Source: Pseudoalteromonas sp. DL-6 (lineage in GTDB: Bacteria > Pseudomonadota > Gammaproteobacteria > Enterobacterales > Alteromonadaceae). Taken from it: a stretch of DNA of 64,000 bases. Below are positions 1 to 64,000 of the stretch, piece by piece; position 1 is the stretch's first letter; the number at the start of each line of letters is the position of its first letter. The position numbers were made by a program, and so were the translations under genes. A model generated the notes under the pieces. It searched no databases, was not told where the DNA came from, and worked only from the letters and a program-made list of their open reading frames with translations. The stretch spans positions 62,001 to 126,000 of the forward strand of contig NZ_CP019771.1 in assembly GCF_004328665.1 (NCBI RefSeq), read 5' to 3'.

Positions 1-136
1 TTCTTATTGTGTTATTTTCATCCATCTTAACGTGATGTAAGCGAACAGGCTAGCGTATGTCTAATTTAGGTGTTAATAATTAAAAGGCGTGAAATAATCG
101 GTTGTTTTAAACTATAAAAATAATTAATGCCGCTGC

Positions 137-153
137 TGTAAATCCCCTTTACA
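137..153 (+). repeat. Dispersed 17-bp palindrome, copy 1
   Basis: TGTAAATCCCCTTTACA: perfect 6-bp inverted arms around five bases. It is the first of eight related motifs at 137, 1702, 11513, 12824, 17228, 22620, 24681 and 32118, all with the C-run on the + strand. It sits just downstream of the VOC gene and next to its terminator. The function is unknown. Confidence 0.6.
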
Positions 154-161
154 TGAAACAA

Positions 162-189
162 AAAGCCCTACAAAAATTTGTAGGGCTTT
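162..189 (-). terminator. Terminator hairpin after the VOC gene
   Basis: AAAGCCCTACAA pairs with TTGTAGGGCTTT (12 bp, 4-nt loop). A T-run follows on the minus strand, so it ends the minus-strand gene at 212-712. Confidence 0.75.
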
Positions 190-211
190 AAGTGAATAGC
201 TAACATGTATG

Positions 212-712
212 TTAGTAAGCACCAGCGCTGTATATAAGCTCGTAACTGTGGCTGTAAATCTCAAGGATGTTACCAAACGGGTCTTCCATGTAGATCATGC
301 GGTACGGCTTTTCGCCAGGGTAGTAGTAACGTGGCTCTGGCATACGTTTTTTACCACCTGCAGCAACAATACGATCTGCTAAGCCTTCTACATCTGGGTC
401 TTGTACACAGAAATGGAAGATACCGGTTTTCCAGTATTCAAAGTTGTCTTTAGGGTTTTCTTGGTCTTTAAATTCGAAAATTTCTACCCCAATACGGTCG
501 CCTGTTGAAAGGTGCGCTATTTTAAATTTTTCCCAATTTGGACCAAATACATCGGTACACATTTCGCCAATTGGGCTGTTGTCTTCAGTGATCACGGTAG
601 GCTCCATTATGGTGTACCAGCCCATTACCTTAGTGTAAAACTCTACGGCTTTTTCAACATCCGGTACTGAAATACCAATGTGCGAAAAACTACGTGGATA
701 TGTATGACTCAT
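212..712 (-). CDS. VOC (glyoxalase/bleomycin-resistance) family protein
   Basis: A 166-residue single protein of the vicinal oxygen chelate fold, with two beta-alpha-beta-beta-beta modules. His11 (FSHIGIS), Glu77 or Glu80, His100 (GIFHFCV) and Glu151 (GNILEIY) are where the usual metal ligands fall, and the closing DPFGNILE box is typical of the superfamily. The family includes lactoylglutathione lyases, dioxygenases and resistance proteins; the sequence does not settle the substrate. It is divergent from the LysR regulator at 817 across a 104-bp gap, a common arrangement for a LysR regulator and its target. Cytoplasmic; no signal peptide. Confidence 0.85.
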   Translation of the reverse strand: MSHTYPRSFSHIGISVPDVEKAVEFYTKVMGWYTIMEPTVITEDNSPIGEMCTDVFGPNWEKFKIAHLSTGDRIGVEIFEFKDQENPKDNFEYWKTGIFHFCVQDPDVEGLADRIVAAGGKKRMPEPRYYYPGEKPYRMIYMEDPFGNILEIYSHSYELIYSAGAY

Positions 713-816
713 AATAAATACTCCTACTTAACTATGTTTAGTTGATGGAGTGAGTTTACGAATTGACCAACATTAAGTAAAATTATCATTAATCATCATT
801 TTGAGTATATTTTGTA

Positions 817-1683
817 ATGATAAACCCGACATGGTTAAACACGTTTTGTACTTTAGTTGAGGTAAACCATTTTACCCAAACCGCCGAGCGCCTTTATATG
901 ACCCAGTCAGGCGTAAGCCAACATATAAAAAAGTTAGAGCAGCAAGTAGATTGCGCCTTGCTTGAGCGCCACGGTAAACAATTTACGCTTACTGTTCAGG
1001 GGCAAAATTTATATCAGCAGGGTAGTCAGTTACTCAAAGAATGGCAGTTTTTAGAGCAGCAATTAAAAGATGATTCACCTTACAGCGGTTTAGTTAAAAT
1101 ACAGTCGCCAGGCAGTTGCGGGCTGCAGTTTTACAATCAACTATTAGCACTGCAAGTAGAGCACAAGGAGCTAATTATAGATTACCGCTTTGCTCCAAAT
1201 ACCAGTGTTGAACAAGCGGTGGCCAATCACAGTGCCGATATTGGCTTTTTAACTCAAGCGCCTACCCTTAGTGAAGTTACCAGCCACAAAATTGGTAAAG
1301 AATCCCTATTATTAGTAACGCCCGCACATATAGAAAACCCAACGTGGGAGGTTTTATGTGAGCTTGGCTTTATTGGCCACCCCGATGCAAAACACCACGC
1401 GCAGCTTTTACTTAGCGAAAACTACAGTGAATTTGAACATGTTGATCAAATTAAGCAAACGGGGTTTTCTAACCAAATAAGTTTAATACTGGAGCCGGTA
1501 AGTTTAGGGCTGGGTTTTACGGTTTTACCCGCACACGCAGTAAGTGCTTTTAATAAACCTGCGCTTATTAAAACGCATCATTTAACCAAACCAATTAGCG
1601 AAAATATTTATGTGTGCCATCACCGAAATAGGCCGTTAGCAAAGCGTATGCATTGCGTTATTGATGCAATAAAAGCAGGCTAG
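817..1683 (+). CDS. LysR-family transcriptional regulator
   Basis: A 288-residue protein with the standard LysR layout. The N-terminal winged helix-turn-helix lies at about residues 5-62 (AERLYMTQSGVSQHIKKLE is the recognition segment), followed by a linker helix and a periplasmic-binding-like effector domain from about residue 90. It is divergent from the VOC gene, so regulation of that gene is the simplest reading; the effector is unknown. It ends just before a convergent minus-strand operon. Confidence 0.9.
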   Translation: MINPTWLNTFCTLVEVNHFTQTAERLYMTQSGVSQHIKKLEQQVDCALLERHGKQFTLTVQGQNLYQQGSQLLKEWQFLEQQLKDDSPYSGLVKIQSPGSCGLQFYNQLLALQVEHKELIIDYRFAPNTSVEQAVANHSADIGFLTQAPTLSEVTSHKIGKESLLLVTPAHIENPTWEVLCELGFIGHPDAKHHAQLLLSENYSEFEHVDQIKQTGFSNQISLILEPVSLGLGFTVLPAHAVSAFNKPALIKTHHLTKPISENIYVCHHRNRPLAKRMHCVIDAIKAG

Positions 1684-1701
1684 GGCACCTAAATCAGCGC
1701 C

Positions 1702-1718
1702 CGTAAAGCCCCTTTACA
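1702..1718 (+). repeat. Dispersed palindrome, copy 2
   Basis: CGTAAAGCCCCTTTACA: 5-bp inverted arms (GTAAA/TTTAC) around a C-rich centre. It lies between the convergent LysR gene and the siderophore operon end. Same family as 137-153, with the first T changed to C. Confidence 0.5.
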
Positions 1719-1720
1719 GC

Positions 1721-2800
1721 TTAAGCTGTACGTTTAGCTTTTTGCGTAATGTCTGTGAGGCTCTGTTTGCTTTTTAAATAAACCTTGTGCACAGCAAAAG
1801 TAAGTAAAGTCATCAGTACCATCATACAAAGTGTCGGCCAAAGGCTGAGGGTATGATAACCAAGCGCCCCCATAAACCAGCAAATAAGTACCCATTGAAT
1901 AACATAGAGCGCGGTTACATGTTTACTGGCATATAAAAGGGCACGTGTAATAGGGCCATTATATTTATCAGCAAAAATATACTGTATAGCCGCTAGTGCA
2001 CATAAATTTAAGCCAATTAAATAGCTAATACCGCCGCCATTTAAATGGAAAAAGTTGCCAAACTGCCCTTTAAAATCAATGGCTAACCACATGCCGCCAA
2101 TAACAAGTAAAGCAGCACCGAGTTGTGCACATACTTTATATAAGTAATCGGCATTTTGTTGGTTACTAAGATATAAACGACCAAGTACATACCCCGTTAA
2201 TATCGCACTTATCCAAGGAAATACCGGAAAATACACCTGATAGTTATTAGCAAAAAACAAATCGCTAATATAAGGTGAAAGCGTAAATTGTTGCCCCCTC
2301 ACAAACTGGCTCATAACTGCAATTGCAATGGCTAAAACCGCAATCCATATTGTTTTCCAACGGGCAATATTAAGCACACCAAACAGCAATAAGCTAACTC
2401 CAGCCAGTTGTAAAATATCACCTGTTAACACCATAAATTGTAACTGCCCAGCACTGAGCGGACTTTGCCAGCCATAAGCATTTATAAATGCCTCAGGCAT
2501 GGTATTAAATACTTCAATAGGCAGCCAAAACTTGGCCGCATTCATTAAATAAGCAAGTAGTAAAAGCTGTATGCCACGCTTAATTAATAGCAAAGGTGTT
2601 TGCCTGCGCGAAAGCGCCATAGATAGCCCCATTGCCACTAAAAACGAGGCGGTGCCTTTGCCAAGTATATGCACAACCGTACCAAATGCGCTTTCACTTT
2701 GAAGCGTCGTGGAGGCATACATCCATAAGGTATGCACAATAATCATAATAAAAACGCTCGCACCACGCGCAAGATCAATCGTTTTAAGACGTTGGTTCAT
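1721..2800 (-). CDS. Multi-pass membrane acyltransferase-like protein (DUF1624 / heparan-alpha-glucosaminide N-acetyltransferase type)
   Basis: A 359-residue integral membrane protein with about ten hydrophobic segments. The N-terminal motif R-x-x-x-I-D-L-A-R-G-A-S and the early HTLW are typical of the DUF1624/HGSNAT catalytic-like family. It is the last gene of the minus-strand siderophore operon and overlaps the FhuF-like gene by 17 bp, so it is almost certainly translationally coupled. Its role is not determined; acyl transfer onto a siderophore or an envelope component is an inference from family and position. It is not part of the classical desferrioxamine or bisucaberin gene sets. Confidence 0.75.
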   Translation of the reverse strand: MNQRLKTIDLARGASVFIMIIVHTLWMYASTTLQSESAFGTVVHILGKGTASFLVAMGLSMALSRRQTPLLLIKRGIQLLLLAYLMNAAKFWLPIEVFNTMPEAFINAYGWQSPLSAGQLQFMVLTGDILQLAGVSLLLFGVLNIARWKTIWIAVLAIAIAVMSQFVRGQQFTLSPYISDLFFANNYQVYFPVFPWISAILTGYVLGRLYLSNQQNADYLYKVCAQLGAALLVIGGMWLAIDFKGQFGNFFHLNGGGISYLIGLNLCALAAIQYIFADKYNGPITRALLYASKHVTALYVIQWVLICWFMGALGYHTLSLWPTLCMMVLMTLLTFAVHKVYLKSKQSLTDITQKAKRTA

Positions 2801-3422
2801 TGGTTTTAATATCCTTTTTAGGGCAGGTTTGGCATTTGCTATAACCGGCTAAATAATAGCGGCAACAGGTTAAACGCTGGGGTTTTTCAGTAAATGGCGC
2901 ATCAAGATTAAAGTGTTCACAAATAAGGGTGTGCAGTTGACGATGGCAATTATTGATATGTAAAGTAGTAGCAAGGGCTAAGCTATGAGCTCGCTCAATG
3001 GCGCTACTTAATGAATCGAGTAATAACCGTGCTTGTTCTTTTTTACCCAGCGCGTAGTCGGTATTTACCCATTCACCAACTTGGCTTATAAAATGAGTAA
3101 ACGCTTTGGTTTGCTCTGTTTTACTTACTAATACGTCATTATTCAGGTTAAACCCACGACAATAAGCGCCATTTACCGCTAACGGCATGTTAATGGGATC
3201 AGCCGTACTTTGCTTGCAAGCAAACCAATAGCAATAAGCGTAAACAGCTTGCCAGCAAAGCTGTAAATACAAATGCCGACTAATAAATTGCTTAGGCGCA
3301 GTAGGGTACTGCGCCTTACAACGAACTGTTAAAGCGCGCACTAATAATAAGCTCGGTTTAAAAGTTCGTTGCACGGGTTGTTGGCAATATAAAAACTGCG
3401 CAAGGGTAATCGGTTTAGCCAT
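2784..3422 (-). CDS. FhuF-like ferric-siderophore reductase
   Basis: A 212-residue cytoplasmic protein ending in a cysteine cluster: Cys186-Cys187, Cys197, Cys200 (CC-X9-C-X2-C). This resembles the unusual 2Fe-2S binding pattern of FhuF-type ferric-siderophore reductases, which reduce Fe(III) in imported hydroxamate siderophores to release iron. It overlaps the synthetase gene upstream by 8 bp and the membrane protein downstream by 17 bp, so it belongs to the same transcript. The N-terminal part is poorly conserved, as usual for this family. The call rests on the cysteine motif plus context. Confidence 0.75.
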   Translation of the reverse strand: MAKPITLAQFLYCQQPVQRTFKPSLLLVRALTVRCKAQYPTAPKQFISRHLYLQLCWQAVYAYCYWFACKQSTADPINMPLAVNGAYCRGFNLNNDVLVSKTEQTKAFTHFISQVGEWVNTDYALGKKEQARLLLDSLSSAIERAHSLALATTLHINNCHRQLHTLICEHFNLDAPFTEKPQRLTCCRYYLAGYSKCQTCPKKDIKTNEPTS

Positions 3423-5763
3423 ACAGCTTTGCCGATACGGGGTTGTTTAAGTTACCAGCAAACTGCAAACTACCTGCCGGATCCGTTAAATCAACCATTT
3501 GCTCATTATTACCCAGCTGTAAGCGGTTTAAACAAGAGTGAGCAAACTCATCACTAAAAAAGTCATACTCTTTAAATCGCTCATTTAAAGCAGGATTAGC
3601 ATGTTGATATGCTTTAACACTTTGCGTAACACACTGCCAAAAGTCATGCTCTGTAATACGCTCTTCTCGCACTAAAATTGCCACTAAGTATCTAAAGAAA
3701 CAGTCAAATACATCGGTAAATATACTTAATAGCTCAAGTTCTTTAGGCATAGAAACATGAATACGTTCAACCCCTGCAGGCAATACTTCAGTGCTATTAA
3801 GTAAGGCAACCTCTTCACCTATGTCTTTCATATATGCGCCCACAGGCACCGAATTTTTAAGCTTTAAAATGAGGTTTTCGCCGTGAGGCATAAACACTAA
3901 TTTATGCGCGAAAAAACAATGTACTAGCGGAATTAAATAGGCATTAAAGTAGGCACGTAACCACTGCTGCGTGCTCAAACCACTTTGCGCTATCCATTCG
4001 CCCACTAAACTTTGGCCATTATTATCTAAGTGTAATAACGCTGCCATAGTGGTCAGTTGTTCATCACTATTTAAATTATGGTTTGGGTTTTCTCGCCATA
4101 AGCAGGCAAACATTTTACGATAGGGTGTATCTCCCAGCGCGCTTTGCTCAAACGTATGATGGGCATAACCTAAGGTGGCGTATTCTCTAAGCGCTGTAAA
4201 ATTAGCGCCTGCGAGTTGTTGATCTTGGCTAACCTTTTCAAATACCCAATCGTTAATGGCAGGAGTCACCGCCATGTAAGCACGCGATAGGCCACGCATA
4301 AATCCCATATTTAAAATCGACAACGCCACTTTTAAATACGGCTTATGCGGGTGCGAGCAATTATATAAGGTACGAATTGATTGTTGCGCTTGATATAAAT
4401 CGTCACCTTCACCTAAATACACTAATCGCTGATTTGCCAACTCATTTGCAAATACCACACTCAATTTGTGTTGGTACTGCCAAGGGTGAGCAGGAATAAG
4501 TAAGTAATCATCGGGGTTTAGGTTTTGAGCTTTTAGCGCTTTGTTAAAAGCATCTCGGGAGGTTAAATCTAGCTCATCACTTATATGGCTTGGGTAATCG
4601 GCAAAGTATTCACTATGGGCAAAGTCGCATACCGCTTTATGCGCTGCTAACCACAGTACTTTAAACGGTTTGCCTACTTCTGGCGCATAACGTAAAAAGT
4701 CAGCTTTACTAAAACCAATGCGGCCATTATTAGCAACAAAGGCAGGGTGACCTTCGCTCATTGCGGCTTCTATTTTTTGCAGCCCTAAATTAGCTAACTG
4801 CGCCGCTGTTAAAGTGTTATTTTCACGTTTAAAGCACGCACTGGCTAAAGTAGCATTTAGCTCTTCAAGGTAGGTGGCAAGGCGCTTACCCGTTAAACCT
4901 AGCGCAGGCCCTTGCATACTAAAAAAGTGCAACACATCTAGCGGCTGCAGCTCTTCGTTAAGGTTGTAAAAGCATAAGCTTGGCTCGTCTATATCTATAT
5001 GATTCAGTGCCATAGCACGGCCATTAAAAATAAAGTAACCGCCTTCAACATTCACTTTAAAGCCTTGCTTTGTTGTCTCTGCGGCCAATAAACGCTCGTG
5101 CACTAGCTCGGTTAGTGCTTTAGCTTGTAAATGCCGATTTGCCCATTGCCAATGTGGCTGTATCACGTAATCAGTTTGCAAAGGTGCTAACGAATCAGTA
5201 AATAGTTGGCTGTGCCTATCAAAGGCTGCTTTATTACAAAAGCCTAAATAAGCGGCTTTTTCGCCTAGTTGAATTTGCTGGGTGTGAACAAATCCCAAAC
5301 GTTTATTTAAAGTATGAATTTTACTATTAGCAATGTCGGGCTCAACCACAACACGGGCGGCACTGTTTTGAGCAAAAATACTTTGCAGCACGCACTGCAT
5401 CATTTCAAAACTAAAATGGCGCTTAGGTGCCGTGTTAGGCGCTAATAAAATATGCATACCCACATCATTAGGTTCCACCTCGTACGCCGCTTTCATTAAG
5501 CTTTCGTGCTCAGGGCTATAAAGCTCAACTAAAGCCAATAGGTTATTATTTTGCTCGATCACGTATGCCTGATGATGAGGCGTATCAATAATATCTTGAT
5601 ACGCTTTAGTTATTTGTTGCTCGGTTTGCTGCTGCATCCCCCAAAAGTGCGCATACGGTTGCTTAAGCCAATCGCAAACTGTTGGCATATCTGTTTGCTG
5701 TAATAACCGCATCGTCACTTTGCCGGTATGCTGTAGGGTGGTTACAAAAGATGAAAAATACAT
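3415..5763 (-). CDS. Fused lysine/cadaverine N-acyltransferase and NIS siderophore synthetase (BibC-like)
   Basis: A 782-residue two-domain enzyme. Residues 18-180 are a GNAT acyltransferase of the IucB/MbtK type. Residues from about 205 to the end are an IucA/IucC NIS synthetase, with GHPAF at 338-342, NNGRIGFS at 345-352, PEVGKPF at 361-367, the HPWQ box and a C-terminal FhuF-like subdomain. The first domain would acylate N-hydroxycadaverine; the second would use ATP to join and cyclise the units. The same fusion is known in BibC, which makes the dihydroxamate bisucaberin; DesC and DesD are its separate equivalents. The start has a good ribosome site (TTGGAG). The exact product cannot be read from sequence. 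Confidence 0.88.
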   Translation of the reverse strand: MYFSSFVTTLQHTGKVTMRLLQQTDMPTVCDWLKQPYAHFWGMQQQTEQQITKAYQDIIDTPHHQAYVIEQNNNLLALVELYSPEHESLMKAAYEVEPNDVGMHILLAPNTAPKRHFSFEMMQCVLQSIFAQNSAARVVVEPDIANSKIHTLNKRLGFVHTQQIQLGEKAAYLGFCNKAAFDRHSQLFTDSLAPLQTDYVIQPHWQWANRHLQAKALTELVHERLLAAETTKQGFKVNVEGGYFIFNGRAMALNHIDIDEPSLCFYNLNEELQPLDVLHFFSMQGPALGLTGKRLATYLEELNATLASACFKRENNTLTAAQLANLGLQKIEAAMSEGHPAFVANNGRIGFSKADFLRYAPEVGKPFKVLWLAAHKAVCDFAHSEYFADYPSHISDELDLTSRDAFNKALKAQNLNPDDYLLIPAHPWQYQHKLSVVFANELANQRLVYLGEGDDLYQAQQSIRTLYNCSHPHKPYLKVALSILNMGFMRGLSRAYMAVTPAINDWVFEKVSQDQQLAGANFTALREYATLGYAHHTFEQSALGDTPYRKMFACLWRENPNHNLNSDEQLTTMAALLHLDNNGQSLVGEWIAQSGLSTQQWLRAYFNAYLIPLVHCFFAHKLVFMPHGENLILKLKNSVPVGAYMKDIGEEVALLNSTEVLPAGVERIHVSMPKELELLSIFTDVFDCFFRYLVAILVREERITEHDFWQCVTQSVKAYQHANPALNERFKEYDFFSDEFAHSCLNRLQLGNNEQMVDLTDPAGSLQFAGNLNNPVSAKLYG

Positions 5764-5787
5764 AAAAACTCCAATAAATCTTAAAAA

Positions 5788-6966
5788 CTAAGACGCTGAA
5801 CGCGCAGTTCGAGCAACAGCCTTAACCCGCCAAAGCAAAATAAAGGCAAGGCTTGCAAAGCCAATGGCAGCAAAGTAAAACACAACCGTTGTTGAAAGAT
5901 GCTCTACGCTCATACCCACTAGTAACGACGCTAAAATAACCCCGATATTTTGAGCAATGTGCACTTTGGCAAAGTCGCTGCCGTAATGTGCAGGCTCACT
6001 TTTAGCAAATAGCATTACCTCTAGCAGTACCATCACTTGAAATAGCGCAAAACCATATAAAACACGTGATAAAATCACTAACCCAACCGACTCCTGCGCT
6101 TGTAAATAAAGCCCAAGCGCCCCTAAAATAAGTGCACATAACAAAGTGCTAGTGCGGCTTAATGTTGGCAGTGGTAAATGCTGCCTGAAATGGTTAAAAA
6201 CCAGCATAACAAGCGCGGCAAAGGCAGGAACGGCGTATACAACAGCGCTTTGCAACGTACTGCTTTGTGCGTTTAATGCTTGCCAATGAGTAGTAAAGAA
6301 GGGACGAATTAAAAACGCGCTAAAATAAACCACCACACTTAAAAAGCAAAATTGCCAAATAAAATAGGGAATACGTTCTCGCGGTTTTTCAGTCGCTATT
6401 GCTTGCTGATAAATACCTGTTTTTAATGAATACATTAAGTAGGCGCATAATAAAACCTGAACTAGGTCACCGGCACTACTGAGTAATAACGCATAGCGTG
6501 GCTCTGCTAAACTAAAGAAATAACCACCAATTAAAGCACCACCAATCGCACCAAAATGCATCAATACAGAAAACAAACCAATAATAGATAAATGCTTAGT
6601 TTGTTGCTCCAATCGCAGTGCAAATGGGTATATAAGTAGGTAGCTTGCCTTTAGCACCAACATTAGTTGGTAGTAAATCCAAAACTCCCATACATTGGTC
6701 GCAAAGTAGCAAAGCAGGCCAAAACCAGCGGCTACTACTTGGGTTACTAACCATAAAGCCAATTCATTGTATTTTTTAGCGACCTTAGCCCATAGCGGCA
6801 AAGCCAGCATCACAGTAATACAACAGTTAGCCACAAAGAGGCCGATTAACGTGGCGTTACTAATAGCAAATTCACTAGCAAAAAATTGCGGATAAAACGG
6901 TAGCAGCAAGGTATCGCATACCACCGAAATAACCGTCAGCAAAATTAGCGCTAAACGAAGACTCAT
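5788..6966 (-). CDS. MFS transporter, probable siderophore exporter
   Basis: A 392-residue, 12-segment major facilitator protein. It starts inside the stop of the monooxygenase gene (ATGA overlap, 4 bp) and precedes the synthetase gene by 24 bp, so it belongs to the siderophore operon. MFS pumps at this position commonly export the finished siderophore; no TonB receptor is in the window. The assignment to export rather than import is from context. Confidence 0.82.
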   Translation of the reverse strand: MSLRLALILLTVISVVCDTLLLPFYPQFFASEFAISNATLIGLFVANCCITVMLALPLWAKVAKKYNELALWLVTQVVAAGFGLLCYFATNVWEFWIYYQLMLVLKASYLLIYPFALRLEQQTKHLSIIGLFSVLMHFGAIGGALIGGYFFSLAEPRYALLLSSAGDLVQVLLCAYLMYSLKTGIYQQAIATEKPRERIPYFIWQFCFLSVVVYFSAFLIRPFFTTHWQALNAQSSTLQSAVVYAVPAFAALVMLVFNHFRQHLPLPTLSRTSTLLCALILGALGLYLQAQESVGLVILSRVLYGFALFQVMVLLEVMLFAKSEPAHYGSDFAKVHIAQNIGVILASLLVGMSVEHLSTTVVFYFAAIGFASLAFILLWRVKAVARTARSAS

Positions 6967-8282
6967 GCGGCGCTACTCTGCTGTTGTGCTGATAGGGTTA
7001 CATCGCTTAAATCAAAGTTTTGAAAAGCAATTTTTTGCTCAACCTGATAAGGCGAATAACCTAAAATTTCACGTAAAATAATACTATTACGGTAGCAAGC
7101 CATACCTAAATCTGGTGTTACAAAACCATGAGTATGCTGCTCGGCATTTTGTACAAAAATACGTTTTTGTTCGCTATCTACCGCATATTCACGGCTTACT
7201 AAATAACGACCTTGCTCATCTTGGGGTAATTGGTGGGCAATATTATTTAAAAAAGCAGGGCGCTGATATTTAAAGCCCGTGGCGCAAATTAAAAAGTCGG
7301 TTTCTATTGAAAAGGGCTGCTCAAGCTCCTGATGATAAAACTCAGTCAGTAAACGCTTACCTACTTTTTGAGTACCTGTCAGCTTGCTGTTAGTTTTAAA
7401 TGTAGTGGAAATTGGCCCATCAAGGCTTTGCGCGTAGAGGGTGTCGAAAATGTCGTTAATTAAATCGCCGTTAATGCCCTTAAATAGGTTTTTTTGGTTT
7501 TGATTGAGCCAATCTCGCTGCTCAGTTTTTAAATTATAAAAGTAATCTACATACTCAGGAGAGGTCATTTCAAGGGTGAGCTTAGTATACTCAAGCGGAA
7601 AATAGCGCGGTGAACGTGCTATCCAATCTAACTGCAAGCCTTGCGGTACTGCTTGCTGCAATAAGGTGTGGTAAATTTCTGCTGCACTTTGCCCAGCCCC
7701 TACCACAGTAACCCGTTTAGCTGCCTTTAATTCATCAAGCCGATGACAAAAATCGCTACTGTGCATTACGTTATTTGAGTTACTTTGCACAGCGCAATCA
7801 GGAATATACGGTGCAGGCCCTGTGCCCAAAACAATATGGCGAGTCACATAATGTTGCGTACCATTGGGGGTGTTACAGCTAACGGTATAACTCTCACTTT
7901 GCGGGCAAAATTCAACGTGAGTGACTGTTTGTTCAAAGTTAACATTTGAAAGCTGCGAGCAAACCCATTGGCAATATAAGTTGTATTCACGGCGCAATAA
8001 AAAAAAGCTTTCGCGAATATAAAACGGGTATAACCGATTATTCAATTTGGCATAATTTAAAAAGCTATATTGGCTGGTTGGATCTGCCATGGTTACTAAA
8101 TCCGACATAAACGGAGTTTGTAATGTAACGCCTTCCAGCATCATTCCTGGGTGCCAGTCAAATTCACTACGTTGTTCTAAAAATAAGCTTTTTACATCTT
8201 CGAGCGGTTCACTTAAACACGCTAAAGATAAGTTAAATGGGCCAAGGCCAATAGCTATAAAATCGTAAGGTTGATTATCCAT
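6963..8282 (-). CDS. Flavin-dependent lysine/cadaverine N-monooxygenase (DesB/IucD family)
   Basis: A 439-residue N-hydroxylating monooxygenase. The FAD site is near residues 9-18 (IAIGLGPFNL), the NADPH site near 192-200 (TVVGAGQSA), and the substrate-side motif near 333 (CATGFKYQRP). The family hydroxylates the terminal amine of lysine, ornithine or a diamine using O2 and NADPH. With a decarboxylase immediately upstream, the likely substrate is cadaverine (DesB route) rather than lysine. Its start overlaps the decarboxylase stop by one base (TAATG). Confidence 0.9.
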   Translation of the reverse strand: MDNQPYDFIAIGLGPFNLSLACLSEPLEDVKSLFLEQRSEFDWHPGMMLEGVTLQTPFMSDLVTMADPTSQYSFLNYAKLNNRLYPFYIRESFFLLRREYNLYCQWVCSQLSNVNFEQTVTHVEFCPQSESYTVSCNTPNGTQHYVTRHIVLGTGPAPYIPDCAVQSNSNNVMHSSDFCHRLDELKAAKRVTVVGAGQSAAEIYHTLLQQAVPQGLQLDWIARSPRYFPLEYTKLTLEMTSPEYVDYFYNLKTEQRDWLNQNQKNLFKGINGDLINDIFDTLYAQSLDGPISTTFKTNSKLTGTQKVGKRLLTEFYHQELEQPFSIETDFLICATGFKYQRPAFLNNIAHQLPQDEQGRYLVSREYAVDSEQKRIFVQNAEQHTHGFVTPDLGMACYRNSIILREILGYSPYQVEQKIAFQNFDLSDVTLSAQQQSSAA

Positions 8283-9841
8283 TATGCAATTTCCCTATAA
8301 GTTTGCCATGCAATGTGGCTAATTTGCTCAATAACAGCGCGTACATCAGATAATTGGCACTGCGCATTAAGCAATGTAAATTTAAGATAATGGCGGCCAT
8401 TTATTTTTGTACGGGCAACCATGGCTTCACCGGTTTGTAAAAACGTTTGTCGTACATGCAGGTTTAAAGAGTCGAGTAAATCAAGGTCATGTTTTAAGTC
8501 ATCAGGGGCAAATCTAAATACCAAGGCACTAAGCTCGGGGTAGTTAACTACTTCAAAGTCGGGATGGTCGTTAAGTACAATATGCGTTTGGCGCGCAAGA
8601 CCAATAACTTTATCGAACGCACGGCCAAGTGGTGCTTCTCCAGTGGTGCGCAGTGTTAGCCATAACTTTAAGGCATCAAAACGGCGAGTGGTTTGTAGGC
8701 TTTTATCTACCAAATTAGGCGTGCCATTTCCGGCCTCTGCTAATGGGTTTAAATAATCGGCATATAAAGTAATGTGGCTAAAATGACGTTTGTCGCTTAA
8801 TAAAAAGGCACTACAACTAACCGGTTGCATAAATGATTTGTGATAATCAATCGTTATTGAATCAACCAACTCAATGCCATTAAGCGCATTGCGATGGTGC
8901 TCACTCACCAACAAACCACCACCATAAGCGCCATCTACGTGGCACCATAGCTGCTCTTCTTTAGCTAGCATAGCAATATTATGGATTGGATCGATTGAGC
9001 CAAAATCGGTTGTGCCTGCGGTAATAACCACTGCAATGGGTAAATCACCTTGCGCTTTGCTTGTTGCTATGGCGGTTTTAAGTGCCTCCATATCCATTTG
9101 CATTTCGCTGTTTGTAGCCACCGGCACCACGGCGTTGTAACCTAAGCCCAGTAACGCCGCTGCTTTTTGAATACTAAAGTGCGCCACCTCAGAGCAGTAA
9201 ATTTTAAAGCGCGAGGCAACAGCTGGTAAGCCCTGAAGTTTTACCTGATGTTCTGGCGCATAGCGGCTAACAGCCACTTCACGAGCAACTAACATTGCCA
9301 TTAAGTTTGATTGTGTGCCACCACTAGTAAATACCCCATCGGCAGTGCTTGGCAATGCCGCTTTTTGGCATGTCCAATCAATCAGCTTTTGCTCAATTAA
9401 GGTCGCGCCTGCACTTTGATCCCACGTATCTACCGAGGTATTAATAGCGGCAATAATGTGTTCGGCCACCACAGCAGGATAGGTTACAGGGCAGTTTAAA
9501 TGCGCCATATAACGCGGATGATGAAAATACACGGCATGATCTAAATACACGCCTTTTAGCTCTTCAAGCACCGCCGGAAAGTCAGCCAAAGGCTGTGATA
9601 AATCAACATCGTTTACTACTTTTGCTAACGCATTTACCGACACACCTGAAAATGGCTTTTGGGCTTTAGCCATCGCTTGCTGTACTGCCGACAGCCCTTG
9701 CAAAGACGCTATTTGATAATTAATGAACTGCTCTAAATTGAATTGTGGGGGCAGGCCGCTTTGTTCAAATACAGCCTGTTTTTCAATGGTATTAATATTT
9801 AACACTTGAGATTGAGACACATCAACATTCCTTGAGTACAC
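8282..9841 (-). CDS. PLP-dependent decarboxylase, probable lysine decarboxylase (DesA-like)
   Basis: A 519-residue group II PLP decarboxylase (aromatic-amino-acid, diaminobutyrate and DesA superfamily). Visible residues are Asp303 in HVDGAYGG, which contacts the PLP ring nitrogen, His221 and the Schiff-base Lys335 in DYHKSFMQP. As first gene of the hydroxamate operon it should supply the diamine, most likely cadaverine from lysine; 2,4-diaminobutyrate is an alternative. A Fur-box-like site lies about 20 bp upstream of the start. Confidence 0.88.
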   Translation of the reverse strand: MYSRNVDVSQSQVLNINTIEKQAVFEQSGLPPQFNLEQFINYQIASLQGLSAVQQAMAKAQKPFSGVSVNALAKVVNDVDLSQPLADFPAVLEELKGVYLDHAVYFHHPRYMAHLNCPVTYPAVVAEHIIAAINTSVDTWDQSAGATLIEQKLIDWTCQKAALPSTADGVFTSGGTQSNLMAMLVAREVAVSRYAPEHQVKLQGLPAVASRFKIYCSEVAHFSIQKAAALLGLGYNAVVPVATNSEMQMDMEALKTAIATSKAQGDLPIAVVITAGTTDFGSIDPIHNIAMLAKEEQLWCHVDGAYGGGLLVSEHHRNALNGIELVDSITIDYHKSFMQPVSCSAFLLSDKRHFSHITLYADYLNPLAEAGNGTPNLVDKSLQTTRRFDALKLWLTLRTTGEAPLGRAFDKVIGLARQTHIVLNDHPDFEVVNYPELSALVFRFAPDDLKHDLDLLDSLNLHVRQTFLQTGEAMVARTKINGRHYLKFTLLNAQCQLSDVRAVIEQISHIAWQTYREIA

Positions 9842-9858
9842 TTTTTAGGTGCAAGGAT

Positions 9859-9877
9859 CTTAATGATAACGATTCCT
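9859..9877 (-). promoter_or_regulatory. Fur-box-like operator of the siderophore operon
   Basis: CTTAATGATAACGATTCCT matches 12 of 19 positions of the Fur consensus GATAATGATAATCATTATC, including the run TAATGATAA. It lies 18-36 bp upstream of the decarboxylase start, where bound Fur would block transcription when iron is plentiful. The 360-bp gap to the next gene (starting 10202) is otherwise AT-rich with no other clear signal. Confidence 0.65.
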
Positions 9878-10201
9878 ATTTACAATAATGAAAAAAGATT
9901 AGATAGCAACTTTTTTTAAATTAGAGCTAATAAGCTTGTCGTATATTTTTAACTAAAATCGATAAACTTCATTATTAAACGACAAGCATTACATGCAAAA
10001 AATAAACTTAAAAAAGAAAAAGTTAAGTAAATTATTTTAGCGGTAGCAAAGCTATGTTTAGCCATTACCACCTATTTAAATACGAGCAATAAATACGCAA
10101 CTGAGCTTAATAATCATTATTTATGAAATATTTAATACAATATTTAAAGTATTGGCGGTTTTTCTGTTACGTTGGTGTTTGTATTAACGCTAAAGGACGT
10201 C

Positions 10202-10654
10202 ATGATGGAAGTAAAGCAACTAGCTAGTCAGACCTTAATCGGCTTAAAAGTAAGAACCTGCAACGCCAATGAAATGAACGCTGGCACTGCAAATATAGCT
10301 GAACTTTGGCAAAAATTTGGTGAAAAGTTTGCCAACAGCCTCACCCAAAACACCAAAGTGTATGGTGTGTATACTAATTACGAAAGCGATCTCACAGGCG
10401 ATTTTGACGTAATTGCCTGCTGCGATAATTTATCAATTAAACTCCCTGAAGCTAAAAAAGTAACCACCCAAGCGGGGCGTTATTTGGTATTTAAAGGTGA
10501 GGGTGAAATGCCCGATGCAGTAATAGATTTATGGGGCGAAATTTGGCAATACTTCAGCTCAGACGATTGCCGTTATGCCCGCACCTACACTAGCGACTTT
10601 GAGTACTATAAAAGCAGTAACGAAATAGAAATTGCCATTGCAATTAAAGACTAA
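10202..10654 (+). CDS. GyrI-like / AraC effector-binding domain protein
   Basis: A protein of about 150 residues made only of the GyrI-like small-molecule-binding domain (SOUL/BacR fold), with no DNA-binding part. The middle block (VYGVYTNYESDLTGDFDVIA) and the GxYxVFxGxG box (GRYLVFKGEGE) are typical. An in-frame TTG 10 codons upstream is possible, but ATG 10202 is preferred because AAAGGAC sits about 6 bases ahead of it. Stand-alone members bind cationic ligands or DNA gyrase; the role here is unknown. It is convergent with the HAD gene through a shared terminator. Confidence 0.8.
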   Translation: MMEVKQLASQTLIGLKVRTCNANEMNAGTANIAELWQKFGEKFANSLTQNTKVYGVYTNYESDLTGDFDVIACCDNLSIKLPEAKKVTTQAGRYLVFKGEGEMPDAVIDLWGEIWQYFSSDDCRYARTYTSDFEYYKSSNEIEIAIAIKD

Positions 10655-10655
10655 A

Positions 10656-10689
10656 AAAGGCTAGGTTTGTAAGCGCAAACCTAGCCTTT
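10656..10689. terminator. Bidirectional terminator
   Basis: AAAGGCTAGGTTTG pairs perfectly with CAAACCTAGCCTTT (14 bp, 6-nt loop). A-rich and T-rich flanks serve both convergent genes. Confidence 0.85.
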
Positions 10690-10697
10690 CATTGGTG

Positions 10698-11405
10698 TTA
10701 TTTAACCCCTGCCTGCCCACTAAATAACTGGTTATTACTTGCCAGCTTGGTTTTTAAATCATGTAAATTGCACGCCGTTATTGTAGGCTCAAGTTCCCAG
10801 GGATCAAAAATAGCCTCACTTGAGCGCTGTATCCACGCAGCACGCATACCATGCGATAACGCCCCTATAACATCAAACGGGTTACTCGATATCAACCAAG
10901 TATTAGCACCGGTTGAATGTGCCTCACGTAAAAAATGACTATAAACACCGGGGTTGGGTTTAAAGGTTTTAATATCATCGGCGCTCACCACGCCTTCAAA
11001 ATAATCACTTATACCTGCGGTTTCGAGCAAGGTATTTACCGCACTGGCCGCACCATTAGAAAACGCAAACAACCGATAGTTTTGTGCTTTTAAGCTCTCA
11101 AGCCCTGCTTTAACATCATCAAATGCGGGTAGGGTTTTATATCGCGCTAACAACTGTGCTTTTTGCTCATCGCTTAATGACACCTTGTGCAGCAAACACG
11201 CATAATTAAGTGCCTGCTCAGTACACACCGAAAACGGCACATAGTTTTGCATTAAGCCACGTCTAAACGAGTATTCAAGCTGTTTTTCACGCCAAGTAGT
11301 CGAAAATGCATGCGCGTTGTCGCCAACCATATTTTCAAGTAACGACACCACGCCATGGGTGTTTATAAGCGTACCGTATACATCAAACGCCAGTGTAGTT
11401 GCCAT
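10698..11405 (-). CDS. Haloacid dehalogenase type II (HAD superfamily)
   Basis: A 235-residue HAD hydrolase. Asp8 in FDVYGTL is the nucleophile; FSNGA near residue 115 is motif II, KTFKPNPGVY carries the motif III lysine, and SSNPFDVIGA is the closing motif. The order and the SSNxxDxxGA ending match L-2-haloacid dehalogenases, which displace halide from 2-haloalkanoic acids with inversion. Many family members have other physiological substrates, so the reaction is a family-level call. Single gene. Confidence 0.85.
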   Translation of the reverse strand: MATTLAFDVYGTLINTHGVVSLLENMVGDNAHAFSTTWREKQLEYSFRRGLMQNYVPFSVCTEQALNYACLLHKVSLSDEQKAQLLARYKTLPAFDDVKAGLESLKAQNYRLFAFSNGAASAVNTLLETAGISDYFEGVVSADDIKTFKPNPGVYSHFLREAHSTGANTWLISSNPFDVIGALSHGMRAAWIQRSSEAIFDPWELEPTITACNLHDLKTKLASNNQLFSGQAGVK

Positions 11406-11512
11406 TAATGACTCCTGTTTAAATCGTTGCTAAAACGCAATGTTATTGCTTCGCTTAATCACCTTATCAGTTAATAAAGTACAGTAACAACACCCGCGTT
11501 TTAAGCAGTTAC

Positions 11513-11552
11513 TGTAAACCCCCGTTACGGTTTGGTTAAAAATAGCGCATGA
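11513..11552 (+). repeat. Dispersed palindrome with tail, copy 3
   Basis: TGTAAACCCCCGTTACG followed by a tail (GTTTGGTTAAAAATA, then GCGCATG). Over about 39 bases it differs from copy 4 (12824-12862) at one internal position. It lies downstream of the minus-strand gene at 11599, about 100 bp before the HAD gene start. Confidence 0.65.
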
Positions 11553-11598
11553 GGAATAGGGATTTAAAGTGAATATTTCACCACCTAGGGGTTAAATA

Positions 11599-12630
11599 TT
11601 AATAATTTACAGTACATGTTTGGGCGTTGCTTTGTTGGCAGTAATGAAAGTCTAAAAAATAAAACGCTTCAGCAGGCTTTATATTATGCTTAATTACGTC
11701 ATACATTAACTGCGCACTGAGTCGCCCCATTTCATATGGATTTTGACCAACGTTTGATGAAGATAGCCCTTTGCTAAGCGCGTCTAATTGTATTTTTTCG
11801 GTATCTGCTGAAACAATAACAAGTTCTTTTGAATCAAGTTTATGTTTGTAGGGTGTCATCAAGTTTATATACTCAGTATTAAATTGCGCAAAACCAGCAA
11901 CAGCAACAAACGCAGGAGGCTTTTCCATCTTAGTAAGGCTTTTTACTTGCTCTAAGGAGGCCCCCCTTTTTCCTAAACTATAAAGAGGGCAGCGGTTATA
12001 CTCGCTCCAGCCATTTTCACCCGACAAGCGCTGACTACTTTGCCCAGAAAGCGCAAACCTAACACCTGCGATTCTTTTATTTAAGTTTGGTGCAGTAGGA
12101 TGGCCAGATTGAATACAAATACGCTTATTTTCTTCACTTACTAAATTCTTTAATTGATTGCCTAACGCAACACCAAAGTCAAAATTATCAGTGCCAACGT
12201 AAGCCAGCCTGTACTGGTGATCTTTTGCTAATAAATCTGAGTCAAAAGTAATAACAGGAATGTTTTTTTCAAATAAATCTTTAAGGGCTCTCTCTACCAA
12301 ATAATCAGAATCTGATATTGATACTAATAAACCATCAATCCCACTTTTCATCATGTCATTAATAATTAAAGCTTGGGTTCGAATATCTTGATAATCATCA
12401 GGCCCATCATACTTACAGGTAACGTCAGGCTGTGACTTTGCAAACTCGGTACACCCTTTGTACGCCTGAATATAAAAGCTATCGTTTTTAGTTTTTCCTA
12501 CTATGCCAATGACAAATTGAGCATTTGCAAAAAATGGCAAACACAGCAGCACAAAAAATAATGAAAACGATATTTTAGGTTTGTAAATAGAACAAGAGCT
12601 GTAAATAAACTTAGGTTTAATAAAAAACAA
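11599..12630 (-). CDS. Periplasmic sugar-binding-like protein, orphan
   Basis: A 343-residue protein of the periplasmic binding protein type I fold (RbsB/TorT-like). A signal peptide ends near ANA-Q37. The mature part opens with VIGIVGKTKNDSFYIQ and has the typical GIDGLLVSISDSD and VGTDNFDFGVALG boxes. The start codon is TTG, with AAGGAT about 8 bases upstream. No ABC permease or ATPase gene is near, so it may serve a distant transporter or act as the sensor part of a two-component system. The ligand is unknown. Confidence 0.8.
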   Translation of the reverse strand: MFFIKPKFIYSSCSIYKPKISFSLFFVLLCLPFFANAQFVIGIVGKTKNDSFYIQAYKGCTEFAKSQPDVTCKYDGPDDYQDIRTQALIINDMMKSGIDGLLVSISDSDYLVERALKDLFEKNIPVITFDSDLLAKDHQYRLAYVGTDNFDFGVALGNQLKNLVSEENKRICIQSGHPTAPNLNKRIAGVRFALSGQSSQRLSGENGWSEYNRCPLYSLGKRGASLEQVKSLTKMEKPPAFVAVAGFAQFNTEYINLMTPYKHKLDSKELVIVSADTEKIQLDALSKGLSSSNVGQNPYEMGRLSAQLMYDVIKHNIKPAEAFYFLDFHYCQQSNAQTCTVNY

Positions 12631-13284
12631 CGACCAATATCCTTAATTAAAACGGCATTAATTACAAATTGATATATCAGAATAGCACTTCAAAAAAATA
12701 TAGCTACCCCATTGAATATAAATTAAAAAACCAAAAAATAATCCTTAACCGCAGTGCTTTTATACTAGGCGATGGTAATAGTAATTTTTTGCTAAACAAA
12801 CAGCTTTGCATTCAATTGAGTGCTGTAAACCCCCGTTACGGTTTGGTTAAAAATACCGCATGGTAAGGTGGTTTTTAATCAAAAAATAAATCAGCAGCGC
12901 TTTTAAGTCAGAAACATTCGCGTTGTTTTAGGAAGGGTTGTTGAGTTCATAAGTGCTCGATAGCAATCAAAGAACGTAATAGTTAAAAGTAGGGTTTATT
13001 AGCCTATCTTTTCGGGGTAGGCTTGTGAGCAGTCAGGTGTGAGCAAAAAACGATCATTGAGATTGGATAAATATAATAGTTAATCAATTCATCAAACAGC
13101 TCTTTGCTCACATATTTATAAAAATTAGCAAATAGCGCATATTGCTCTATTTAATTTAACCTCACTTAAAATTTTTAGAAAACTTAATGATAGTAATACC
13201 TTAGGTTATTTGCTAAAACTATATAAAGTAGAAAAATGAGCGTGGCGTCGGCAGAAATATGCGCGATGAGCGAACTATTAAATT
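12631..13284. other. Gene-poor gap before the integron cassettes
   Basis: About 650 bp of AT-rich DNA holding one dispersed-repeat copy (12824-12862) and a small hairpin near 13001-13023. I see no supported gene. The piece next to 13285 may contain the lost recombination site that once preceded the first cassette, but no integrase gene or convincing attI is visible. Confidence 0.5.
12824..12862 (+). repeat. Dispersed palindrome with tail, copy 4
   Basis: TGTAAACCCCCGTTACG plus the same tail as copy 3, with a single internal difference. The near identity over about 39 bases shows that these are copies of one element rather than chance palindromes. Confidence 0.65.
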
Positions 13285-13306
13285 GTTATGTTTTTAGGAG
13301 TATGAA

Positions 13307-13639
13307 TTGACTTTATCAGAAGCAATTTACCTTTGGTGTATCGGAGGTGGAGTTGTAGGTGCTCTTTTGAGATGGGGATTTCCCTATCTTTTTAAACGTG
13401 CCGATAAGCAAAATGAGTTTGAACCTATTAACCCTTGGGTTTCAGTAGCTTTTGGAGTTGCGATGGGGTTTGGAATAGCCATATTCTTCGAATCAGATTT
13501 GAAGAATGTCGAAGGTGTGCATATTGCTTACATAAAGAAACTTGGGTTGTTAAGTGCATTATTTGTAATGTCCACAATTGATAAATTAGATAAGTATTCT
13601 GCTGCGGCAACAAAGAACTTTATTAAGCCCAAAACATAA
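13307..13639 (+). CDS. Small membrane protein in an integron cassette
   Basis: A 110-residue protein not assigned to a known family, with hydrophobic segments near residues 8-26, 42-62 and 78-96. The start is TTG at 13307, with AGGAG six bases ahead; the nearer ATG at 13302 runs into a stop after two codons. Its stop codon lies inside the 5' core of the attC site at 13634-13732, the normal layout of a gene cassette, and the presumed 5' cassette boundary is GTTATGT at 13285-13291. The function is unknown. Confidence 0.7.
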   Translation: MTLSEAIYLWCIGGGVVGALLRWGFPYLFKRADKQNEFEPINPWVSVAFGVAMGFGIAIFFESDLKNVEGVHIAYIKKLGLLSALFVMSTIDKLDKYSAAATKNFIKPKT

Positions 13640-13732
13640 CAAACCAAGTCAGCGGGACACTAACACGTAGGCTCCCGTCACTTCATTCCTTTTTTAGCCT
13701 ACGTGTTGTTGCCCCTGCTTGGGGCGTTATAG
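13634..13732 (+). other. attC recombination site A
   Basis: A 99-bp imperfect palindrome with the full attC architecture. The 5' core is ACATAAC (13634-13640) and the 3' core GTTATAG (13726-13732). The L-type arms are CCAAGTCAGCGGG and GCCCCTGCTTGG, which pair except for unpaired extra bases, as attC sites require. The inner perfect 12-bp stem is 13662-13673 with 13696-13707, around a 22-nt loop. Ends such as GGGCGTTATA are typical of chromosomal-integron repeats of Vibrio and relatives. Confidence 0.88.
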
Positions 13733-13779
13733 GGCTAGGTGTTTAATCTAACCTCAGTGAATAATTAAAAGGATGAGTT

Positions 13780-15987
13780 ATGGATAACCTTAAAGTACAT
13801 CTTGAAAACTGTTACGGTATTTCTTCATTAGATAAAACGTTTGATTTAACTGCTGTAGGGAGAAAAGCTAAAGCTTATTCAATTTACGCTCCAAATGGAC
13901 TGATGAAAACATCCTTTTCTAGAACTTTTGATGCCTTATCAAAAGGTGAGCAGCCTAAAGAAGAACGCTTTAATCGCCAACCAACTTGCACTGTTGAAGT
14001 TGATAATGAGGAAATTACGAAGGAACAAATATACGTTCTTAAATCTGAAATAGAAATAAGTTCTGATAATGAAGCTGTAACGAACATCCTTATCAATAAA
14101 GAAAGTAAAGCTAGATATGACTCATTAATATCTAATATTAATAAATTGAAATCAAAGCTACAAACATCACTCCAGAAAAAGTCCAAACTAAAAAAAGATG
14201 AAGTCGAAAATAAACTGATAAATGACTTTCAAACAGATAATTTTGTAAGGGCAATAGAGTTAGCAAAAGAAATTGTTGTTAGTGATGATTTAAAAAGTTT
14301 TATCTATAACGAAATATTCGACCCTAAAGCCATTTCGATACTAGAAAGTCCTGAGTTTTTATCAAAATCCGATGAGTTTAATCAGCGTTATCAGGAACTC
14401 TTTAATCAAGCAGGAACAATATACCGTAGAGGGGTTTTCAACCCTACAAAAGCTGATACATCTTTCAGTACCTTAAATAAGCAAGGATACTTTGCCGGTG
14501 GACATAAAGTTCATCTACAAGGAGATGCTTCTTCAATTAATTACGAAGAACTGCAAGAAAAAATGAAGGTTGTACATGAATCAATCGACAGTGATAATGA
14601 ACTTAAAAATATACGAGTTAATTTAGCTAAAAATGCACAAACTCAAGCATTAGTTTCATTGTTGGAAAATATTTCGGCAACAGAGGTTGATCTACTTTTG
14701 CATAATGTAAAACCTAATAACCAAGCAGAATTCAAAAGGAGTTTATGGGCTTTTTATATTCAAAACTGTTCTGATACTGATGTATTTCTAGAAGCTTTCT
14801 CCGACAACCAAGCAGAGTTACAAGAAATCGAATTAGACGCTGCAACAGAAGCTCCAAATTGGTCTGTAGCTATAGAGCTTTTTAATAATCGTTTTGTCGA
14901 CATGCCTTTTACTCTCTCACTATTTAATCAGGTTGAAGCTGCACTAGGTAAAGATAAAGCACAATTAAAGTTCACGTTTAAAGATGGTGATGATCTTATA
15001 GATTGTACTAGAAGTGAAATTAAGTCTTTAAGCCAAGGAGAGAAACGCGCACTATACCTTCTTAATTTTATCTTTGAAGTAGAAGATAGAAAAAGAAAAT
15101 CAGCAGAAACTCTTTTTATTATTGACGATGTAGCAGACTCTTTCGACTACAAAAATAAGCATGCTATTGTTCAATATCTTGAGGACATCTCTGAGGTTGA
15201 ACATTTCTCTCAATTAATTTTGACTCATAATTTTGATTTCTTTAGAACTTTGGCAAATAACTTTGTTCATCGTGAAAGATGTTTAATGGCTAACAGAACT
15301 AAAAATGGTATAGAACTCTCTCAAGCAGAAGGTATAAAAAACTACTTTATTGGAAAGTGGAAAAGAAACATAACTAATAGTGAATTCATCCTTTGTGCGA
15401 CCGTACCTTTTACGAGAAATCTAATCGAGTATATAAAAGGCGAAAATGATCCAGATTACTTGAAGCTTACTAGTCTATTGCATTGGAAAGAAGACACATC
15501 CCAAATTACTATCGGTGAGTATTATGAAATCTATAATCGATTATTTGGTACAAATTACCCGACGAACGATGTGAGATCTTTCAAAGAGTTACTATTTAAT
15601 AAAGCAAATGAGATTAAGGATAGGGCTAATCATGAGGGGCTTAATTTAGAAGATAAAGTCCTTTTATCAATAGCCATCAGAATGAGTTCTGAAATTTTTC
15701 TAATCGAAGAAATAAGAAAAATAAAATCTGATGATGCATATTGGTGTCAATCAATGAATCAGTTTGGAGCTCTAATGAAGTCATACATAAGAGAATTACC
15801 TGATAGTCAAGCTATCAGAACTCTTGAAAAGGTTAGCATTACTGTTAGTTCTAATATTCACCTTAACTCTTTCATGTACGAACCGATATTAGATTTGACG
15901 ATTGAACACTTAATCACATTGTATTCAGAAATCTTAGAGTTAGAATCGGCAGTGCCAGTTCCTCAAGAAAACGAGGCTGCCCTGTAG
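13780..15987 (+). CDS. ABC/SMC-type AAA ATPase (AAA_13/RloC-like), candidate defence protein in a cassette
   Basis: A 735-residue protein. The N-terminal ATP site is APNGLMKTS (37-45), in which Met replaces the usual second Gly of GxGKT. Residues 110-170 and part of the middle look helical or coiled. The ABC signature LSQGE (about 417), Walker B with Asp-Asp in place of Asp-Glu (LFIIDD, about 444) and an H-loop (LTHNFDF, about 480) follow. The C-terminal part contains Arg546-x3-Glu550 and His568, reminiscent of the Arg/Glu/His set of PrrC/RloC anticodon nucleases but with different spacing. AAGGA precedes ATG 13780. It lies between attC sites A and B, one gene per cassette. A defence role is inferred; no activity can be read directly. 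Confidence 0.75.
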   Translation: MDNLKVHLENCYGISSLDKTFDLTAVGRKAKAYSIYAPNGLMKTSFSRTFDALSKGEQPKEERFNRQPTCTVEVDNEEITKEQIYVLKSEIEISSDNEAVTNILINKESKARYDSLISNINKLKSKLQTSLQKKSKLKKDEVENKLINDFQTDNFVRAIELAKEIVVSDDLKSFIYNEIFDPKAISILESPEFLSKSDEFNQRYQELFNQAGTIYRRGVFNPTKADTSFSTLNKQGYFAGGHKVHLQGDASSINYEELQEKMKVVHESIDSDNELKNIRVNLAKNAQTQALVSLLENISATEVDLLLHNVKPNNQAEFKRSLWAFYIQNCSDTDVFLEAFSDNQAELQEIELDAATEAPNWSVAIELFNNRFVDMPFTLSLFNQVEAALGKDKAQLKFTFKDGDDLIDCTRSEIKSLSQGEKRALYLLNFIFEVEDRKRKSAETLFIIDDVADSFDYKNKHAIVQYLEDISEVEHFSQLILTHNFDFFRTLANNFVHRERCLMANRTKNGIELSQAEGIKNYFIGKWKRNITNSEFILCATVPFTRNLIEYIKGENDPDYLKLTSLLHWKEDTSQITIGEYYEIYNRLFGTNYPTNDVRSFKELLFNKANEIKDRANHEGLNLEDKVLLSIAIRMSSEIFLIEEIRKIKSDDAYWCQSMNQFGALMKSYIRELPDSQAIRTLEKVSITVSSNIHLNSFMYEPILDLTIEHLITLYSEILELESAVPVPQENEAAL

Positions 15988-16081
15988 CAAGCCAATCAAG
16001 TCGGACGCCTAACAGTTGGCTGCGTTCACTTCGTTCACAAATATAGCCAACTATTGTTCGCCGCTTATTGGGGCGTTATAA
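15984..16081 (+). other. attC recombination site B
   Basis: A second attC. The 3' core GTTATAA is at 16075-16081; the 5' core is degenerate (TGTAGCA, 15984-15990, overlapping the ATPase stop codon). Arms CCAATCAAGTCGGACG and CGCCGCTTATTGG pair with unpaired extra bases. The inner stem AGTTGGCT (16014-16021) pairs with AGCCAACT (16045-16052). The cassette between the two 3' cores is 2,349 bp long. Confidence 0.85.
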
Positions 16082-16097
16082 GTCAAGGAGGCATCGA

Positions 16098-16634
16098 GTG
16101 TTAACTCAAATTTTCGAACAAAGTCTAGAGCAGTTTTTCCAACGAGAAGCACAAAATATTCTAAGTGGCGTAAGCGAAAGAAATCTTTGTTCTAGGCTCG
16201 CAATCCCTCTCGAAACGATAACTCACCAAAATGGTTTATCAACCTATTACGCTGATACAGAATACAACCGAAAGCAAAATGGTAGAGTCAAAACAATGCT
16301 GGATGATGATATGCAAGTTATAAATATTACTTGTGATCTAATCCTACATAGTCGAGGTGAAGTAATGGCTAGAGACAACTTAATCGCTATTGAAATGAAA
16401 AAATCTGAAAGGCCAGAAGAAGAAAAAGCTAGTGATAGAGCACGCTTACGTACTTTAACTAAAGCTAGTTTTGATGATGTTTGGTCTTTTGACGGGCAAA
16501 CTCACCCCGAGCATGTTTGCGGTTATGAGGTTGGCTATTTCATTGAATTAGATAAAGATAATAACTATTACTCTGTACAACAATTCCAAAATGGGCAATT
16601 TATTTCAGAGTTTAAAGGTAGTTTTGGCTTATAA
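16098..16634 (+). CDS. PD-(D/E)XK-like protein in an integron cassette
   Basis: About 178 residues. The start is GTG 16098, with a strong AAGGAGG six bases upstream; an earlier in-frame TTG lies inside the attC and is rejected. Asp80 (NITCDLIL), Glu99 and Lys101 (AIEMKKS) give the D...ExK pattern of restriction-like nucleases, on the usual hydrophobic strands. The DLI...IAIEMK spacing resembles restriction-endonuclease-like and phage-defence nucleases. It is the only gene of its cassette. A catalytic function is inferred, and no partner gene is obvious. Confidence 0.6.
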   Translation: MLTQIFEQSLEQFFQREAQNILSGVSERNLCSRLAIPLETITHQNGLSTYYADTEYNRKQNGRVKTMLDDDMQVINITCDLILHSRGEVMARDNLIAIEMKKSERPEEEKASDRARLRTLTKASFDDVWSFDGQTHPEHVCGYEVGYFIELDKDNNYYSVQQFQNGQFISEFKGSFGL

Positions 16635-16658
16635 CAAGTCGCTGAAAGGCGATGTTAA
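16629..16658 (+). other. Truncated attC remnant
   Basis: TTATAAC (16629-16635), the exact complement of the GTTATAA core of site B, overlaps the stop codon of the nuclease-like gene, as a 5' attC core should. It is followed by an arm-like AAGTCGCTG, but the pairing 3' half is missing and unrelated sequence follows. This reads as a deletion that removed the rest of the attC. Confidence 0.5.
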
Positions 16659-16689
16659 AATACGCGTGCTTTAATGAGATAAGGAATAT

Positions 16690-17043
16690 ATGCATCAGAT
16701 TAAGCACTCAGCAAGTCCATATCTTTATAAGATTGTATTAGATAGTGAGTATAAATTATCAGACGCGGACATAAATAAATTTAAGAAGACGGTGAATCAA
16801 GGTGTCGCTGTTTATGGTTTCACTCCAAATATTATAATAATTTCTAATTCGCATTATACTTACTGGGACTCCATTTCGTTGTTTGCAAAAGCTATGGACA
16901 CAGGTAAATTAGCTATTTGTAGTAATGATAATTTAGACGATGTTATTAAAAATATCTCTACTGAATTTGCACCTATTAATGTAAAGCAGTTTGGTAAGGA
17001 CAATATTATAGACTGCAATAAGTGGGTTATCTCCAAAGTTTAG
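16690..17043 (+). CDS. Hypothetical protein, 117 residues
   Basis: Not recognised. A soluble, acidic and hydrophobic mixed protein with no signal peptide; a beta-strand-rich centre (VAVYGFTPNIIIISN) and a short C-terminal strand are apparent. AAGGAATAT precedes ATG 16690, so translation is plausible. It directly follows the truncated attC, has the same strand as the cassette genes and lacks its own attC, so it may be the last cassette of a decayed array or the original flank. Confidence 0.55.
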   Translation: MHQIKHSASPYLYKIVLDSEYKLSDADINKFKKTVNQGVAVYGFTPNIIIISNSHYTYWDSISLFAKAMDTGKLAICSNDNLDDVIKNISTEFAPINVKQFGKDNIIDCNKWVISKV

Positions 17044-17227
17044 TTTATAGCAAATAGCTATGGTGCCAGCTTCTGCAATTGACACTCTCCACTCAGCCAA
17101 TAGTAACTGGCGGCTTGGTTAAATTTATTTAATTACGCTAGATTTTGCTACACTCAACCCAACCAATATTCAACGAACTTAAAACCTTTCACCTAACACC
17201 TTTTGCCTTTAACCTTTCACCTCGTTG

Positions 17228-17265
17228 TGTAAACCCCCGTTACATTTTGATTAAAAAAACGACAC
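17228..17265 (+). repeat. Dispersed palindrome with tail, copy 5
   Basis: TGTAAACCCCCGTTACA (17228-17244) plus the tail TTTTGATTAAAAAAACGAC, which resembles the tails of copies 6 and 7. It lies downstream of mesD. Confidence 0.6.
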
Positions 17266-17330
17266 TTTAACATGTGCAAAGGTATGGCTTTTTTACAGCA
17301 GCTGTAACTAAAGTTAAGCGACCATCACTG

Positions 17331-18368
17331 CTAATAACTCGCTGCTAATAGCTCGTTACGTACTAGCTCTGCGCCTTTGCTTAGGGCGTTGAGTTTACCG
17401 TTTGCGATGTCGCGTGGTAGGGGTGCCATACCGCAGTTGGTACAGGGGTAGAGCTTGTCGGCATCTACGTATTTAAGTGCTTCGCGTAGGGTTTTGGCCA
17501 CCTCTTCAGGGGTTTCTATAGTATTGCTGGCTACATCAATTGCGCCTACCATTATTTTTTTACCACGAACCAGTTCGAGTAGCTCTATGGGTACATGTGA
17601 GTTTTGGCATTCGAGCGAAATAATATCTATATTCGATTTTTGCAGCTTAGGGAATACTTCTTCGTATTGTCGCCACTCGGTGCCAAGGGTTTTCTTCCAA
17701 TCGGTGTTAGCTTTAATGCCGTAGCCGTAGCAAATATGCACGGCGGTTTCGCATTTTAACCCTTCTATAGCTCGCTCAAGGCAGGCTATGCCCCAGTCGT
17801 TTACCTCGTCAAAAAACACGTTAAAAGCGGGTTCATCAAATTGAATTATATCAACCCCAGCGGCTTCTAGCTCTTTGGCTTCTTGGTTGAGTATTTTAGC
17901 AAATTCCCATGCTAGTTTTTCACGGCTTTTATAATGATCGTCATACAGGGTGTCGATCATGGTCATTGGCCCTGGCAATGCCCATTTAATTGGTTGGCTG
18001 GTTTGCTGGCGTAAAAACTTGGCGTCTTCAACAAATACCGATTTAGTACGAGACACAGGGCCAACCACTGTGGGTACGCTGGCATCGTAACGGTCGCGAA
18101 TTTTAACTGTTTTACGGTTTTCAAAATCAACGCCATTTAAGTGTTCAATAAAGGTGGTTACAAAGTGCTGGCGAGTTTGTTCGCCATCGCTGACTATATC
18201 TACGCCTGCAGTTTGTTGCTCGTGCAGGGAAATACGCAGGGCGTCGTGTTTGCCATCAACCAGCTCACTGCCTTGTAATTTCCACGGTGACCATAAGGTT
18301 TCGGGCTCAGCAAGCCATGACGGTTTTGGCAAGCTGCCTGCTGATGATGTAGGTAATAGTTTTTTCAT
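17331..18368 (-). CDS. mesD: Folate-independent methionine synthase MesD (core-MetE family)
   Basis: A 345-residue protein matching only the catalytic C-terminal barrel of cobalamin-independent methionine synthase, without the N-terminal half. Zinc ligands are visible as His211 and Cys213 (VHICYG), Glu253 and Cys312 (TNCGMAPL), and the homocysteine-site DEP is at 178-180. Linkage to a DUF1852 gene (MesX, 31 bp upstream) identifies the MesD type, a short methionine synthase reported to need MesX and oxygen and to use a methyl donor other than methyl-folate. mesX and mesD form a minus-strand operon; MetJ-like boxes lie upstream of mesX. Confidence 0.88.
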   Translation of the reverse strand: MKKLLPTSSAGSLPKPSWLAEPETLWSPWKLQGSELVDGKHDALRISLHEQQTAGVDIVSDGEQTRQHFVTTFIEHLNGVDFENRKTVKIRDRYDASVPTVVGPVSRTKSVFVEDAKFLRQQTSQPIKWALPGPMTMIDTLYDDHYKSREKLAWEFAKILNQEAKELEAAGVDIIQFDEPAFNVFFDEVNDWGIACLERAIEGLKCETAVHICYGYGIKANTDWKKTLGTEWRQYEEVFPKLQKSNIDIISLECQNSHVPIELLELVRGKKIMVGAIDVASNTIETPEEVAKTLREALKYVDADKLYPCTNCGMAPLPRDIANGKLNALSKGAELVRNELLAASY

Positions 18369-18399
18369 AATAAATGCTGCCTTTAATTTTGTTGTGTGA

Positions 18400-19374
18400 T
18401 TAAGCGATACTTGCCGAGAACTGCTGCAATACTGACTGATAAGGCTTAATAAAATGCTGCTCAGTAAATTTACCTTGCTCTACCGCTAATTGACCTCGCT
18501 CTGCGCGGTCATACACAATTTGCGTTAACGAATGATCGTCATTTTTTAAATTTGGTTTATAACGGCTACCTGCGGCGGCGTTGGCGTTATAAATTTCTGG
18601 ACGATAAATTTTTTGAAACGTTTCCATGGTGCTAATGGTGCTAATTAGTTCAAGGTTGCTGTAGTCGTTAAGTAGGTCACCAAAAAAGTAAAACGCTAAT
18701 GGTGCAACGCTGTTTGGTGGCATAAAGTAGCGCACTTGTAAGCCCATTTTTTTAAAGTATTGCTCAGTTAACGACGACTCATTAGGCTGATACTCTACGC
18801 CTAAAATAGGATGTAAGTTTTCGGTTTGCTGATAGGTTTTGTTATCAGACACGCTTAAACAAATAACCGGTGGCTTTTTAAAGTGCTGTTTATAGGTATT
18901 TGAGTTTACAAAGCATTTAAACAACTTGCCGTGTAAGTCACCAAAGTTATCGGGAATGCTAAATTGCGGTTTGCTTTTGTTATGCTCAAGCAATAACACG
19001 CTAAAGTCGTAGTCGCGCACATACGATGAAAAGTTATTACCCACCATGCCTTCTATTCGCTCGTTGGTTTGGCGGTCAATAATATTGGTTTTTAATACCT
19101 CAATTGACGGAAATGCCTGACCACTGCCTGCAATGTCTAAATCGACCGAAATGATTTCCAGCTCAACCTCGTAACGATCCCCTTGTGGGTTATCCCAACT
19201 GGCCAGTGCATTAAAGCGGTTGTTGATCATTTTTAGGGTATTACGCAGGTTTTGTTGGCGGCTTTCACCCCTTGCTAAATTAGCGAAATTAGTCGTAATA
19301 CGTGTGTTATTTGACGGATGGTAGTTTTCATCCAAGTTAGTGCTTTTAATAGTAAATGTAAGATCAGTGCTCAT
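18400..19374 (-). CDS. mesX: MesX, partner of MesD (DUF1852)
   Basis: A 324-residue DUF1852 protein, recognised by the opening TFTIKSTNLDENYHPSNNTR and by its position just before a core-MetE gene. DUF1852 (MesX) is known to be required for MesD-type methionine synthesis; its chemistry is unresolved and it may supply or activate the methyl group. AAAGGATACGGCT precedes ATG. Cytoplasmic, with no membrane segment. Confidence 0.87.
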   Translation of the reverse strand: MSTDLTFTIKSTNLDENYHPSNNTRITTNFANLARGESRQQNLRNTLKMINNRFNALASWDNPQGDRYEVELEIISVDLDIAGSGQAFPSIEVLKTNIIDRQTNERIEGMVGNNFSSYVRDYDFSVLLLEHNKSKPQFSIPDNFGDLHGKLFKCFVNSNTYKQHFKKPPVICLSVSDNKTYQQTENLHPILGVEYQPNESSLTEQYFKKMGLQVRYFMPPNSVAPLAFYFFGDLLNDYSNLELISTISTMETFQKIYRPEIYNANAAAGSRYKPNLKNDDHSLTQIVYDRAERGQLAVEQGKFTEQHFIKPYQSVLQQFSASIA

Positions 19375-19819
19375 AGCCGTATCCTTTCAATTTGAGTTGT
19401 TACTGCTTTTATCAATGACACATTACTCGCTGTTAAAACCAAACTAACGGGATAACTGTAATGGTGCTTTGCAGAGTTAATAAATTTATACGCGCTATGT
19501 AGCATGAAGAAAAACGGTATTATTTCAGGTAAAACATGAGCCAGATTGATTCTTTAACAAAGTTGAATGAATAAATTAGGCTAGTAGACGCTCCCACTCA
19601 GACAAAACCCACTTTAGAAGTCTAGATTTCTAGATGTTTTTACGGGTGTTGTGATTTATTCATACAAAACGTGAGTATTATTCAATGCTCATAAGTACTT
19701 AAAGTCCAATTTGCATAAACGGTTGTTGATATACTCGAATAAACTTAGGTGAGCTTAAGCGCTTTATTAAGCAGCTCGCCGCCGCAGAACTTTCCACAAC
19801 ATAAGAAGAGACAAAAGGA
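19375..19819. other. Divergent regulatory gap between mesX and the permease
   Basis: 445 bp between divergent genes. The only clear signal is the MetJ-like box array at 19616-19639. No supported gene. Confidence 0.5.
19616..19639. promoter_or_regulatory. Three tandem MetJ-like boxes
   Basis: Three adjacent 8-mers, AGAAGTCT, AGATTTCT and AGATGTTT, match the MetJ box AGACGTCT at 7, 6 and 6 of 8 positions. MetJ binds such tandem boxes with S-adenosylmethionine and represses methionine genes. The array is about 240 bp upstream of mesX and 180 bp upstream of the permease, so it could serve either gene; the methionine link favours mesX-mesD. Confidence 0.6.
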
Positions 19820-20629
19820 ATGAGTGATTTAATAGTGTTAATTATATACTGCGCCATATTAGGTAGCGGTGTTGGTTTTTTAGCAGGCTTATTAGGAATA
19901 GGGGGCGGACTAGTGATTGTGCCCATACTCAGCATGATATTACTGCACTTTAATGCTTTGCCACCTGAACAAGTAGTGGTGGTTGCCATTGCGACTTCGC
20001 TGGCCTCTATTTTATTTACCTCGACCTCGTCGGCTATTGCGCATCATAAAAATGGCAATGTACCGTGGGATATTGCACCTTGGGTTATGACAGGCGTTGC
20101 CTTTGGCGCGCTCATTAGTGGCTTTATGGCCGCGCTGTTACCTGAGCATGTGGTACGTTTGGTATTTGCTGTAAGTGTGGTGTTAATTGCATTAAAAATG
20201 ATTTTTTCAGGTAAGAATGATTCAGCAATAGCGTGCCCGTTGCCAAACAAAGGGCTACTGAGTGTTTATACGACCATAACCGGTGGCTTGTCTGCCATGA
20301 TAGGTATTGGTGGCGGGGCAGTATTGGTACCGTTACTGACGTTTTTCTCTGTTGATATGAAAAAAGCCATTGGCTGCGCATCGGCCTCAGGCATTGTGAT
20401 AGCGTTGTTTGGATCACTGGGTTATATCAGCTCTGGTAGCCAGTTATTTAGCGTAAAAGAAGGATTTGCGGGCTTTGTGTATTTGCCCGCTTTATTGGGT
20501 ATTGTATGCACCTCATGGTTTACTGCACCGCTCGGTGCTAAAGCCACGCATTACTTACCGGTTTCAACCATAAAGAAAATATTTGCCGGCTTATTAATTG
20601 TAATGGCAATCAATATGTTTACTCGATAA
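19820..20629 (+). CDS. TauE/SafE-family membrane permease
   Basis: A 269-residue protein with about eight membrane segments and the two internally repeated glycine motifs of this family (GLLGIGGGLVIVP near residue 24, MIGIGGGAVLVP near 160). Family members export or import sulfite, sulfoacetate or other small organic anions. The neighbour is methionine synthesis, so a sulfur compound is plausible but unproven. Confidence 0.88.
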   Translation: MSDLIVLIIYCAILGSGVGFLAGLLGIGGGLVIVPILSMILLHFNALPPEQVVVVAIATSLASILFTSTSSAIAHHKNGNVPWDIAPWVMTGVAFGALISGFMAALLPEHVVRLVFAVSVVLIALKMIFSGKNDSAIACPLPNKGLLSVYTTITGGLSAMIGIGGGAVLVPLLTFFSVDMKKAIGCASASGIVIALFGSLGYISSGSQLFSVKEGFAGFVYLPALLGIVCTSWFTAPLGAKATHYLPVSTIKKIFAGLLIVMAINMFTR

Positions 20630-20694
20630 GGTTAAAGTTCGCAGGCTTGCTTGCGAATATATTTTGAAATAATAAACTTTAAGGCAAGGATGCT

Positions 20695-21069
20695 ATGAAA
20701 ATAGTTAAATTAAGGGATAAAGTTGATAAAACAATCTTAAGTGTTGCTTTATTCTTTTTGATATCACCTATTATAGGGTTAATTACAGGAACTGCTCATC
20801 AGCTTGGAACGACAGGCAGCGACTATCAACAAGCATCGTTAATTGATGACCCAGAGCAATACTGGCAAATTATTATCATGCAACTTACTATTACTTTAGC
20901 TATCGGTATCCAAGGGTTTTTTACATTCCCAGCCTTAATTGCCGCACGCCAAAAAGTATTAAACTTTAGAGATAACAATAAAATTGTAGCCAATATCATA
21001 TTTTATTTGCTCACTCCGGTATTATTTATCGCTTTGTTGATATTTTTAATATATTTATTTGAAGTATGA
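20695..21069 (+). CDS. Hypothetical small membrane protein
   Basis: 124 residues with three hydrophobic stretches (about 14-33, 62-80 and 100-121). Not recognised. AAGGCAAGGATGCT precedes ATG. It follows the permease by 65 bp on the same strand and may be co-transcribed. Confidence 0.65.
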   Translation: MKIVKLRDKVDKTILSVALFFLISPIIGLITGTAHQLGTTGSDYQQASLIDDPEQYWQIIIMQLTITLAIGIQGFFTFPALIAARQKVLNFRDNNKIVANIIFYLLTPVLFIALLIFLIYLFEV

Positions 21070-21135
21070 GAAGTGTAAGGTTTTAGCCCCGTAACCCGCC
21101 CCCCGACGCCCGTCAATAAGGCGATTAACTAAAAT

Positions 21136-22029
21136 CTACGTCATTTGAGCGTGTTTTATAAATTCATCATAAATACTGTCTTTAATAAGCCTGTCAGGCG
21201 TAAAGGCATAATAATGCTGATAAACATTATCAATTGTACCAATGTAATTTACGCCGTAATGGCGCTCTACTTCGGCTCTTACCAAAATAGGCGCAGGGAA
21301 TATGCCAAACCCTTGCTCACCTAACGACTTCATTAATGCGCTGTCGTCAACATGGCCAGCTATTGTCATTTCAATGTCTTTCTCTTGCAGCCAATAATAA
21401 ATAGCCCGCGCGACGGGGCTTTCTTTTGCAGGGAGCACTAAAGGCTTGTTATTTAAAGACTGCGGAAACTGCTTATGTAGTTGCGAATGCCATGTTTCGT
21501 TACCAAAAAGAGCGATTTGGCTTTTACCTATTTCATGACAAAACGCCTTAAATGATAAAGTGGTATCGAGTGGTTTGTCGGCTAACACTAAGTCGAGCTT
21601 ATGAATCGCCATTTGCGCCAGCAGTTCATCTTGTTGGCCGTCAATACAGTGTAAGTTGGTAATACGGTCGTTATTAATTAAAGGCGCTAGCCACTTCGAC
21701 ACCAATGATTTGGGTAACACATCTGAAATACCCACCTTTAACGTTCGTGAGTATTGCGTGGTATCGCCTTGCGTAGTTTCTAACCATTCGTGAGCAATAG
21801 CAAACATATCATTGGTGTACTGCTGAGTTACATGGCCAAACTCCGTTAACTGTAGGCCTCGCCCTTGGCGAACAAACAGTGGTTTTCCTAATCGTTGCTC
21901 TAAGTTAGTAATTTGCGAGCTGACCGTTTGCGGCGTTAAATTAAGTATTTTACTCGCCGCTGCAATACTGCCGTGCTTACTTACCTGCCAAAAATAATAT
22001 AAGTGATTGTAGTTAATGTTGGTAATCAT
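21136..22029 (-). CDS. NhaR-like LysR-family regulator
   Basis: A 297-residue LysR regulator whose N-terminus (NYNHLYYFWQVSKHGSIAAA) is characteristic of NhaR, which activates Na+/H+ antiporter genes in E. coli in response to sodium. The winged helix lies at residues 6-65 and the effector domain from about 95. No antiporter gene is adjacent; one (CPA type) lies 26 kb away at 47808. It is divergent from the small HPF-like gene at 22139. Confidence 0.83.
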   Translation of the reverse strand: MITNINYNHLYYFWQVSKHGSIAAASKILNLTPQTVSSQITNLEQRLGKPLFVRQGRGLQLTEFGHVTQQYTNDMFAIAHEWLETTQGDTTQYSRTLKVGISDVLPKSLVSKWLAPLINNDRITNLHCIDGQQDELLAQMAIHKLDLVLADKPLDTTLSFKAFCHEIGKSQIALFGNETWHSQLHKQFPQSLNNKPLVLPAKESPVARAIYYWLQEKDIEMTIAGHVDDSALMKSLGEQGFGIFPAPILVRAEVERHYGVNYIGTIDNVYQHYYAFTPDRLIKDSIYDEFIKHAQMT

Positions 22030-22138
22030 TCGAAAATACCTGTTTTAAAGTAAGAAATAATCAGCTTTTTCCTTTGCCACTAAGTTAGTAGATTACAGTC
22101 ATGCCTGCAACATAGTTACTATTAAAAGGTGTAATTGC

Positions 22139-22450
22139 ATGAAGCTAAAACTTACAGTTAAAAACAAGATAATTAACGCAAGTGAAAAGATGTCGCTTTT
22201 GAAGTTGATAAAAAGCCAATTGGCAAAACATACTTTAAATATTCGTAAAGTTGAGATTCAAATAAATGATCTTTCAAGTGAGCGTCACGGCACTTTGCAG
22301 CAATGCAAAATTAATATTCTTTTGCCTGGGCTACCCAGTATTAATGTAAATACAAAAGGAAGAAGTATGCTGCAAGCGATAAAGCGGGCACTTAAAAGTT
22401 TGCAGCACATTCTCGTTAATAAGTATCAACCTTCGCAACCAAGCAGTTAA
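22139..22450 (+). CDS. HPF/RaiA-like ribosome-associated small protein
   Basis: A 103-residue basic protein. The pattern QCKINILLPGLPSINVNTKG followed by AIKRALKSLQHIL resembles the beta-strand and last-helix pattern of hibernation-promoting factors (usual length 95-110). The N-terminal half diverges. A ribosome-binding role is an inference. An intrinsic terminator follows at 22463. Confidence 0.5.
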   Translation: MKLKLTVKNKIINASEKMSLLKLIKSQLAKHTLNIRKVEIQINDLSSERHGTLQQCKINILLPGLPSINVNTKGRSMLQAIKRALKSLQHILVNKYQPSQPSS

Positions 22451-22462
22451 TATCGCACTTGT

Positions 22463-22486
22463 AGTAGCAAGGATGCTACTTTTTTA
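22463..22486 (+). terminator. Terminator after the HPF-like gene
   Basis: AGTAGCA pairs with TGCTACT around a 4-nt loop, followed by six T residues. Confidence 0.7.
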
Positions 22487-22890
22487 ATGCCTCTCTAATT
22501 CCAAGCTATGTTTAGTAATAAACGATTCAATTATTGCCTATTGAGCCTTTAGCGCATTGCTATTGAGCAAAGCCGCCTTTCTTTGTTGGGTTTCGTTACA
22601 CTCTACCCAACCTAAGCCTTGTAAACCCTCGTACTATTTTGATTAAAAAAGCCGCACACTAACGAGGCGGACTATTATCTTAACTCTCGGATCTTTTATT
22701 TGGATTACCCACATAACGCTCTCATTAAAGAGCTCTATAATCATTATCTAGAAAGAAACATGAAAACTTCTATCGAAATTGAAGTAAAAAATAGATTAAG
22801 CGCGGTGTTCTTTCAGTGTAGTTTTTAAGTGATAATTAAGATAAGCGTTAGCTCTAACTCTTTATACTAAGTATTTAAAAGGATAGTTTA
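22487..22890. other. Gap with a repeat copy and no supported gene
   Basis: About 400 bp. It holds the degenerate repeat copy at 22620-22663 and a 22-codon open frame at 22760-22828 that I do not accept as a gene. Otherwise AT-rich and featureless. Confidence 0.45.
22620..22663 (+). repeat. Dispersed palindrome with tail, copy 6 (degenerate)
   Basis: TGTAAACCCTCGTACTA then the tail TTTGATTAAAAAAGCCGCAC. The palindrome is damaged, but the tail matches copy 7 (24698 onward), showing common descent. Confidence 0.55.
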
Positions 22891-23490
22891 GTGATACATA
22901 ATATTTCAAAATATAGTTTTATTTGGTTAATTTTATTACTTATTTCATTGAGTACTCATGGCCGTAGTCAGTCAACGATGGTTTGCGAAATATCGTCTAT
23001 AGGGAATCAAGAAGTCACAATTAGTAAGAAAAAATATGATAATGATCTCAAGTATGACTTTCAGCTTATAGATGACCATAAAATAATAACTATTACTGTC
23101 GGAGTCATAAGGCCTGAGCACGACTCTATTTTATTTAAAAGCTCAGCTAAAAAAGCATCAAAGATTGAAATTGTGGAATACTCACACAAAAGATATGAAA
23201 AAATGTGGGAAGAGGACCTTTTTCATACGGTGAATTTATTACATTCTGAAGATCATATCTGGGAGCAGCGAGATGCAAAGTTATCAATTTGGAAAGCTAC
23301 GTTCAATGAGCATGATAACTTGATTGGTTTTTGGTCAGCAGTAAACAACGAGGAGATGTTCACTCTTTCATTTAATGCACTAAATGCCTCTAATCAACAG
23401 AAGTTGGTGCCAATTAATGTAATAGTGAATACTGTTAATGAAATACTTGGTCAATGCAGAATTAAATCATTAAAAAATGACCCCCTTTGA
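22891..23490 (+). CDS. Hypothetical secreted protein
   Basis: 199 residues. The start is GTG 22891, with AAAGGAT seven bases ahead. An N-terminal signal sequence (hydrophobic 10-22, probable cut near THG-RS) is followed by a lysine-rich, mainly beta periplasmic or secreted domain; Cys32 and Cys192 could pair. Not recognised. It overlaps the start of the next small frame and may form a unit with the two following genes. Confidence 0.6.
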   Translation: MIHNISKYSFIWLILLLISLSTHGRSQSTMVCEISSIGNQEVTISKKKYDNDLKYDFQLIDDHKIITITVGVIRPEHDSILFKSSAKKASKIEIVEYSHKRYEKMWEEDLFHTVNLLHSEDHIWEQRDAKLSIWKATFNEHDNLIGFWSAVNNEEMFTLSFNALNASNQQKLVPINVIVNTVNEILGQCRIKSLKNDPL

Positions 23491-23704
23491 TGTAGTACCT
23501 AATATGGCAGGAAAAAATAATCGATCTCCCAGCAGTTTAATTCGTAGCTTAAAGTTTATGGGTCTTACCTTTTTAGGAACAGAATTAACCAGCCCACATA
23601 CATTACCTTATTTGGGGCTAGAGTCTTATCATACTCAATTGCGCTTAGCTGGTAATCATCGGAGAGCACAAGACGTACTAAATTATATAGAAAAAAATAC
23701 TTAG
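23477..23704 (+). CDS. Hypothetical 75-residue protein, possibly a fragment
   Basis: Overlaps the end of the previous gene by 14 bp in another frame and lacks a clear ribosome site. The sequence (LPYLGLESYHTQLRLAGNHR) looks folded rather than random, and could be the C-terminal remnant of a larger protein. Function unknown. Confidence 0.35.
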   Translation: MTPFDVVPNMAGKNNRSPSSLIRSLKFMGLTFLGTELTSPHTLPYLGLESYHTQLRLAGNHRRAQDVLNYIEKNT

Positions 23705-23731
23705 AGTGGTTGTATTGAGAGAAATACTTAA

Positions 23732-24553
23732 ATGCTAATGAAAAAAATACTCCGCGGTTATCGCGGAGGCCCTGATTTTAATAATATTCAAAAAGAGCAT
23801 TATTACCTAGACGAAGAGCTTAAATTGACCGTTGCTCTTCCAGTTTGTAATCCGTTGAAACAACCTAAAACAAAAATTGTAAATTATCCTTTTACAGAAG
23901 CAAATTGGTTTGAAACTAACTATAGTCAGATTCGACATTCTAGATATATTCCAATTCATGAGTCCTATTGGTTTTATTGGCCTCTAATGCGAACGCCGAT
24001 GTCAGATGAGTTGGGAAGCCTGCGGCTCAATATTACTATTGGAAAGCTCGCATCTCCAGTCACTAGCACTAAAGAACTCGGCCATGCCATTCTAAAGGAA
24101 TATAACGACTATTATAATTCCTCTTCAATAGGTAAATATTTTAAAGGGCATAATACTGAGCTCATCAATGAAATAGAAGCTCATTCTGCTCGCCGAGCTA
24201 CACCATTTTCAGACGAAGAAAAGCAACATCACATAGAGTCTAACTTATTAAATTCAGGTTTCCCTGAAATATCTCAATTTGATGAATGTACATTTAACAA
24301 TATTGAGTGGATAAAATATACAGAGATTCGTTCTAATGAAACAAAGAAAAAATACATTTTTGCAACGCAATTGAATGAAAAATATTATCTTATGGCTAAT
24401 TTTACATTCGATCTAAATATGTCTCAAAATGATAAACCTTGGTACAAAGACGCTAATGCAGCTATAACCCCTATAATGGAAGGTATTATACTTAAGCATA
24501 TAGAAAGTCTAAAAGAGAATAGTAAATTATTAAATAGCTCTGCTGATAGCTAA
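23732..24553 (+). CDS. Hypothetical protein, 273 residues
   Basis: Not recognised. Soluble, with no signal peptide or membrane segment. Aromatic-rich blocks (ESYWFYWPLMRTPMSD) and alternating strands suggest a compact mixed fold. ATG 23732 and ATG 23738 are both possible starts. It follows a secreted protein and a small fragment on the same strand, an arrangement often seen for immunity-type genes, but nothing in the sequence proves that. Confidence 0.55.
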   Translation: MLMKKILRGYRGGPDFNNIQKEHYYLDEELKLTVALPVCNPLKQPKTKIVNYPFTEANWFETNYSQIRHSRYIPIHESYWFYWPLMRTPMSDELGSLRLNITIGKLASPVTSTKELGHAILKEYNDYYNSSSIGKYFKGHNTELINEIEAHSARRATPFSDEEKQHHIESNLLNSGFPEISQFDECTFNNIEWIKYTEIRSNETKKKYIFATQLNEKYYLMANFTFDLNMSQNDKPWYKDANAAITPIMEGIILKHIESLKENSKLLNSSADS

Positions 24554-24680
24554 ATTAATACTACTTAAGAAAGCAAAAGACCAAAGTCATCTTCCAGTAA
24601 AGTTTACTCAGGTTCTTGTTATTTAGGTTTAGTATAAGGACATGAGACTTCCTTTCTCAAGGTTAACCTTTACACCCTGC

Positions 24681-24720
24681 TGTAAACCCCCATTACATTT
24701 TGATTAAAAAAGCCGCACAC
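24681..24720 (+). repeat. Dispersed palindrome with tail, copy 7
   Basis: TGTAAACCCCCATTACA (24681-24697) with the tail TTTTGATTAAAAAAGCCGCA. The tail runs into a terminator hairpin at 24708-24743. It lies between convergent genes. Confidence 0.6.
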
Positions 24721-24743
24721 TAACAGTTAGTGTGCGGCTTTAG
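24708..24743. terminator. Bidirectional terminator
   Basis: AAAGCCGCACACTAA pairs with TTAGTGTGCGGCTTT (15 bp, 3-nt loop) between the convergent hypothetical gene and the peptidase gene. A-runs and T-rich DNA flank it. Confidence 0.82.
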
Positions 24744-24764
24744 TATTTTATTTTTTTAAAGCGA

Positions 24765-27101
24765 TTACTTATTTAATAAGTGCTTTTCAAAAAAGTCAGC
24801 CATCATTGTATGGTAATGCAAAGTGGTGCCTTTGCCTTCGCGCAAGCTGTGTGAACGGTTAGGGTATGAGAAAAACTCAAACTGCTTGTTATGCTTTACA
24901 AGCTCGTCAATTAAACGCTCTGAGCCTTGATAATGCACGTTATCATCGCCCGTACCGTGAATAAGTAATAGCTTACCAGTTAGGTTTTTAGCAAAGGTAA
25001 TAGGCGAGGTGTTATCGTAACTCTCAGGATCGGTGTTTGGGTTGCCCGCATAACGTTCTTGATAAATGGTGTCGTATAAACGTATATCTGGCACCGGTGC
25101 AGAGGCAATGCCAACTTTAAATTTATCACCATGGCGGAACAGTAAGTTAAGGGTTGAGCTACCGCCGCCTGAATGACCCCACACGCCAACGCGGTCAGTG
25201 TCTATTACATCCCAACGTTTAGCCATAGCATCTAGGGCGTCTACTTGGTCTTGCACTGTGATAGAACCAATTTTTTTATAGATTGATTTACGCCAATCGC
25301 GGCCTTTTGGTGCACGTGTACCACGGTTATCAACCGATGCCACAATAAAGCCTTTTTGCGTTAACAGTGATTTATACAGGTAACTGTTGCCTTCCCAGCG
25401 GTCTTGCACGGTTGAGCCCCATGGTTCGCCGTATACGTAAAATACAATTGGGTATTTTTTACTTTTATCCATGTTCTCTGGGAACATAATGTAGCCGTCA
25501 AGCTCGGTGCCATCTTGCGCATTTACTTTAAAAAACTCATGCTTTGGTAAGCTTTGCTCAGCCAGCTTTTGTTTAAGCTTTGTATTTTCAACTAAGGTTT
25601 TTACATTACTATGATTTGCCACTTTAATGATCTCTTTAGTCGGTGGCGTGCCAAATTTAGAGTAAGTGTGCATAGCCCATGAGGCATCTTTTGACATGTA
25701 GTAGCTGTTTGATCCCTCAAACTCAGCAGGTGTTACCCGTACCGGTTTGCTGCTGCCATCAAGCGGTGTGCTGTATAAATAACGCTGACCAGGATCGTTT
25801 GGCGAGGCAATAAAATACATTACGTTTTTATCTTCATTGATGCTCAGCATATCAATAATGTCGTAATCACCAGGGGTTAGGTCGATAATAGTTTTGCCAT
25901 CGCGCGATACACGGTAAAGATGACGCCAGCCGTCGCGTTCGCTATGCCAAATAAAAAACTCACCGTCTTTTGACCAGCTTGCTTTATAAAACCACTCTAT
26001 AAACGCATCGTCTTTGTCTTCTAAAATCTTGGTCAGTTGCTGCTTTTGCCAATCAAACAACCACACTTTGTTATGGCTTTGTGGGCGGTTTAAATCTTGA
26101 ATCATTAATTCATTACCAGTGCCTGCCCAGCTAATACGCGGAATGTAACGGCCGCGGTTATCGCCTTCAAGCTCAGCCCAACGGGTTTGTTTATCAGCAA
26201 GGCTTACCACACCAACACGCACGGCAGAGTTGGTTTCACCCGCTTTAGGATAAGGGAATTCTTTAAGGGTAGGGTAAAGTTCGTCAGTGTTGTTGATCAT
26301 AGTGAAAAATTTAACGTCACTAGTATCAAGCTGCCAATAGGCGATTGATTTGTTGTCGGGGCTCCAACGAAAACCATCGGCAATAGTAAACTCTTCTTCG
26401 TATACCCAATCAAAATTACCGTTAACTATGGTGGCGCTACCATCGGTTGTAAGCGCGGTTACATCGTTACTACCAACCGCTTGCATATAAATATTGTTAT
26501 CGCGTACGTAAGCTACTTTTGAGCTATCTGGCGAGAACTTAGCAAACATTAACTTAGTTGGCTCAACATCCAAGCCACCTAATTGCTGTAACTGGTTAGT
26601 CTCAAGGTTAAGTAACCAAAAATCCCCGCGGCTGCGAGAGCGCCAAACTTGCTCACTGTTGGTAAATACCATCAGCCATTTACCGTCTTTTGACCACTGA
26701 TAGCTTTCGATTGCAAATGGCTCGTCTGCGCCCTCTGGCAACAGTTTTTCAAACTCAACCAGTACTTTACGGCCTGTGCCGTCAGCATTGTAAAATACAA
26801 TGTCGTTGCCTTTTACGCCGTGCTCTTTTTCGTCATCGGCGTTGTTATCGTCTGCTTTTTCTTTTTCGCTTTCGCGCTCTTCAAGTACGGTGTAGCCAGT
26901 GCCATCGTCTAGCCACTTAAAGTAAGTGCTTCGCTGGGTTTTAAATTCTTTATCTTTATAAATTTGCGTTAGGGTTAATGGGTTATTCACGGTGCTCATC
27001 GCTGCATTATTGTTGGTTGTTATGCTGGTACTTGAACATGCTTGCAAGCCTAAGCCCGCAACAATGGCCAGTGCCAAGCCCGATGTTTTGATCAGATTCA
27101 T
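24765..27101 (-). CDS. S9-family dipeptidyl peptidase IV-like lipoprotein
   Basis: A 778-residue prolyl-oligopeptidase-family protein. The N-terminal signal ends in the lipobox LQAC (Cys22), so it is probably anchored to a membrane on the periplasmic side. Residues of about 50-500 form the beta-propeller (DPP IV N domain), including the EEEFTIADGFRWSPD region typical of DPP IV, where the Glu pair binds the free amino end of substrates. The C-terminal hydrolase has Ser about 643 (WGHSGGG), Asp about 720 (GTGDDNVH) and His about 752 (NRSHSL). It would cut dipeptides with Pro or Ala in second place. Between residues 25 and 110 there is an acidic insert. Single gene. Confidence 0.92.
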   Translation of the reverse strand: MNLIKTSGLALAIVAGLGLQACSSTSITTNNNAAMSTVNNPLTLTQIYKDKEFKTQRSTYFKWLDDGTGYTVLEERESEKEKADDNNADDEKEHGVKGNDIVFYNADGTGRKVLVEFEKLLPEGADEPFAIESYQWSKDGKWLMVFTNSEQVWRSRSRGDFWLLNLETNQLQQLGGLDVEPTKLMFAKFSPDSSKVAYVRDNNIYMQAVGSNDVTALTTDGSATIVNGNFDWVYEEEFTIADGFRWSPDNKSIAYWQLDTSDVKFFTMINNTDELYPTLKEFPYPKAGETNSAVRVGVVSLADKQTRWAELEGDNRGRYIPRISWAGTGNELMIQDLNRPQSHNKVWLFDWQKQQLTKILEDKDDAFIEWFYKASWSKDGEFFIWHSERDGWRHLYRVSRDGKTIIDLTPGDYDIIDMLSINEDKNVMYFIASPNDPGQRYLYSTPLDGSSKPVRVTPAEFEGSNSYYMSKDASWAMHTYSKFGTPPTKEIIKVANHSNVKTLVENTKLKQKLAEQSLPKHEFFKVNAQDGTELDGYIMFPENMDKSKKYPIVFYVYGEPWGSTVQDRWEGNSYLYKSLLTQKGFIVASVDNRGTRAPKGRDWRKSIYKKIGSITVQDQVDALDAMAKRWDVIDTDRVGVWGHSGGGSSTLNLLFRHGDKFKVGIASAPVPDIRLYDTIYQERYAGNPNTDPESYDNTSPITFAKNLTGKLLLIHGTGDDNVHYQGSERLIDELVKHNKQFEFFSYPNRSHSLREGKGTTLHYHTMMADFFEKHLLNK

Positions 27102-27242
27102 TGTTATTGTTCCTAGTCTTCGGTTAGAGCGCTTTCTAGATTAAGACGCTTATTACATTTACTGTAACAAAATAACACGCTAAATATCAGCACCTTTATC
27201 GCAGCTAAGAACGATTTAAACCCAAACCTAATAGCCGTTGTG

Positions 27243-28040
27243 TTATCGCCACAAATACATACTGGCTCGCTTATTGGCAATATTTAATTCAAATACCTCA
27301 GTGCTTGAGCTAGTAGCAGCGCCATAGCATACATGTAGCGGCAACAAGTGCTCTTCTCTGGGGTGATTAAAGCGTGCAGCTGGAGCTTGCTGCCATGCTA
27401 GTAATTGCTGTTCACGCTGCTGCTCGGTTAATGTTTGATCTGCGATTGTGCTTACCAGCCAATTTTCAAATGCCTGATTTTGCTGATTAACATCGCTTGA
27501 TTGGGTAACACCAAAAGCGCGCATATTATGAAAGGTAAAGCCTGAGCCTATAATTAATAAGTTATCATAATCAATGCTTTGCAGCGCTTTACCAATTTCA
27601 ATATGCATTAGCGGATCGAGGCTTGGATGCAAGGATATTTGCACACAGGGAATATCGGCCTTTGGGTACATAATTTTTAACGGCACAAACATACCGTGAT
27701 CGTAGCCACGCTGTGAATCGAGTTTTGAGTCAATATTATGTGTTGCGAGCGCCTGCTGTACTAAATTAGCAAGTTGCGGCTGGCCAGCACAAGGGTAAGT
27801 TAATTGATACGCCTGCTCAGGAAAACCGTAGTAATCGTAAATAAGCGGCGGTGAAGAGTGCGCGGTTATACTAATTGGTTGAGCTTCCCAATGCGCGCTG
27901 ACCATTAAAATAGCAGAGGGCTTTGGGGTTTTAGCGGCAACCTGTTCTAAGCAGGCTCGCATTTCTGCATGGTTGGCATCACCTAGTAATGGCATTGGGC
28001 CGCCACCATGTGAAATGAAAAAAACGGTTGGGCGTTGCAT
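27243..28040 (-). CDS. ygiD: Class III extradiol dioxygenase, DODA type
   Basis: A 265-residue LigB-superfamily protein. Metal ligands are in SHGGGPMP (His10), SAHWEA (His50) and the late GSGFTFHN (His186 region); the DHGMFVPL box near 138 carries the catalytic His. It resembles E. coli YgiD, a zinc-dependent 4,5-DOPA dioxygenase. The physiological substrate is unknown. Single gene on the minus strand. Confidence 0.88.
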   Translation of the reverse strand: MQRPTVFFISHGGGPMPLLGDANHAEMRACLEQVAAKTPKPSAILMVSAHWEAQPISITAHSSPPLIYDYYGFPEQAYQLTYPCAGQPQLANLVQQALATHNIDSKLDSQRGYDHGMFVPLKIMYPKADIPCVQISLHPSLDPLMHIEIGKALQSIDYDNLLIIGSGFTFHNMRAFGVTQSSDVNQQNQAFENWLVSTIADQTLTEQQREQQLLAWQQAPAARFNHPREEHLLPLHVCYGAATSSSTEVFELNIANKRASMYLWR

Positions 28041-28144
28041 GTGGTTAATCCTAAAGGACAGGTATTATTATAGTGCCTGCGCCGTTAGTAAATAACTAGC
28101 CACATAAACGCACAACCTCAGTGCGCAAATATTATGTGCGGTGT

Positions 28145-29614
28145 TTATTCATCAAGCTCTAAGTGAGCGCGTTCAACGCTTTCTTGAGGTAACTCTTTTT
28201 GCACCGATACACCCAGCTCCTTAAATTCTGAGGCTTGTTTAATTAAGTTACCTTTACCACGGTATAACTGAGAAAATGCTTTATCGTAAGTTTCTTTGGC
28301 TTTATCAAGCTGTTTACCCACACCTTCCATACTGGTTAAAAAGCCGTTGAGTTTACTGTAAAAACGCTCAGCACGATTAGCCAGCTCTTTTGAATATTTA
28401 GTTTGCTCTTCAAAGCGCCATAACTGTTTAACAATATTTAAACTGGTTAGCAGGGTAGTAGGGGTAGCAACCAAAATGTTTTTTTCTATTGCTTGCTGGT
28501 AAATGTCGCTTTGGTATTTAAGTGCTTCTACAAAGGCGGATTCTATGGGTACAAACATAATAACAACCTCAGGCGAGTTTATCCCTGGTAAACGGTCATA
28601 CGATTTACTGGCCAGCTCATTTATACGAGCAGTTACGGCATTTACATGCTCTTTAATCGCTTGTTGAGACTCAAGCTCTGTTTCGGCATTTACATAGCGG
28701 GTATAGGCATTTAACGATGTTTTTGCATCAATCACTAAGTGCCGTCCTTGGGGTAAATACACCACCACATCAGGGCGCAAACGGCCGTCTTCGGTATTAA
28801 ACGACACTTCTCGCTTGTAATCGGTGCCAGCGCGCAGGCCTGCGCTATCAAGCACGTTTTCAAGCATGAGTTCGCCCCAATTACCTTGGGTTTTCTTTTG
28901 CCCTTGTAAGGCATTGCTTAGCTTATCGGCCTGCTCGGTAATTGCTTGGCTTTTGGCTTGTAAATGTAATAGCTCGGTTTTAAGTGCTGCACGTTGCTGT
29001 AAGTCTTCAACGTGAATAGACTCCATTTTATCTCTAAAGCCTTTTAGCTCACCTTGAACCGGCTTAAGTAACTGCTCTATGCTTTCTTGATTGAGGGTTT
29101 TAAATTTTTGCGACTTTTCTTCTAATATTTGGTTAGCTAAATTTTCAAATTCTTTTTTAAGCGTTTCTTTACTTTGCTCTATATGGGCGAGTTGTTCACT
29201 AAAATGTTGCTGCTTTTGCTCAAGGGTAGTGCGTATATTATTAAGCTCTACATCGCGCAGATTGTATTGCTCGCGCAGGGCGGTTAGCTCGGCTTCGGCT
29301 TTACGCCAATATTGATTATAAAGTTGGCTTTGCTTTTCTTGTTCAGTTAAACGGGTTTTAAAATGCTGAGACTGATCACGTTGCTCTTGATGAGTAAGCC
29401 CTAATAAATCGTGCTCTTCAACCAATGCGGCATATTGGCTTTGCGTTTGCTCATACTGGCTTTGTAATAACAATAACTGTTGTTGCTGCTCACTCACTTG
29501 GCGCTTTATTTTTTTACTTAACTGGACTGATACAACGCTGAAAATAGCCATACCGGCTATAGCGCCAGTACCAACACTTAACCAATCTAAATGGGAAAAA
29601 AACGAAGTAAACAT
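28145..29614 (-). CDS. rmuC: RmuC family DNA recombination protein
   Basis: A 489-residue protein: one N-terminal membrane segment (about 12-32), a long coiled coil (35-220), then the RmuC domain with a nuclease-like core (GNWGELMLENVLDSAGL, DVVVYLPQGRHLVIDAKTS). RmuC limits inversion at short inverted repeats in E. coli and has a restriction-like (PD-(D/E)XK) fold; the D...DAK motif here fits. Length is close to that of E. coli RmuC. Confidence 0.93.
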   Translation of the reverse strand: MFTSFFSHLDWLSVGTGAIAGMAIFSVVSVQLSKKIKRQVSEQQQQLLLLQSQYEQTQSQYAALVEEHDLLGLTHQEQRDQSQHFKTRLTEQEKQSQLYNQYWRKAEAELTALREQYNLRDVELNNIRTTLEQKQQHFSEQLAHIEQSKETLKKEFENLANQILEEKSQKFKTLNQESIEQLLKPVQGELKGFRDKMESIHVEDLQQRAALKTELLHLQAKSQAITEQADKLSNALQGQKKTQGNWGELMLENVLDSAGLRAGTDYKREVSFNTEDGRLRPDVVVYLPQGRHLVIDAKTSLNAYTRYVNAETELESQQAIKEHVNAVTARINELASKSYDRLPGINSPEVVIMFVPIESAFVEALKYQSDIYQQAIEKNILVATPTTLLTSLNIVKQLWRFEEQTKYSKELANRAERFYSKLNGFLTSMEGVGKQLDKAKETYDKAFSQLYRGKGNLIKQASEFKELGVSVQKELPQESVERAHLELDE

Positions 29615-29700
29615 AGAATAAACTTTTAAAATTTAGTGACATGCTATCATAACGAATTACGCTCTTTAGCAGTAGGGGTAACGCACTAAATTAAGCGCAT

Positions 29701-29800
29701 AAAAAAAGCCAGCTATTAAAGCTGGCTCAATATTACTAAATTAGTAATCAAACAGGGAAATCAACATGAAACTTGTATAACAACACATCACTACAAGCAT
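29701..29800 (-). ncRNA. Candidate small RNA, unit 1 of a tandem triplet
   Basis: Minus-strand unit of about 100 nt. Promoter-like TTGAAC (+ strand GTTCAA at 29828-29833), 18 nt, then TCTACT. The RNA would open with a hairpin (CTTGTA/TACAAG; 29772-29777 with 29792-29797), then an unpaired block UUUCAUGUUGAUUUCCC (29755-29771), a TTACTA/TAGTAA hairpin, and end with a terminator (AGCCAGCT/AGCTGGCT, 29707-29727) plus seven U. Confidence 0.68.
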
Positions 29801-29866
29801 AATAGTAGACGCGTCCTGATTAAATTAGTTCAAAATAATTTTTAAAAAAAGTTGAATTTAGAGCAT

Positions 29867-29967
29867 AAAAAAAGCCAGCTAATAAAGCTGGCTCAATATT
29901 ACTAAATTAGTAATCAAACAGGGAAATCAACATGAAACTTGTATAACAACATATCAACTACAAGCAT
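29867..29967 (-). ncRNA. Candidate small RNA, unit 2 of a tandem triplet
   Basis: Near-identical to unit 1 in the transcript part. TTGAAC box at 29995-30000, the same 18-nt spacing, first hairpin 29938-29943 with 29959-29964, the identical linker block at 29921-29937 and terminator at 29873-29893. The flanking sequence between units differs, so the transcribed part is what is conserved. Confidence 0.68.
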
Positions 29968-30036
29968 ATTAATAGACCCAGCTATTATTGATTAGTTCAA
30001 AAATATTTTAAATAAAATAGTTTAAAATATTCAGGC

Positions 30037-30144
30037 AAAAAAAAGCCAGCGCTGAACTGGCTGGCTTAATCATTACTATGTCTAGTAACTACTATATGGG
30101 ATATCAACATGAAAGCTTGGAGAAACTGCAATTTAACCAAGCAT
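30037..30144 (-). ncRNA. Candidate small RNA, unit 3 of a tandem triplet
   Basis: The most diverged unit. TTGAAC box at 30172-30177, spacing 18 to TCTATT. First hairpin GCTTGG/CCAAGC (30115-30120 with 30137-30142) replaces CTTGTA/TACAAG with both arms changed together, which is compensatory change. The linker (30098-30114) differs at one base from units 1 and 2, and the terminator stem is AGCCAGC/GCTGGCT (30044-30066). It lies just after the SNF2 gene stop on the same strand. Confidence 0.68.
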
Positions 30145-30205
30145 ATTAATAGACGCCTACAATTTAAATAAGTTCAAAAACTCGTCATGATTTTTTAAAA
30201 TTATT

Positions 30206-33200
30206 TTAGCTTTTAATTAAAGACAGCATTTGTTGTTCGTCAAACTGGGTAAAACTCATTGATTTTTCAGTAAATAATGCATCTACAAGCGCTTGCTTAT
30301 CTTGCTGCATTTGAAATACTTTTTGTTCAATAGAGTTAGCCATAATTAGTTTATAAACAAACACTGGATTGGTTTGGCCAATACGATAAGCACGATCGGT
30401 GGCTTGTTTTTCAACGGCTGGGTTCCACCATGGATCAAAATGAATAACGGTGTCGGCTTGGGTTAAATTAAGCCCTGTACCACCGGCTTTTAAGCTAATT
30501 AAAAACACGGAAGTGTTACCACTGGTAAATTCGTCTATTACTTTATCGCGATGACGCGTTTGCCCCGTTAGCATACTAAAATTAATATTTAGCTCATTTA
30601 AACGCTCGGCAATTAAATCAAGGGCAGAGGTAAACTGGCTAAATATAATCACTTTTCGGCCAAGGCTAAGCATTAAAGGTAAGTGGCTCGATAACCATTC
30701 TAATTTAGCACTGGCTGCCTCTGTTTCAGGTTCAATGAGTTTAGGATGACAACAAATTTGGCGTAACTTTAATAAAGCTTCTAAAAAAGCGAGTTTACTT
30801 TTTTGTACGCCTTGCTCGGCAAATAAATCAATCAGTTTTTCTTCAAGCGCACGAGTTATACCTTGGTACATATCTTTTTGTTTAGGTTCAAACTCAAACT
30901 CTTTTATAAGTTCGGTTTTTTGCGGTAGCTCTTGAGCCACTTGGGCTTTAGTACGGCGCAAAATAAACGGCATAATTAACGCTTTTAGTTGCTCTGCACG
31001 TTCAATGTTGCTTTCGCGTTCAATAGGGCCTTGAAAATGCTGCTTAAAGTGCGCCTGTGAACCTAAAAGCGAGGGCATTGCAAAGTCGAGCAATGACTTT
31101 AATTCAAATAAATTGTTTTCAATTGGGGTGCCACTTAAACAAAGCTTAAAGTCGGCATTTAAACGTTTTACCAACCGCGAAACTTGTGCGGTATCGTTTT
31201 TAATATACTGGGCTTCATCAAGAATAATGTTTTCAAAATACAGCGGTGAGTAATAAGCAATGTCACGTTTTAATAGCGGATACGTGGTTAAAATACATTG
31301 CGCTTGTGCCAAATGCTGCAACGAATCATTTCGGTGTGCACCAAAAATAGTGGTCACTTTTAAGTTTTTAGCAAACTTGTTAATTTCGTTTTGCCAATTA
31401 CTCACTAAGCTTGTTGGGCAAACAATAAGCGTAGGCCCTGCTTGCGGTGTATTGTATGAGCTTGCTAAGTAGGCAATCACTTGTAACGTTTTACCCAAGC
31501 CCATATCATCCGCTAAAATCCCACCTAACTGATTACGCTTTAAAAAGTTAAGCCAAGCCACGCCTTCTTGCTGATACTCTCTTAATACTACAGAATCGTG
31601 TAAGCCATGAATGGCAGTGTTAGGTGATAGCAGTGCATCGTTATTTAGTTCATCAAGGTAACGCTCTAGTGACGGGTCATGTAGCTCTACATTAATAGCT
31701 GTGTGCTGAACTAATTCAGGTAAGTATGAAAGCGGAATGTTAAATTCGTCACGGGTTTTAATAAACTCAAATCGCAATTTAAATTCAATTAATAAATTAA
31801 ACGCGGCTTTATCTATAACCCCAAATTGACGACCAATAGGGTAATAATAAAACAATTCACTTTGACGATTTAACGATTCATACAGTTTGTTATTTACATT
31901 AAATAAAGTGGCCACTTTGGTGTCGTTTAGTACAACTTTGCTATGCATTTGATGACCAGCGGCTCTGTTTACATGCAGAGAGATTTTGCTTTTAGTATCA
32001 GCAACATTAACTTTGCTCATTGATACTTGCCAGCCACGTTGCTTAAAGCTTGGTAACACCTCATGCGCTAACCAGTGTAAATGAATAGCCGATTCCTGAC
32101 TAAAAATAAACTCGCTGTGTAAACCCCCTTTACAAAAATCAAAGCCCAAATTAACCAGCTCATTAGTAACGGTGTTTTCGAATGCACTATTTATAAGTTT
32201 TTCAGGCGCCGTACCTGCTAAGTAATTTTTATTTTTATACTTAAACGATAACGAAATAGCCATAACTGAGCCCGACATGCTAACTTTAAGCACGGCATTA
32301 CTTAACGACTTTACAGGGCTACTAGGTGCATTAGTTGGGTGCGGAATAACACCGGCGCCAAAATTATCAGCAAGCTGCTTATAAATTCGGTCAAAGTTAG
32401 TATCGTGCAGTGCAGGTATTGTTTGTAGATGCGCTATTTCATCAGCACTGAGCGGCGTGCGAATACGCCCTAACTTATATTTATCTAAATCTAAATAGAT
32501 AGGTGGTGTGGTTTTAATTAACGCCCAATTAGGAATTTGATCAAGATGAATTTTTAACTGAGTAACTTCTTTTTGTTTTTCCCAAACAAAATTTAGCGGT
32601 AAGCCAGGTTGTGCTTTTATAGGTACTCGCGAACGCTGTAAAAATAATCGTTCTGTGCCTAGTAATTGCTGTAGCGCGTTAAAACCCCATTGTCCTTTAA
32701 GCTCAATATTACCCACCGCATTTTGCGAGCGGATCCAGCTATATAATCTAAAGTCACTTTCTAGTAGGTCGCTAGGAGTTACAAAGCTATTAAGCTGTTG
32801 TTCGGTTAAATTGCGACCTAGTGCATAGTTATTATTTTTATCGTAGTTGGCAATTTTAGGTGTTAAAAATACTTTGTTGTTTTCTATGTCTAATACAAAC
32901 AGTAACACTTGCGATGGTTGAGCTTGATCGGTGTTTTTAAGCGCACTGAGTTCGCTAAACCAATCATTTATAAAATAGTCTTCGCCGTATTCACCTGAAT
33001 GCTCAATTTTTAGTTTTAACAAAATTGCAGCCAAATGGCGGCATTTAGTTTTAACATTACAAGTACAGTGTGTGTCGACTGAATAGCCAGTTGGTAATTT
33101 ACTGATCTCAATTCGTTGGTTAAACGCAATGCCCTTATCGCCTTGTACCGTAGAATCTACCACAGAAAAATCGGCATTATGTTCTAACCAGGTGATTTGA

Positions 33201-33352
33201 CCATTCTTGTAGTAAGACTTTCCTTTGGCTAACACCGTGGGTTTAAACAATTTTTTTATGAATCGCTCAGAAAGAGGAAACTGGGTAGCCTGCTCATTTT
33301 TAATTTCTTCAAAAATAGCCATTAAATCATTTTTTGATAAGTTAGCAGACAT
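30206..33352 (-). CDS. SWIM-domain SNF2/RapA-type helicase
   Basis: About 1,048 residues from the preferred ATG at 33352; an in-frame TTG ten codons earlier has a weaker site. A SWIM zinc motif (CTCNVKTKCRH, about 95-105) is followed by a long bacterial-specific middle and a C-terminal SNF2 helicase: DDMGLGKT (about 612), DEAQ (about 712), and motif VI ATDRAYRIGQ (about 989). This architecture belongs to bacterial SWIM-SNF2 proteins, thought to move on double-stranded DNA or displace proteins; the cellular role is unclear. A copy of the 17-bp palindrome lies inside the gene at 32118. Confidence 0.9.
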   Translation of the reverse strand: MSANLSKNDLMAIFEEIKNEQATQFPLSERFIKKLFKPTVLAKGKSYYKNGQITWLEHNADFSVVDSTVQGDKGIAFNQRIEISKLPTGYSVDTHCTCNVKTKCRHLAAILLKLKIEHSGEYGEDYFINDWFSELSALKNTDQAQPSQVLLFVLDIENNKVFLTPKIANYDKNNNYALGRNLTEQQLNSFVTPSDLLESDFRLYSWIRSQNAVGNIELKGQWGFNALQQLLGTERLFLQRSRVPIKAQPGLPLNFVWEKQKEVTQLKIHLDQIPNWALIKTTPPIYLDLDKYKLGRIRTPLSADEIAHLQTIPALHDTNFDRIYKQLADNFGAGVIPHPTNAPSSPVKSLSNAVLKVSMSGSVMAISLSFKYKNKNYLAGTAPEKLINSAFENTVTNELVNLGFDFCKGGLHSEFIFSQESAIHLHWLAHEVLPSFKQRGWQVSMSKVNVADTKSKISLHVNRAAGHQMHSKVVLNDTKVATLFNVNNKLYESLNRQSELFYYYPIGRQFGVIDKAAFNLLIEFKLRFEFIKTRDEFNIPLSYLPELVQHTAINVELHDPSLERYLDELNNDALLSPNTAIHGLHDSVVLREYQQEGVAWLNFLKRNQLGGILADDMGLGKTLQVIAYLASSYNTPQAGPTLIVCPTSLVSNWQNEINKFAKNLKVTTIFGAHRNDSLQHLAQAQCILTTYPLLKRDIAYYSPLYFENIILDEAQYIKNDTAQVSRLVKRLNADFKLCLSGTPIENNLFELKSLLDFAMPSLLGSQAHFKQHFQGPIERESNIERAEQLKALIMPFILRRTKAQVAQELPQKTELIKEFEFEPKQKDMYQGITRALEEKLIDLFAEQGVQKSKLAFLEALLKLRQICCHPKLIEPETEAASAKLEWLSSHLPLMLSLGRKVIIFSQFTSALDLIAERLNELNINFSMLTGQTRHRDKVIDEFTSGNTSVFLISLKAGGTGLNLTQADTVIHFDPWWNPAVEKQATDRAYRIGQTNPVFVYKLIMANSIEQKVFQMQQDKQALVDALFTEKSMSFTQFDEQQMLSLIKS
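32118..32134 (+). repeat. Dispersed palindrome, copy 8, inside a coding region
   Basis: TGTAAACCCCCTTTACA, the most perfect copy (TGTAAA-CCCCC-TTTACA), lies within the SNF2 gene, where it encodes part of CKGGL. It lacks the tail seen in copies 3-7 and has the same orientation as the others. Confidence 0.5.
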
Positions 33353-33458
33353 GTCACTCAAAGTATTAAAATTTAAAAACAATTTTTCCAGTATATGCCT
33401 TATCAGCGCTGAGCTAAAGCAATATTATTTTTAAAATAGACTGGTTGGATCTGATTGG

Positions 33459-33476
33459 TTAGTAAAAAAATGGTTT
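33459..33476 (-). repeat. Degenerate iteron-like sequence
   Basis: TTAGTAAAAAAATGGTTT resembles the reverse form of the 18-bp iteron but lacks GATC. A similar degenerate copy lies in the origin at 36559-36576. Confidence 0.35.
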
Positions 33477-33571
33477 ATAGCGATTGTTTAATTTTGCTCA
33501 CTAAAAAAGCACGTTTAAATTACAAAATAAAAACAATCAATTAACTTCATGAGGGGGATTTAGTTAGGAAT

Positions 33572-33767
33572 AGATCAGGTTTTTACTAACAAGGTAGCAA
33601 ATTGACCAACTAGAACAGATTTAGTTAGTAAAAATACGATCTTTGGTGGTTTATCGGGCTTTATTTGCTTTTTTTTGCCTTGATAGATCAGGTTTTTACT
33701 AACTAATTAAAGGGGCTAGATCACGATTTAACTAACCTAGCCCCTTTACAGATCACGATATTACTAA
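33572..33767. repeat. Five-iteron cluster downstream of parB
   Basis: Five 18-bp repeats of consensus AGATCA-N2-TTTWTACTAA, the same as in the origin: 33572-33589 (+), 33625-33642 (-), 33685-33702 (+), 33718-33735 (+) and 33750-33767 (+). All carry GATC. The fourth lies in the loop of an 11-bp hairpin (AAAGGGGCTAG 33709-33719 with CTAGCCCCTTT 33737-33747) that can act as the parB terminator. Such a second cluster could titrate Rep or pair with the origin, as incompatibility repeats do in iteron plasmids; a role as ParB binding sites is an alternative. Confidence 0.75.
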
Positions 33768-34730
33768 CTAATTAAAGGCACTTAATAGTTTAGTAAGTTG
33801 CTCTAAGCGCTTGTCTGTCATCACTTTATTATTAATTTTTATTGAAACGTCACCACTTTTAAGGTTGCGTTGCACACTAATAAAGTCGTTTTCAAGCACA
33901 GCCTCACGCTTTAATGCTGTTTTAGGCTCTGCGGTTAAATATTTAGTGATCAACATAGCGCGCTTGTCGTCGGCTTCTAAGGCGTTAACTTCATCATTGC
34001 TGGCAAGTGCAACAACTAACTCGTTAAATGCAGCCTCGTCTCGCTCCTTTGCGTTAATCAGCTTTTTAGCGACTTCTCTCCCTACATAATTAGCAGTTGG
34101 GTAAAGGGCTATAACATCGGCAGATATTTGCTCATACGCTTTGATAGCATCAGCAATCGCGGTGTGCGATACCCCTTCAATAACGGCAATTTCGCGGTAC
34201 GAACCTTTTTTGCCTTGTTGAATGAGCTCATCTCGAGTTTGCTGATACGCTTGGCCTAACTCCCATAGACTAGGGGCAATGTATTGATCGGAAGAAACCG
34301 CTAACACTTTGGCATCTTGCTCATTAAAATCATTTGAACTCAAAACAAGATAGTCTGCACCAGCCAAAATACAGGCTTTACGACGTCTTGAACCTGCAAG
34401 AACGAGGCTCATATCACCTTGATCCCAAAGTAGGGCAGGGTGCTGATTGCGACCATCTTCTTTAATTGCAGGAAGTATATCGGATACCGACTTTTCGTTT
34501 AAAAGCGCTTGTACACGGCGATTTTTGCCATAAACCTGAGTCGATTTTTCAATCTCGTTATGTGCAATCACTTTACACACTAAGGTGATTTCGCGGTTAG
34601 GATCGCTTGGCGCAGGCATACGAATAACATCGCCTGCATTGGCTTGCTCTAAAAGAGCGTCTAAGCTGCTACTGCCAACAGCGGTTGCAAAGGGATCTAA
34701 GCGGGTGTCATTTTTACGTTTTTTAGCCAT
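33768..34730 (-). CDS. parB: ParB-family partition protein
   Basis: A 320-residue ParB of plasmid type. The CTP/phosphate-loop box is LVLAGSRRRKACILAG (about 110-125). A helix-turn-helix follows at about 188-215 (SYREIAVIEGVSHTAIADAI), and the C-terminal part should dimerise. It follows parA by 15 bp in one operon. It binds parS and works with ParA to segregate the replicon. No parS was identified with certainty. Confidence 0.9.
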   Translation of the reverse strand: MAKKRKNDTRLDPFATAVGSSSLDALLEQANAGDVIRMPAPSDPNREITLVCKVIAHNEIEKSTQVYGKNRRVQALLNEKSVSDILPAIKEDGRNQHPALLWDQGDMSLVLAGSRRRKACILAGADYLVLSSNDFNEQDAKVLAVSSDQYIAPSLWELGQAYQQTRDELIQQGKKGSYREIAVIEGVSHTAIADAIKAYEQISADVIALYPTANYVGREVAKKLINAKERDEAAFNELVVALASNDEVNALEADDKRAMLITKYLTAEPKTALKREAVLENDFISVQRNLKSGDVSIKINNKVMTDKRLEQLTKLLSAFN

Positions 34731-34745
34731 TTTTAGTCAACATCC

Positions 34746-35984
34746 TTACTTAGGCGTATTTAATTTTGATTGTGTAGATTGCCAATTTGAACGAATTAGC
34801 ATTTCGAGTTCATCGACAACATCTTTGATATTTTCTTGAGCGCGCATTAACGATTCTCTACTCGCTAAACTATCAGACGCTTTTTGATCAAAAATGGTAT
34901 TAAACGAGGATGAGCTCGCGGTAATTGCTGAACTGTGATTAATAGGGTAACTCATAACTTGGCGACCAAAGGCACTTCTTACGTCTTTAACAATGTCACG
35001 TTGTGAGTGATTGCCTTTTACATAATTGGTAACCAAAAATTGCATAAAGTCCCAACCATCGTGACCAAGAGCTGCAACGGTATGATAAATCTCACCTAAA
35101 CGTTTTAAATATTTATTATTAGCATCAAAGTCTACCGCTTCAGGATGAACCGGTATAAGCATCGCTGTAGAAGCCATTAATGCATTATAAAACATAAAGT
35201 TAAGAGTAGGCGCTGTATCAATTAGTAAAATATCAAATTCATCTTTTACTGGCTCGATAACACGCTCTAACAGCTTATGGTAATGGCGAGTTTGCTCATA
35301 GTTTGAGGTGTCTTTAAGCAAAGTTGCAGTTTCGTGTTCAAAATAAAAATCATCCATACCTGAGGGTAAAACACGAATATTAGGAATATGAGTTGGTAAA
35401 AAAGAGTTTGAAACAAATTCAGGCCAGGTTTCACCTTCTTCAAGATCAATGCAGTCACGCATTAAATCACCCACAGTAATTGGATCGGGCTCAGAAGATG
35501 GGAAAAAGCTAGATGATGACCCCTGCGGATCTAAATCGATAATACCAATTCGGTAACGCTTGATGTTAGTAGTGGCAAGTGCTGCAGCAATATTAACCAT
35601 GCTCGTTGTTTTACCACAACCACCTTTTAGCGAATTAATAACAATAACTTGGAGTTTGTCTGTCGGTGCACGATGATCGGGTTTTATATCCATTATATCG
35701 GCCATGGCAAAAATATTAACCAACGTATAAGCGTAATGACCGTTTGCACCGCGTTTTATGTTTAAATCGTCAAAATCACCATTGTCATGGCGTCTTTTTA
35801 AGGTACGATTATTACAACCAAGTAAATCAGCAGCGGCTTTTTGGGTGTAGGTTCTTAATTCTTTTTCTTCAGACTTAAGATGGGCGCGGTAATGTTGAAT
35901 ACGTCCTTCTAGTGATTTTTCAGCAACTTCTGCGGTTGCTTTCAAAAGTCGGTAGGTATCTAGCGCATTATTGTTGATAGACAT
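34746..35984 (-). CDS. parA: ParA-family partition ATPase (P1-like, with N-terminal HTH)
   Basis: 412 residues. An N-terminal winged-helix region (KAAADLLGCNNRTLKRR, about 48-64) precedes the deviant Walker A ATPase (LKGGCGKTTS, about 115-124), with Walker B near DILLIDTAPT. The length and extra DNA-binding domain mark a type Ia ParA, which also represses its own promoter. AGGAATAAAG precedes ATG. It is the first gene of parAB and divergent from rep across the origin. Confidence 0.93.
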   Translation of the reverse strand: MSINNNALDTYRLLKATAEVAEKSLEGRIQHYRAHLKSEEKELRTYTQKAAADLLGCNNRTLKRRHDNGDFDDLNIKRGANGHYAYTLVNIFAMADIMDIKPDHRAPTDKLQVIVINSLKGGCGKTTSMVNIAAALATTNIKRYRIGIIDLDPQGSSSSFFPSSEPDPITVGDLMRDCIDLEEGETWPEFVSNSFLPTHIPNIRVLPSGMDDFYFEHETATLLKDTSNYEQTRHYHKLLERVIEPVKDEFDILLIDTAPTLNFMFYNALMASTAMLIPVHPEAVDFDANNKYLKRLGEIYHTVAALGHDGWDFMQFLVTNYVKGNHSQRDIVKDVRSAFGRQVMSYPINHSSAITASSSSFNTIFDQKASDSLASRESLMRAQENIKDVVDELEMLIRSNWQSTQSKLNTPK

Positions 35985-36413
35985 ACTTTATTCCTCAAAG
36001 TTAGGCGTTTAGTATAATGTCCATTCAATTAGCTGTAAACAACTATTTAAGACGACATGTATTTTAAATACATGACATCTAAAATAATTTTACGCCTTTA
36101 ATATTGCTTAGTATAAATAAAGAAGTTTAAGTATGGTTAAATATATAAGGTATTAAAGGCTAAGGGCTTAAAATTATCATTTAACTACATGATTTACATG
36201 AATAATACTTAAAAAAGTGGATCAGCATTGTACGTGGTTAAGATCAGATCCTTATCTACTGGCAGATCACCTTTATACTAAGCAAATATTTAGCAGCTTA
36301 GTTACGCACAGGTTAAGCACTGAGTTACTCACAAAAGCATCGCTATAGATCATGTTTTTACTAAGTAAATTATAAAGTTATGCACCCACCAACAGAGATA
36401 ATAAGCGGTTTAA

Positions 36414-36460
36414 TTAGTATAGATCTGATCTGTAGTAAGTACAGATCAGATCTATGCTAA
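36414..36460. repeat. Inverted pair of iterons (47-bp palindrome)
   Basis: Two iterons face each other: left arm 36414-36434, 5-nt spacer, right arm 36440-36460, with 20 of 21 positions paired. Each arm holds two GATC sites. It lies just before the DnaA box. Confidence 0.85.
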
Positions 36461-36472
36461 CTCGAACTAAGC

Positions 36473-36481
36473 TTATCCACA
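36473..36481 (+). promoter_or_regulatory. DnaA box
   Basis: TTATCCACA, identical to the high-affinity consensus, lying between the iteron palindrome and the AT-rich stretch. Confidence 0.85.
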
Positions 36482-36755
36482 GGCAACAAATTTTTTGTTT
36501 AATTTGTCGTGCTAAATATCAAATAAAACACTTTGCAATGGACAAATTTATTATTCAGTTAGTAAAAATTCGGTTTATTAAAGCCTAGTTAGTATAAATG
36601 TGATCTGAAATCTTCTGTTTTAACTTTTGCTTAGTAAAATACTGATCTAAGCATTTTATTTGAAGTCAGATCACTTTTATACTAACTTAAACATTTAACT
36701 TTTGTGGCTTTATGTGTTGTTATTAGCTGTCACAATAAAAACGGAAATAAAAACC

Positions 36756-37970
36756 ATGAGCCGAAAGGTCAACATCTCGGTAGATAACTTGCCCGATACA
36801 CTTAGGGGCCAAATTCACGGGGTGGAAAGTGCAATTGATAACGAAAGCTTAGCACTATTTACAGATAATAAAGATGTGCGAATTTCGATAGAAAATGCAG
36901 CCCATGGGTTACGCGCTTACTCTAACACATTTAACCATTATGATCTGTGGGGACGCTTTGTTCGCTCAGGACATAAAAAGCTGCCACTTGAAGAAGCCCC
37001 TAAAAAAACCATTATTACGCGTAAGATATCTGAGAAAGTAGACGGTATTTTATACGATGGTGAAATTAAAATAACACCGGCTGTGGTAAGTACTCGTAAA
37101 GATGGTGAAGACGTTGAATACCTAGTTTGGCCATCAGACAGAGAAGAAAAAGTTGAGCGTGCACTAATTCGCCTTGCTTCAAAAGGTAAAATAGTAAAAA
37201 TTAATTTTAAGTCCGGTATTCAATATGCCGTTGTGTTTTCTATGAACGAATTAGCACAAGAACTTAAAGCGGTTGGTCAGTCTATGCCTTATCCGCAAAT
37301 TAAAGAATCGCTCGAAGCATTACAAGGTTCAAAACTTTCTTTTAAATATTCTGCTACTGACACTAAAAACTCTGATATTGATGATTCGTTCTATGAGTCG
37401 AATATGAACTTTTTATCGTCTTTACACTTTAGCGGTAAAAAAGGCCAAGGCGGAAATGTTAAATGTGTGGCGTGTTTAAATGCGTTTGTTCATAACATGA
37501 TCGATAACCTTGAATATAAGGGCTATTATTTTAATAGTGCTCAAGAATTAAAGCGCGGACTATCGCGTTGGATGATGTTACGTTTGTATCACTTATGGCG
37601 TTATGCTGCCCCAGGAAAAACGTATCATTTTAGACTGTTGTCTATTATGGAAAAATACGGCTCTATTTATTCAACCGATGATATTACCGAAAATAAATTA
37701 AAAGCACTGCGTCGTGATATGACCACCACGATGAAAGACTTAATTGAAAAAGGGGCAATATCTGAGTACAGCATTACCAATGTAAAAGATGATAAAACGG
37801 GTAATATTGTAGATTACACCTATGAAATGCATCCATCTGATCAGTTTTGTGATGAGATTCTGGCATTAAATAAACACAACAAGCGGATAGAGATACAAGG
37901 TGGTAAACGCATTGTTGAAAATGCAGTCTTAATTGATGAAGATAAGCTGGAAGAAATTGTAGAAAAATAA
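36756..37970 (+). CDS. Replication initiator protein (Rep_3/RepB-like winged-helix family)
   Basis: About 404 residues from ATG 36756; an upstream in-frame start 18 codons earlier has no ribosome site and reads through promoter DNA. Two winged-helix-like halves (about 120-230 and 245-360) with a basic SRWMMLRLYHLWRYA helix resemble initiators of iteron plasmids (RepA/TrfA class). It would bind the iterons just upstream to open the origin and, as a dimer, repress itself. It is convergent with tus through a shared terminator. It is clearly different from Vibrio RctB. Confidence 0.82.
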   Translation: MSRKVNISVDNLPDTLRGQIHGVESAIDNESLALFTDNKDVRISIENAAHGLRAYSNTFNHYDLWGRFVRSGHKKLPLEEAPKKTIITRKISEKVDGILYDGEIKITPAVVSTRKDGEDVEYLVWPSDREEKVERALIRLASKGKIVKINFKSGIQYAVVFSMNELAQELKAVGQSMPYPQIKESLEALQGSKLSFKYSATDTKNSDIDDSFYESNMNFLSSLHFSGKKGQGGNVKCVACLNAFVHNMIDNLEYKGYYFNSAQELKRGLSRWMMLRLYHLWRYAAPGKTYHFRLLSIMEKYGSIYSTDDITENKLKALRRDMTTTMKDLIEKGAISEYSITNVKDDKTGNIVDYTYEMHPSDQFCDEILALNKHNKRIEIQGGKRIVENAVLIDEDKLEEIVEK

Positions 37971-37999
37971 TTATATTAATTTTTACCACTAGTTATATT

Positions 38000-38026
38000 A
38001 AAGGCCACATAATGTGGCCTTTTTAA
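38000..38026. terminator. Terminator between rep and tus
   Basis: AAAGGCCACA pairs with TGTGGCCTTT (10 bp, 3-nt loop), followed by TTTT. It serves convergent rep and tus. Confidence 0.85.
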
Positions 38027-38031
38027 CATAA

Positions 38032-38907
38032 TTACTTTGTTACTTGTTCTAAATATAAACGGTCTACCAGAAAGTCATACTCACGTTTTCGTGGATGTGA
38101 TAACGGTTTTTCGTAACTCGGCAGTTGGCCATACTTAACATCGGGTTGTGGGTTTATAAGAATAAAAGGTAAGGCGGCACTAACATGGTAACGATTTTGA
38201 GCCGTGTATCTAACATTAACTTGTGGGCTAACTCGGGTAGGGCGCCTAATTCGTAATTTTTCTTTTTCACCTAAGCTGGCAACTCGAACTTGTTCTTGAG
38301 CAACCAATGATTGCCACTTTTGCTGATCAATCATTCTTGGGTTTTTATACCCAGCGGATTTTTCAAGCATTTCAAGAGCCATCTTCTTTGTGAGTGTTTT
38401 AGTGGCATGTTTATGCATCCAAGTAAAACGAACTGAAAAAGGGGATTCGCTTTCGCTATGAATTTTACGATAAGCGGCAAGCGTAATTAAATTTGGCATA
38501 GCATTATGCACGGCTTCAAATCGAGCATCATTATTGTCTATCGCTAAAATACAATTTTTAAATGCCGCTTTTGCATTATTAACTTGAGCAATGCGATCAA
38601 TGATGGCTTGTTTGTTAGCATCTTGTATTATTAATAAACCAGGGTGGCGTTTTAATACGCGACTACTCAGCCCAGGCTTTTTATACATATCAGAAAAAGA
38701 ATTTAAAATAGCCTTATGTGCTAGCTCTCCTGTAATTTTAGATACTGCAATCGACTCGGGAATTATATTTTCATCCACACTGCTTATTTCAGGTAGTTGA
38801 TAATATTCGGCCTTAGCAAATCCACATTCTTTAAGCTCTTCAATTAACCTAAGCGTTAACTCATTGAGTAAATCAAACTGGCTTCTAATTTGTACTTTTG
38901 TAACCAT
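38032..38907 (-). CDS. tus: Replication terminus site-binding protein Tus
   Basis: 291 residues (E. coli Tus is 309). Aligned blocks include MPNLITLAAYRK (E. coli LPGLITLNAYR), FTWMHKHATKTL (FGWANKHIIKNL), ALEMLEKS and LRIRRPTRVSPQVNVRY (LKIKRPVKVQPIARVWY). Tus binds Ter sites and stops DnaB helicase from one side only. Three Ter-like sites lie immediately upstream (38914-39246), the first 7 bp from the start codon, where it would repress its own gene as TerB does in E. coli. It stands next to the origin rather than opposite it. Confidence 0.88.
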   Translation of the reverse strand: MVTKVQIRSQFDLLNELTLRLIEELKECGFAKAEYYQLPEISSVDENIIPESIAVSKITGELAHKAILNSFSDMYKKPGLSSRVLKRHPGLLIIQDANKQAIIDRIAQVNNAKAAFKNCILAIDNNDARFEAVHNAMPNLITLAAYRKIHSESESPFSVRFTWMHKHATKTLTKKMALEMLEKSAGYKNPRMIDQQKWQSLVAQEQVRVASLGEKEKLRIRRPTRVSPQVNVRYTAQNRYHVSAALPFILINPQPDVKYGQLPSYEKPLSHPRKREYDFLVDRLYLEQVTK

Positions 38908-38913
38908 AACACC

Positions 38914-38935
38914 ACCAAGAACACATCTTACTATT
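38914..38935 (-). promoter_or_regulatory. Ter-like site 1, next to the tus start
   Basis: On the minus strand AGTAAGATGTGTTCTTGG; E. coli Ter is AGTATGTTGTAACTAAAG. It overlaps the tus leader. By E. coli polarity it would stop forks moving leftward. Confidence 0.7.
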
Positions 38936-39022
38936 CCACCATTTTCGCAAATAACCTTTTGCTTTGGTAGTCTAATATTTAAATATTACTCTATTGTTAA
39001 GATTAAACTTATATTTAAATTG

Positions 39023-39042
39023 AGTATGATGTGTTCTTTACT
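39023..39042 (+). promoter_or_regulatory. Ter-like site 2
   Basis: AGTATGATGTGTTCTTTACT shares AGTATG-n-TGT with E. coli Ter, including the G that pairs with the locking cytosine. Read on the + strand, it should stop forks moving rightward, that is, coming from the origin. Confidence 0.75.
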
Positions 39043-39226
39043 GTTGGTAGGAACATTTAAATAATAATATTTTCTAACTTACTAATAGTTATATATAAAC
39101 GAAGTATAAAGGAGTGGGTATAAACCAGCAGAACTACTCAGCTAGCATATATATTCGAAACTACATAACTGGCGGCAGATATATTTAATTTTAACTGTAA
39201 AGTTAAGAATACGTATAGGTGATTTA

Positions 39227-39246
39227 AGTATGATGTGTTCCTACGT
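39227..39246 (+). promoter_or_regulatory. Ter-like site 3
   Basis: AGTATGATGTGTTCCTACGT, with 14 identical leading bases to site 2 and the same orientation, 204 bp further on. A second barrier for rightward forks. Confidence 0.75.
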
Positions 39247-39506
39247 TTAACATTATCTTAAACAGCTTAGCTAAGTGGCTACAAGCAAAGCTAAATAAAT
39301 ACCACTCTTACTACATATCTTATTGTTTTTTAATGCTTTACGTTTTTTTATTTAAAAATTTATTATCAATAAAATAGCCAAATCTGGGCTTGCAGTCCTA
39401 TTTATATTTACCTAATAACTAAATAATTGGTAAATAGTGTATTTAGTCCTTGAACAAAGGACGCTGCATACGTTAATTTCAATACATCAGGTAATAGGAA
39501 TGAGGA

Positions 39507-40862
39507 ATGAACATGCAATCGTGGAACCCAAATAGCTGGAGAGAACTGCCAATACTGCAGCAGCCACAGTACCCAGATCAAGACGTATTAAAATCAGTAG
39601 AAGGCCAGCTTAAAAGTGCACCGCCTCTAGTATTTGCAGAAGAAACCAGAAGTTTGTTTAAACAACTTGAAGATGTGTGTGAAGGCCGTGCATTTTTACT
39701 TCAAGGTGGTGACTGCGCTGAATCATTCAGTGACTTTAACGCAGCAAATATTCGCGATACATTTAAGACCATTTTACAAATGGCTGTAGTACTAACCTAT
39801 GGCGGTAAATGCCCAGTAGTTAAGATTGCACGTATGGCAGGTCAATATGCTAAGCCACGTTCAGCCGACTTAGAAACAATAAACGGCGTTTCGTTACCAT
39901 CTTACCGTGGTGATATAGTAAATAACTTTGAGTTTACTGAAGAAGCACGAATTCCAGACCCCCAACGTTTAATGACCGCTTATCATCACAGTGCGGCAAC
40001 ACTCAACTTACTACGTGCTTTTGCACAAGGTGGGCTTGCTGACTTACATCAGGTTAACCGTTGGAACATGGGCTTTGTTGCTGCTAATCCACAAAAAGCG
40101 AAATACCAACAGCTTGCAGATAAAATTCAAGACGCTTTAGAATTCATGGAAGTATGTGGTATCAATTCCACTATAGCGCCAAGTTTAAAAGAAACAGATT
40201 TATACACCTCACACGAAGCGTTATTGCTAGGCTATGAAGAGGCATTAACCCGTAGAGACCATTTATCAGGTGACTGGTACGATTGTTCTGCCCACTTTGT
40301 ATGGATTGGTGAGCGTACACGTCAATTAGACCATGCTCATATTGAATTCTTTAAAGGTATTAAAAATCCAATTGGCGTTAAAGTTGGTCCAGGTATGGAT
40401 CCTGACGAACTTATCCGTTTAATTGATGCGCTAAACCCAGATAACATTCCTGGTCGATTAACGCTCATAACTCGCATGGGTGCAGACGTATTACCAGAGA
40501 AGCTCCCGGCGCTAGTGCATAAAGTACAGCAAGAAGGGCGTAAAGTAATTTGGAGCTCAGATCCAATGCATGGCAATACAGAAAAAGCCAGCTCAGGTTA
40601 TAAAACTCGCAGCTTTGATAACATTATGCGCGAAATTAGTCAGTTCTTCGCTGTTCATAAAGCTGAAGGCTCATACGCAGGTGGTGTTCATTTAGAAATG
40701 ACCGGACAACATGTTACAGAGTGTACCGGCGGTGCATATGGTTTATCGGATGATGACTTAGCGCAGCGTTACAAAACTCAATGTGACCCTCGCTTAAATG
40801 CCGATCAAGTATTAGAGCTTGGCTTTTTAGTTGCAGACCTTTTAAAAGATGCTCGCAAGTAA
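39507..40862 (+). CDS. Class II 3-deoxy-7-phosphoheptulonate synthase
   Basis: 451 residues of the type II (plant and Mycobacterium-like) DAHP synthase family: GGDCAESF (about 68-75), [22 protein letters not shown] and [10 protein letters not shown] boxes. It joins PEP and erythrose 4-phosphate, the first step of aromatic amino acid synthesis. ATG 39507 and ATG 39513 are both supported by AGGA motifs. It lies next to PEP synthase genes, which would feed it PEP. It is followed by a strong terminator. An essential-type gene close to the chromid origin. Confidence 0.93.
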
Positions 40863-40881
40863 TACGCCTTCCTAATATGTT

Positions 40882-40910
40882 AAAAGCCGCTATTATTTAG
40901 CGGCTTTTTT
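40882..40910 (+). terminator. Terminator after DAHP synthase
   Basis: AAAAGCCGCTA pairs with TAGCGGCTTTT, ending in six T. Confidence 0.85.
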
Positions 40911-40953
40911 GTGTGCTGTGTGTAATTACATGCTTAAATCACATGTTAGTTTG

Positions 40954-41763
40954 TTAGTACTTACGACGCTCAAGACCTGTATCAGAAATGATTTTTGCTG
41001 AGATCTCTTCAACCGAATGGTGGGTAGAATTTAAATGAGCAATTTTATGCTTCTTATAGAGCATTTCTACTTCGCGCACTTCAATACGACACTGTCTAAT
41101 TGATGCGTATTTTGAATTTGCCATGCGTCTATCTCTGATCGCAGCCAGTCTTTCAGGGTCTATAGTTAAACCAAACAGTTTATGCTTATATGGCACTAAG
41201 CACTTGGGTAACCCTTCGCTTTCTAAATCATCTTCTGTGATCGGATAATTGGCCGCTTTAATACCGTATTGCAGAGCTAAATATAGACTTGTCGGTGTTT
41301 TACCACTTCGGCTAACGCCAACCAAAATAATGTCAGCCTCAGCAAAGTTTTTAATATTACCGCCGTCATCATTCATTAAAGCATAGTTAACTGCATCAAT
41401 TCTAAAGTCATAACTTTTCTCGTGTATAGAGTGTGTTCTGTGCACTTTAGGTACTGGGGCAACGTTCAATTCGCTTTCAATTTTTTCACTATACGTTGTT
41501 AAAAAGTCATACGAGACGGCATCTGCAGAGCGAATAATTTCCGATAATTTATGATTCACAAAGGTAAAAAACACTAATGGTTTTTCACCTTGCTTAGATG
41601 ACGTTGCATTGATAAGCGCTTTAATTTCAAGTGCTTTTTCTTCTGTTTCTACAAAAGGGATTGTTTTATGATTAAATTCAACAGGAAATAAAGACAAGGT
41701 CGCATGACCAAACACTTCAGATGTTATTGCCGTGCCATCTGAAATATAAAACGCAGTTCTCAT
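40954..41763 (-). CDS. ppsR: PEP synthase regulatory protein (bifunctional kinase/pyrophosphorylase)
   Basis: 269 residues (DUF299 family). The P-loop GVSRSGKT is at 149-156; the N-terminal FYISDGTAITSE opens the family. It adds phosphate from ADP to a threonine of PEP synthase to inactivate it, and removes it by phosphorolysis. It is divergent from ppsA, the classical arrangement. Confidence 0.95.
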   Translation of the reverse strand: MRTAFYISDGTAITSEVFGHATLSLFPVEFNHKTIPFVETEEKALEIKALINATSSKQGEKPLVFFTFVNHKLSEIIRSADAVSYDFLTTYSEKIESELNVAPVPKVHRTHSIHEKSYDFRIDAVNYALMNDDGGNIKNFAEADIILVGVSRSGKTPTSLYLALQYGIKAANYPITEDDLESEGLPKCLVPYKHKLFGLTIDPERLAAIRDRRMANSKYASIRQCRIEVREVEMLYKKHKIAHLNSTHHSVEEISAKIISDTGLERRKY

Positions 41764-41917
41764 AAAGCCTCTTTTTTATTACATTTAATTTTAAAATAAG
41801 TGTATCACGGTTTACGTGAGGACGTTTGCCAGTGTAGAATGGGGGCGACCTTTATAAAAGGTTTTCTTTCTTAACTCTCACAGTTAGTACTACAATTTGT
41901 TTTTTGGAGAAAGATCC

Positions 41918-44293
41918 GTGCAAGAATACGTTCTCTGGTATCAAGAGCTTGGTATGCAAGATGTTCCTCGAGTTGGTGGTAAAAATGCCTCACTTGGTGA
42001 AATGATTTCAAACTTAGCTAACGCAGGTGTGCAAGTCCCAGGTGGTTTTGCTACTACCTCAGACGCTTTTAACGAGTTTTTAGATCAATCAGGACTCAAC
42101 GCAAAAATTCACGACATTCTAGATACTCTTGATGTTGATGATGTAAACACACTCGCCAAAGTCGGCGCCGATATCCGTCAGTGGATTATCGATACCCCAT
42201 TCCAACCTAGTCTAGATAAAGCAATCCGCGACGCATATAGCCAACTTCATGGTGATGCCGCTGCAGATGTTTCATTCGCTGTTCGTTCATCAGCTACTGC
42301 TGAAGATATGCCAGACGCCTCGTTTGCAGGACAACAAGAAACGTTCTTAAACGTTGTTGGTATTGATTCTGTAATGACAGCTATTAAACACGTATTCGCT
42401 TCGTTATTTAACGACCGCGCTATTTCTTATCGTGTTCACCAAGGCTACGATCATCGTGGTGTAGCGTTATCAGCGGGTATTCAACGCATGGTACGCTCTG
42501 ATAAATCAGCATCAGGTGTAATGTTCAGTATTGATACTGAATCGGGCTTTGAAGATGTAGTGTTTATCACATCAAGCTATGGTTTGGGTGAAATGGTTGT
42601 ACAGGGTGCGGTTAACCCAGATGAATTTTATGTTCATAAACCAACGCTACTTAAAAACAAGCCAGCTGTAGTACGTCGTAACATTGGCTCTAAAGCCATT
42701 CAAATGATTTACTCTCAAGACAAAGCTCATGGCAAACAAGTAGAAATTGTTGACGTAGACTCTGCACTTTCAAACAAATTTTCGATTACAGATGAAGAAG
42801 TGCAAGATCTTGCCAAACAAGCTGTAATCATTGAAAAGCATTACGGTCGTCCAATGGACATCGAATGGGCAAAAGATGGTAACGATGGCAAACTATATAT
42901 AGTTCAAGCGCGTCCAGAAACTGTTCGTTCAAACGAAGACACTAACGTAATGGAACGCTTCCAACTAAATGGCAGCAGCAATGTTGTTGTTGAAGGCCGT
43001 GCAATTGGTCATAAAATTGGTAGTGGTGTTGTACGTGTACTTGATTCAATCAAAGAGATGGACCAAGTACAAGTAGGTGACATTTTAGTTACCGACATGA
43101 CAGACCCTGATTGGGAACCTATTATGAAACGCGCGGCTGCGATTGTTACAAATCGTGGTGGTCGTACATGTCATGCTGCAATCATTGCACGTGAGTTAGG
43201 TATTCCAGCCGTTGTTGGTTGTGGTAATGCAACAGACTTAATTAAAGCAGGTCAAGAAGTTACTGTATCATGTGCCGAAGGCGATACAGGTTTCATCTAC
43301 GAAGGTATTTTAGACTTTGAAGTACTTACTTCACGTGTTGACGAAATGCCTGAACTTCCAATGAAAGTGATGATGAACGTAGGTAACCCAGATCGCGCAT
43401 TCGATTTTGCACGTTTACCACATTCAGGTGTTGGCCTTGCTCGCGTAGAGTTTATCATCAACCGTATGATTGGCGTTCACCCTAAAGCCTTACTAAACTT
43501 TGATGCACAAACAGATGCATTAAAAGCAGAAATCACAGACATGATTGCCGGTTACGAATCACCTGTTGAGTTCTATATTGGTAAACTAGTTGAAGGTATT
43601 TCTACCCTAGGTTGTGCGTTTGCTCCAGAGCGTGTAATTGTTCGTATGTCTGATTTTAAATCAAACGAATACGCAAACTTAGTGGGCGGCCAACAATACG
43701 AGCCAGAAGAAGAAAACCCAATGATTGGTTTCCGTGGCGCTGCACGTTATATCTCTGAAGACTTCCGTGATTGTTTTGCACTTGAGTGTGAAGCTATAAA
43801 ACGCGTAAGAAACAGCATGGATATGACCAACATCGAAATCATGATCCCATTCGTACGTACCCTTGAAGAAGGTAAACGCGTTATTGAATTACTTGAAGAA
43901 CATGGCCTTAAACGTGGCGAAAATGGTCTTAAAGTAATCATGATGTGTGAGCTTCCGTCAAATGCATTAATGGCTGAAGAATTCTTAGAATACTTCGATG
44001 GTTTCTCTATCGGTTCTAACGATTTAACACAGTTAACGCTTGGTCTTGATCGCGACTCAGGTTTAATTGCTCACCTATTTGATGAGCGTGACCCTGCAAT
44101 CAAAAAGCTACTTTCTATGGCAATTAAAACAGCCAAAGAAAAAGGTAAATATGTAGGTATTTGTGGTCAAGGTCCTTCAGATCATGAAGACTTTGCAGCA
44201 TGGTTAGTAGAGCAGGGCATTGACTCTGTTTCACTAAACCCAGATACAGTACTAGAAACATGGTTATACTTAGCAGACAAACTTGCTAAGTAA
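41918..44293 (+). CDS. ppsA: Phosphoenolpyruvate synthase
   Basis: About 791 residues from GTG 41918, which has TTGGAGA ahead; a TTG seven codons upstream is not needed. The N-terminal ATP-grasp domain ([10 protein letters not shown], about 21-30), the swivelling phosphohistidine domain with GGRTCHAAI (His about 419) and the C-terminal PEP-binding barrel ending in CGQGPSDH are all present. It makes PEP from pyruvate and ATP during gluconeogenesis. Target of PpsR. Confidence 0.96.
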
Positions 44294-44304
44294 GTTACCT
44301 CGTT

Positions 44305-44334
44305 AAAAAATGCCAGCAACTGCTGGCATTTTTT
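44305..44334. terminator. Terminator between ppsA and the PGPGW-like gene
   Basis: AAAAAATGCCAGCA pairs with TGCTGGCATTTTTT; symmetrical, serves both convergent genes. Confidence 0.88.
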
Positions 44335-44345
44335 ATGACTAAAAA

Positions 44346-44558
44346 TTAATTTTTTGCTAATTTTTTATCTAAATAGGCACACGAGCGAGTCAGTGCTTTT
44401 TGACACCAAGTTAAATACCCTCTTGCTTTAGGGTAATACATAGAAAAGCAGAATAAGCCTGCAATAAAAAATATTAACGATGGCCCGGGCACCACAGCAA
44501 ACAATAATCCGAGTAAAATAAATAGTGTTCCGCTGATCTGCATTAGTAGTTTTTTCAT
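44346..44558 (-). CDS. Small two-helix membrane protein (PGPGW-like)
   Basis: 70 residues: two hydrophobic helices (about 8-24 and 27-42) around VVPGPSLIF, the signature of the PGPGW family, whose function is unknown. The basic, cysteine-bearing tail faces the cytoplasm by the positive-inside rule. Convergent with ppsA. Confidence 0.65.
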   Translation of the reverse strand: MKKLLMQISGTLFILLGLLFAVVPGPSLIFFIAGLFCFSMYYPKARGYLTWCQKALTRSCAYLDKKLAKN

Positions 44559-44702
44559 ATAAACCTCATAGTAGGCGTTTAACTTGATTATAATTGCAGC
44601 TGCTCATATATCGATAAAAAGAGTGTTACAAACTGTAAAATCTTCAATTTCTATTAGCCATCGCCATGATATAATTACACAAATGCATTAATAAGCGCCG
44701 CC

Positions 44703-47700
44703 ATGATAGCAACTATTACACAACAAGATGCCGCGACCGAGCTTGTCGCAAATTATTTAAACACCATTAAAAATCAGGGCTTTACTGGAGATACTGACGC
44801 AAGTTATGCGACCAGACTCACAGCATCAACCGATAACAGTATTTATCAACAGCTTCCACAGGGTGTTATTTTTCCTAAAACCGAAAAAGATATTCAAGTT
44901 GCTCTGCAAATAGCATCGCAAGACCCTTTTTTATCGTTAACCTTTGGTCCTCGCGGTGGCGGCACAGGAACAAATGGCCAATCTTTAACGCCTGGTATTG
45001 TGGTTGATTTATCACGTTATATGCGTGAAATTCTCGAAATAAATGTTGAAGAAGGTTGGGTACGTGTTCAAACCGGTGTGATAAAAGATCAACTTAATGA
45101 CTTTTTAAAACCGTATGGATTTTTCTTTTCACCCGACTTATCCACCAGTAACCGGGCTACCATTGGCGGTATGATCAGCACTGATGCATCGGGGCAAGGC
45201 TCCTTGGTTTACGGTAAAACCAGCGATCATGTTTTAGGGCTAACCACCTATTTGGTTGATGGCACCGCAATGTCTACCAGCCCAATTGATATAGATAAAG
45301 CAAAAATAATTGCCGATCAAGACACCTTAATTGGCAAACTTTACAAAACAGTGTTAGACATATCGCTTAATGAACGCGACGCTATATTAGCTAAGTTTCC
45401 ACGATTAAATCGATTTTTAACGGGTTATGACCTAGAGCATGTGCTAAGTGAAGACTTACAAACTTTTGATATGAGTCGCTTAATAACCGGATCAGAAGGC
45501 TCTTTAGGTATAGTTACTGAAGCAAAATTAAACCTAACACCTATCGCAGAATTTAAAACACTCATCAATATAAAATACGATAGCTTTGATTCTGCGCTTC
45601 GCCATTCACCATTTTTAGTTGCTGCCCGTGCAACCTCAGTTGAAACCGTTGATAGCAAAGTATTAAATCTAGCTCGTGAAGATATTATTTGGCATTCAGT
45701 ATCGGACTTAATAACCGACGTTGCTAATAAAGATATGCAGGGGCTCAACATGGTTGAGTTTAATGCCGTATCACCAGAAGATATAAACGACAAAGTAGAC
45801 ACATTATGCAAATTGTTAGATGAGTGTGTTGCTAATCAAACTAATGGCGTTATTGGCTATCAGTTAACCAGTGATAAAAGCGATATACTAAAAATTTATG
45901 CAATGCGTAAAAAATCAGTGGGTTTGCTCGGTAATGTAAAAGGCAGCCAAAAGCCTCTCGCATTTGCAGAAGATACCGCCGTTCCACCAGAAAACTTAGC
46001 CGATTACATTGTTGAATTTAGAGCGCTACTCGATAGCCATAATTTACAATACGGTATGTTTGGTCATGTTGATGCGGGCGTTTTACATGTTAGGCCAGCA
46101 CTTGATATGTGCGACCCAGAGCAAGAAAAATTACTGCGTACTATTTCAGACGAAGTAGTAAAACTCACCGCCAAATACGGTGGTTTAATGTGGGGCGAAC
46201 ACGGTAAAGGTTACAGAAGTGAATACGGCCCTGAATTTTTTGGTGAGCATTTATTTACCCAATTACGAAAAATAAAATCGGCGTTTGACCCAAATAATAA
46301 AATAAATCCCGGTAAAATTTGTACACCGCTTGAAAGTAAGGACTTACTAGTTAGCGTTGATGGGCAAAAGCGTTCTTACTTTGACAAGCAAATATCTATT
46401 GATGTTAAGACCAGTTTTAACAATGCAATGACCTGTAATGGTAACGGCTTGTGTTTTAATTATGATGAAAACTCGCCAATGTGCCCGTCGTACAAAGTGA
46501 CCGGTGATCGCCGTAATTCGCCAAAGGGTCGAGCGGGACTAATGCGCGAATGGTTACGTCTTCAAGAGTCAAAAGATGTTAATTTACTCGAGGTTGAAAA
46601 AGAGCTAAACAAAGGTGAAGTCATTACCTGGTGGGAGCGTTTTGTTCATAGCAGAGAAAAAAAACAAGGTGTTTACGATTTTTCACACGAAGTAAAAGCC
46701 TCAATGGATGAATGTTTAGCGTGTAAAGCATGTACGACTGCTTGCCCAATTAAAGTAGATGTGCCGACTTTCCGTGCTCGCTTTTTAAATTATTATCATA
46801 GTTATTATGCGCGACCACTCAAAGATTATTTAGTGGGTAATATCGAAAACAGCGCACCATTAATGGCAAAATTTGCGAGGGTTATAAACCCAATTGTTAA
46901 AACGTCATTAGTCAGTAGCCTGATTAAAAAAACCGTAGGCTATGTTGATACCCCACAGCTTAGTATTCCTGCACTCAATAAACGTATAAACAAAGCGCAA
47001 AAATTTAATTTAGAATTACTTAAAAAGTTAAGTGCCGATGAGCAAAATGATTATGTACTCATTGTTCAAGACCCATTCACCAGCTTTTACGAAGCAGAAT
47101 TGGTTGAGAGTTTTATTACGTTAATTACACAGCTTGGGAAAAAACCAATGTTGTTACCATTTAAACCCAACGGTAAACCTCAGCACGTGAAAGGTTTTTT
47201 GCATGAGTTTAAGCTAACGGCAAAAAGTGCCGCAGAATTTTTAAATCAGCTGAATGATATTAATGCACCTTTAGTCGGCTTAGATGCGTCGTTAGTAATG
47301 TGTTATCGCGATGAATATAATACAATTTTAGAAAATAACCGTGGTGACTTTAATGTGCAACTTGCGCATGAATGGTTAGAAACACAATCGTTCAGTGCTT
47401 TAAAAGCTAAACAATCTGATACTGAATTTATCTTGTTAAGCCACTGCACCGAAACGACCGCGCTACCTAAAGCCGCAAATGTGTGGAAAAATATTTTTGA
47501 TCAGCTTGGTTTAACATTAAACACCACAAATACTGGATGTTGTGGCATGGCTGGAACGTATGGTCATGAAGCACAAAACCAAGCTAACTCGCGAGCGCTT
47601 TATGAAATGAGTTGGAAACCTATCGTTGATAAAAATAAACCTGAACAACTTTTATCAACCGGCTTTTCATGTCGTAGCCAAGTAAAACGTTATGAAAAAT

Positions 47701-47747
47701 TTAAACCCAAGCATCCGATAGAATTACTAGCAAAAATGCTTAGTTAA
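44703..47747 (+). CDS. ydiJ: YdiJ-type FAD-linked dehydrogenase with Fe-S domains
   Basis: 1,014 residues (E. coli YdiJ 1,018). The FAD-binding domain is at about 45-270 (GPRGGGTGTNGQSLTPG), then an FAD-oxidase C-terminal domain to about 540, a cysteine-rich 4Fe-4S part (CNGNGLCFNYDENSPMCPSY, CLACKACTTACP), and a final CCG domain (NTGCCGMAGTYGHE). The family oxidises D-2-hydroxyacids, with D-2-hydroxyglutarate shown for YdiJ. It lies in the aro-pps neighbourhood, as in E. coli, where these genes are also near each other. Confidence 0.9.
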   Translation: MIATITQQDAATELVANYLNTIKNQGFTGDTDASYATRLTASTDNSIYQQLPQGVIFPKTEKDIQVALQIASQDPFLSLTFGPRGGGTGTNGQSLTPGIVVDLSRYMREILEINVEEGWVRVQTGVIKDQLNDFLKPYGFFFSPDLSTSNRATIGGMISTDASGQGSLVYGKTSDHVLGLTTYLVDGTAMSTSPIDIDKAKIIADQDTLIGKLYKTVLDISLNERDAILAKFPRLNRFLTGYDLEHVLSEDLQTFDMSRLITGSEGSLGIVTEAKLNLTPIAEFKTLINIKYDSFDSALRHSPFLVAARATSVETVDSKVLNLAREDIIWHSVSDLITDVANKDMQGLNMVEFNAVSPEDINDKVDTLCKLLDECVANQTNGVIGYQLTSDKSDILKIYAMRKKSVGLLGNVKGSQKPLAFAEDTAVPPENLADYIVEFRALLDSHNLQYGMFGHVDAGVLHVRPALDMCDPEQEKLLRTISDEVVKLTAKYGGLMWGEHGKGYRSEYGPEFFGEHLFTQLRKIKSAFDPNNKINPGKICTPLESKDLLVSVDGQKRSYFDKQISIDVKTSFNNAMTCNGNGLCFNYDENSPMCPSYKVTGDRRNSPKGRAGLMREWLRLQESKDVNLLEVEKELNKGEVITWWERFVHSREKKQGVYDFSHEVKASMDECLACKACTTACPIKVDVPTFRARFLNYYHSYYARPLKDYLVGNIENSAPLMAKFARVINPIVKTSLVSSLIKKTVGYVDTPQLSIPALNKRINKAQKFNLELLKKLSADEQNDYVLIVQDPFTSFYEAELVESFITLITQLGKKPMLLPFKPNGKPQHVKGFLHEFKLTAKSAAEFLNQLNDINAPLVGLDASLVMCYRDEYNTILENNRGDFNVQLAHEWLETQSFSALKAKQSDTEFILLSHCTETTALPKAANVWKNIFDQLGLTLNTTNTGCCGMAGTYGHEAQNQANSRALYEMSWKPIVDKNKPEQLLSTGFSCRSQVKRYEKFKPKHPIELLAKMLS

Positions 47748-47773
47748 TAATTTAATTAAGTAAGCTGTAAAAT

Positions 47774-47809
47774 AAAAAGGCGCAACTTATTATTAAGTTA
47801 CGCCTTTTT
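47774..47809. terminator. Terminator between ydiJ and the antiporter
   Basis: AAAAAGGCGcAACTTA pairs with TAAGTTaCGCCTTTTT with one mismatch. It serves convergent genes. Confidence 0.8.
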
Positions 47810-49016
47810 ATTTTTGCTTATTTAGTTTTTTAGCAAAACTGTCTGCAATGGGTTTTGTACTTATACCATGAATAAATACACTAAATAAAATTGTTGTCAT
47901 GGCAATGGTCGCAATTTGAAATTTGTTTTCTATTTGTGTGTCTATCACCATTAAGGTAAATACAATTGAAGCTAATCCTCTTGGCCCAAACCAAGCAAAC
48001 GTTAAACGCTCTTTTATTTTTAATGACGTAAATTGCAGTGATAACATAACAGGAATTATTCTAATTAAGGTCGTACTTAATAATGCATACGTTATTATCT
48101 CTAAATTTAATTTAGGAATAACCAAGTAAGCACATACAAATCCAAATAAACACCAGATCATTAAAGAAGTAAAATCGGCAATATGCTCTGAGTCTTCAAT
48201 TAATTCTTTACTTACTTTGTTGCTCGCATATTTATCAAATAAAAGCCCTGCAACAAACACAGCAATAAAACCACTGCCATGAAAATATTGCGTAAGTGAG
48301 AACACAGCCATAGCAAACCCCAATAATAAAAACGGACTTGTATTTTGGGCAAAGTAATGTCGCTTCATTGCAAAGTTTAAACACGGAATAAAAACAGCAA
48401 TACTCAGAACAGCGGTTAATAATGCAATCCCCAACTCTGAACCAAATATACTTAATGTTTGTGTTACGGTTACGGCAGACTCAGGGTTTTTCGCAAGTAA
48501 AATAAATACTAAAAATATAGGTACACACAAGCCATCGTTTAAACCACTTTCAGTATTGATGCCTTCGCGTATTTTTTCAGGCACTTTGGTATTACTTAAT
48601 AACCCTTTACTTAACGCCGCATCGGTTGGGGTTAATATAATTGCTACCAAAGCTGCTTGAATTAATGAAAGCTCAGCAAATAAAAATAATGCGGTAGCAA
48701 TCCCGAGTAATAAGGTTAAAGGTAAAGCAATAAATAAAAGTAAACTAGGATATTGAAAACTATGCCTTAATACTCCTAATTTTGACTTTGCTGCATCGGT
48801 AAACAAAAATATACTGAGCGTTAATTCTATAAAGGGCAGTAAAAAACGTAAGCCATTTTTAAAATGTTCACTTTCGTTTGGGGCTATAAATGCCAGCAGT
48901 ATACCCCCTATAACAAAAAACATTGGGCCGGTAATTTCAGTTTTTTCTAGTTGGCGTAACGTTAAAGAATAAATTAAAAATAACACACCAATAAAAGCAA
49001 TAACTAAGTACTCCAT
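47808..49016 (-). CDS. CPA1-type cation/proton antiporter
   Basis: 402 residues, about 12 membrane segments. The ILTPTDAALSKGLL and NTESGLNDGLCVPIF boxes (Asp pair region) are typical of NhaP-like antiporters that exchange Na+ or K+ for H+. There is no regulatory C-terminal domain. Its start codon overlaps the stop of the recombinase gene by one base. Confidence 0.9.
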   Translation of the reverse strand: MEYLVIAFIGVLFLIYSLTLRQLEKTEITGPMFFVIGGILLAFIAPNESEHFKNGLRFLLPFIELTLSIFLFTDAAKSKLGVLRHSFQYPSLLLFIALPLTLLLGIATALFLFAELSLIQAALVAIILTPTDAALSKGLLSNTKVPEKIREGINTESGLNDGLCVPIFLVFILLAKNPESAVTVTQTLSIFGSELGIALLTAVLSIAVFIPCLNFAMKRHYFAQNTSPFLLLGFAMAVFSLTQYFHGSGFIAVFVAGLLFDKYASNKVSKELIEDSEHIADFTSLMIWCLFGFVCAYLVIPKLNLEIITYALLSTTLIRIIPVMLSLQFTSLKIKERLTFAWFGPRGLASIVFTLMVIDTQIENKFQIATIAMTTILFSVFIHGISTKPIADSFAKKLNKQK

Positions 49017-50227
49017 TAAATTTTCCTTTTTAATCCAGATTTAGCTCGCTCTTTAATATTTGTTTGAATATAAATTTGGTCGGTAGTGGCTATTTTTGCA
49101 TGGCCTAAATCTTCAGATAAATGCTTTAATGGGCGAGTTTGAGCATCATGTGTTGCACCGGTATGTCGAAGCCAATGTGCTGTAGCGGCTTCAAGTTGTT
49201 CTGCATCATCTTTAAAACCATCATCAAGTAATGACTGCTGTGCAATATCAAAACTTTGTTGTACTAAACGGCGAATTTGCCTTACCGTCATACCACCTTG
49301 GCCACGAATTTTATGCACTAATGGGTCTGATTCATCAACACGGGGCAGGGCAGGTAACCCTCGATATAATCGGTAGCGTTTTAAATATTCAATAAAATCA
49401 TCACTTAATGTTACATCGCGTAATTTATTACCTTTACCCATAATACGTAAAAACCAAAAGCCATCGTTGTCTTGCCAAAAGTGTGACATAACTGGGGACC
49501 ACTGTGGTCGTTCTGATAACTCTGATATCCGTAAATATAAACCTTTTAAACAGGCTAGGGTAAATAGGTTTCTTTCATATTCTGGTTTTTGTTCACACAG
49601 ATCACGCGTTACACCAAATACATATTCCCATTGAATATCGCTCAATGTATCAGGAATTTGAATCTGCGATTGCACTACTAAATAAGGGCTATTTTTTTTA
49701 ACCACAGGAACAAAGTTAGCAAAGGTTTTTTCTTCTAAAATAGCAAACTTGTAAAATACATTAAGGGCAGTAAACATAGCTGATAATGTTTGCTGACTCG
49801 CAATAGATTCTTTTTGCATAAAAGGGCGCCAGTTTTGGTTTAATCGACGAATTCCTTGCTCATCTTTATAACGCCACTGCACCGAAGTTGATGTCCACTT
49901 TTTATCCGGCTCGACCATAAAATCAACGTACGCTTCAATATCATCGCGCTTAAGTTCAAATACAGATTTTTCAGCTATAAGCCATGACCACAAATAAAAA
50001 CGTTCTAATTCATTGCGAAAACGACTATAGGTTGCCTCAGATTTTCGACCATAAACATACAAAAACTGATATAAAAAATTAAGATCGGCCTTTGATTCAG
50101 TTACAGTCAAGCTTACTTGCTGTATAAAAGAGGCTAGTTCTGGATATTCTGATTGGAGTGTATTATCTTCAAGGTGAGCTATTTGATAACGTAATTGTTT
50201 TAATGTATCGACCAGAGCAACAAGCAT
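49016..50227 (-). CDS. Orphan tyrosine recombinase
   Basis: 403 residues. The N-terminal SAM-like core-binding domain lies at about 50-170. The catalytic domain has LRISEL (Arg), HWLRHTG (His351, Arg354), LGHAKIATTDQIYIQ (His376, Tyr386). No excisionase, repeat boundary or phage gene is adjacent, and it is coupled to an antiporter gene. It differs from XerC and XerD in length (about 300). It may be a resident chromosomal recombinase; target unknown. Confidence 0.88.
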   Translation of the reverse strand: MLVALVDTLKQLRYQIAHLEDNTLQSEYPELASFIQQVSLTVTESKADLNFLYQFLYVYGRKSEATYSRFRNELERFYLWSWLIAEKSVFELKRDDIEAYVDFMVEPDKKWTSTSVQWRYKDEQGIRRLNQNWRPFMQKESIASQQTLSAMFTALNVFYKFAILEEKTFANFVPVVKKNSPYLVVQSQIQIPDTLSDIQWEYVFGVTRDLCEQKPEYERNLFTLACLKGLYLRISELSERPQWSPVMSHFWQDNDGFWFLRIMGKGNKLRDVTLSDDFIEYLKRYRLYRGLPALPRVDESDPLVHKIRGQGGMTVRQIRRLVQQSFDIAQQSLLDDGFKDDAEQLEAATAHWLRHTGATHDAQTRPLKHLSEDLGHAKIATTDQIYIQTNIKERAKSGLKRKI

Positions 50228-50275
50228 AGTAATAAAATATATAATAAAATAATAGGCTTATAGGTTAACTTTAAA

Positions 50276-50299
50276 GTCCGATACTGTCTAGTATTGGAC
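50276..50299. repeat. Inverted repeat before the SYLF lipoprotein
   Basis: GTCCGATACT and AGTATTGGAC are separated by 4 bases, 9 of 10 pairing. It lies in the divergent gap between the recombinase and the lipoprotein gene; possible operator or recombinase site. Confidence 0.4.
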
Positions 50300-50366
50300 A
50301 TAATGAATTTAATATTTTAGCTCAATTGCTAGTAAATTAACCATATACCTTATTAAGGGAAAAATC

Positions 50367-50930
50367 ATGAAAAAACTTCTATTGTTGAGCATGCTGCTGA
50401 TCACTGTTGCATTAAGTGGCTGCGCTACAACTGGCAGTGCTTCACCGGCCGAAAAACGTGCTTTAGTACAAAGCATGAAATCGAATACATTAAGTGCTCT
50501 TTATGCTAAAAAACCAGATGTTAAAACCCAAATTGCCAATTCAGCCGGTTATGCCGTTTTTGATAATGCCAATGTAAATGTCATTTTAGCCAGTTTTGGT
50601 GGTGGATATGGTGTAGTAAAAAATAACTTAACTGGTAAATCAACCTACATGAATATGGGCGAAGCTGGTTTAGGCTTAGGTTTAGGCGTTAAAGACTTCA
50701 ATATTGTGATGGTTTTTCACGATCAAGCTGCGTTAAATAGATTTATTAAACATGGTTGGGCATTCGGCGGAAATGCAGATGCTGCTGCAAAATACCAAGA
50801 TAAGGGTGGCGCTTTAGTTGCCGAAGCCATTGCAGACCAAGTTACTGTATACTCTTTAACCGAAAGTGGCCTTGCACTACAAGCCGTTTTAAAAGGCACT
50901 AAATTTTGGGTAGATTCTGAGCTAAACTAA
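50367..50930 (+). CDS. SYLF (YSC84-type) domain lipoprotein
   Basis: 187 residues. Lipobox LSGC (Cys19) marks an outer- or inner-membrane lipoprotein. The SYLF-like domain follows (GYAVFDNANVNVILASFGGG, LGLGLGVKDFNIVMVF). SYLF proteins bind phospholipids in eukaryotes; bacterial members are of unknown role. AAGGGAAAAATC precedes ATG. Confidence 0.85.
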   Translation: MKKLLLLSMLLITVALSGCATTGSASPAEKRALVQSMKSNTLSALYAKKPDVKTQIANSAGYAVFDNANVNVILASFGGGYGVVKNNLTGKSTYMNMGEAGLGLGLGVKDFNIVMVFHDQAALNRFIKHGWAFGGNADAAAKYQDKGGALVAEAIADQVTVYSLTESGLALQAVLKGTKFWVDSELN

Positions 50931-51061
50931 GCTCTTAAAACCCTATCATAAGTGGGCTAGTTTGTATGATTACGCCCACTTTAATTTAAACATTACAATT
51001 TAACATAACGTAATTTATGAGTTGTCATTCTATTCCCTAAAGCATTACATCCTATATTTAT

Positions 51062-51739
51062 CTAATCACGACTCATTTCATCCATATACTTCTTTGTCAA
51101 AATTGAGCTTTGTATCCACGTACAAGTTAATTGAATTAAGATTTTTAAATCTTTAAGATCATGGTTTTCCCATTTTCTAACATAGTGTGTTTCATCATTA
51201 CCAAGCCATACAGCTCTGTTTGCACAGTTTTTTAGATTTTCATCTGTTACATAATTATTTATAACACGACTTAATTGATTTGATTTTATGTCTTCTTCTT
51301 TATCTGGTTTTATACTTATACAATAATCTTTAATTAAATATTCAAGGGCTTTTCTATAGCCAATACCTGCCAATTCATCCAATTGTTTAGACTCAGCTTC
51401 ACTAGCTTGAGTGAATATTTTTTCAAATGATTCTGAAGTATTAACTATTTCTTGTCCAATATTTGGAGCATTAAAGACATTAGGAATTGAATGATCAAAT
51501 TTGAAATTATGATTATATGTTCCGTGAGTTTTACTGTAACGGCTAATATAAAATCGTGCGCAACTTAGGTTCATGCACTCCATAACAAGTTCCAGTTTTG
51601 TTTTTCTATTTTCAATATCACCAGTGAGTTTTGCAAAAATATTTGCTGGCAATTGTGCTTGATTGCAAATAGGACATTTATCTGGAGCTCTATCTATATC
51701 AACCGTAATGCCGCAATCTAATTTAATCCTCTTATGCAT
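51062..51739 (-). CDS. DUF4145-domain protein with an N-terminal zinc motif
   Basis: 225 residues. An N-terminal Cys-x2-Cys pair (DKCPICN) and a later Cys pair (CMNLSCARF) suggest a zinc site. The helical C-terminal DUF4145 region has the conserved AGIGYRKALEYLIKDY and NDETHYVR blocks. DUF4145 often occurs in restriction or defence contexts, but here the neighbours are lipases. Directly downstream of the patatin gene (1-bp gap). Confidence 0.75.
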   Translation of the reverse strand: MHKRIKLDCGITVDIDRAPDKCPICNQAQLPANIFAKLTGDIENRKTKLELVMECMNLSCARFYISRYSKTHGTYNHNFKFDHSIPNVFNAPNIGQEIVNTSESFEKIFTQASEAESKQLDELAGIGYRKALEYLIKDYCISIKPDKEEDIKSNQLSRVINNYVTDENLKNCANRAVWLGNDETHYVRKWENHDLKDLKILIQLTCTWIQSSILTKKYMDEMSRD

Positions 51740-51740
51740 T

Positions 51741-52766
51741 TTAATTTTTCCTTTTTAAATCATTATCAAACGCTTCAGCTAATTTCTCCGTTTCACTAAA
51801 TACGGTATTCCAATATTTAATGCGGGTGTCGGCATCGAGATCAGTAAAGTCGTTTCTGTCTGGGATTTTTCCGTAAGGTAAGCCGGCTATAAATTCTTTT
51901 GATGGGGTGATCATCACAACGTTGTCGTAATTTTGTGGTGCTACTTTACGTTTTAAGTTTTTATCAAACCACCCTGCTTTTGGGTCGCTATTAAAATGCG
52001 GATACAAAATTAAGCCTGGGTTATTAATTTTTAAATCAAAGTGGTAATCAATAATGCCGCCATCGCGGTAAATTCCTGGTGGCGAACCGGCGATATTTTT
52101 TATGCCTTGCATTACTAGTGGTATAGAACCTGATGCCAATAAAGCATCTTTCAAATTTGTTTGTGTGAGTGCAATATTTTTGGTTATAAAATTGTAGCTG
52201 TCGGTAATACTTAAATTACTATTGGGCGCGCCAAAAATAAAACGCTCATATTGCGAGCCTAATAATTTTCGGTTTACGCGGTTGAGCATATAACTTTTTG
52301 ATAAACCTAAAAGCTGAATTAATTTATTTTCGCTGGCAATAAAGCCATTAGATTTAGCGACTATAAAATGTGCTTTAAATACGGGGTTATTTATTATTTC
52401 GATAACGCCATTATCGCCAAATACATCTTCAAGTAATGCGCGGGCTTTAATTGTAATTTCAGCAGGTGTTGGTTTATTACTTGAATAACGCGTTTGTGAA
52501 TACGATGTTGCTAACCGCTTAATGGCTGCAACTGGATCGTTTTGTGCAAAACACGCTGAACGAAAAGCACCTGCAGATGAGCCAATTAAATTAAGCGGTT
52601 GAGTGCGGTGTTTAAAAAATTCGCCAAATATATATTTATCTAAACCAAATAAGGTAAACCATTTAGGCCCGCCACTTGCCCCTAAAAACGAGGTAAAAAG
52701 CTCAGGTTTAAACCCTTGTTCGTTTATTATTTTTGCTGCAGTTTTACCTGCATAAATGTCGATCAT
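51741..52766 (-). CDS. Patatin-like phospholipase
   Basis: 341 residues. GASGG oxyanion region (29-33), nucleophile Ser64 in GSSAG, catalytic Asp in DGGIIDYH (about 227). Patatins hydrolyse acyl esters of phospholipids. No signal peptide. Likely first gene of a two-gene unit with the DUF4145 protein. Confidence 0.87.
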   Translation of the reverse strand: MIDIYAGKTAAKIINEQGFKPELFTSFLGASGGPKWFTLFGLDKYIFGEFFKHRTQPLNLIGSSAGAFRSACFAQNDPVAAIKRLATSYSQTRYSSNKPTPAEITIKARALLEDVFGDNGVIEIINNPVFKAHFIVAKSNGFIASENKLIQLLGLSKSYMLNRVNRKLLGSQYERFIFGAPNSNLSITDSYNFITKNIALTQTNLKDALLASGSIPLVMQGIKNIAGSPPGIYRDGGIIDYHFDLKINNPGLILYPHFNSDPKAGWFDKNLKRKVAPQNYDNVVMITPSKEFIAGLPYGKIPDRNDFTDLDADTRIKYWNTVFSETEKLAEAFDNDLKRKN

Positions 52767-52860
52767 CTAAAAATACTACCTGTAGAGTCGCAGTTTAATG
52801 TTGTTAAAGCTAAATCTAAAATGAATACTTATGCAATAACAACACTTTTAAACTTTAATC

Positions 52861-54270
52861 TTAATCCCAAATTCCGTCTTCACATTTGCCCTGCACTTTT
52901 ACGTTTTTTACCTTAAACTCAGGCTCTATGCCTTTGTCTCTTTGTGTGTGGTAGTCGTTAGTAACAGACAAAATGGTCGGTGTGAGTAGTATAATAGCGA
53001 TAACGTTTACCACTGTCATTAACCCTAACGCAATATCGGCTAAATCCCATACTTGTTTTAAGGTGGCCGATGCGCCCCACAACATCATTGATAAATAAAG
53101 CAAAGTATAAATACCGCGCCCTACTTTGTTATCGAGCTTAAATAAGTGTAGGTTACTTTCGGCGTAGGCGTAGTTAGCAACCACCGAGGTAAATGCAAAT
53201 AAAGTAATGGCAGCGGCTACAAAATACACGCCGCCTTGCGCTAAGTGAGAGGTCATGGCGCTTTGCGTTAAGCGTATACCTTCCATTTCACCGCTTATAT
53301 CTACATCGGCCAATAAAATAATAACGGCGGTACAACTACACAATACGATGGTATCGAAAAACACCCCTAACATTTGTATGTAGCCTTGCGTAGCCGGATG
53401 GTTTGGCATTGGACTGGCACTTGCCGATGCATGCGGCACACTTCCCGCGCCAGCCTCATTAGAATATAAACCGCGTTGTATACCATTTTTAATGGCTGCA
53501 CCCATGGCGCCTGCGCCCGCTTCTTGTAAGCCAAACGCCGATAAAAATATATCTTTAAGCATGGCAGGTACTTGGGTGAAGTTAATCAGTGTAATTACCA
53601 CAGCAACAAGCACAAACACGATGCCCATAACAGGGACTACTCGCTCAGCAAATCGGGCAATGGCTTTAAAGCCACCTAAAATAATAGAGCCCGCTAAGAG
53701 TGTGATCACAACTCCTGAGTAAAAAGTAGGTATTTCGAACGCGTAATTGAGTGCATCAGTAATGGTGTTGGTTTGCATGGCGCTAAAGGTAAAGCCGTAA
53801 CCTAAAAATAAACAGGCGGCAAACACAATAGCAAATGCACGACTGCCTAAGCCTTGTTGAATATAGTACGCAGGGCCACCTCTAAACTCGCCATTGCTGT
53901 CGCGAATTTTATATACCTGGCCTAAAATACTTTCTGCAAATCCGGTTGCCATGCCCAGTATAGCAATGACCCACATCCAAAATATGGCGCCGCTACCACC
54001 GAGTGATATTGCTACAGCCACTCCGGCTAAATTACCTGTGCCTACTCGAGCACACAGCCCAGTACAGAGCGCTTGAAATGATGAAATATCGTTTTTATTA
54101 CACTTACTACTGCCTTTTAGCAGGCTAAACATGTGCTTAAATTTAACTAGTTGAATTGCTTTTAAGCGTACTGAAAACCATATTCCGGTAAATAGGAGAA
54201 TGTAAATAAGTACTTGCCCTTCGCCCCATAAAAGGCCATTGACACTTTTTACTACTGTTTCAAACATCAC
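52861..54270 (-). CDS. Alanine/glycine:cation symporter (AGCS family)
   Basis: 469 residues with about ten membrane segments. The family signatures GTGNLAGVAVAISLGGSGA and GLYSNEAGAGSVPHASASA are present. Imports alanine or glycine with sodium. Confidence 0.93.
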   Translation of the reverse strand: MMFETVVKSVNGLLWGEGQVLIYILLFTGIWFSVRLKAIQLVKFKHMFSLLKGSSKCNKNDISSFQALCTGLCARVGTGNLAGVAVAISLGGSGAIFWMWVIAILGMATGFAESILGQVYKIRDSNGEFRGGPAYYIQQGLGSRAFAIVFAACLFLGYGFTFSAMQTNTITDALNYAFEIPTFYSGVVITLLAGSIILGGFKAIARFAERVVPVMGIVFVLVAVVITLINFTQVPAMLKDIFLSAFGLQEAGAGAMGAAIKNGIQRGLYSNEAGAGSVPHASASASPMPNHPATQGYIQMLGVFFDTIVLCSCTAVIILLADVDISGEMEGIRLTQSAMTSHLAQGGVYFVAAAITLFAFTSVVANYAYAESNLHLFKLDNKVGRGIYTLLYLSMMLWGASATLKQVWDLADIALGLMTVVNVIAIILLTPTILSVTNDYHTQRDKGIEPEFKVKNVKVQGKCEDGIWD

Positions 54271-54788
54271 CCGTCCTTTATTTGTTATTTTTATATCCGC
54301 TTGCTTCTACATTTATATTTTTAGGTGTTTAAAACAATAAACGCACCGCACACTATGTGAATTTTATTTCAGTTATTATGAATATAAAATCACACTCACA
54401 CCTTATCGTTTTTTATAAAAAAATCAATAATATATTTGTAGCTTCAAACGACGCAGCACTAAGCCTTGCGTTAAAATTATACGACCTCTTATATTTCCAA
54501 GATAAGAATAGTACGCTTTGTTAAATTTTGTGCAGGGTTAGTCGACTCACTGTGAGTTTATGAACTGAGATTGGTGGTTGAGTTATGAATGCTTGGCTGG
54601 TTTTATTATTGATATGATGCGTTACAGTGTGGTAATTACGCTAGCTTGAGTTGTTTTAGTGTGATCAGTATTTTTTATTAATCCGTTAAAATTACAGGCT
54701 AAGTTTAACGCCAAAGCAATATACAGTAGGTGCATATTGCTTTGCATGCGGCTTGTTAATTAGCGCTATAAACGCCCTAGAGGCTTGC
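54271..54788. other. Empty AT-rich gap
   Basis: 518 bp between the symporter start and the next gene's stop. Nothing beyond the symporter's presumed promoter is visible. Confidence 0.4.
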
Positions 54789-55787
54789 TTACATTGCGTA
54801 TTGCGGCTCACTGAAACGGTTTAACTCTGTATGATAGTTTTTTAAATAATCACGACCCGCTTTCAAGCCTAATTTATGATCAAATCTGAGGTCATCATTA
54901 GAGCTGCCTAACAATTTGCTATGTAGTTTTTCGTTAGCAAAAATTTGAATAATTTCAGCATCATCTGGGGGATTAGCAATAAATTCAAGCTCGTCTAAGT
55001 ACGCTTGTTCATGTTGTAACAAATAGTCGAGGGTTTTTGGGCAATACCCCGAAGCACTCGCAAGTGTTCTCAGTTTTTGTACCCACGCTGATTCTGCTTG
55101 AAAATCGGTGTCTACCGTTCTTATTACTACAATTTTACGGGCGCCACGATTATACGCTTCGCGTACCGGTAAAGGCGCAGCTAATCCACCATCTAAGAAA
55201 AAATCAGGGTTAGATTGAGCATCAATTACAGGGCTTTCATTTGCAGAATCAGTACCTAACCAAGGAGTAAGTTGAACACCTTGTTTATACAAAAAAGGTA
55301 AAGCACTTGAGGCTTTTAATAGTTCTCGCCAGTGTTTACCATCGCCAGTAGGAGACAAATAATACGGTTTACGATCTCGTGCATTGGTTGCAGTGATCAG
55401 CAGCTCTCTATCGCCAAGGCTATTTTTTGCAGTTTTAAAATCTAATGCTCTATTCACCTCAGTGGTTTTTTCGAAATACCAGTCTAAGTCAACAATGTGT
55501 TTACCCATTAGGCCGCGACCTAACTGAAAAAATCGTTTATGACGCGAAAGCCCTCTGATCAAGCGTTTAGCGTAGCCTTTTTGACGCGCTAAATAACTGG
55601 TTAAATTTTGCGAGCCCGCAGACGTGCCTATAAATAAGTCAAACGGGTCGTAGTTTTGCTCTAACCACGCGTCAAGCACACCGGCTGTAAATATCCCTCG
55701 CTGGCCTCCACCTTCAGCAATCAATGCAGTTTTAGGGTGCATAGGCTTATTGAATGTGTGTGGAGCAACATTTATTTGAGATTTCAC
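54789..55787 (-). CDS. Patatin-family phospholipase (YjjU-like)
   Basis: 332 residues. GGGQRGIFTAG (26-36), nucleophile Ser56 in GTSAG and Asp in DGGLAAPLPV (about 203) form the catalytic set. Resembles E. coli YjjU. No signal peptide. Unrelated in detail to the patatin at 51741. Confidence 0.88.
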   Translation of the reverse strand: MKSQINVAPHTFNKPMHPKTALIAEGGGQRGIFTAGVLDAWLEQNYDPFDLFIGTSAGSQNLTSYLARQKGYAKRLIRGLSRHKRFFQLGRGLMGKHIVDLDWYFEKTTEVNRALDFKTAKNSLGDRELLITATNARDRKPYYLSPTGDGKHWRELLKASSALPFLYKQGVQLTPWLGTDSANESPVIDAQSNPDFFLDGGLAAPLPVREAYNRGARKIVVIRTVDTDFQAESAWVQKLRTLASASGYCPKTLDYLLQHEQAYLDELEFIANPPDDAEIIQIFANEKLHSKLLGSSNDDLRFDHKLGLKAGRDYLKNYHTELNRFSEPQYAM

Positions 55788-55978
55788 GGTGTACCTCTTA
55801 GTTGTTAACTTAACGGATTATGGTTTCATTTTAACGTGCTTGATTAAATCCTTAAAACAGATTAATTGAATCAGTTCGATTGAAAATATAAATCACTTTT
55901 TTACTCAATCTGTAACTCAATTCTTTATTTCACTATTAGTTTAACAATGGTTGCGTGTACGCTTGCTTAATAAACAAC

Positions 55979-56968
55979 TTAATTCTTTATTTCCATTAGG
56001 ATTTGTAACGCTCGATGACGTTTTTCATCGTCATATAAATCGTTGGTGAATATAAGCTCATCGACCCCTAACTGATTCACGATCATTTCTAATTTGTGTT
56101 TAATACTCGCTGGCCCGCCAGTCACACTTAGCCCTAAAAAGCTCTCAACATGAGCACGCTCTTGTTCGCTCCACAAGCCTTCCATTGTTGCTACTGGGGG
56201 CTTTAACCACAACTCGTCGCCTCTGATTAACGACAGTACCCGCTGTTTTGAAGTGGTTGATAAGTATTGTGCTTCTTCATCTGTATCGGCAGCCACTAAA
56301 GGTAATGCCAACATCACATAAGGCTTAGCTAATACACTTGATGCTTTAAATTCTCGTTTATATAAGGCTATTGCATCATGTACAAAACGTGGTGCAAAAT
56401 GCCCCGCAAATACATAGGGTAATCCTTTTTTCGCCGCTAACTGGGCACTAAATAAACTTGAGCCTAACAGCCAAATCGGCACATTGGTGTTCTCACCAGG
56501 AATTGCTCGTACACGCTTAGTTCCCTCATATGGACCTAATAATGTTTGTAACTCGCTCACTTCATTAGGAAAGTTTTCAGCGCGACTAATGTCGTTATTT
56601 AAGGCGCGACTTGTCACAGGGTCGCTACCCGGGGCGCGCCCTAGCCCTAAATCAATTCGACCAGGATACAAATTCTCTAAGGTGCCAAATTGCTCAGCCA
56701 CAACTAAAGGCGCGTGATTAGGTAACATAATTCCACCCGACCCTACGCGTATTTTTTTAGTGTTGCCGGCTATGTGCCCTACTAAAATTGAAGTGGCGGC
56801 ACAAACAATCCCAGGCATATTATGATGCTCGGCTAACCAAAAACGGTTAAAACCTAATTGGTCTGCTCTTTGTGCGTAGGCTGTACTTTTGTTTAAGGTG
56901 TCACTAACCGTGGCCCCTTTAGACATAGGCGCCAGTTCTAGTAACGAAAAAGGGGTAGAAGTTAACAC
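55979..56968 (-). CDS. Luciferase-like flavin-dependent monooxygenase (MsnO8 type)
   Basis: 329 residues, a TIM-barrel bacterial-luciferase relative. LAEHHNMPGI (about 45-54), VGSGGIMLPNHAPL and GRIDLGLGRAPGSDP mark the LLM class with the MsnO8/YhbW-like subgroup. Uses reduced flavin and O2; the substrate is unknown. Confidence 0.9.
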   Translation of the reverse strand: MLTSTPFSLLELAPMSKGATVSDTLNKSTAYAQRADQLGFNRFWLAEHHNMPGIVCAATSILVGHIAGNTKKIRVGSGGIMLPNHAPLVVAEQFGTLENLYPGRIDLGLGRAPGSDPVTSRALNNDISRAENFPNEVSELQTLLGPYEGTKRVRAIPGENTNVPIWLLGSSLFSAQLAAKKGLPYVFAGHFAPRFVHDAIALYKREFKASSVLAKPYVMLALPLVAADTDEEAQYLSTTSKQRVLSLIRGDELWLKPPVATMEGLWSEQERAHVESFLGLSVTGGPASIKHKLEMIVNQLGVDELIFTNDLYDDEKRHRALQILMEIKN

Positions 56969-57180
56969 AATCGCCGCTCCTTAAATGCAGATAATTTAGG
57001 TGCTGCAATGCCACATACTTAAAACTAGTAACTGGGGCTTTTTATTCGTTATTCAACATGTTTTAGCACATAGATATAAAAACTTAAACTCACAGCAAAT
57101 CAATGACTTTTTACATACTGCCCAACAAATGATCAAAAACATGGATTGATCCGCCATTCATTACTTGGCATAACTGATAC

Positions 57181-57220
57181 AAAACGCATATACTGTACAC
57201 TTATACAGTATATGCGTTTT
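57181..57220. promoter_or_regulatory. LexA (SOS) box within a 40-bp palindrome
   Basis: TACTGTACACTTATACAGTA (57191-57210) fits the LexA box CTGT-N8-ACAG. The symmetry continues outward: 17-bp arms 57181-57197 and 57204-57220 are perfectly complementary around 6 bases. It lies 10 bp before umuD. Confidence 0.88.
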
Positions 57221-57230
57221 AGGTTGTGTT

Positions 57231-57644
57231 ATGTTTGTTATTCCCATTTATATAGAGGCCGGTGTTTGCGGGTTTGAATCGCCTGCAGCGCAGTATAGTG
57301 AGTTAGGAATATCACTTGACGAGCTATTAATAAAACACCCAGATGCCACCTTTATTGGCGTTGCCTCAGGATGCTCTATGCAAGAAATTGGTATTTTTGA
57401 GGGCGACTTACTGTTAGTTGACCGTGCTGAAATTCCTAAAGATGGCGATGTTATTGTGGCAAACTTAAATGGTTTATTTGTATGTAAGCTGCTAGATAAA
57501 ACTAATGCGCGGCTGCTCTCGGCTTCTGCTGCTTATAAGCCCGTGCAATTAACCGAGTCTGATGAATTTCAGCTTGAAGGCGTGGTAACCCGCTCAATTA
57601 GGTTGCATCGGCAAAGCCCTGAGATACTTTCATGTATGCCTTAG
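57231..57644 (+). CDS. umuD: Translesion polymerase V subunit UmuD
   Basis: 137 residues (E. coli 139). The self-cleavage site Cys13-Gly14 (VCGFESPAA), Ser49 and Lys86 (37 apart, as in E. coli) are present. Cleaved UmuD forms polymerase V with UmuC for SOS mutagenesis. It overlaps umuC by 13 bp and is under the LexA box. Confidence 0.95.
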   Translation: MFVIPIYIEAGVCGFESPAAQYSELGISLDELLIKHPDATFIGVASGCSMQEIGIFEGDLLLVDRAEIPKDGDVIVANLNGLFVCKLLDKTNARLLSASAAYKPVQLTESDEFQLEGVVTRSIRLHRQSPEILSCMP

Positions 57645-58888
57645 TTGATGCCGTGGCTTTTTATGCCAGCGCCGAAAAAGTATTTGATCCCGCCATTCGC
57701 TCAAAGCCGGTAGTGGTGCTTACCAATAACGATGGCTGCGTGTGTGCGGTATGCCCGATTGCCCGTAAGCTTAATATTCCTAAATTTGGCCCTTACTTTA
57801 AAGTTAAGCAATTACTAGAACAAAACAATGTGATTGTACGCTCTAGTAATTATGAACTATACGCTAATTTAAGCGACCGAATGATGAGTGTGATTGGCCG
57901 CTTTTGTGATACCCAGCATATTTACAGTATTGATGAATCGTTTTTGCACTTTAACGGCTACAAAGACGTTGTCAAAGATTGGCATACTTATGGACATCTC
58001 ATAAGACGAACCGTATGGCGCGAAACAAAGCTCCCCGTGGGCGTTGGGTTTGGGCCAACGCCGACCTTAGCCAAAGCCGCGAATCATGCTGCTAAAAAAC
58101 TAGCTGGCTTTAATGGGGTTGCCGTGATTGATGATGAAGCAACCCGACAAGCTATTTTACAGCAAATGCACTGCCAGGATGTATGGGGAGTGGGCAAACG
58201 TTTAGCTAAAAAACTGGCGCTAATGAATATTAATACCGCATGGCAACTAGCTCAGCAAAGTCCAAAAACAATTCGTCGCCAATTTAGCGTGGTGCTTGAG
58301 CGCACAGTTAACGAGCTCAATGGCATTACCTGTTTAAACTGGGATGATGTTCGCCAAGACAAGCAAGCTATTTTTTCAACGCGTAGTTTTGGCCAGCGCC
58401 TTAACGATCCTGATGCAGTGAGAACCGCATTAATAAATCATGCCAGCGTGGTTGCACAAAAATTAAGAGCGCAACAGTCGCTCACTCATCGTATTTATAT
58501 TTTTGCCGCCAGCTCGTCACATGAGCAAGCCTTTTATAAAAAGTCAGCTATGCATCAATTTGATCCGCCCACTAACGATACCCGTGTTATAGCAAGTGCA
58601 GTATCAAAGAGTTTTGAGCAGATATATCAGCCGGGTATTCGTTTTTATAAATGTGGAGTGGGTGCATTAGAGCTTAGCCCACAGCAGTTTCAACAACATA
58701 CGTTATTTGAGAAACAAACCGATAACCCGCAGTTAATGGGCTGCTTAGATGCGATAAATCATCGCTTTGGGAAAGGAATGCTTAGCGTAGCAAGCAGCCA
58801 ACTAAATGAACGCTGGCATATGAATAGAGCTTTTTTATCGCCGCAATACACAACACGTTGGCGCGATATTCCTAAAATACAGTGTTAG
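57632..58888 (+). CDS. umuC: Translesion DNA polymerase V catalytic subunit UmuC
   Basis: 418 residues (E. coli 422), Y-family polymerase. The N-terminal YALVDAVAFYASAEK carries the first metal Asp, and SIDESFL the catalytic Asp-Glu. GVGFGPTPTLAKAANHAAKK and the helix-hairpin-helix region (VWGVGKRLAKKL) follow. Residue 7 reads Ala where Asn-Asn-like residues are usual (DxNxFYASxE becomes DAVAFYASAE). Translationally coupled to umuD. Confidence 0.95.
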   Translation: MYALVDAVAFYASAEKVFDPAIRSKPVVVLTNNDGCVCAVCPIARKLNIPKFGPYFKVKQLLEQNNVIVRSSNYELYANLSDRMMSVIGRFCDTQHIYSIDESFLHFNGYKDVVKDWHTYGHLIRRTVWRETKLPVGVGFGPTPTLAKAANHAAKKLAGFNGVAVIDDEATRQAILQQMHCQDVWGVGKRLAKKLALMNINTAWQLAQQSPKTIRRQFSVVLERTVNELNGITCLNWDDVRQDKQAIFSTRSFGQRLNDPDAVRTALINHASVVAQKLRAQQSLTHRIYIFAASSSHEQAFYKKSAMHQFDPPTNDTRVIASAVSKSFEQIYQPGIRFYKCGVGALELSPQQFQQHTLFEKQTDNPQLMGCLDAINHRFGKGMLSVASSQLNERWHMNRAFLSPQYTTRWRDIPKIQC

Positions 58889-59340
58889 TCAGCAACTTTA
58901 ATAAATTCGCATTCTACACTTGGGTTATCTAAGGTGTATTTAAGGGTGTTATCGGTTAAAAAAGTAATAGTTTGTTTAATGGTTCTTTCGTGAATTGGAT
59001 TATCACATCGGCTCATACGTAAACCATTTTCGAGGCCATTAGTTTTGTATTTAAGTGAGCTGGTAATAAAACAATAATTAGGCTTTTGAATAGTACGAGT
59101 GCCATTGTGTAATGAGTTAAACAAAATCTCTTTACCTAAGCTAAAACCTTGCTCAGGATCTTCAGGGTTATTAAATTGCAATCGACTATTAGTGCACAAA
59201 CCCGAGTTACTTGAGGTAACTTCGTAATTACCTAGCTTAGTTTTTAATAGTGGAATAAAGCGAGTTTTATTACTTGGGCCTGCTACTGCATAACAGCTAA
59301 AAAGGCTTATGGTAAGTAAAACCAGTGTGAAACATTTCAT
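58885..59340 (-). CDS. Hypothetical secreted protein, 151 residues
   Basis: Signal peptide (cut near AVA-G), then a beta-rich domain with four cysteines. Not recognised. Convergent with umuC (4-bp overlap). A decayed paralogue lies immediately upstream at 59406. Confidence 0.65.
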   Translation of the reverse strand: MKCFTLVLLTISLFSCYAVAGPSNKTRFIPLLKTKLGNYEVTSSNSGLCTNSRLQFNNPEDPEQGFSLGKEILFNSLHNGTRTIQKPNYCFITSSLKYKTNGLENGLRMSRCDNPIHERTIKQTITFLTDNTLKYTLDNPSVECEFIKVAD

Positions 59341-59405
59341 TATAAGCTCTATCCTCGTGTATCAACCATGATCAAGCACTGTGACTATGCCTTAGCTATT
59401 TCTAA

Positions 59406-59603
59406 CTATAACAGAGATTTACTATAAAAGATGCGAAGTCGTATTACTATGAGCTGCTGCGCAAAAACTAATTCATAATCGCCAACTTTACTATTAAACA
59501 AACTAACAAACTTAGTTTTGTTATTAGGTAAAATCGTTTTAGCAAAAGACTGATTAGCAAAAAATAAACAACAAACACATAGTAAAACTTTATAATTTTT
59601 CAT
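59406..59603 (-). pseudogene. Frameshifted, truncated paralogue of the 151-residue secreted protein
   Basis: Its first 46 codons align with the neighbour (signal peptide, then NKTKFVSLFNSKVGDYEL against NKTRFIPLLKTKLGNYEV). After that the frame shifts; another frame briefly continues a related sequence (AHSNTTSHLL) to a stop. The C-terminal two-thirds are missing. A tandem duplicate that has decayed. Confidence 0.65.
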
Positions 59604-59680
59604 TAAAGAAACCTAACAAGTCACAATACAATTAGCTTAACACATTAAACCTACTTACTTATTTTAAAATTTATGCAAAA

Positions 59681-59708
59681 AAATCCCTTGATAACAATCA
59701 AGGGATTT
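59681..59708 (-). terminator. Terminator after the large surface protein
   Basis: AAATCCCTTGAT pairs with ATCAAGGGATTT around 4 bases, with a T-run on the minus strand. Confidence 0.85.
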
Positions 59709-59732
59709 AATAGTTATATAATTAGACTGTTG

Positions 59733-62700
59733 TTATTTGTGTAACAACTGTACTCTTCTATAAACAAACAAAGCGGCTAAAAGTAATAAGAAGAAACTGA
59801 AAGAACCTCCTCCACTTTTATCACCTTCTTTAGGTGTTGCAAGTGCTTCAGGTACATTATTAACAGTAACGATAACACTTTGCTCTGTCTCCCCTTCACC
59901 ATCAGAAACACTAAGTTTAAAGCCAAGCTCACTTGCTACAGATACATTTGGCGCAATAAACGACAATGTATTTGAATTAGCATCTTCAATTGCGACTTCA
60001 ATACCTTGTGTTTGAACCCAGCTATAAGTAAGTTCAGATGACTCTTTGTCTGTCGCTGTTGCTGTAACGCTAACTTCTTTACCCTCATCAACCGATAAAG
60101 AAGATGAGCTCAACTCAACTTCTGGTAATTGATTAACGTGCATAAAGGTCACTGTATATACCTCTGTGAATTGCTCGTAACCATCTGAGATTAATAAAGT
60201 AATATCTGTAGTGAACGTTTCCTCTAATTCACCTACAGTCAGTGTCGCTTTACTATCTATCTCTGAAGGCGCCAGTGATAATTGAGGATGATCAATACTC
60301 CACTCAAAACTTAGCAAATCACCATCAGGATCTGTTGTTCCTGACGCATCAAGCTCAGTAGTTGAAAGCTCTTCAATGGTTGCTGGAATTGTTACATCTA
60401 AAACAGGCGCTTGGTTTAAGCTTTCTTCAGCTAACTTAGCAACTAATTCAATTACACCATTAACTTGACCGTCTAAGTCAAATTCACTGCCGTCTGTTAC
60501 TGCAAAAGTAAAGCAACCTGAACAAATTTGCTCGTACACGTTACCAGTTAGCATTGAAACCGACTGCCAGCCTGTATTAGATAACAAACGAATTTGCATT
60601 TCTGAACTTAAAATAGAGTTAACGTACTCTGGTATCGCAATTTCAGCCGTACCCGATGAGTTTGAAAGAGTAATGTGAATATTTACAATATCACTTTTAG
60701 CTTGAAAGTGAGGTTCTGTAACGTCTAAGCTATCAAAGTAAGTACTTAAGTCTTGCTCTGAAATAGACATATCAGCAATCATTTGCGTTACAGTAGCCTG
60801 TTTAATGTTACCTACTGACAAGTGATTAAACTCATCGATACTACGAACCATATCACCTGAATCTAAAACAGCTGAATGCGTAATAGAAGAGCTATCTAAG
60901 TAATCAACAATGCCGTCTTTATCGCCATCGCTCACACCTTCTTCAGCATCAGGAATACCATCACCATCAGTATCTAACTCAAGATCATTAAAAGTAACTG
61001 CGTCAATCACACGTAAACTAATTTGATCCGTTGCAACAGTCTCGCTATTCTGTTTTATAGTAAACATAATGTCTAGATTGTTAGGATCAGTAAGTAATTG
61101 AGGCGTAAAAGTAATATTCCATTTTGAGTGACCAACTTTATTTACAAAGTAATCACCTTGTGAAGATAACTGAAGCTCTATTGAATTATCAGCTGCTGCA
61201 CTCGGTAAATTTACTGCATTAACTTCAACAATAAAGTCTGATGAATCACGTTGAACTATATTGCTTATTACTTTTCCATTTTGATATAGATTAGTAATAA
61301 ATTCAGGTTTTGCAGTTTCATTTAGAAAGACTAACTGGCTAGTATCATTTCTATCAGTAAATGAACTGCTTCTCGTATTAATGCGAATATTCGACGCATT
61401 TTCAAAGAACTCACGTTCTAGCACTACCTTGACAAGACCATGCTGATTTGTAGATATATATTTACTAGTATTATTTCCAATCAGATCAAAGCTTACTGAA
61501 CCGTAAGGGCTTTTACCACTTATGAATACATCAATAACCGCATTACCATCTTGGTAAACATAGGTAGTAGGCTGGATACTAACCTTAGGAAAAACACGAG
61601 CATTTATTTCACCTGTAGAAGTATTACCCGCTCCATCAACAGCAGAAACAGGAATTAAAGTATCCCCCGTTCTGAACACAAAGTTACTATCAATATCGAT
61701 AGTGGCCACATCCGATACACTATCGTAGATAGCATTAGAGTTAAATAATGCCGCTTTTATGTCATCAATTGAGCTGCCATAAACATTAACTGAGTAATAG
61801 TTTTGTATAACAGGTGGCGTTGTGTCAACCAAGGTTACCGTTTGAATAGCCGTAGTTTCGTTACCAACATAATCACGAGCAACCCATGTAATTTGATGTT
61901 CACCAAGGGGCAAGTAAGACCCAGAAGCAGCATAAACATAAGGTTCTAAATGTCCGTTATCAGTTGCCTCAGGAACAAAAATATTTGTAAGGTTAGTATT
62001 TTGAGAAGTTGCTTCAAGAGTAATTGGCTCTAAACTTGATACAAAAACAGGGGCTATATTTTCACCCAAGCTAGAATCAGTTGGGTGACTATCTTCACTA
62101 TCTAGTACACCGTCGCCATCTGTATCTGTAGAAAGCGGATTACTAGACATCTGATACTCGTTTAAGTTAGATAAACCGTCGTAGTCTGGATCATTTGATG
62201 CATCATAAGAGTCAAGTGCATTTAGTCCATTCTGTGCTTCCCAATAGTCTGGAATACCGTCGCCATCAAAGTCACTAACTACATCCAGCTCAGCAGTCCA
62301 TGAAATATTATCAACTGAAAAAGGCATATCTGCTAAGTAAGGACTTTCGTATTTTATCTTCACAATATTAAAACCATCATTTACCGGAATTAACAAACGA
62401 GAGCGATAATGCTTAATATTGTACTGAGTACCGTTAACACTAATTTGGAATAATGAGTTACTGTTTGAAAAGTAATCTAAATTAATGAACCCCGCCTCAA
62501 ATAACCCTGCAATTGCAAAGCCGCTTTTACTACCTGCTGGAGAAGCATTTAGGCTTAAGCTTGATGTACCATCCGTAGACCAGTTGGTATTAAGCTGCCA
62601 TTGAGTAGAGTGCTCTGCAAGCTCAGTAAACATAACTGGCAAAAGCCCTTCTTCAAAGCTTTCATTTAGCTGAGAAAAAGACTGCACAGTCGATGTTGCA

Positions 62701-64000
62701 TCATTAGCAACGCTTTGCCCATAGAACTCTTGAATATTAGTATAACCATCAGCATCAAAATCTAAACTCGCATCTGAAGGGTCAAGTGGTAGCAAGCCAT
62801 TATTAACTTCATAGCCATCACTTAACTCATCAGAATCTGTGTCAGATGAATTTGGATTTGTTCCTAGGTTATACTCATTAAGGGCTGAAAGGCTGTCAGC
62901 GTCTTTGTCAGATAGTGCATCACTTGCATCAAAACGATTCAAACCATTTAGTAGTTCCCAATAGTCTGGCATTTGATCGTTATCAGTATCGGTTTGATCA
63001 CCGACTGGAAGCATAGCAAAATTATCAAGCCATACTGCATCAGCATCAGTTGATACTGATCCGTCTTTGGTATATTTGAACTCAATCTTATGCAACCCTT
63101 CACTAATATTAACTAAAAATGAAGTTTGCTCAGGTGCGTCTAAATTTCCACGTTCAGCATTACCAATAACTTCTTGGCCATCTATAGTCACGATAAAAAA
63201 GTCACAACACGATTCAGAATCAATCTTATAATCGAACGCTAAAACCCCTTCTTCAAATAAACCCGTGACAGTAAACCCGCTAAACTGAGAATCAGTGATG
63301 TCTCCCGAGCGAATACTTTGTAAGCCCTGTGTGGCAAAGTCGTTTGTGATAAACCACGGTGCACTTGAGTCTACTGACTCAGTCATCCATGTTGGAAGTG
63401 TATCGCCTTCGAATGATGTTGTGATATTTAAAACAACAGGGTAAGAGGCATCTGACTGAGGATCTGTATTTGCTTGATACTCTGTGAAGTTAGTAAATCC
63501 ATCATTGTCAGCATCTTGTGACGCATCGGCGGCATCTGTAAGATTTAGACTGTTGTTATACTCCCACCCATCGGGCATTAAATCGCCATCAGTATCTGAG
63601 TTGTTAGGTAAACCGTTATTTAAAAACTCAAGAAGGTTAGATAAACCATCGTTATCTAAATCAAGCGCTGAGTCGTCAGTATTTATATCCAAACCATACG
63701 ATAATTCCCACATATCTGACATACCATCACCATCAGAGTCAGGGAAACTAGGCCCAATGTATAAATTATCGATAAATACAGCATCTAAACCTTCAGACAC
63801 TATAACGTCTTTAGTGTATACAAACTTAACTGTATTAAACCCAGTAGGTAATGGAAAAGAAGCCACCTTCCAATCAGTTAGGCCTGACTCATCAAGAACT
63901 AGTGCGTCGTTAATATAAACTTTAAAGAAGTCATAATTTGCTTCAGTTTCCAATAAGTAGTTAAAGTTAACAAAACGTTGTTCGTCACTTATAAATTGAA
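59733..64000 (-). CDS. Very large GlyGly-CTERM surface protein with calcium-binding repeats (5' end outside the window)
   Basis: Open to the right edge in frame (upstream codons read FISDEQRFVNFNYL), so the start lies beyond 64000; at least 1,421 codons are visible. Repeated units each pair a beta-sandwich segment (FEEG...DYKIDS) with thrombospondin-type-3-like DxDxDG calcium loops and WELxxGLN motifs. An HYR-like segment (about ATDNGHLEPYVY), PKD/cadherin-like segments near the C-terminus and a GlyGly-CTERM tail (SGGG, hydrophobic helix, RR) follow. The tail predicts type II secretion and rhombosortase processing to the cell surface. Adhesion or polymer binding is likely but not shown. Confidence 0.85.
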   Translation of the reverse strand, partial: QFISDEQRFVNFNYLLETEANYDFFKVYINDALVLDESGLTDWKVASFPLPTGFNTVKFVYTKDVIVSEGLDAVFIDNLYIGPSFPDSDGDGMSDMWELSYGLDINTDDSALDLDNDGLSNLLEFLNNGLPNNSDTDGDLMPDGWEYNNSLNLTDAADASQDADNDGFTNFTEYQANTDPQSDASYPVVLNITTSFEGDTLPTWMTESVDSSAPWFITNDFATQGLQSIRSGDITDSQFSGFTVTGLFEEGVLAFDYKIDSESCCDFFIVTIDGQEVIGNAERGNLDAPEQTSFLVNISEGLHKIEFKYTKDGSVSTDADAVWLDNFAMLPVGDQTDTDNDQMPDYWELLNGLNRFDASDALSDKDADSLSALNEYNLGTNPNSSDTDSDELSDGYEVNNGLLPLDPSDASLDFDADGYTNIQEFYGQSVANDATSTVQSFSQLNESFEEGLLPVMFTELAEHSTQWQLNTNWSTDGTSSLSLNASPAGSKSGFAIAGLFEAGFINLDYFSNSNSLFQISVNGTQYNIKHYRSRLLIPVNDGFNIVKIKYESPYLADMPFSVDNISWTAELDVVSDFDGDGIPDYWEAQNGLNALDSYDASNDPDYDGLSNLNEYQMSSNPLSTDTDGDGVLDSEDSHPTDSSLGENIAPVFVSSLEPITLEATSQNTNLTNIFVPEATDNGHLEPYVYAASGSYLPLGEHQITWVARDYVGNETTAIQTVTLVDTTPPVIQNYYSVNVYGSSIDDIKAALFNSNAIYDSVSDVATIDIDSNFVFRTGDTLIPVSAVDGAGNTSTGEINARVFPKVSIQPTTYVYQDGNAVIDVFISGKSPYGSVSFDLIGNNTSKYISTNQHGLVKVVLEREFFENASNIRINTRSSSFTDRNDTSQLVFLNETAKPEFITNLYQNGKVISNIVQRDSSDFIVEVNAVNLPSAAADNSIELQLSSQGDYFVNKVGHSKWNITFTPQLLTDPNNLDIMFTIKQNSETVATDQISLRVIDAVTFNDLELDTDGDGIPDAEEGVSDGDKDGIVDYLDSSSITHSAVLDSGDMVRSIDEFNHLSVGNIKQATVTQMIADMSISEQDLSTYFDSLDVTEPHFQAKSDIVNIHITLSNSSGTAEIAIPEYVNSILSSEMQIRLLSNTGWQSVSMLTGNVYEQICSGCFTFAVTDGSEFDLDGQVNGVIELVAKLAEESLNQAPVLDVTIPATIEELSTTELDASGTTDPDGDLLSFEWSIDHPQLSLAPSEIDSKATLTVGELEETFTTDITLLISDGYEQFTEVYTVTFMHVNQLPEVELSSSSLSVDEGKEVSVTATATDKESSELTYSWVQTQGIEVAIEDANSNTLSFIAPNVSVASELGFKLSVSDGEGETEQSVIVTVNNVPEALATPKEGDKSGGGSFSFFLLLLAALFVYRRVQLLHK

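Follow-up and report, generated by a model that had tools for sequence, protein, structure and literature searches.

A Tus protein encoded on the chromid (Pseudoalteromonas type, 665 kb, in a genome of 3.9 Mb) to which the window belongs, the window being the whole stretch of 64,000 nucleotides analysed, probably serves a miniature Tus-Ter trap at the chromid's own origin, and the same Tus would bound the dif1 trap of the main chromosome; this reading, made from sequence, offers a candidate, testable explanation for the one-way copying of the second chromosome in a marine bacterium.

Origin, tus and Ter sites in the window

The chromid origin region (ori2, 36215–36755) contains direct and inverted repeats with GATC-containing units and adjoins rep; its repeat-rich part was placed by repeat search at about 36.2–36.75 kb, and it holds one TTATCCACA at 36473–36481, which we take to be DnaA-box-like from the DnaA-box consensus. 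The chromid replication initiator gene rep (36756–37970, + strand, 404 aa) matched no Pfam family at E 0.001; an ortholog adjoins tus in 32 of the 33 genomes searched (best match per genome, 83–100% identity). Left of the origin lie a parA2-like partition ATPase gene (34746–35984, − strand; PF13614, 6.5e-26) and a probable parB2 partner (33768–34730, − strand; no Pfam family at E 0.001), the latter named from its position beside parA. A parA2B2-repA-tus gene cluster is described in the accessible text of PMC7858055, where replication of P. tunicata and P. spongiae is driven by repA and the adjoining ori2.

The gene at 38032–38907 (− strand; replication terminus site-binding protein, 291 aa) is a true tus, by sequence and by fold: PF05472 was matched at 1e-90 (281 residues, profile positions 1–295 of 296), and E. 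coli Tus chain 1ecr_A at 4e-25 by sequence and 9e-25 by fold. The AlphaFold2 model (mean pLDDT 85) matched four E. coli Tus structures in Foldseek (E ≤ 9e-25 for three chains, 2e-24 for the fourth; 27–28% identity, TM 0.65–0.71, rmsd 9.4–9.6, 277–281 columns). F140, H144 and L150 are residues assigned to the cytosine pocket and lock of Tus; F140 and H144 were kept in 18/18 aligned genus proteins and L150 in 17/18. R198, whose role in Tus is given in the accessible part of PMC8707476, is present in 14/18 including this Tus; its equivalent is missing from the proteins of G067, G017, G002 and G065, the chromid layout of G067 being nonetheless usual.

Three Ter-like sites lie beyond tus. Site 1, a candidate backstop (38919–38932, − strand; AGTAAGATGTGTTC, one mismatch to the 14-mer), faces leftward forks; sites 2 (39023–39036, + strand) and 3 (39227–39240, + strand), both exactly AGTATGATGTGTTC, are the first and second candidate origin-side blocks, placed 2.3–2.8 kb rightward of the origin and facing rightward forks as their sequence is read. 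The original prediction of an origin, rep, tus and three Ter-like sites at these places and on these strands was confirmed, two of the sites being exact and one carrying a mismatch. With one (−) site at 38919 and (+) sites at 39023 and 39227, the 90 bp that separate site 1 from site 2 would admit forks from both sides and release none, if E. coli Ter polarity applies.

The core common to the three sites is GTA(T/A)GATGTGTTC. Searched as GTAWGATGTGTTC with ≤1 mismatch, it gave three matches in the window, all exact (0.08 expected; 0/100 shuffles reached three). The 14-mer with ≤3 mismatches stayed at chance level there (6 matches, 5.2 expected; 43/100 shuffles reached 6), and significance in the window belongs only to the strict core, not to the loose 14-mer. 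Over the whole 3.9-Mb genome the 14-mer with 0–1 mismatch gave five sites, three beside tus and two on the main chromosome. The core was found in 99/99 genus genomes (reversed-pattern control, 4 matches across all 99); outside the genus, 6/114 family genomes held one core each and 0/114 held two (control, 6 matches).

The E. coli-type pattern AGNATGTTGTAACTAA with ≤3 mismatches gave two matches in the window (4.8 expected), both with three mismatches and neither located at the Ter sites; the window sites lack this full consensus and therefore constitute a divergent Ter type. The poor result agrees with the failure, published in PMC7858055 as far as its text is accessible, of a ter search in P. 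tunicata with the E. coli consensus. G(6) and the conserved core of the non-permissive end are kept: G(6), A8, T9, G10, T12, G13 and T14 are common to the window Ter and the E. coli TerB-type site; positions 11 and 15–18 differ.

Ter and dif sites across the genus

Sites, dif1 and dif2 were tallied in 30 closed or near-closed Pseudoalteromonas genomes, with 29 chromids carrying tus; related genomes in all counts are not independent of each other. Closed genomes (1–4 contigs, plus G047 with 8 contigs and G000) were chosen from 80 of 98 relatives, the 18 omitted having high contig numbers; an additional search was limited to 11 genomes with few Ter sites. Ter-tus distances in chromids were recounted on the circle (a site of G028 spans the contig end).

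In 27/29 chromids with tus, 1–6 sites were oriented against a fork heading from the origin toward tus, and 19 of these 27 held one opposed exact backstop, in 19/19 the site closer to the origin; all 79 origin-side sites and 19 backstops of the 27 chromids lie ≤15 kb from tus (farthest, 14.7 kb). Among named tus loci, at least one origin-side site was present in 33/33 and an exact backstop in 32/33, the flanks varying; the remaining locus, L037, has a backstop with a mismatch. Opposed Ter sites adjoin the origin of a one-way replicon, as in an R1-type lock, the one-way mode of this chromid being indicated only by skew and by published data on other strains.

The two main-chromosome sites of this genome flank dif1 as a trap, at a distance of 28 kb from each other. 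Sites on both strands were found in 22 of the 30 main chromosomes, with trap orientation in 22/22 and dif1 inside the trap in 21/21 where dif1 was found; five others have a single site, each on the proper side of dif1, and three have none. The 22/22 traps support the polarity by which sites 2 and 3 had been predicted to oppose rightward forks. The main-chromosome trap is an addition to the first reading, which covered the chromid window only.

The site ACAACTCATAAATTACGTTATGTTAAAT (50998–51025, − strand) is dif2-like by the dif consensus; it lies on the terminus side of tus, 12.5 kb from the midpoint of the gene. A first dif pattern, containing the E. coli central region, gave no match; a looser pattern matched 13 places in the genome, 19 being matched by reversed-pattern controls, and is alone not significant. 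Two places were picked (TTATGTTAAAT intact, expected locations, arm ACNACYYATAA in common), and the pattern derived from them gave 1–3 matches per genome in the 30 genomes (reversed control, 3 in all); since it came from two hand-picked places, the dif calls are partly circular, though this second pattern was tested on genomes outside its making. With it, dif2 was not found in 6/29 chromids, and lay about 100 kb from tus in G073 and G092; the accessible parts of PMC7858055, PMC6549158 and PMC8347550 place Pseudoalteromonas dif2 4–27 kb from ori2.

Replication direction and alternative explanations

GC skew is negative in 15/17 sampled stretches of this chromid, as expected of a leftward fork, and positive in 19/20 stretches of G073, as expected of a fork departing away from tus. 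Right of the Ter sites the third-position skew is leftward-fork-like (aroG negative in 32/32 species, ppsA in 31/31, the FAD oxidase gene in 28/28); left of the origin, parA and parB run contrary to a leftward fork (negative in 0/32 and 4/32 species), as do window blocks 20–36 and 51–64 kb. Local GC skew was also tried for mapping fork direction at fine scale and proved mixed. The prediction's further statement, that one-way chromid replication had been published in Pseudoalteromonas, is borne out by PMC7858055, PMC8347550 and PMC10331603 in their accessible parts; PMC7858055 reports it for seven strains besides P. tunicata, and single-slope read depth is reported for Chr2 of P. translucida (PMC13342612, seen likewise in part).

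From the sequence we infer fork arrest at the chromid Ter sites. Two forks would form at ori2; the rightward one would be halted at site 2 within about 2.8 kb, with site 3 as reserve, while the leftward one would copy the other 99% of the circle, passing dif2, displace Tus from sites 3 and then 2 from the permissive side, and fuse with the parked fork. Site 1 is on the same strand as tus, begins 25 bp ahead of its start codon in a position resembling that of E. coli TerB, and would be a backstop guarding the origin. The predicted ending of the leftward fork at site 1 therefore stands only in part: the site does oppose leftward forks, but it is optional (exact in 19/27), and that fork would normally fuse at site 2. 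Being optional and placed like TerB before E. coli tus, site 1 is better seen as a backstop and probable tus operator.

The rival that survives best, though unlikely, is that initiation at ori2 is inherently one-way, with a single leftward helicase, so that Tus-Ter only ends the run of the fork coming back round, sites 2 and 3 having no function or serving as a safeguard in rare events. Skew and published read depth fit it as well, and Xie et al. (PMC7858055), in the part accessible, leave open whether there are one or two forks. It predicts, however, a kept backstop and decaying origin-side sites, whereas origin-side sites occur in 27/27 such chromids, up to six in each, and the exact backstop in 19/27; because the blockers of the origin fork are universal and the backstop optional, two forks, one of them blocked, are favoured. 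The bidirectional chromids, moreover, have an orthologous rep in the same place (83–84% identity to this rep), so that one-way action is not a necessary property of the initiator.

These chromids, G002 and G065, are the only two of 29 without origin-side sites; dif2 lies opposite the origin, 777 and 832 kb away, and the GC skew is two-armed, with its flip near dif2. Ter sites flank dif2 in G065 at 825(−) and 926(+) kb; in G002 they stand at 737(−) kb and at 850(+) kb, the latter carrying one mismatch. The rep and tus trees group the two genomes together. The two closed chromids that combine an antipodal dif2 with two-armed skew are precisely the two that lack origin-side sites. It is rather improbable that direction is set instead by dif2 location, KOPS-like motifs or the balance of replication and transcription, the Ter sites merely following. 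G017, the one genome at odds with the preferred reading, would suit such a view, as it retains two origin-side sites, lacks a backstop, and has dif2 411 kb away and mixed skew over 40 sampled stretches (its placement in the trees is uncertain, on a long branch). Yet both clean bidirectional chromids are without origin-side sites. Moreover, insertion of a strong Ter 930 kb from oriC proved impossible in E. coli when it was oriented to block (PMC8707476, accessible part), so that an origin-side site, if functional, ought to settle the direction.

That the Ter motif is chiefly an operator for Tus self-repression, with fork blocking secondary, is very improbable: in the loci studied, one site does precede the start of tus by 2–14 bp, as TerB lies 11 bp upstream of the tus ATG in E. 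coli (PMC8707476, in part), but Ter sites occur up to 14.7 kb from tus and, around dif1, on another replicon, the order is polar in 22/22 main chromosomes and 19/19 chromids, and in G028, G047, G055, G070 and G094 the backstop is downstream of tus, outside its promoter.

On the preferred reading of a Tus-Ter trap at the chromid origin, Tus, made only from the chromid, would also bind the two sites of the 28-kb dif1 trap, so that one chromid gene would bound termination on both replicons. Bidirectional chromids may have arisen by loss of origin-side sites and acquisition of Ter sites flanking a distant dif2. We lean, on balance, towards a single chromid gene setting termination on two replicons, by parking one fork, which makes the chromid unidirectional, and by closing the dif1 trap; the terminus of the main chromosome would thereby have become reliant on the chromid, and the shift of Ter from origin to dif2 would be the switch from a one-way, plasmid-like replicon to a two-way chromosome.

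Comparison with known systems

The opposed sites terRL and terRR of plasmid R1 likewise stand beside the origin, one stopping one fork early and the other the circling fork (PMC10331603, in its accessible part, here and below). The R1 sites, however, are found between oriR and the point where the leading strand starts, and are served by host Tus, whereas the chromid sites lie beyond rep and a tus encoded beside the origin; the chromid also differs in having at least two blocks against one backstop, a 665-kb replicon and another Ter sequence. R1 has a RepA-type initiator; the chromid rep matched no Pfam family at E 0.001. In B. subtilis, RTP and its terminators likewise form a polar fork trap around the terminus, with a protein and sites unrelated to Tus and Ter. 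The RTP-terminator system is named in the accessible part of PMC8347550.

With the type II trap of E. coli the present system shares the Tus family, the trap geometry, dif inside the innermost pair and a Ter on the tus strand ahead of the gene, and with the type I traps of Dickeya and Edwardsiella a trap bounded by single sites (PMC8707476, PMC10331603, as far as accessible). It differs from both in the 3' half of Ter (GATGTGTTC here, GTTGTAACTAA there), in a main-chromosome trap served from another replicon and in a second trap beside the origin.

Likewise close are the Pseudoalteromonas chromids of Xie et al. 2021 (PMC7858055), Galli et al. 2019 (PMC6549158) and Goodall et al. 2021 (PMC8347550), with tus adjoining ori2, unidirectional replication and a bidirectional clade. 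Earlier papers already have tus next to this origin and a mode like that of R1, and put a question mark on the ter site (PMC8347550, PMC10331603); the relation to R1 is said to have been suggested in PMC7858055. Unlike the present analysis, the accessible parts of the three chromid papers neither find nor show ter, leave fork number open and carry no mention of a main-chromosome trap; in the literature that could be searched, a chromid-encoded Tus that serves the main chromosome seems to be unreported. The present analysis gives a candidate for the ter sequence that the earlier published search missed, proposes for the question of fork number left by Xie et al. the specific answer that there are two forks, one of them blocked, and names the individual sites whose loss should make a unidirectional chromid bidirectional.

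Gene order around the chromid origin

The genome is made up of two contigs, the main chromosome (contig 1, 3,240,395 bp) and the chromid (contig 2, 664,854 bp), the window covering bases 62001–126000 of the latter. Since close tus relatives were found on Pseudoalteromonas records (33 named loci), the replicon carrying the window is assigned, by sequence, to the Pseudoalteromonas-type chromids. From left to right were located: a helicase gene (−); a parB-like gene and parA (both −, within 33768–35984); the origin region, ori2 (36.2–36.75 kb); rep (+); tus (−); three Ter-like sites; an aroG-like and further genes (+); a dif2-like site lies at 50998–51025. The originally predicted tus gene beside the origin is real (sequence, family and fold matches), and a family search of the genome gave one match, the chromid copy. 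In 13000–23000, G+C is lower in part and the skew is positive within the mostly negative chromid; this stretch was possibly acquired.

Ter sites of the two replicons

The core GTAWGATGTGTTC (≤1 mismatch) gave three matches in the window, all exact (0.08 expected; 0 of 100 shuffles reached three), which upholds the predicted Ter-like sites beside tus. The 14-mer (≤1 mismatch) was found at five places in the whole genome: window 38919 (−), 39023 (+) and 39227 (+) on the chromid; 1600990 (−) and 1629410 (+) on the main chromosome. The main-chromosome pair (contig 1, 1600990–1629423, outside the window) is opposed, 28 kb apart, at 0.494–0.503 of the replicon, and encloses a dif1-like site at 1606889. 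GC skew in sampled stretches of this replicon was positive (9/9) up to 1.52 Mb, about zero to slightly negative in three near the trap, and negative (8/8) beyond it. The pair is a putative second trap, which would be served by Tus from the chromid.

The core was present in 99/99 genus genomes scanned, own included (reversed control: 4 hits across all 99); in the family outside the genus, a single match was found in 6/114 genomes and two in 0/114 (6 control hits). The closed or near-closed set comprised 30 genomes: our own, 28 of 1–4 contigs, and G047 of 8 contigs (G numbers denote compared genomes). Their main chromosomes hold 50 exact sites, on both strands in 22/30 genomes, with trap orientation in 22/22, width 23–144 kb, and dif1 inside in 21/21 where found; in G083, one of these 22, dif1 was not found. 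In five of the 30 there is a single exact site, on the correct side of dif1; three of these (G001, G047, G092) have a partner with one mismatch across dif1 from it. G001 is a one-contig genome without tus or rep, its one exact and one one-mismatch sites flanking dif1; its chromid is either missing from the assembly or lost.

The tus 3' end faces rep in 29/29 tus-bearing chromids. O sites, which would stop the fork leaving ori2 past tus, are present in 27/29, and one opposed backstop (B) site in 19 of these 27, nearer the origin in every case; all 79 O (1–6 per chromid) and 19 B sites lie <15 kb from the middle of tus. Exact cores at the 33 named loci were two O and one B (29), one of each (3) or two O only (1). 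In G028, G047, G055, G070 and G094 four to six O sites lie near tus, with B downstream of the gene, not in its promoter. Second, more distant Tus genes are carried by the third contigs (C3) of the closed genomes G008, G021 and G086 and by contigs of G013, G054, G061, G071 and G074; no exact core was found on the three C3 contigs, so that these proteins may read another Ter sequence.

Polarity and proposed fork arrest beside ori2

In E. coli Ter, the end with the GC(6) pair is described as non-permissive (PMC8707476). The E. coli tus region carries AAGGATGTTGTAACTAAAG in the same strand as the gene; measured from its AGGATG, this site begins 29 bp ahead of the start codon. Site 1 likewise shares the strand of tus and begins 25 bp ahead of the ATG. 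The left halves of E. coli Ter and the present sites align, whereas the right halves differ. Opposite polarity is implausible, because all 22 main-chromosome pairs would then keep forks from dif1. Along with the right halves, base-contact residues of Tus differ from E. coli: A173→M, Q250→H and Q252→S, in 18/18 aligned genus proteins. The Arg198 equivalent is Ile or Asn in G002, G017, G065 and G067; the first three have no exact main-chromosome site (3/30 genomes), the last has one.

Skew of the window's chromid is negative in 15/17 stretches, as for a leftward fork, away from tus; window blocks 20–36 and 51–64 kb are positive. In G073 the chromid skew is positive in 19/20 stretches, again away from tus. 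Third-position skew of leftward replication was observed in every species measured for 3/4 genes just right of the Ter sites. A single fork at ori2 would leave the O sites idle and make the B site essential; retention of O in 27/27 and its multiplication, with B in only 19/27, argue instead that ori2 does send out a fork in the direction of tus, which has to be halted, and from sequence we infer fork arrest at the Ter sites, as in the originally proposed unidirectional lock.

dif2 was found in 23/29 chromids (not in the other six, at 2 mismatches), 12–25 kb beyond tus in 18/23; it is farther off in G073 and G092 (~100 kb), G017 (411 kb), G002 (777 kb) and G065 (832 kb). Only G002 and G065 lack Ter sites near tus; rep still adjoins the gene in both. 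Both have a two-armed skew: in G002 all 11 stretches as far as 0.82 Mb are positive and all 9 past that point negative; in G065 the 11 stretches at 81–911 kb are all positive and the other 9 all negative. Ter sites surround dif2 in both: in G002, whose dif2 is at 819 kb, they lie at 737 (−, exact) and 850 (+, one mismatch) kb; in G065, whose dif2 is at 863 kb, they lie at 825 (−) and 926 (+) kb, with another at 304 kb (−). This division fits the bidirectional clade that PMC7858055 describes, made up of P. spongiae and two others.

Several observations do not fit: G017 (C2:150764–153545 and 1057932) has two O sites and no B, despite the distant dif2 and mixed skew; in almost every species parA and parB have a third-position skew contrary to that of genes copied by a leftward fork, and the two window blocks named above are positive as well; the Arg198 equivalent is absent from four Tus proteins; six chromids gave no dif2 match; and dif2 lies outside the chromid trap, whereas dif1 lies inside that of the main chromosome.

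Published work already places tus beside the chromid origin (PMC6549158, PMC7858055) and describes unidirectional chromids by read depth (PMC7858055) and P. translucida Chr2 (PMC13342612); in Xie et al. the E. coli ter consensus failed (PMC7858055). Searches of openly available full-text articles gave no Pseudoalteromonas ter sequence and no main-chromosome trap; the core string occurred in one unrelated paper only. The genus is predicted to carry a genus-wide Tus–Ter system with a divergent Ter type, of high interest because two open questions become directly testable. The R1-like idea, with ter as a question mark, stands in PMC8347550 and PMC10331603; the arrangement predicted here is a trap beside the chromid origin, like that of plasmid R1 (terRL/terRR), plus a second, ordinary main-chromosome trap served from the chromid.
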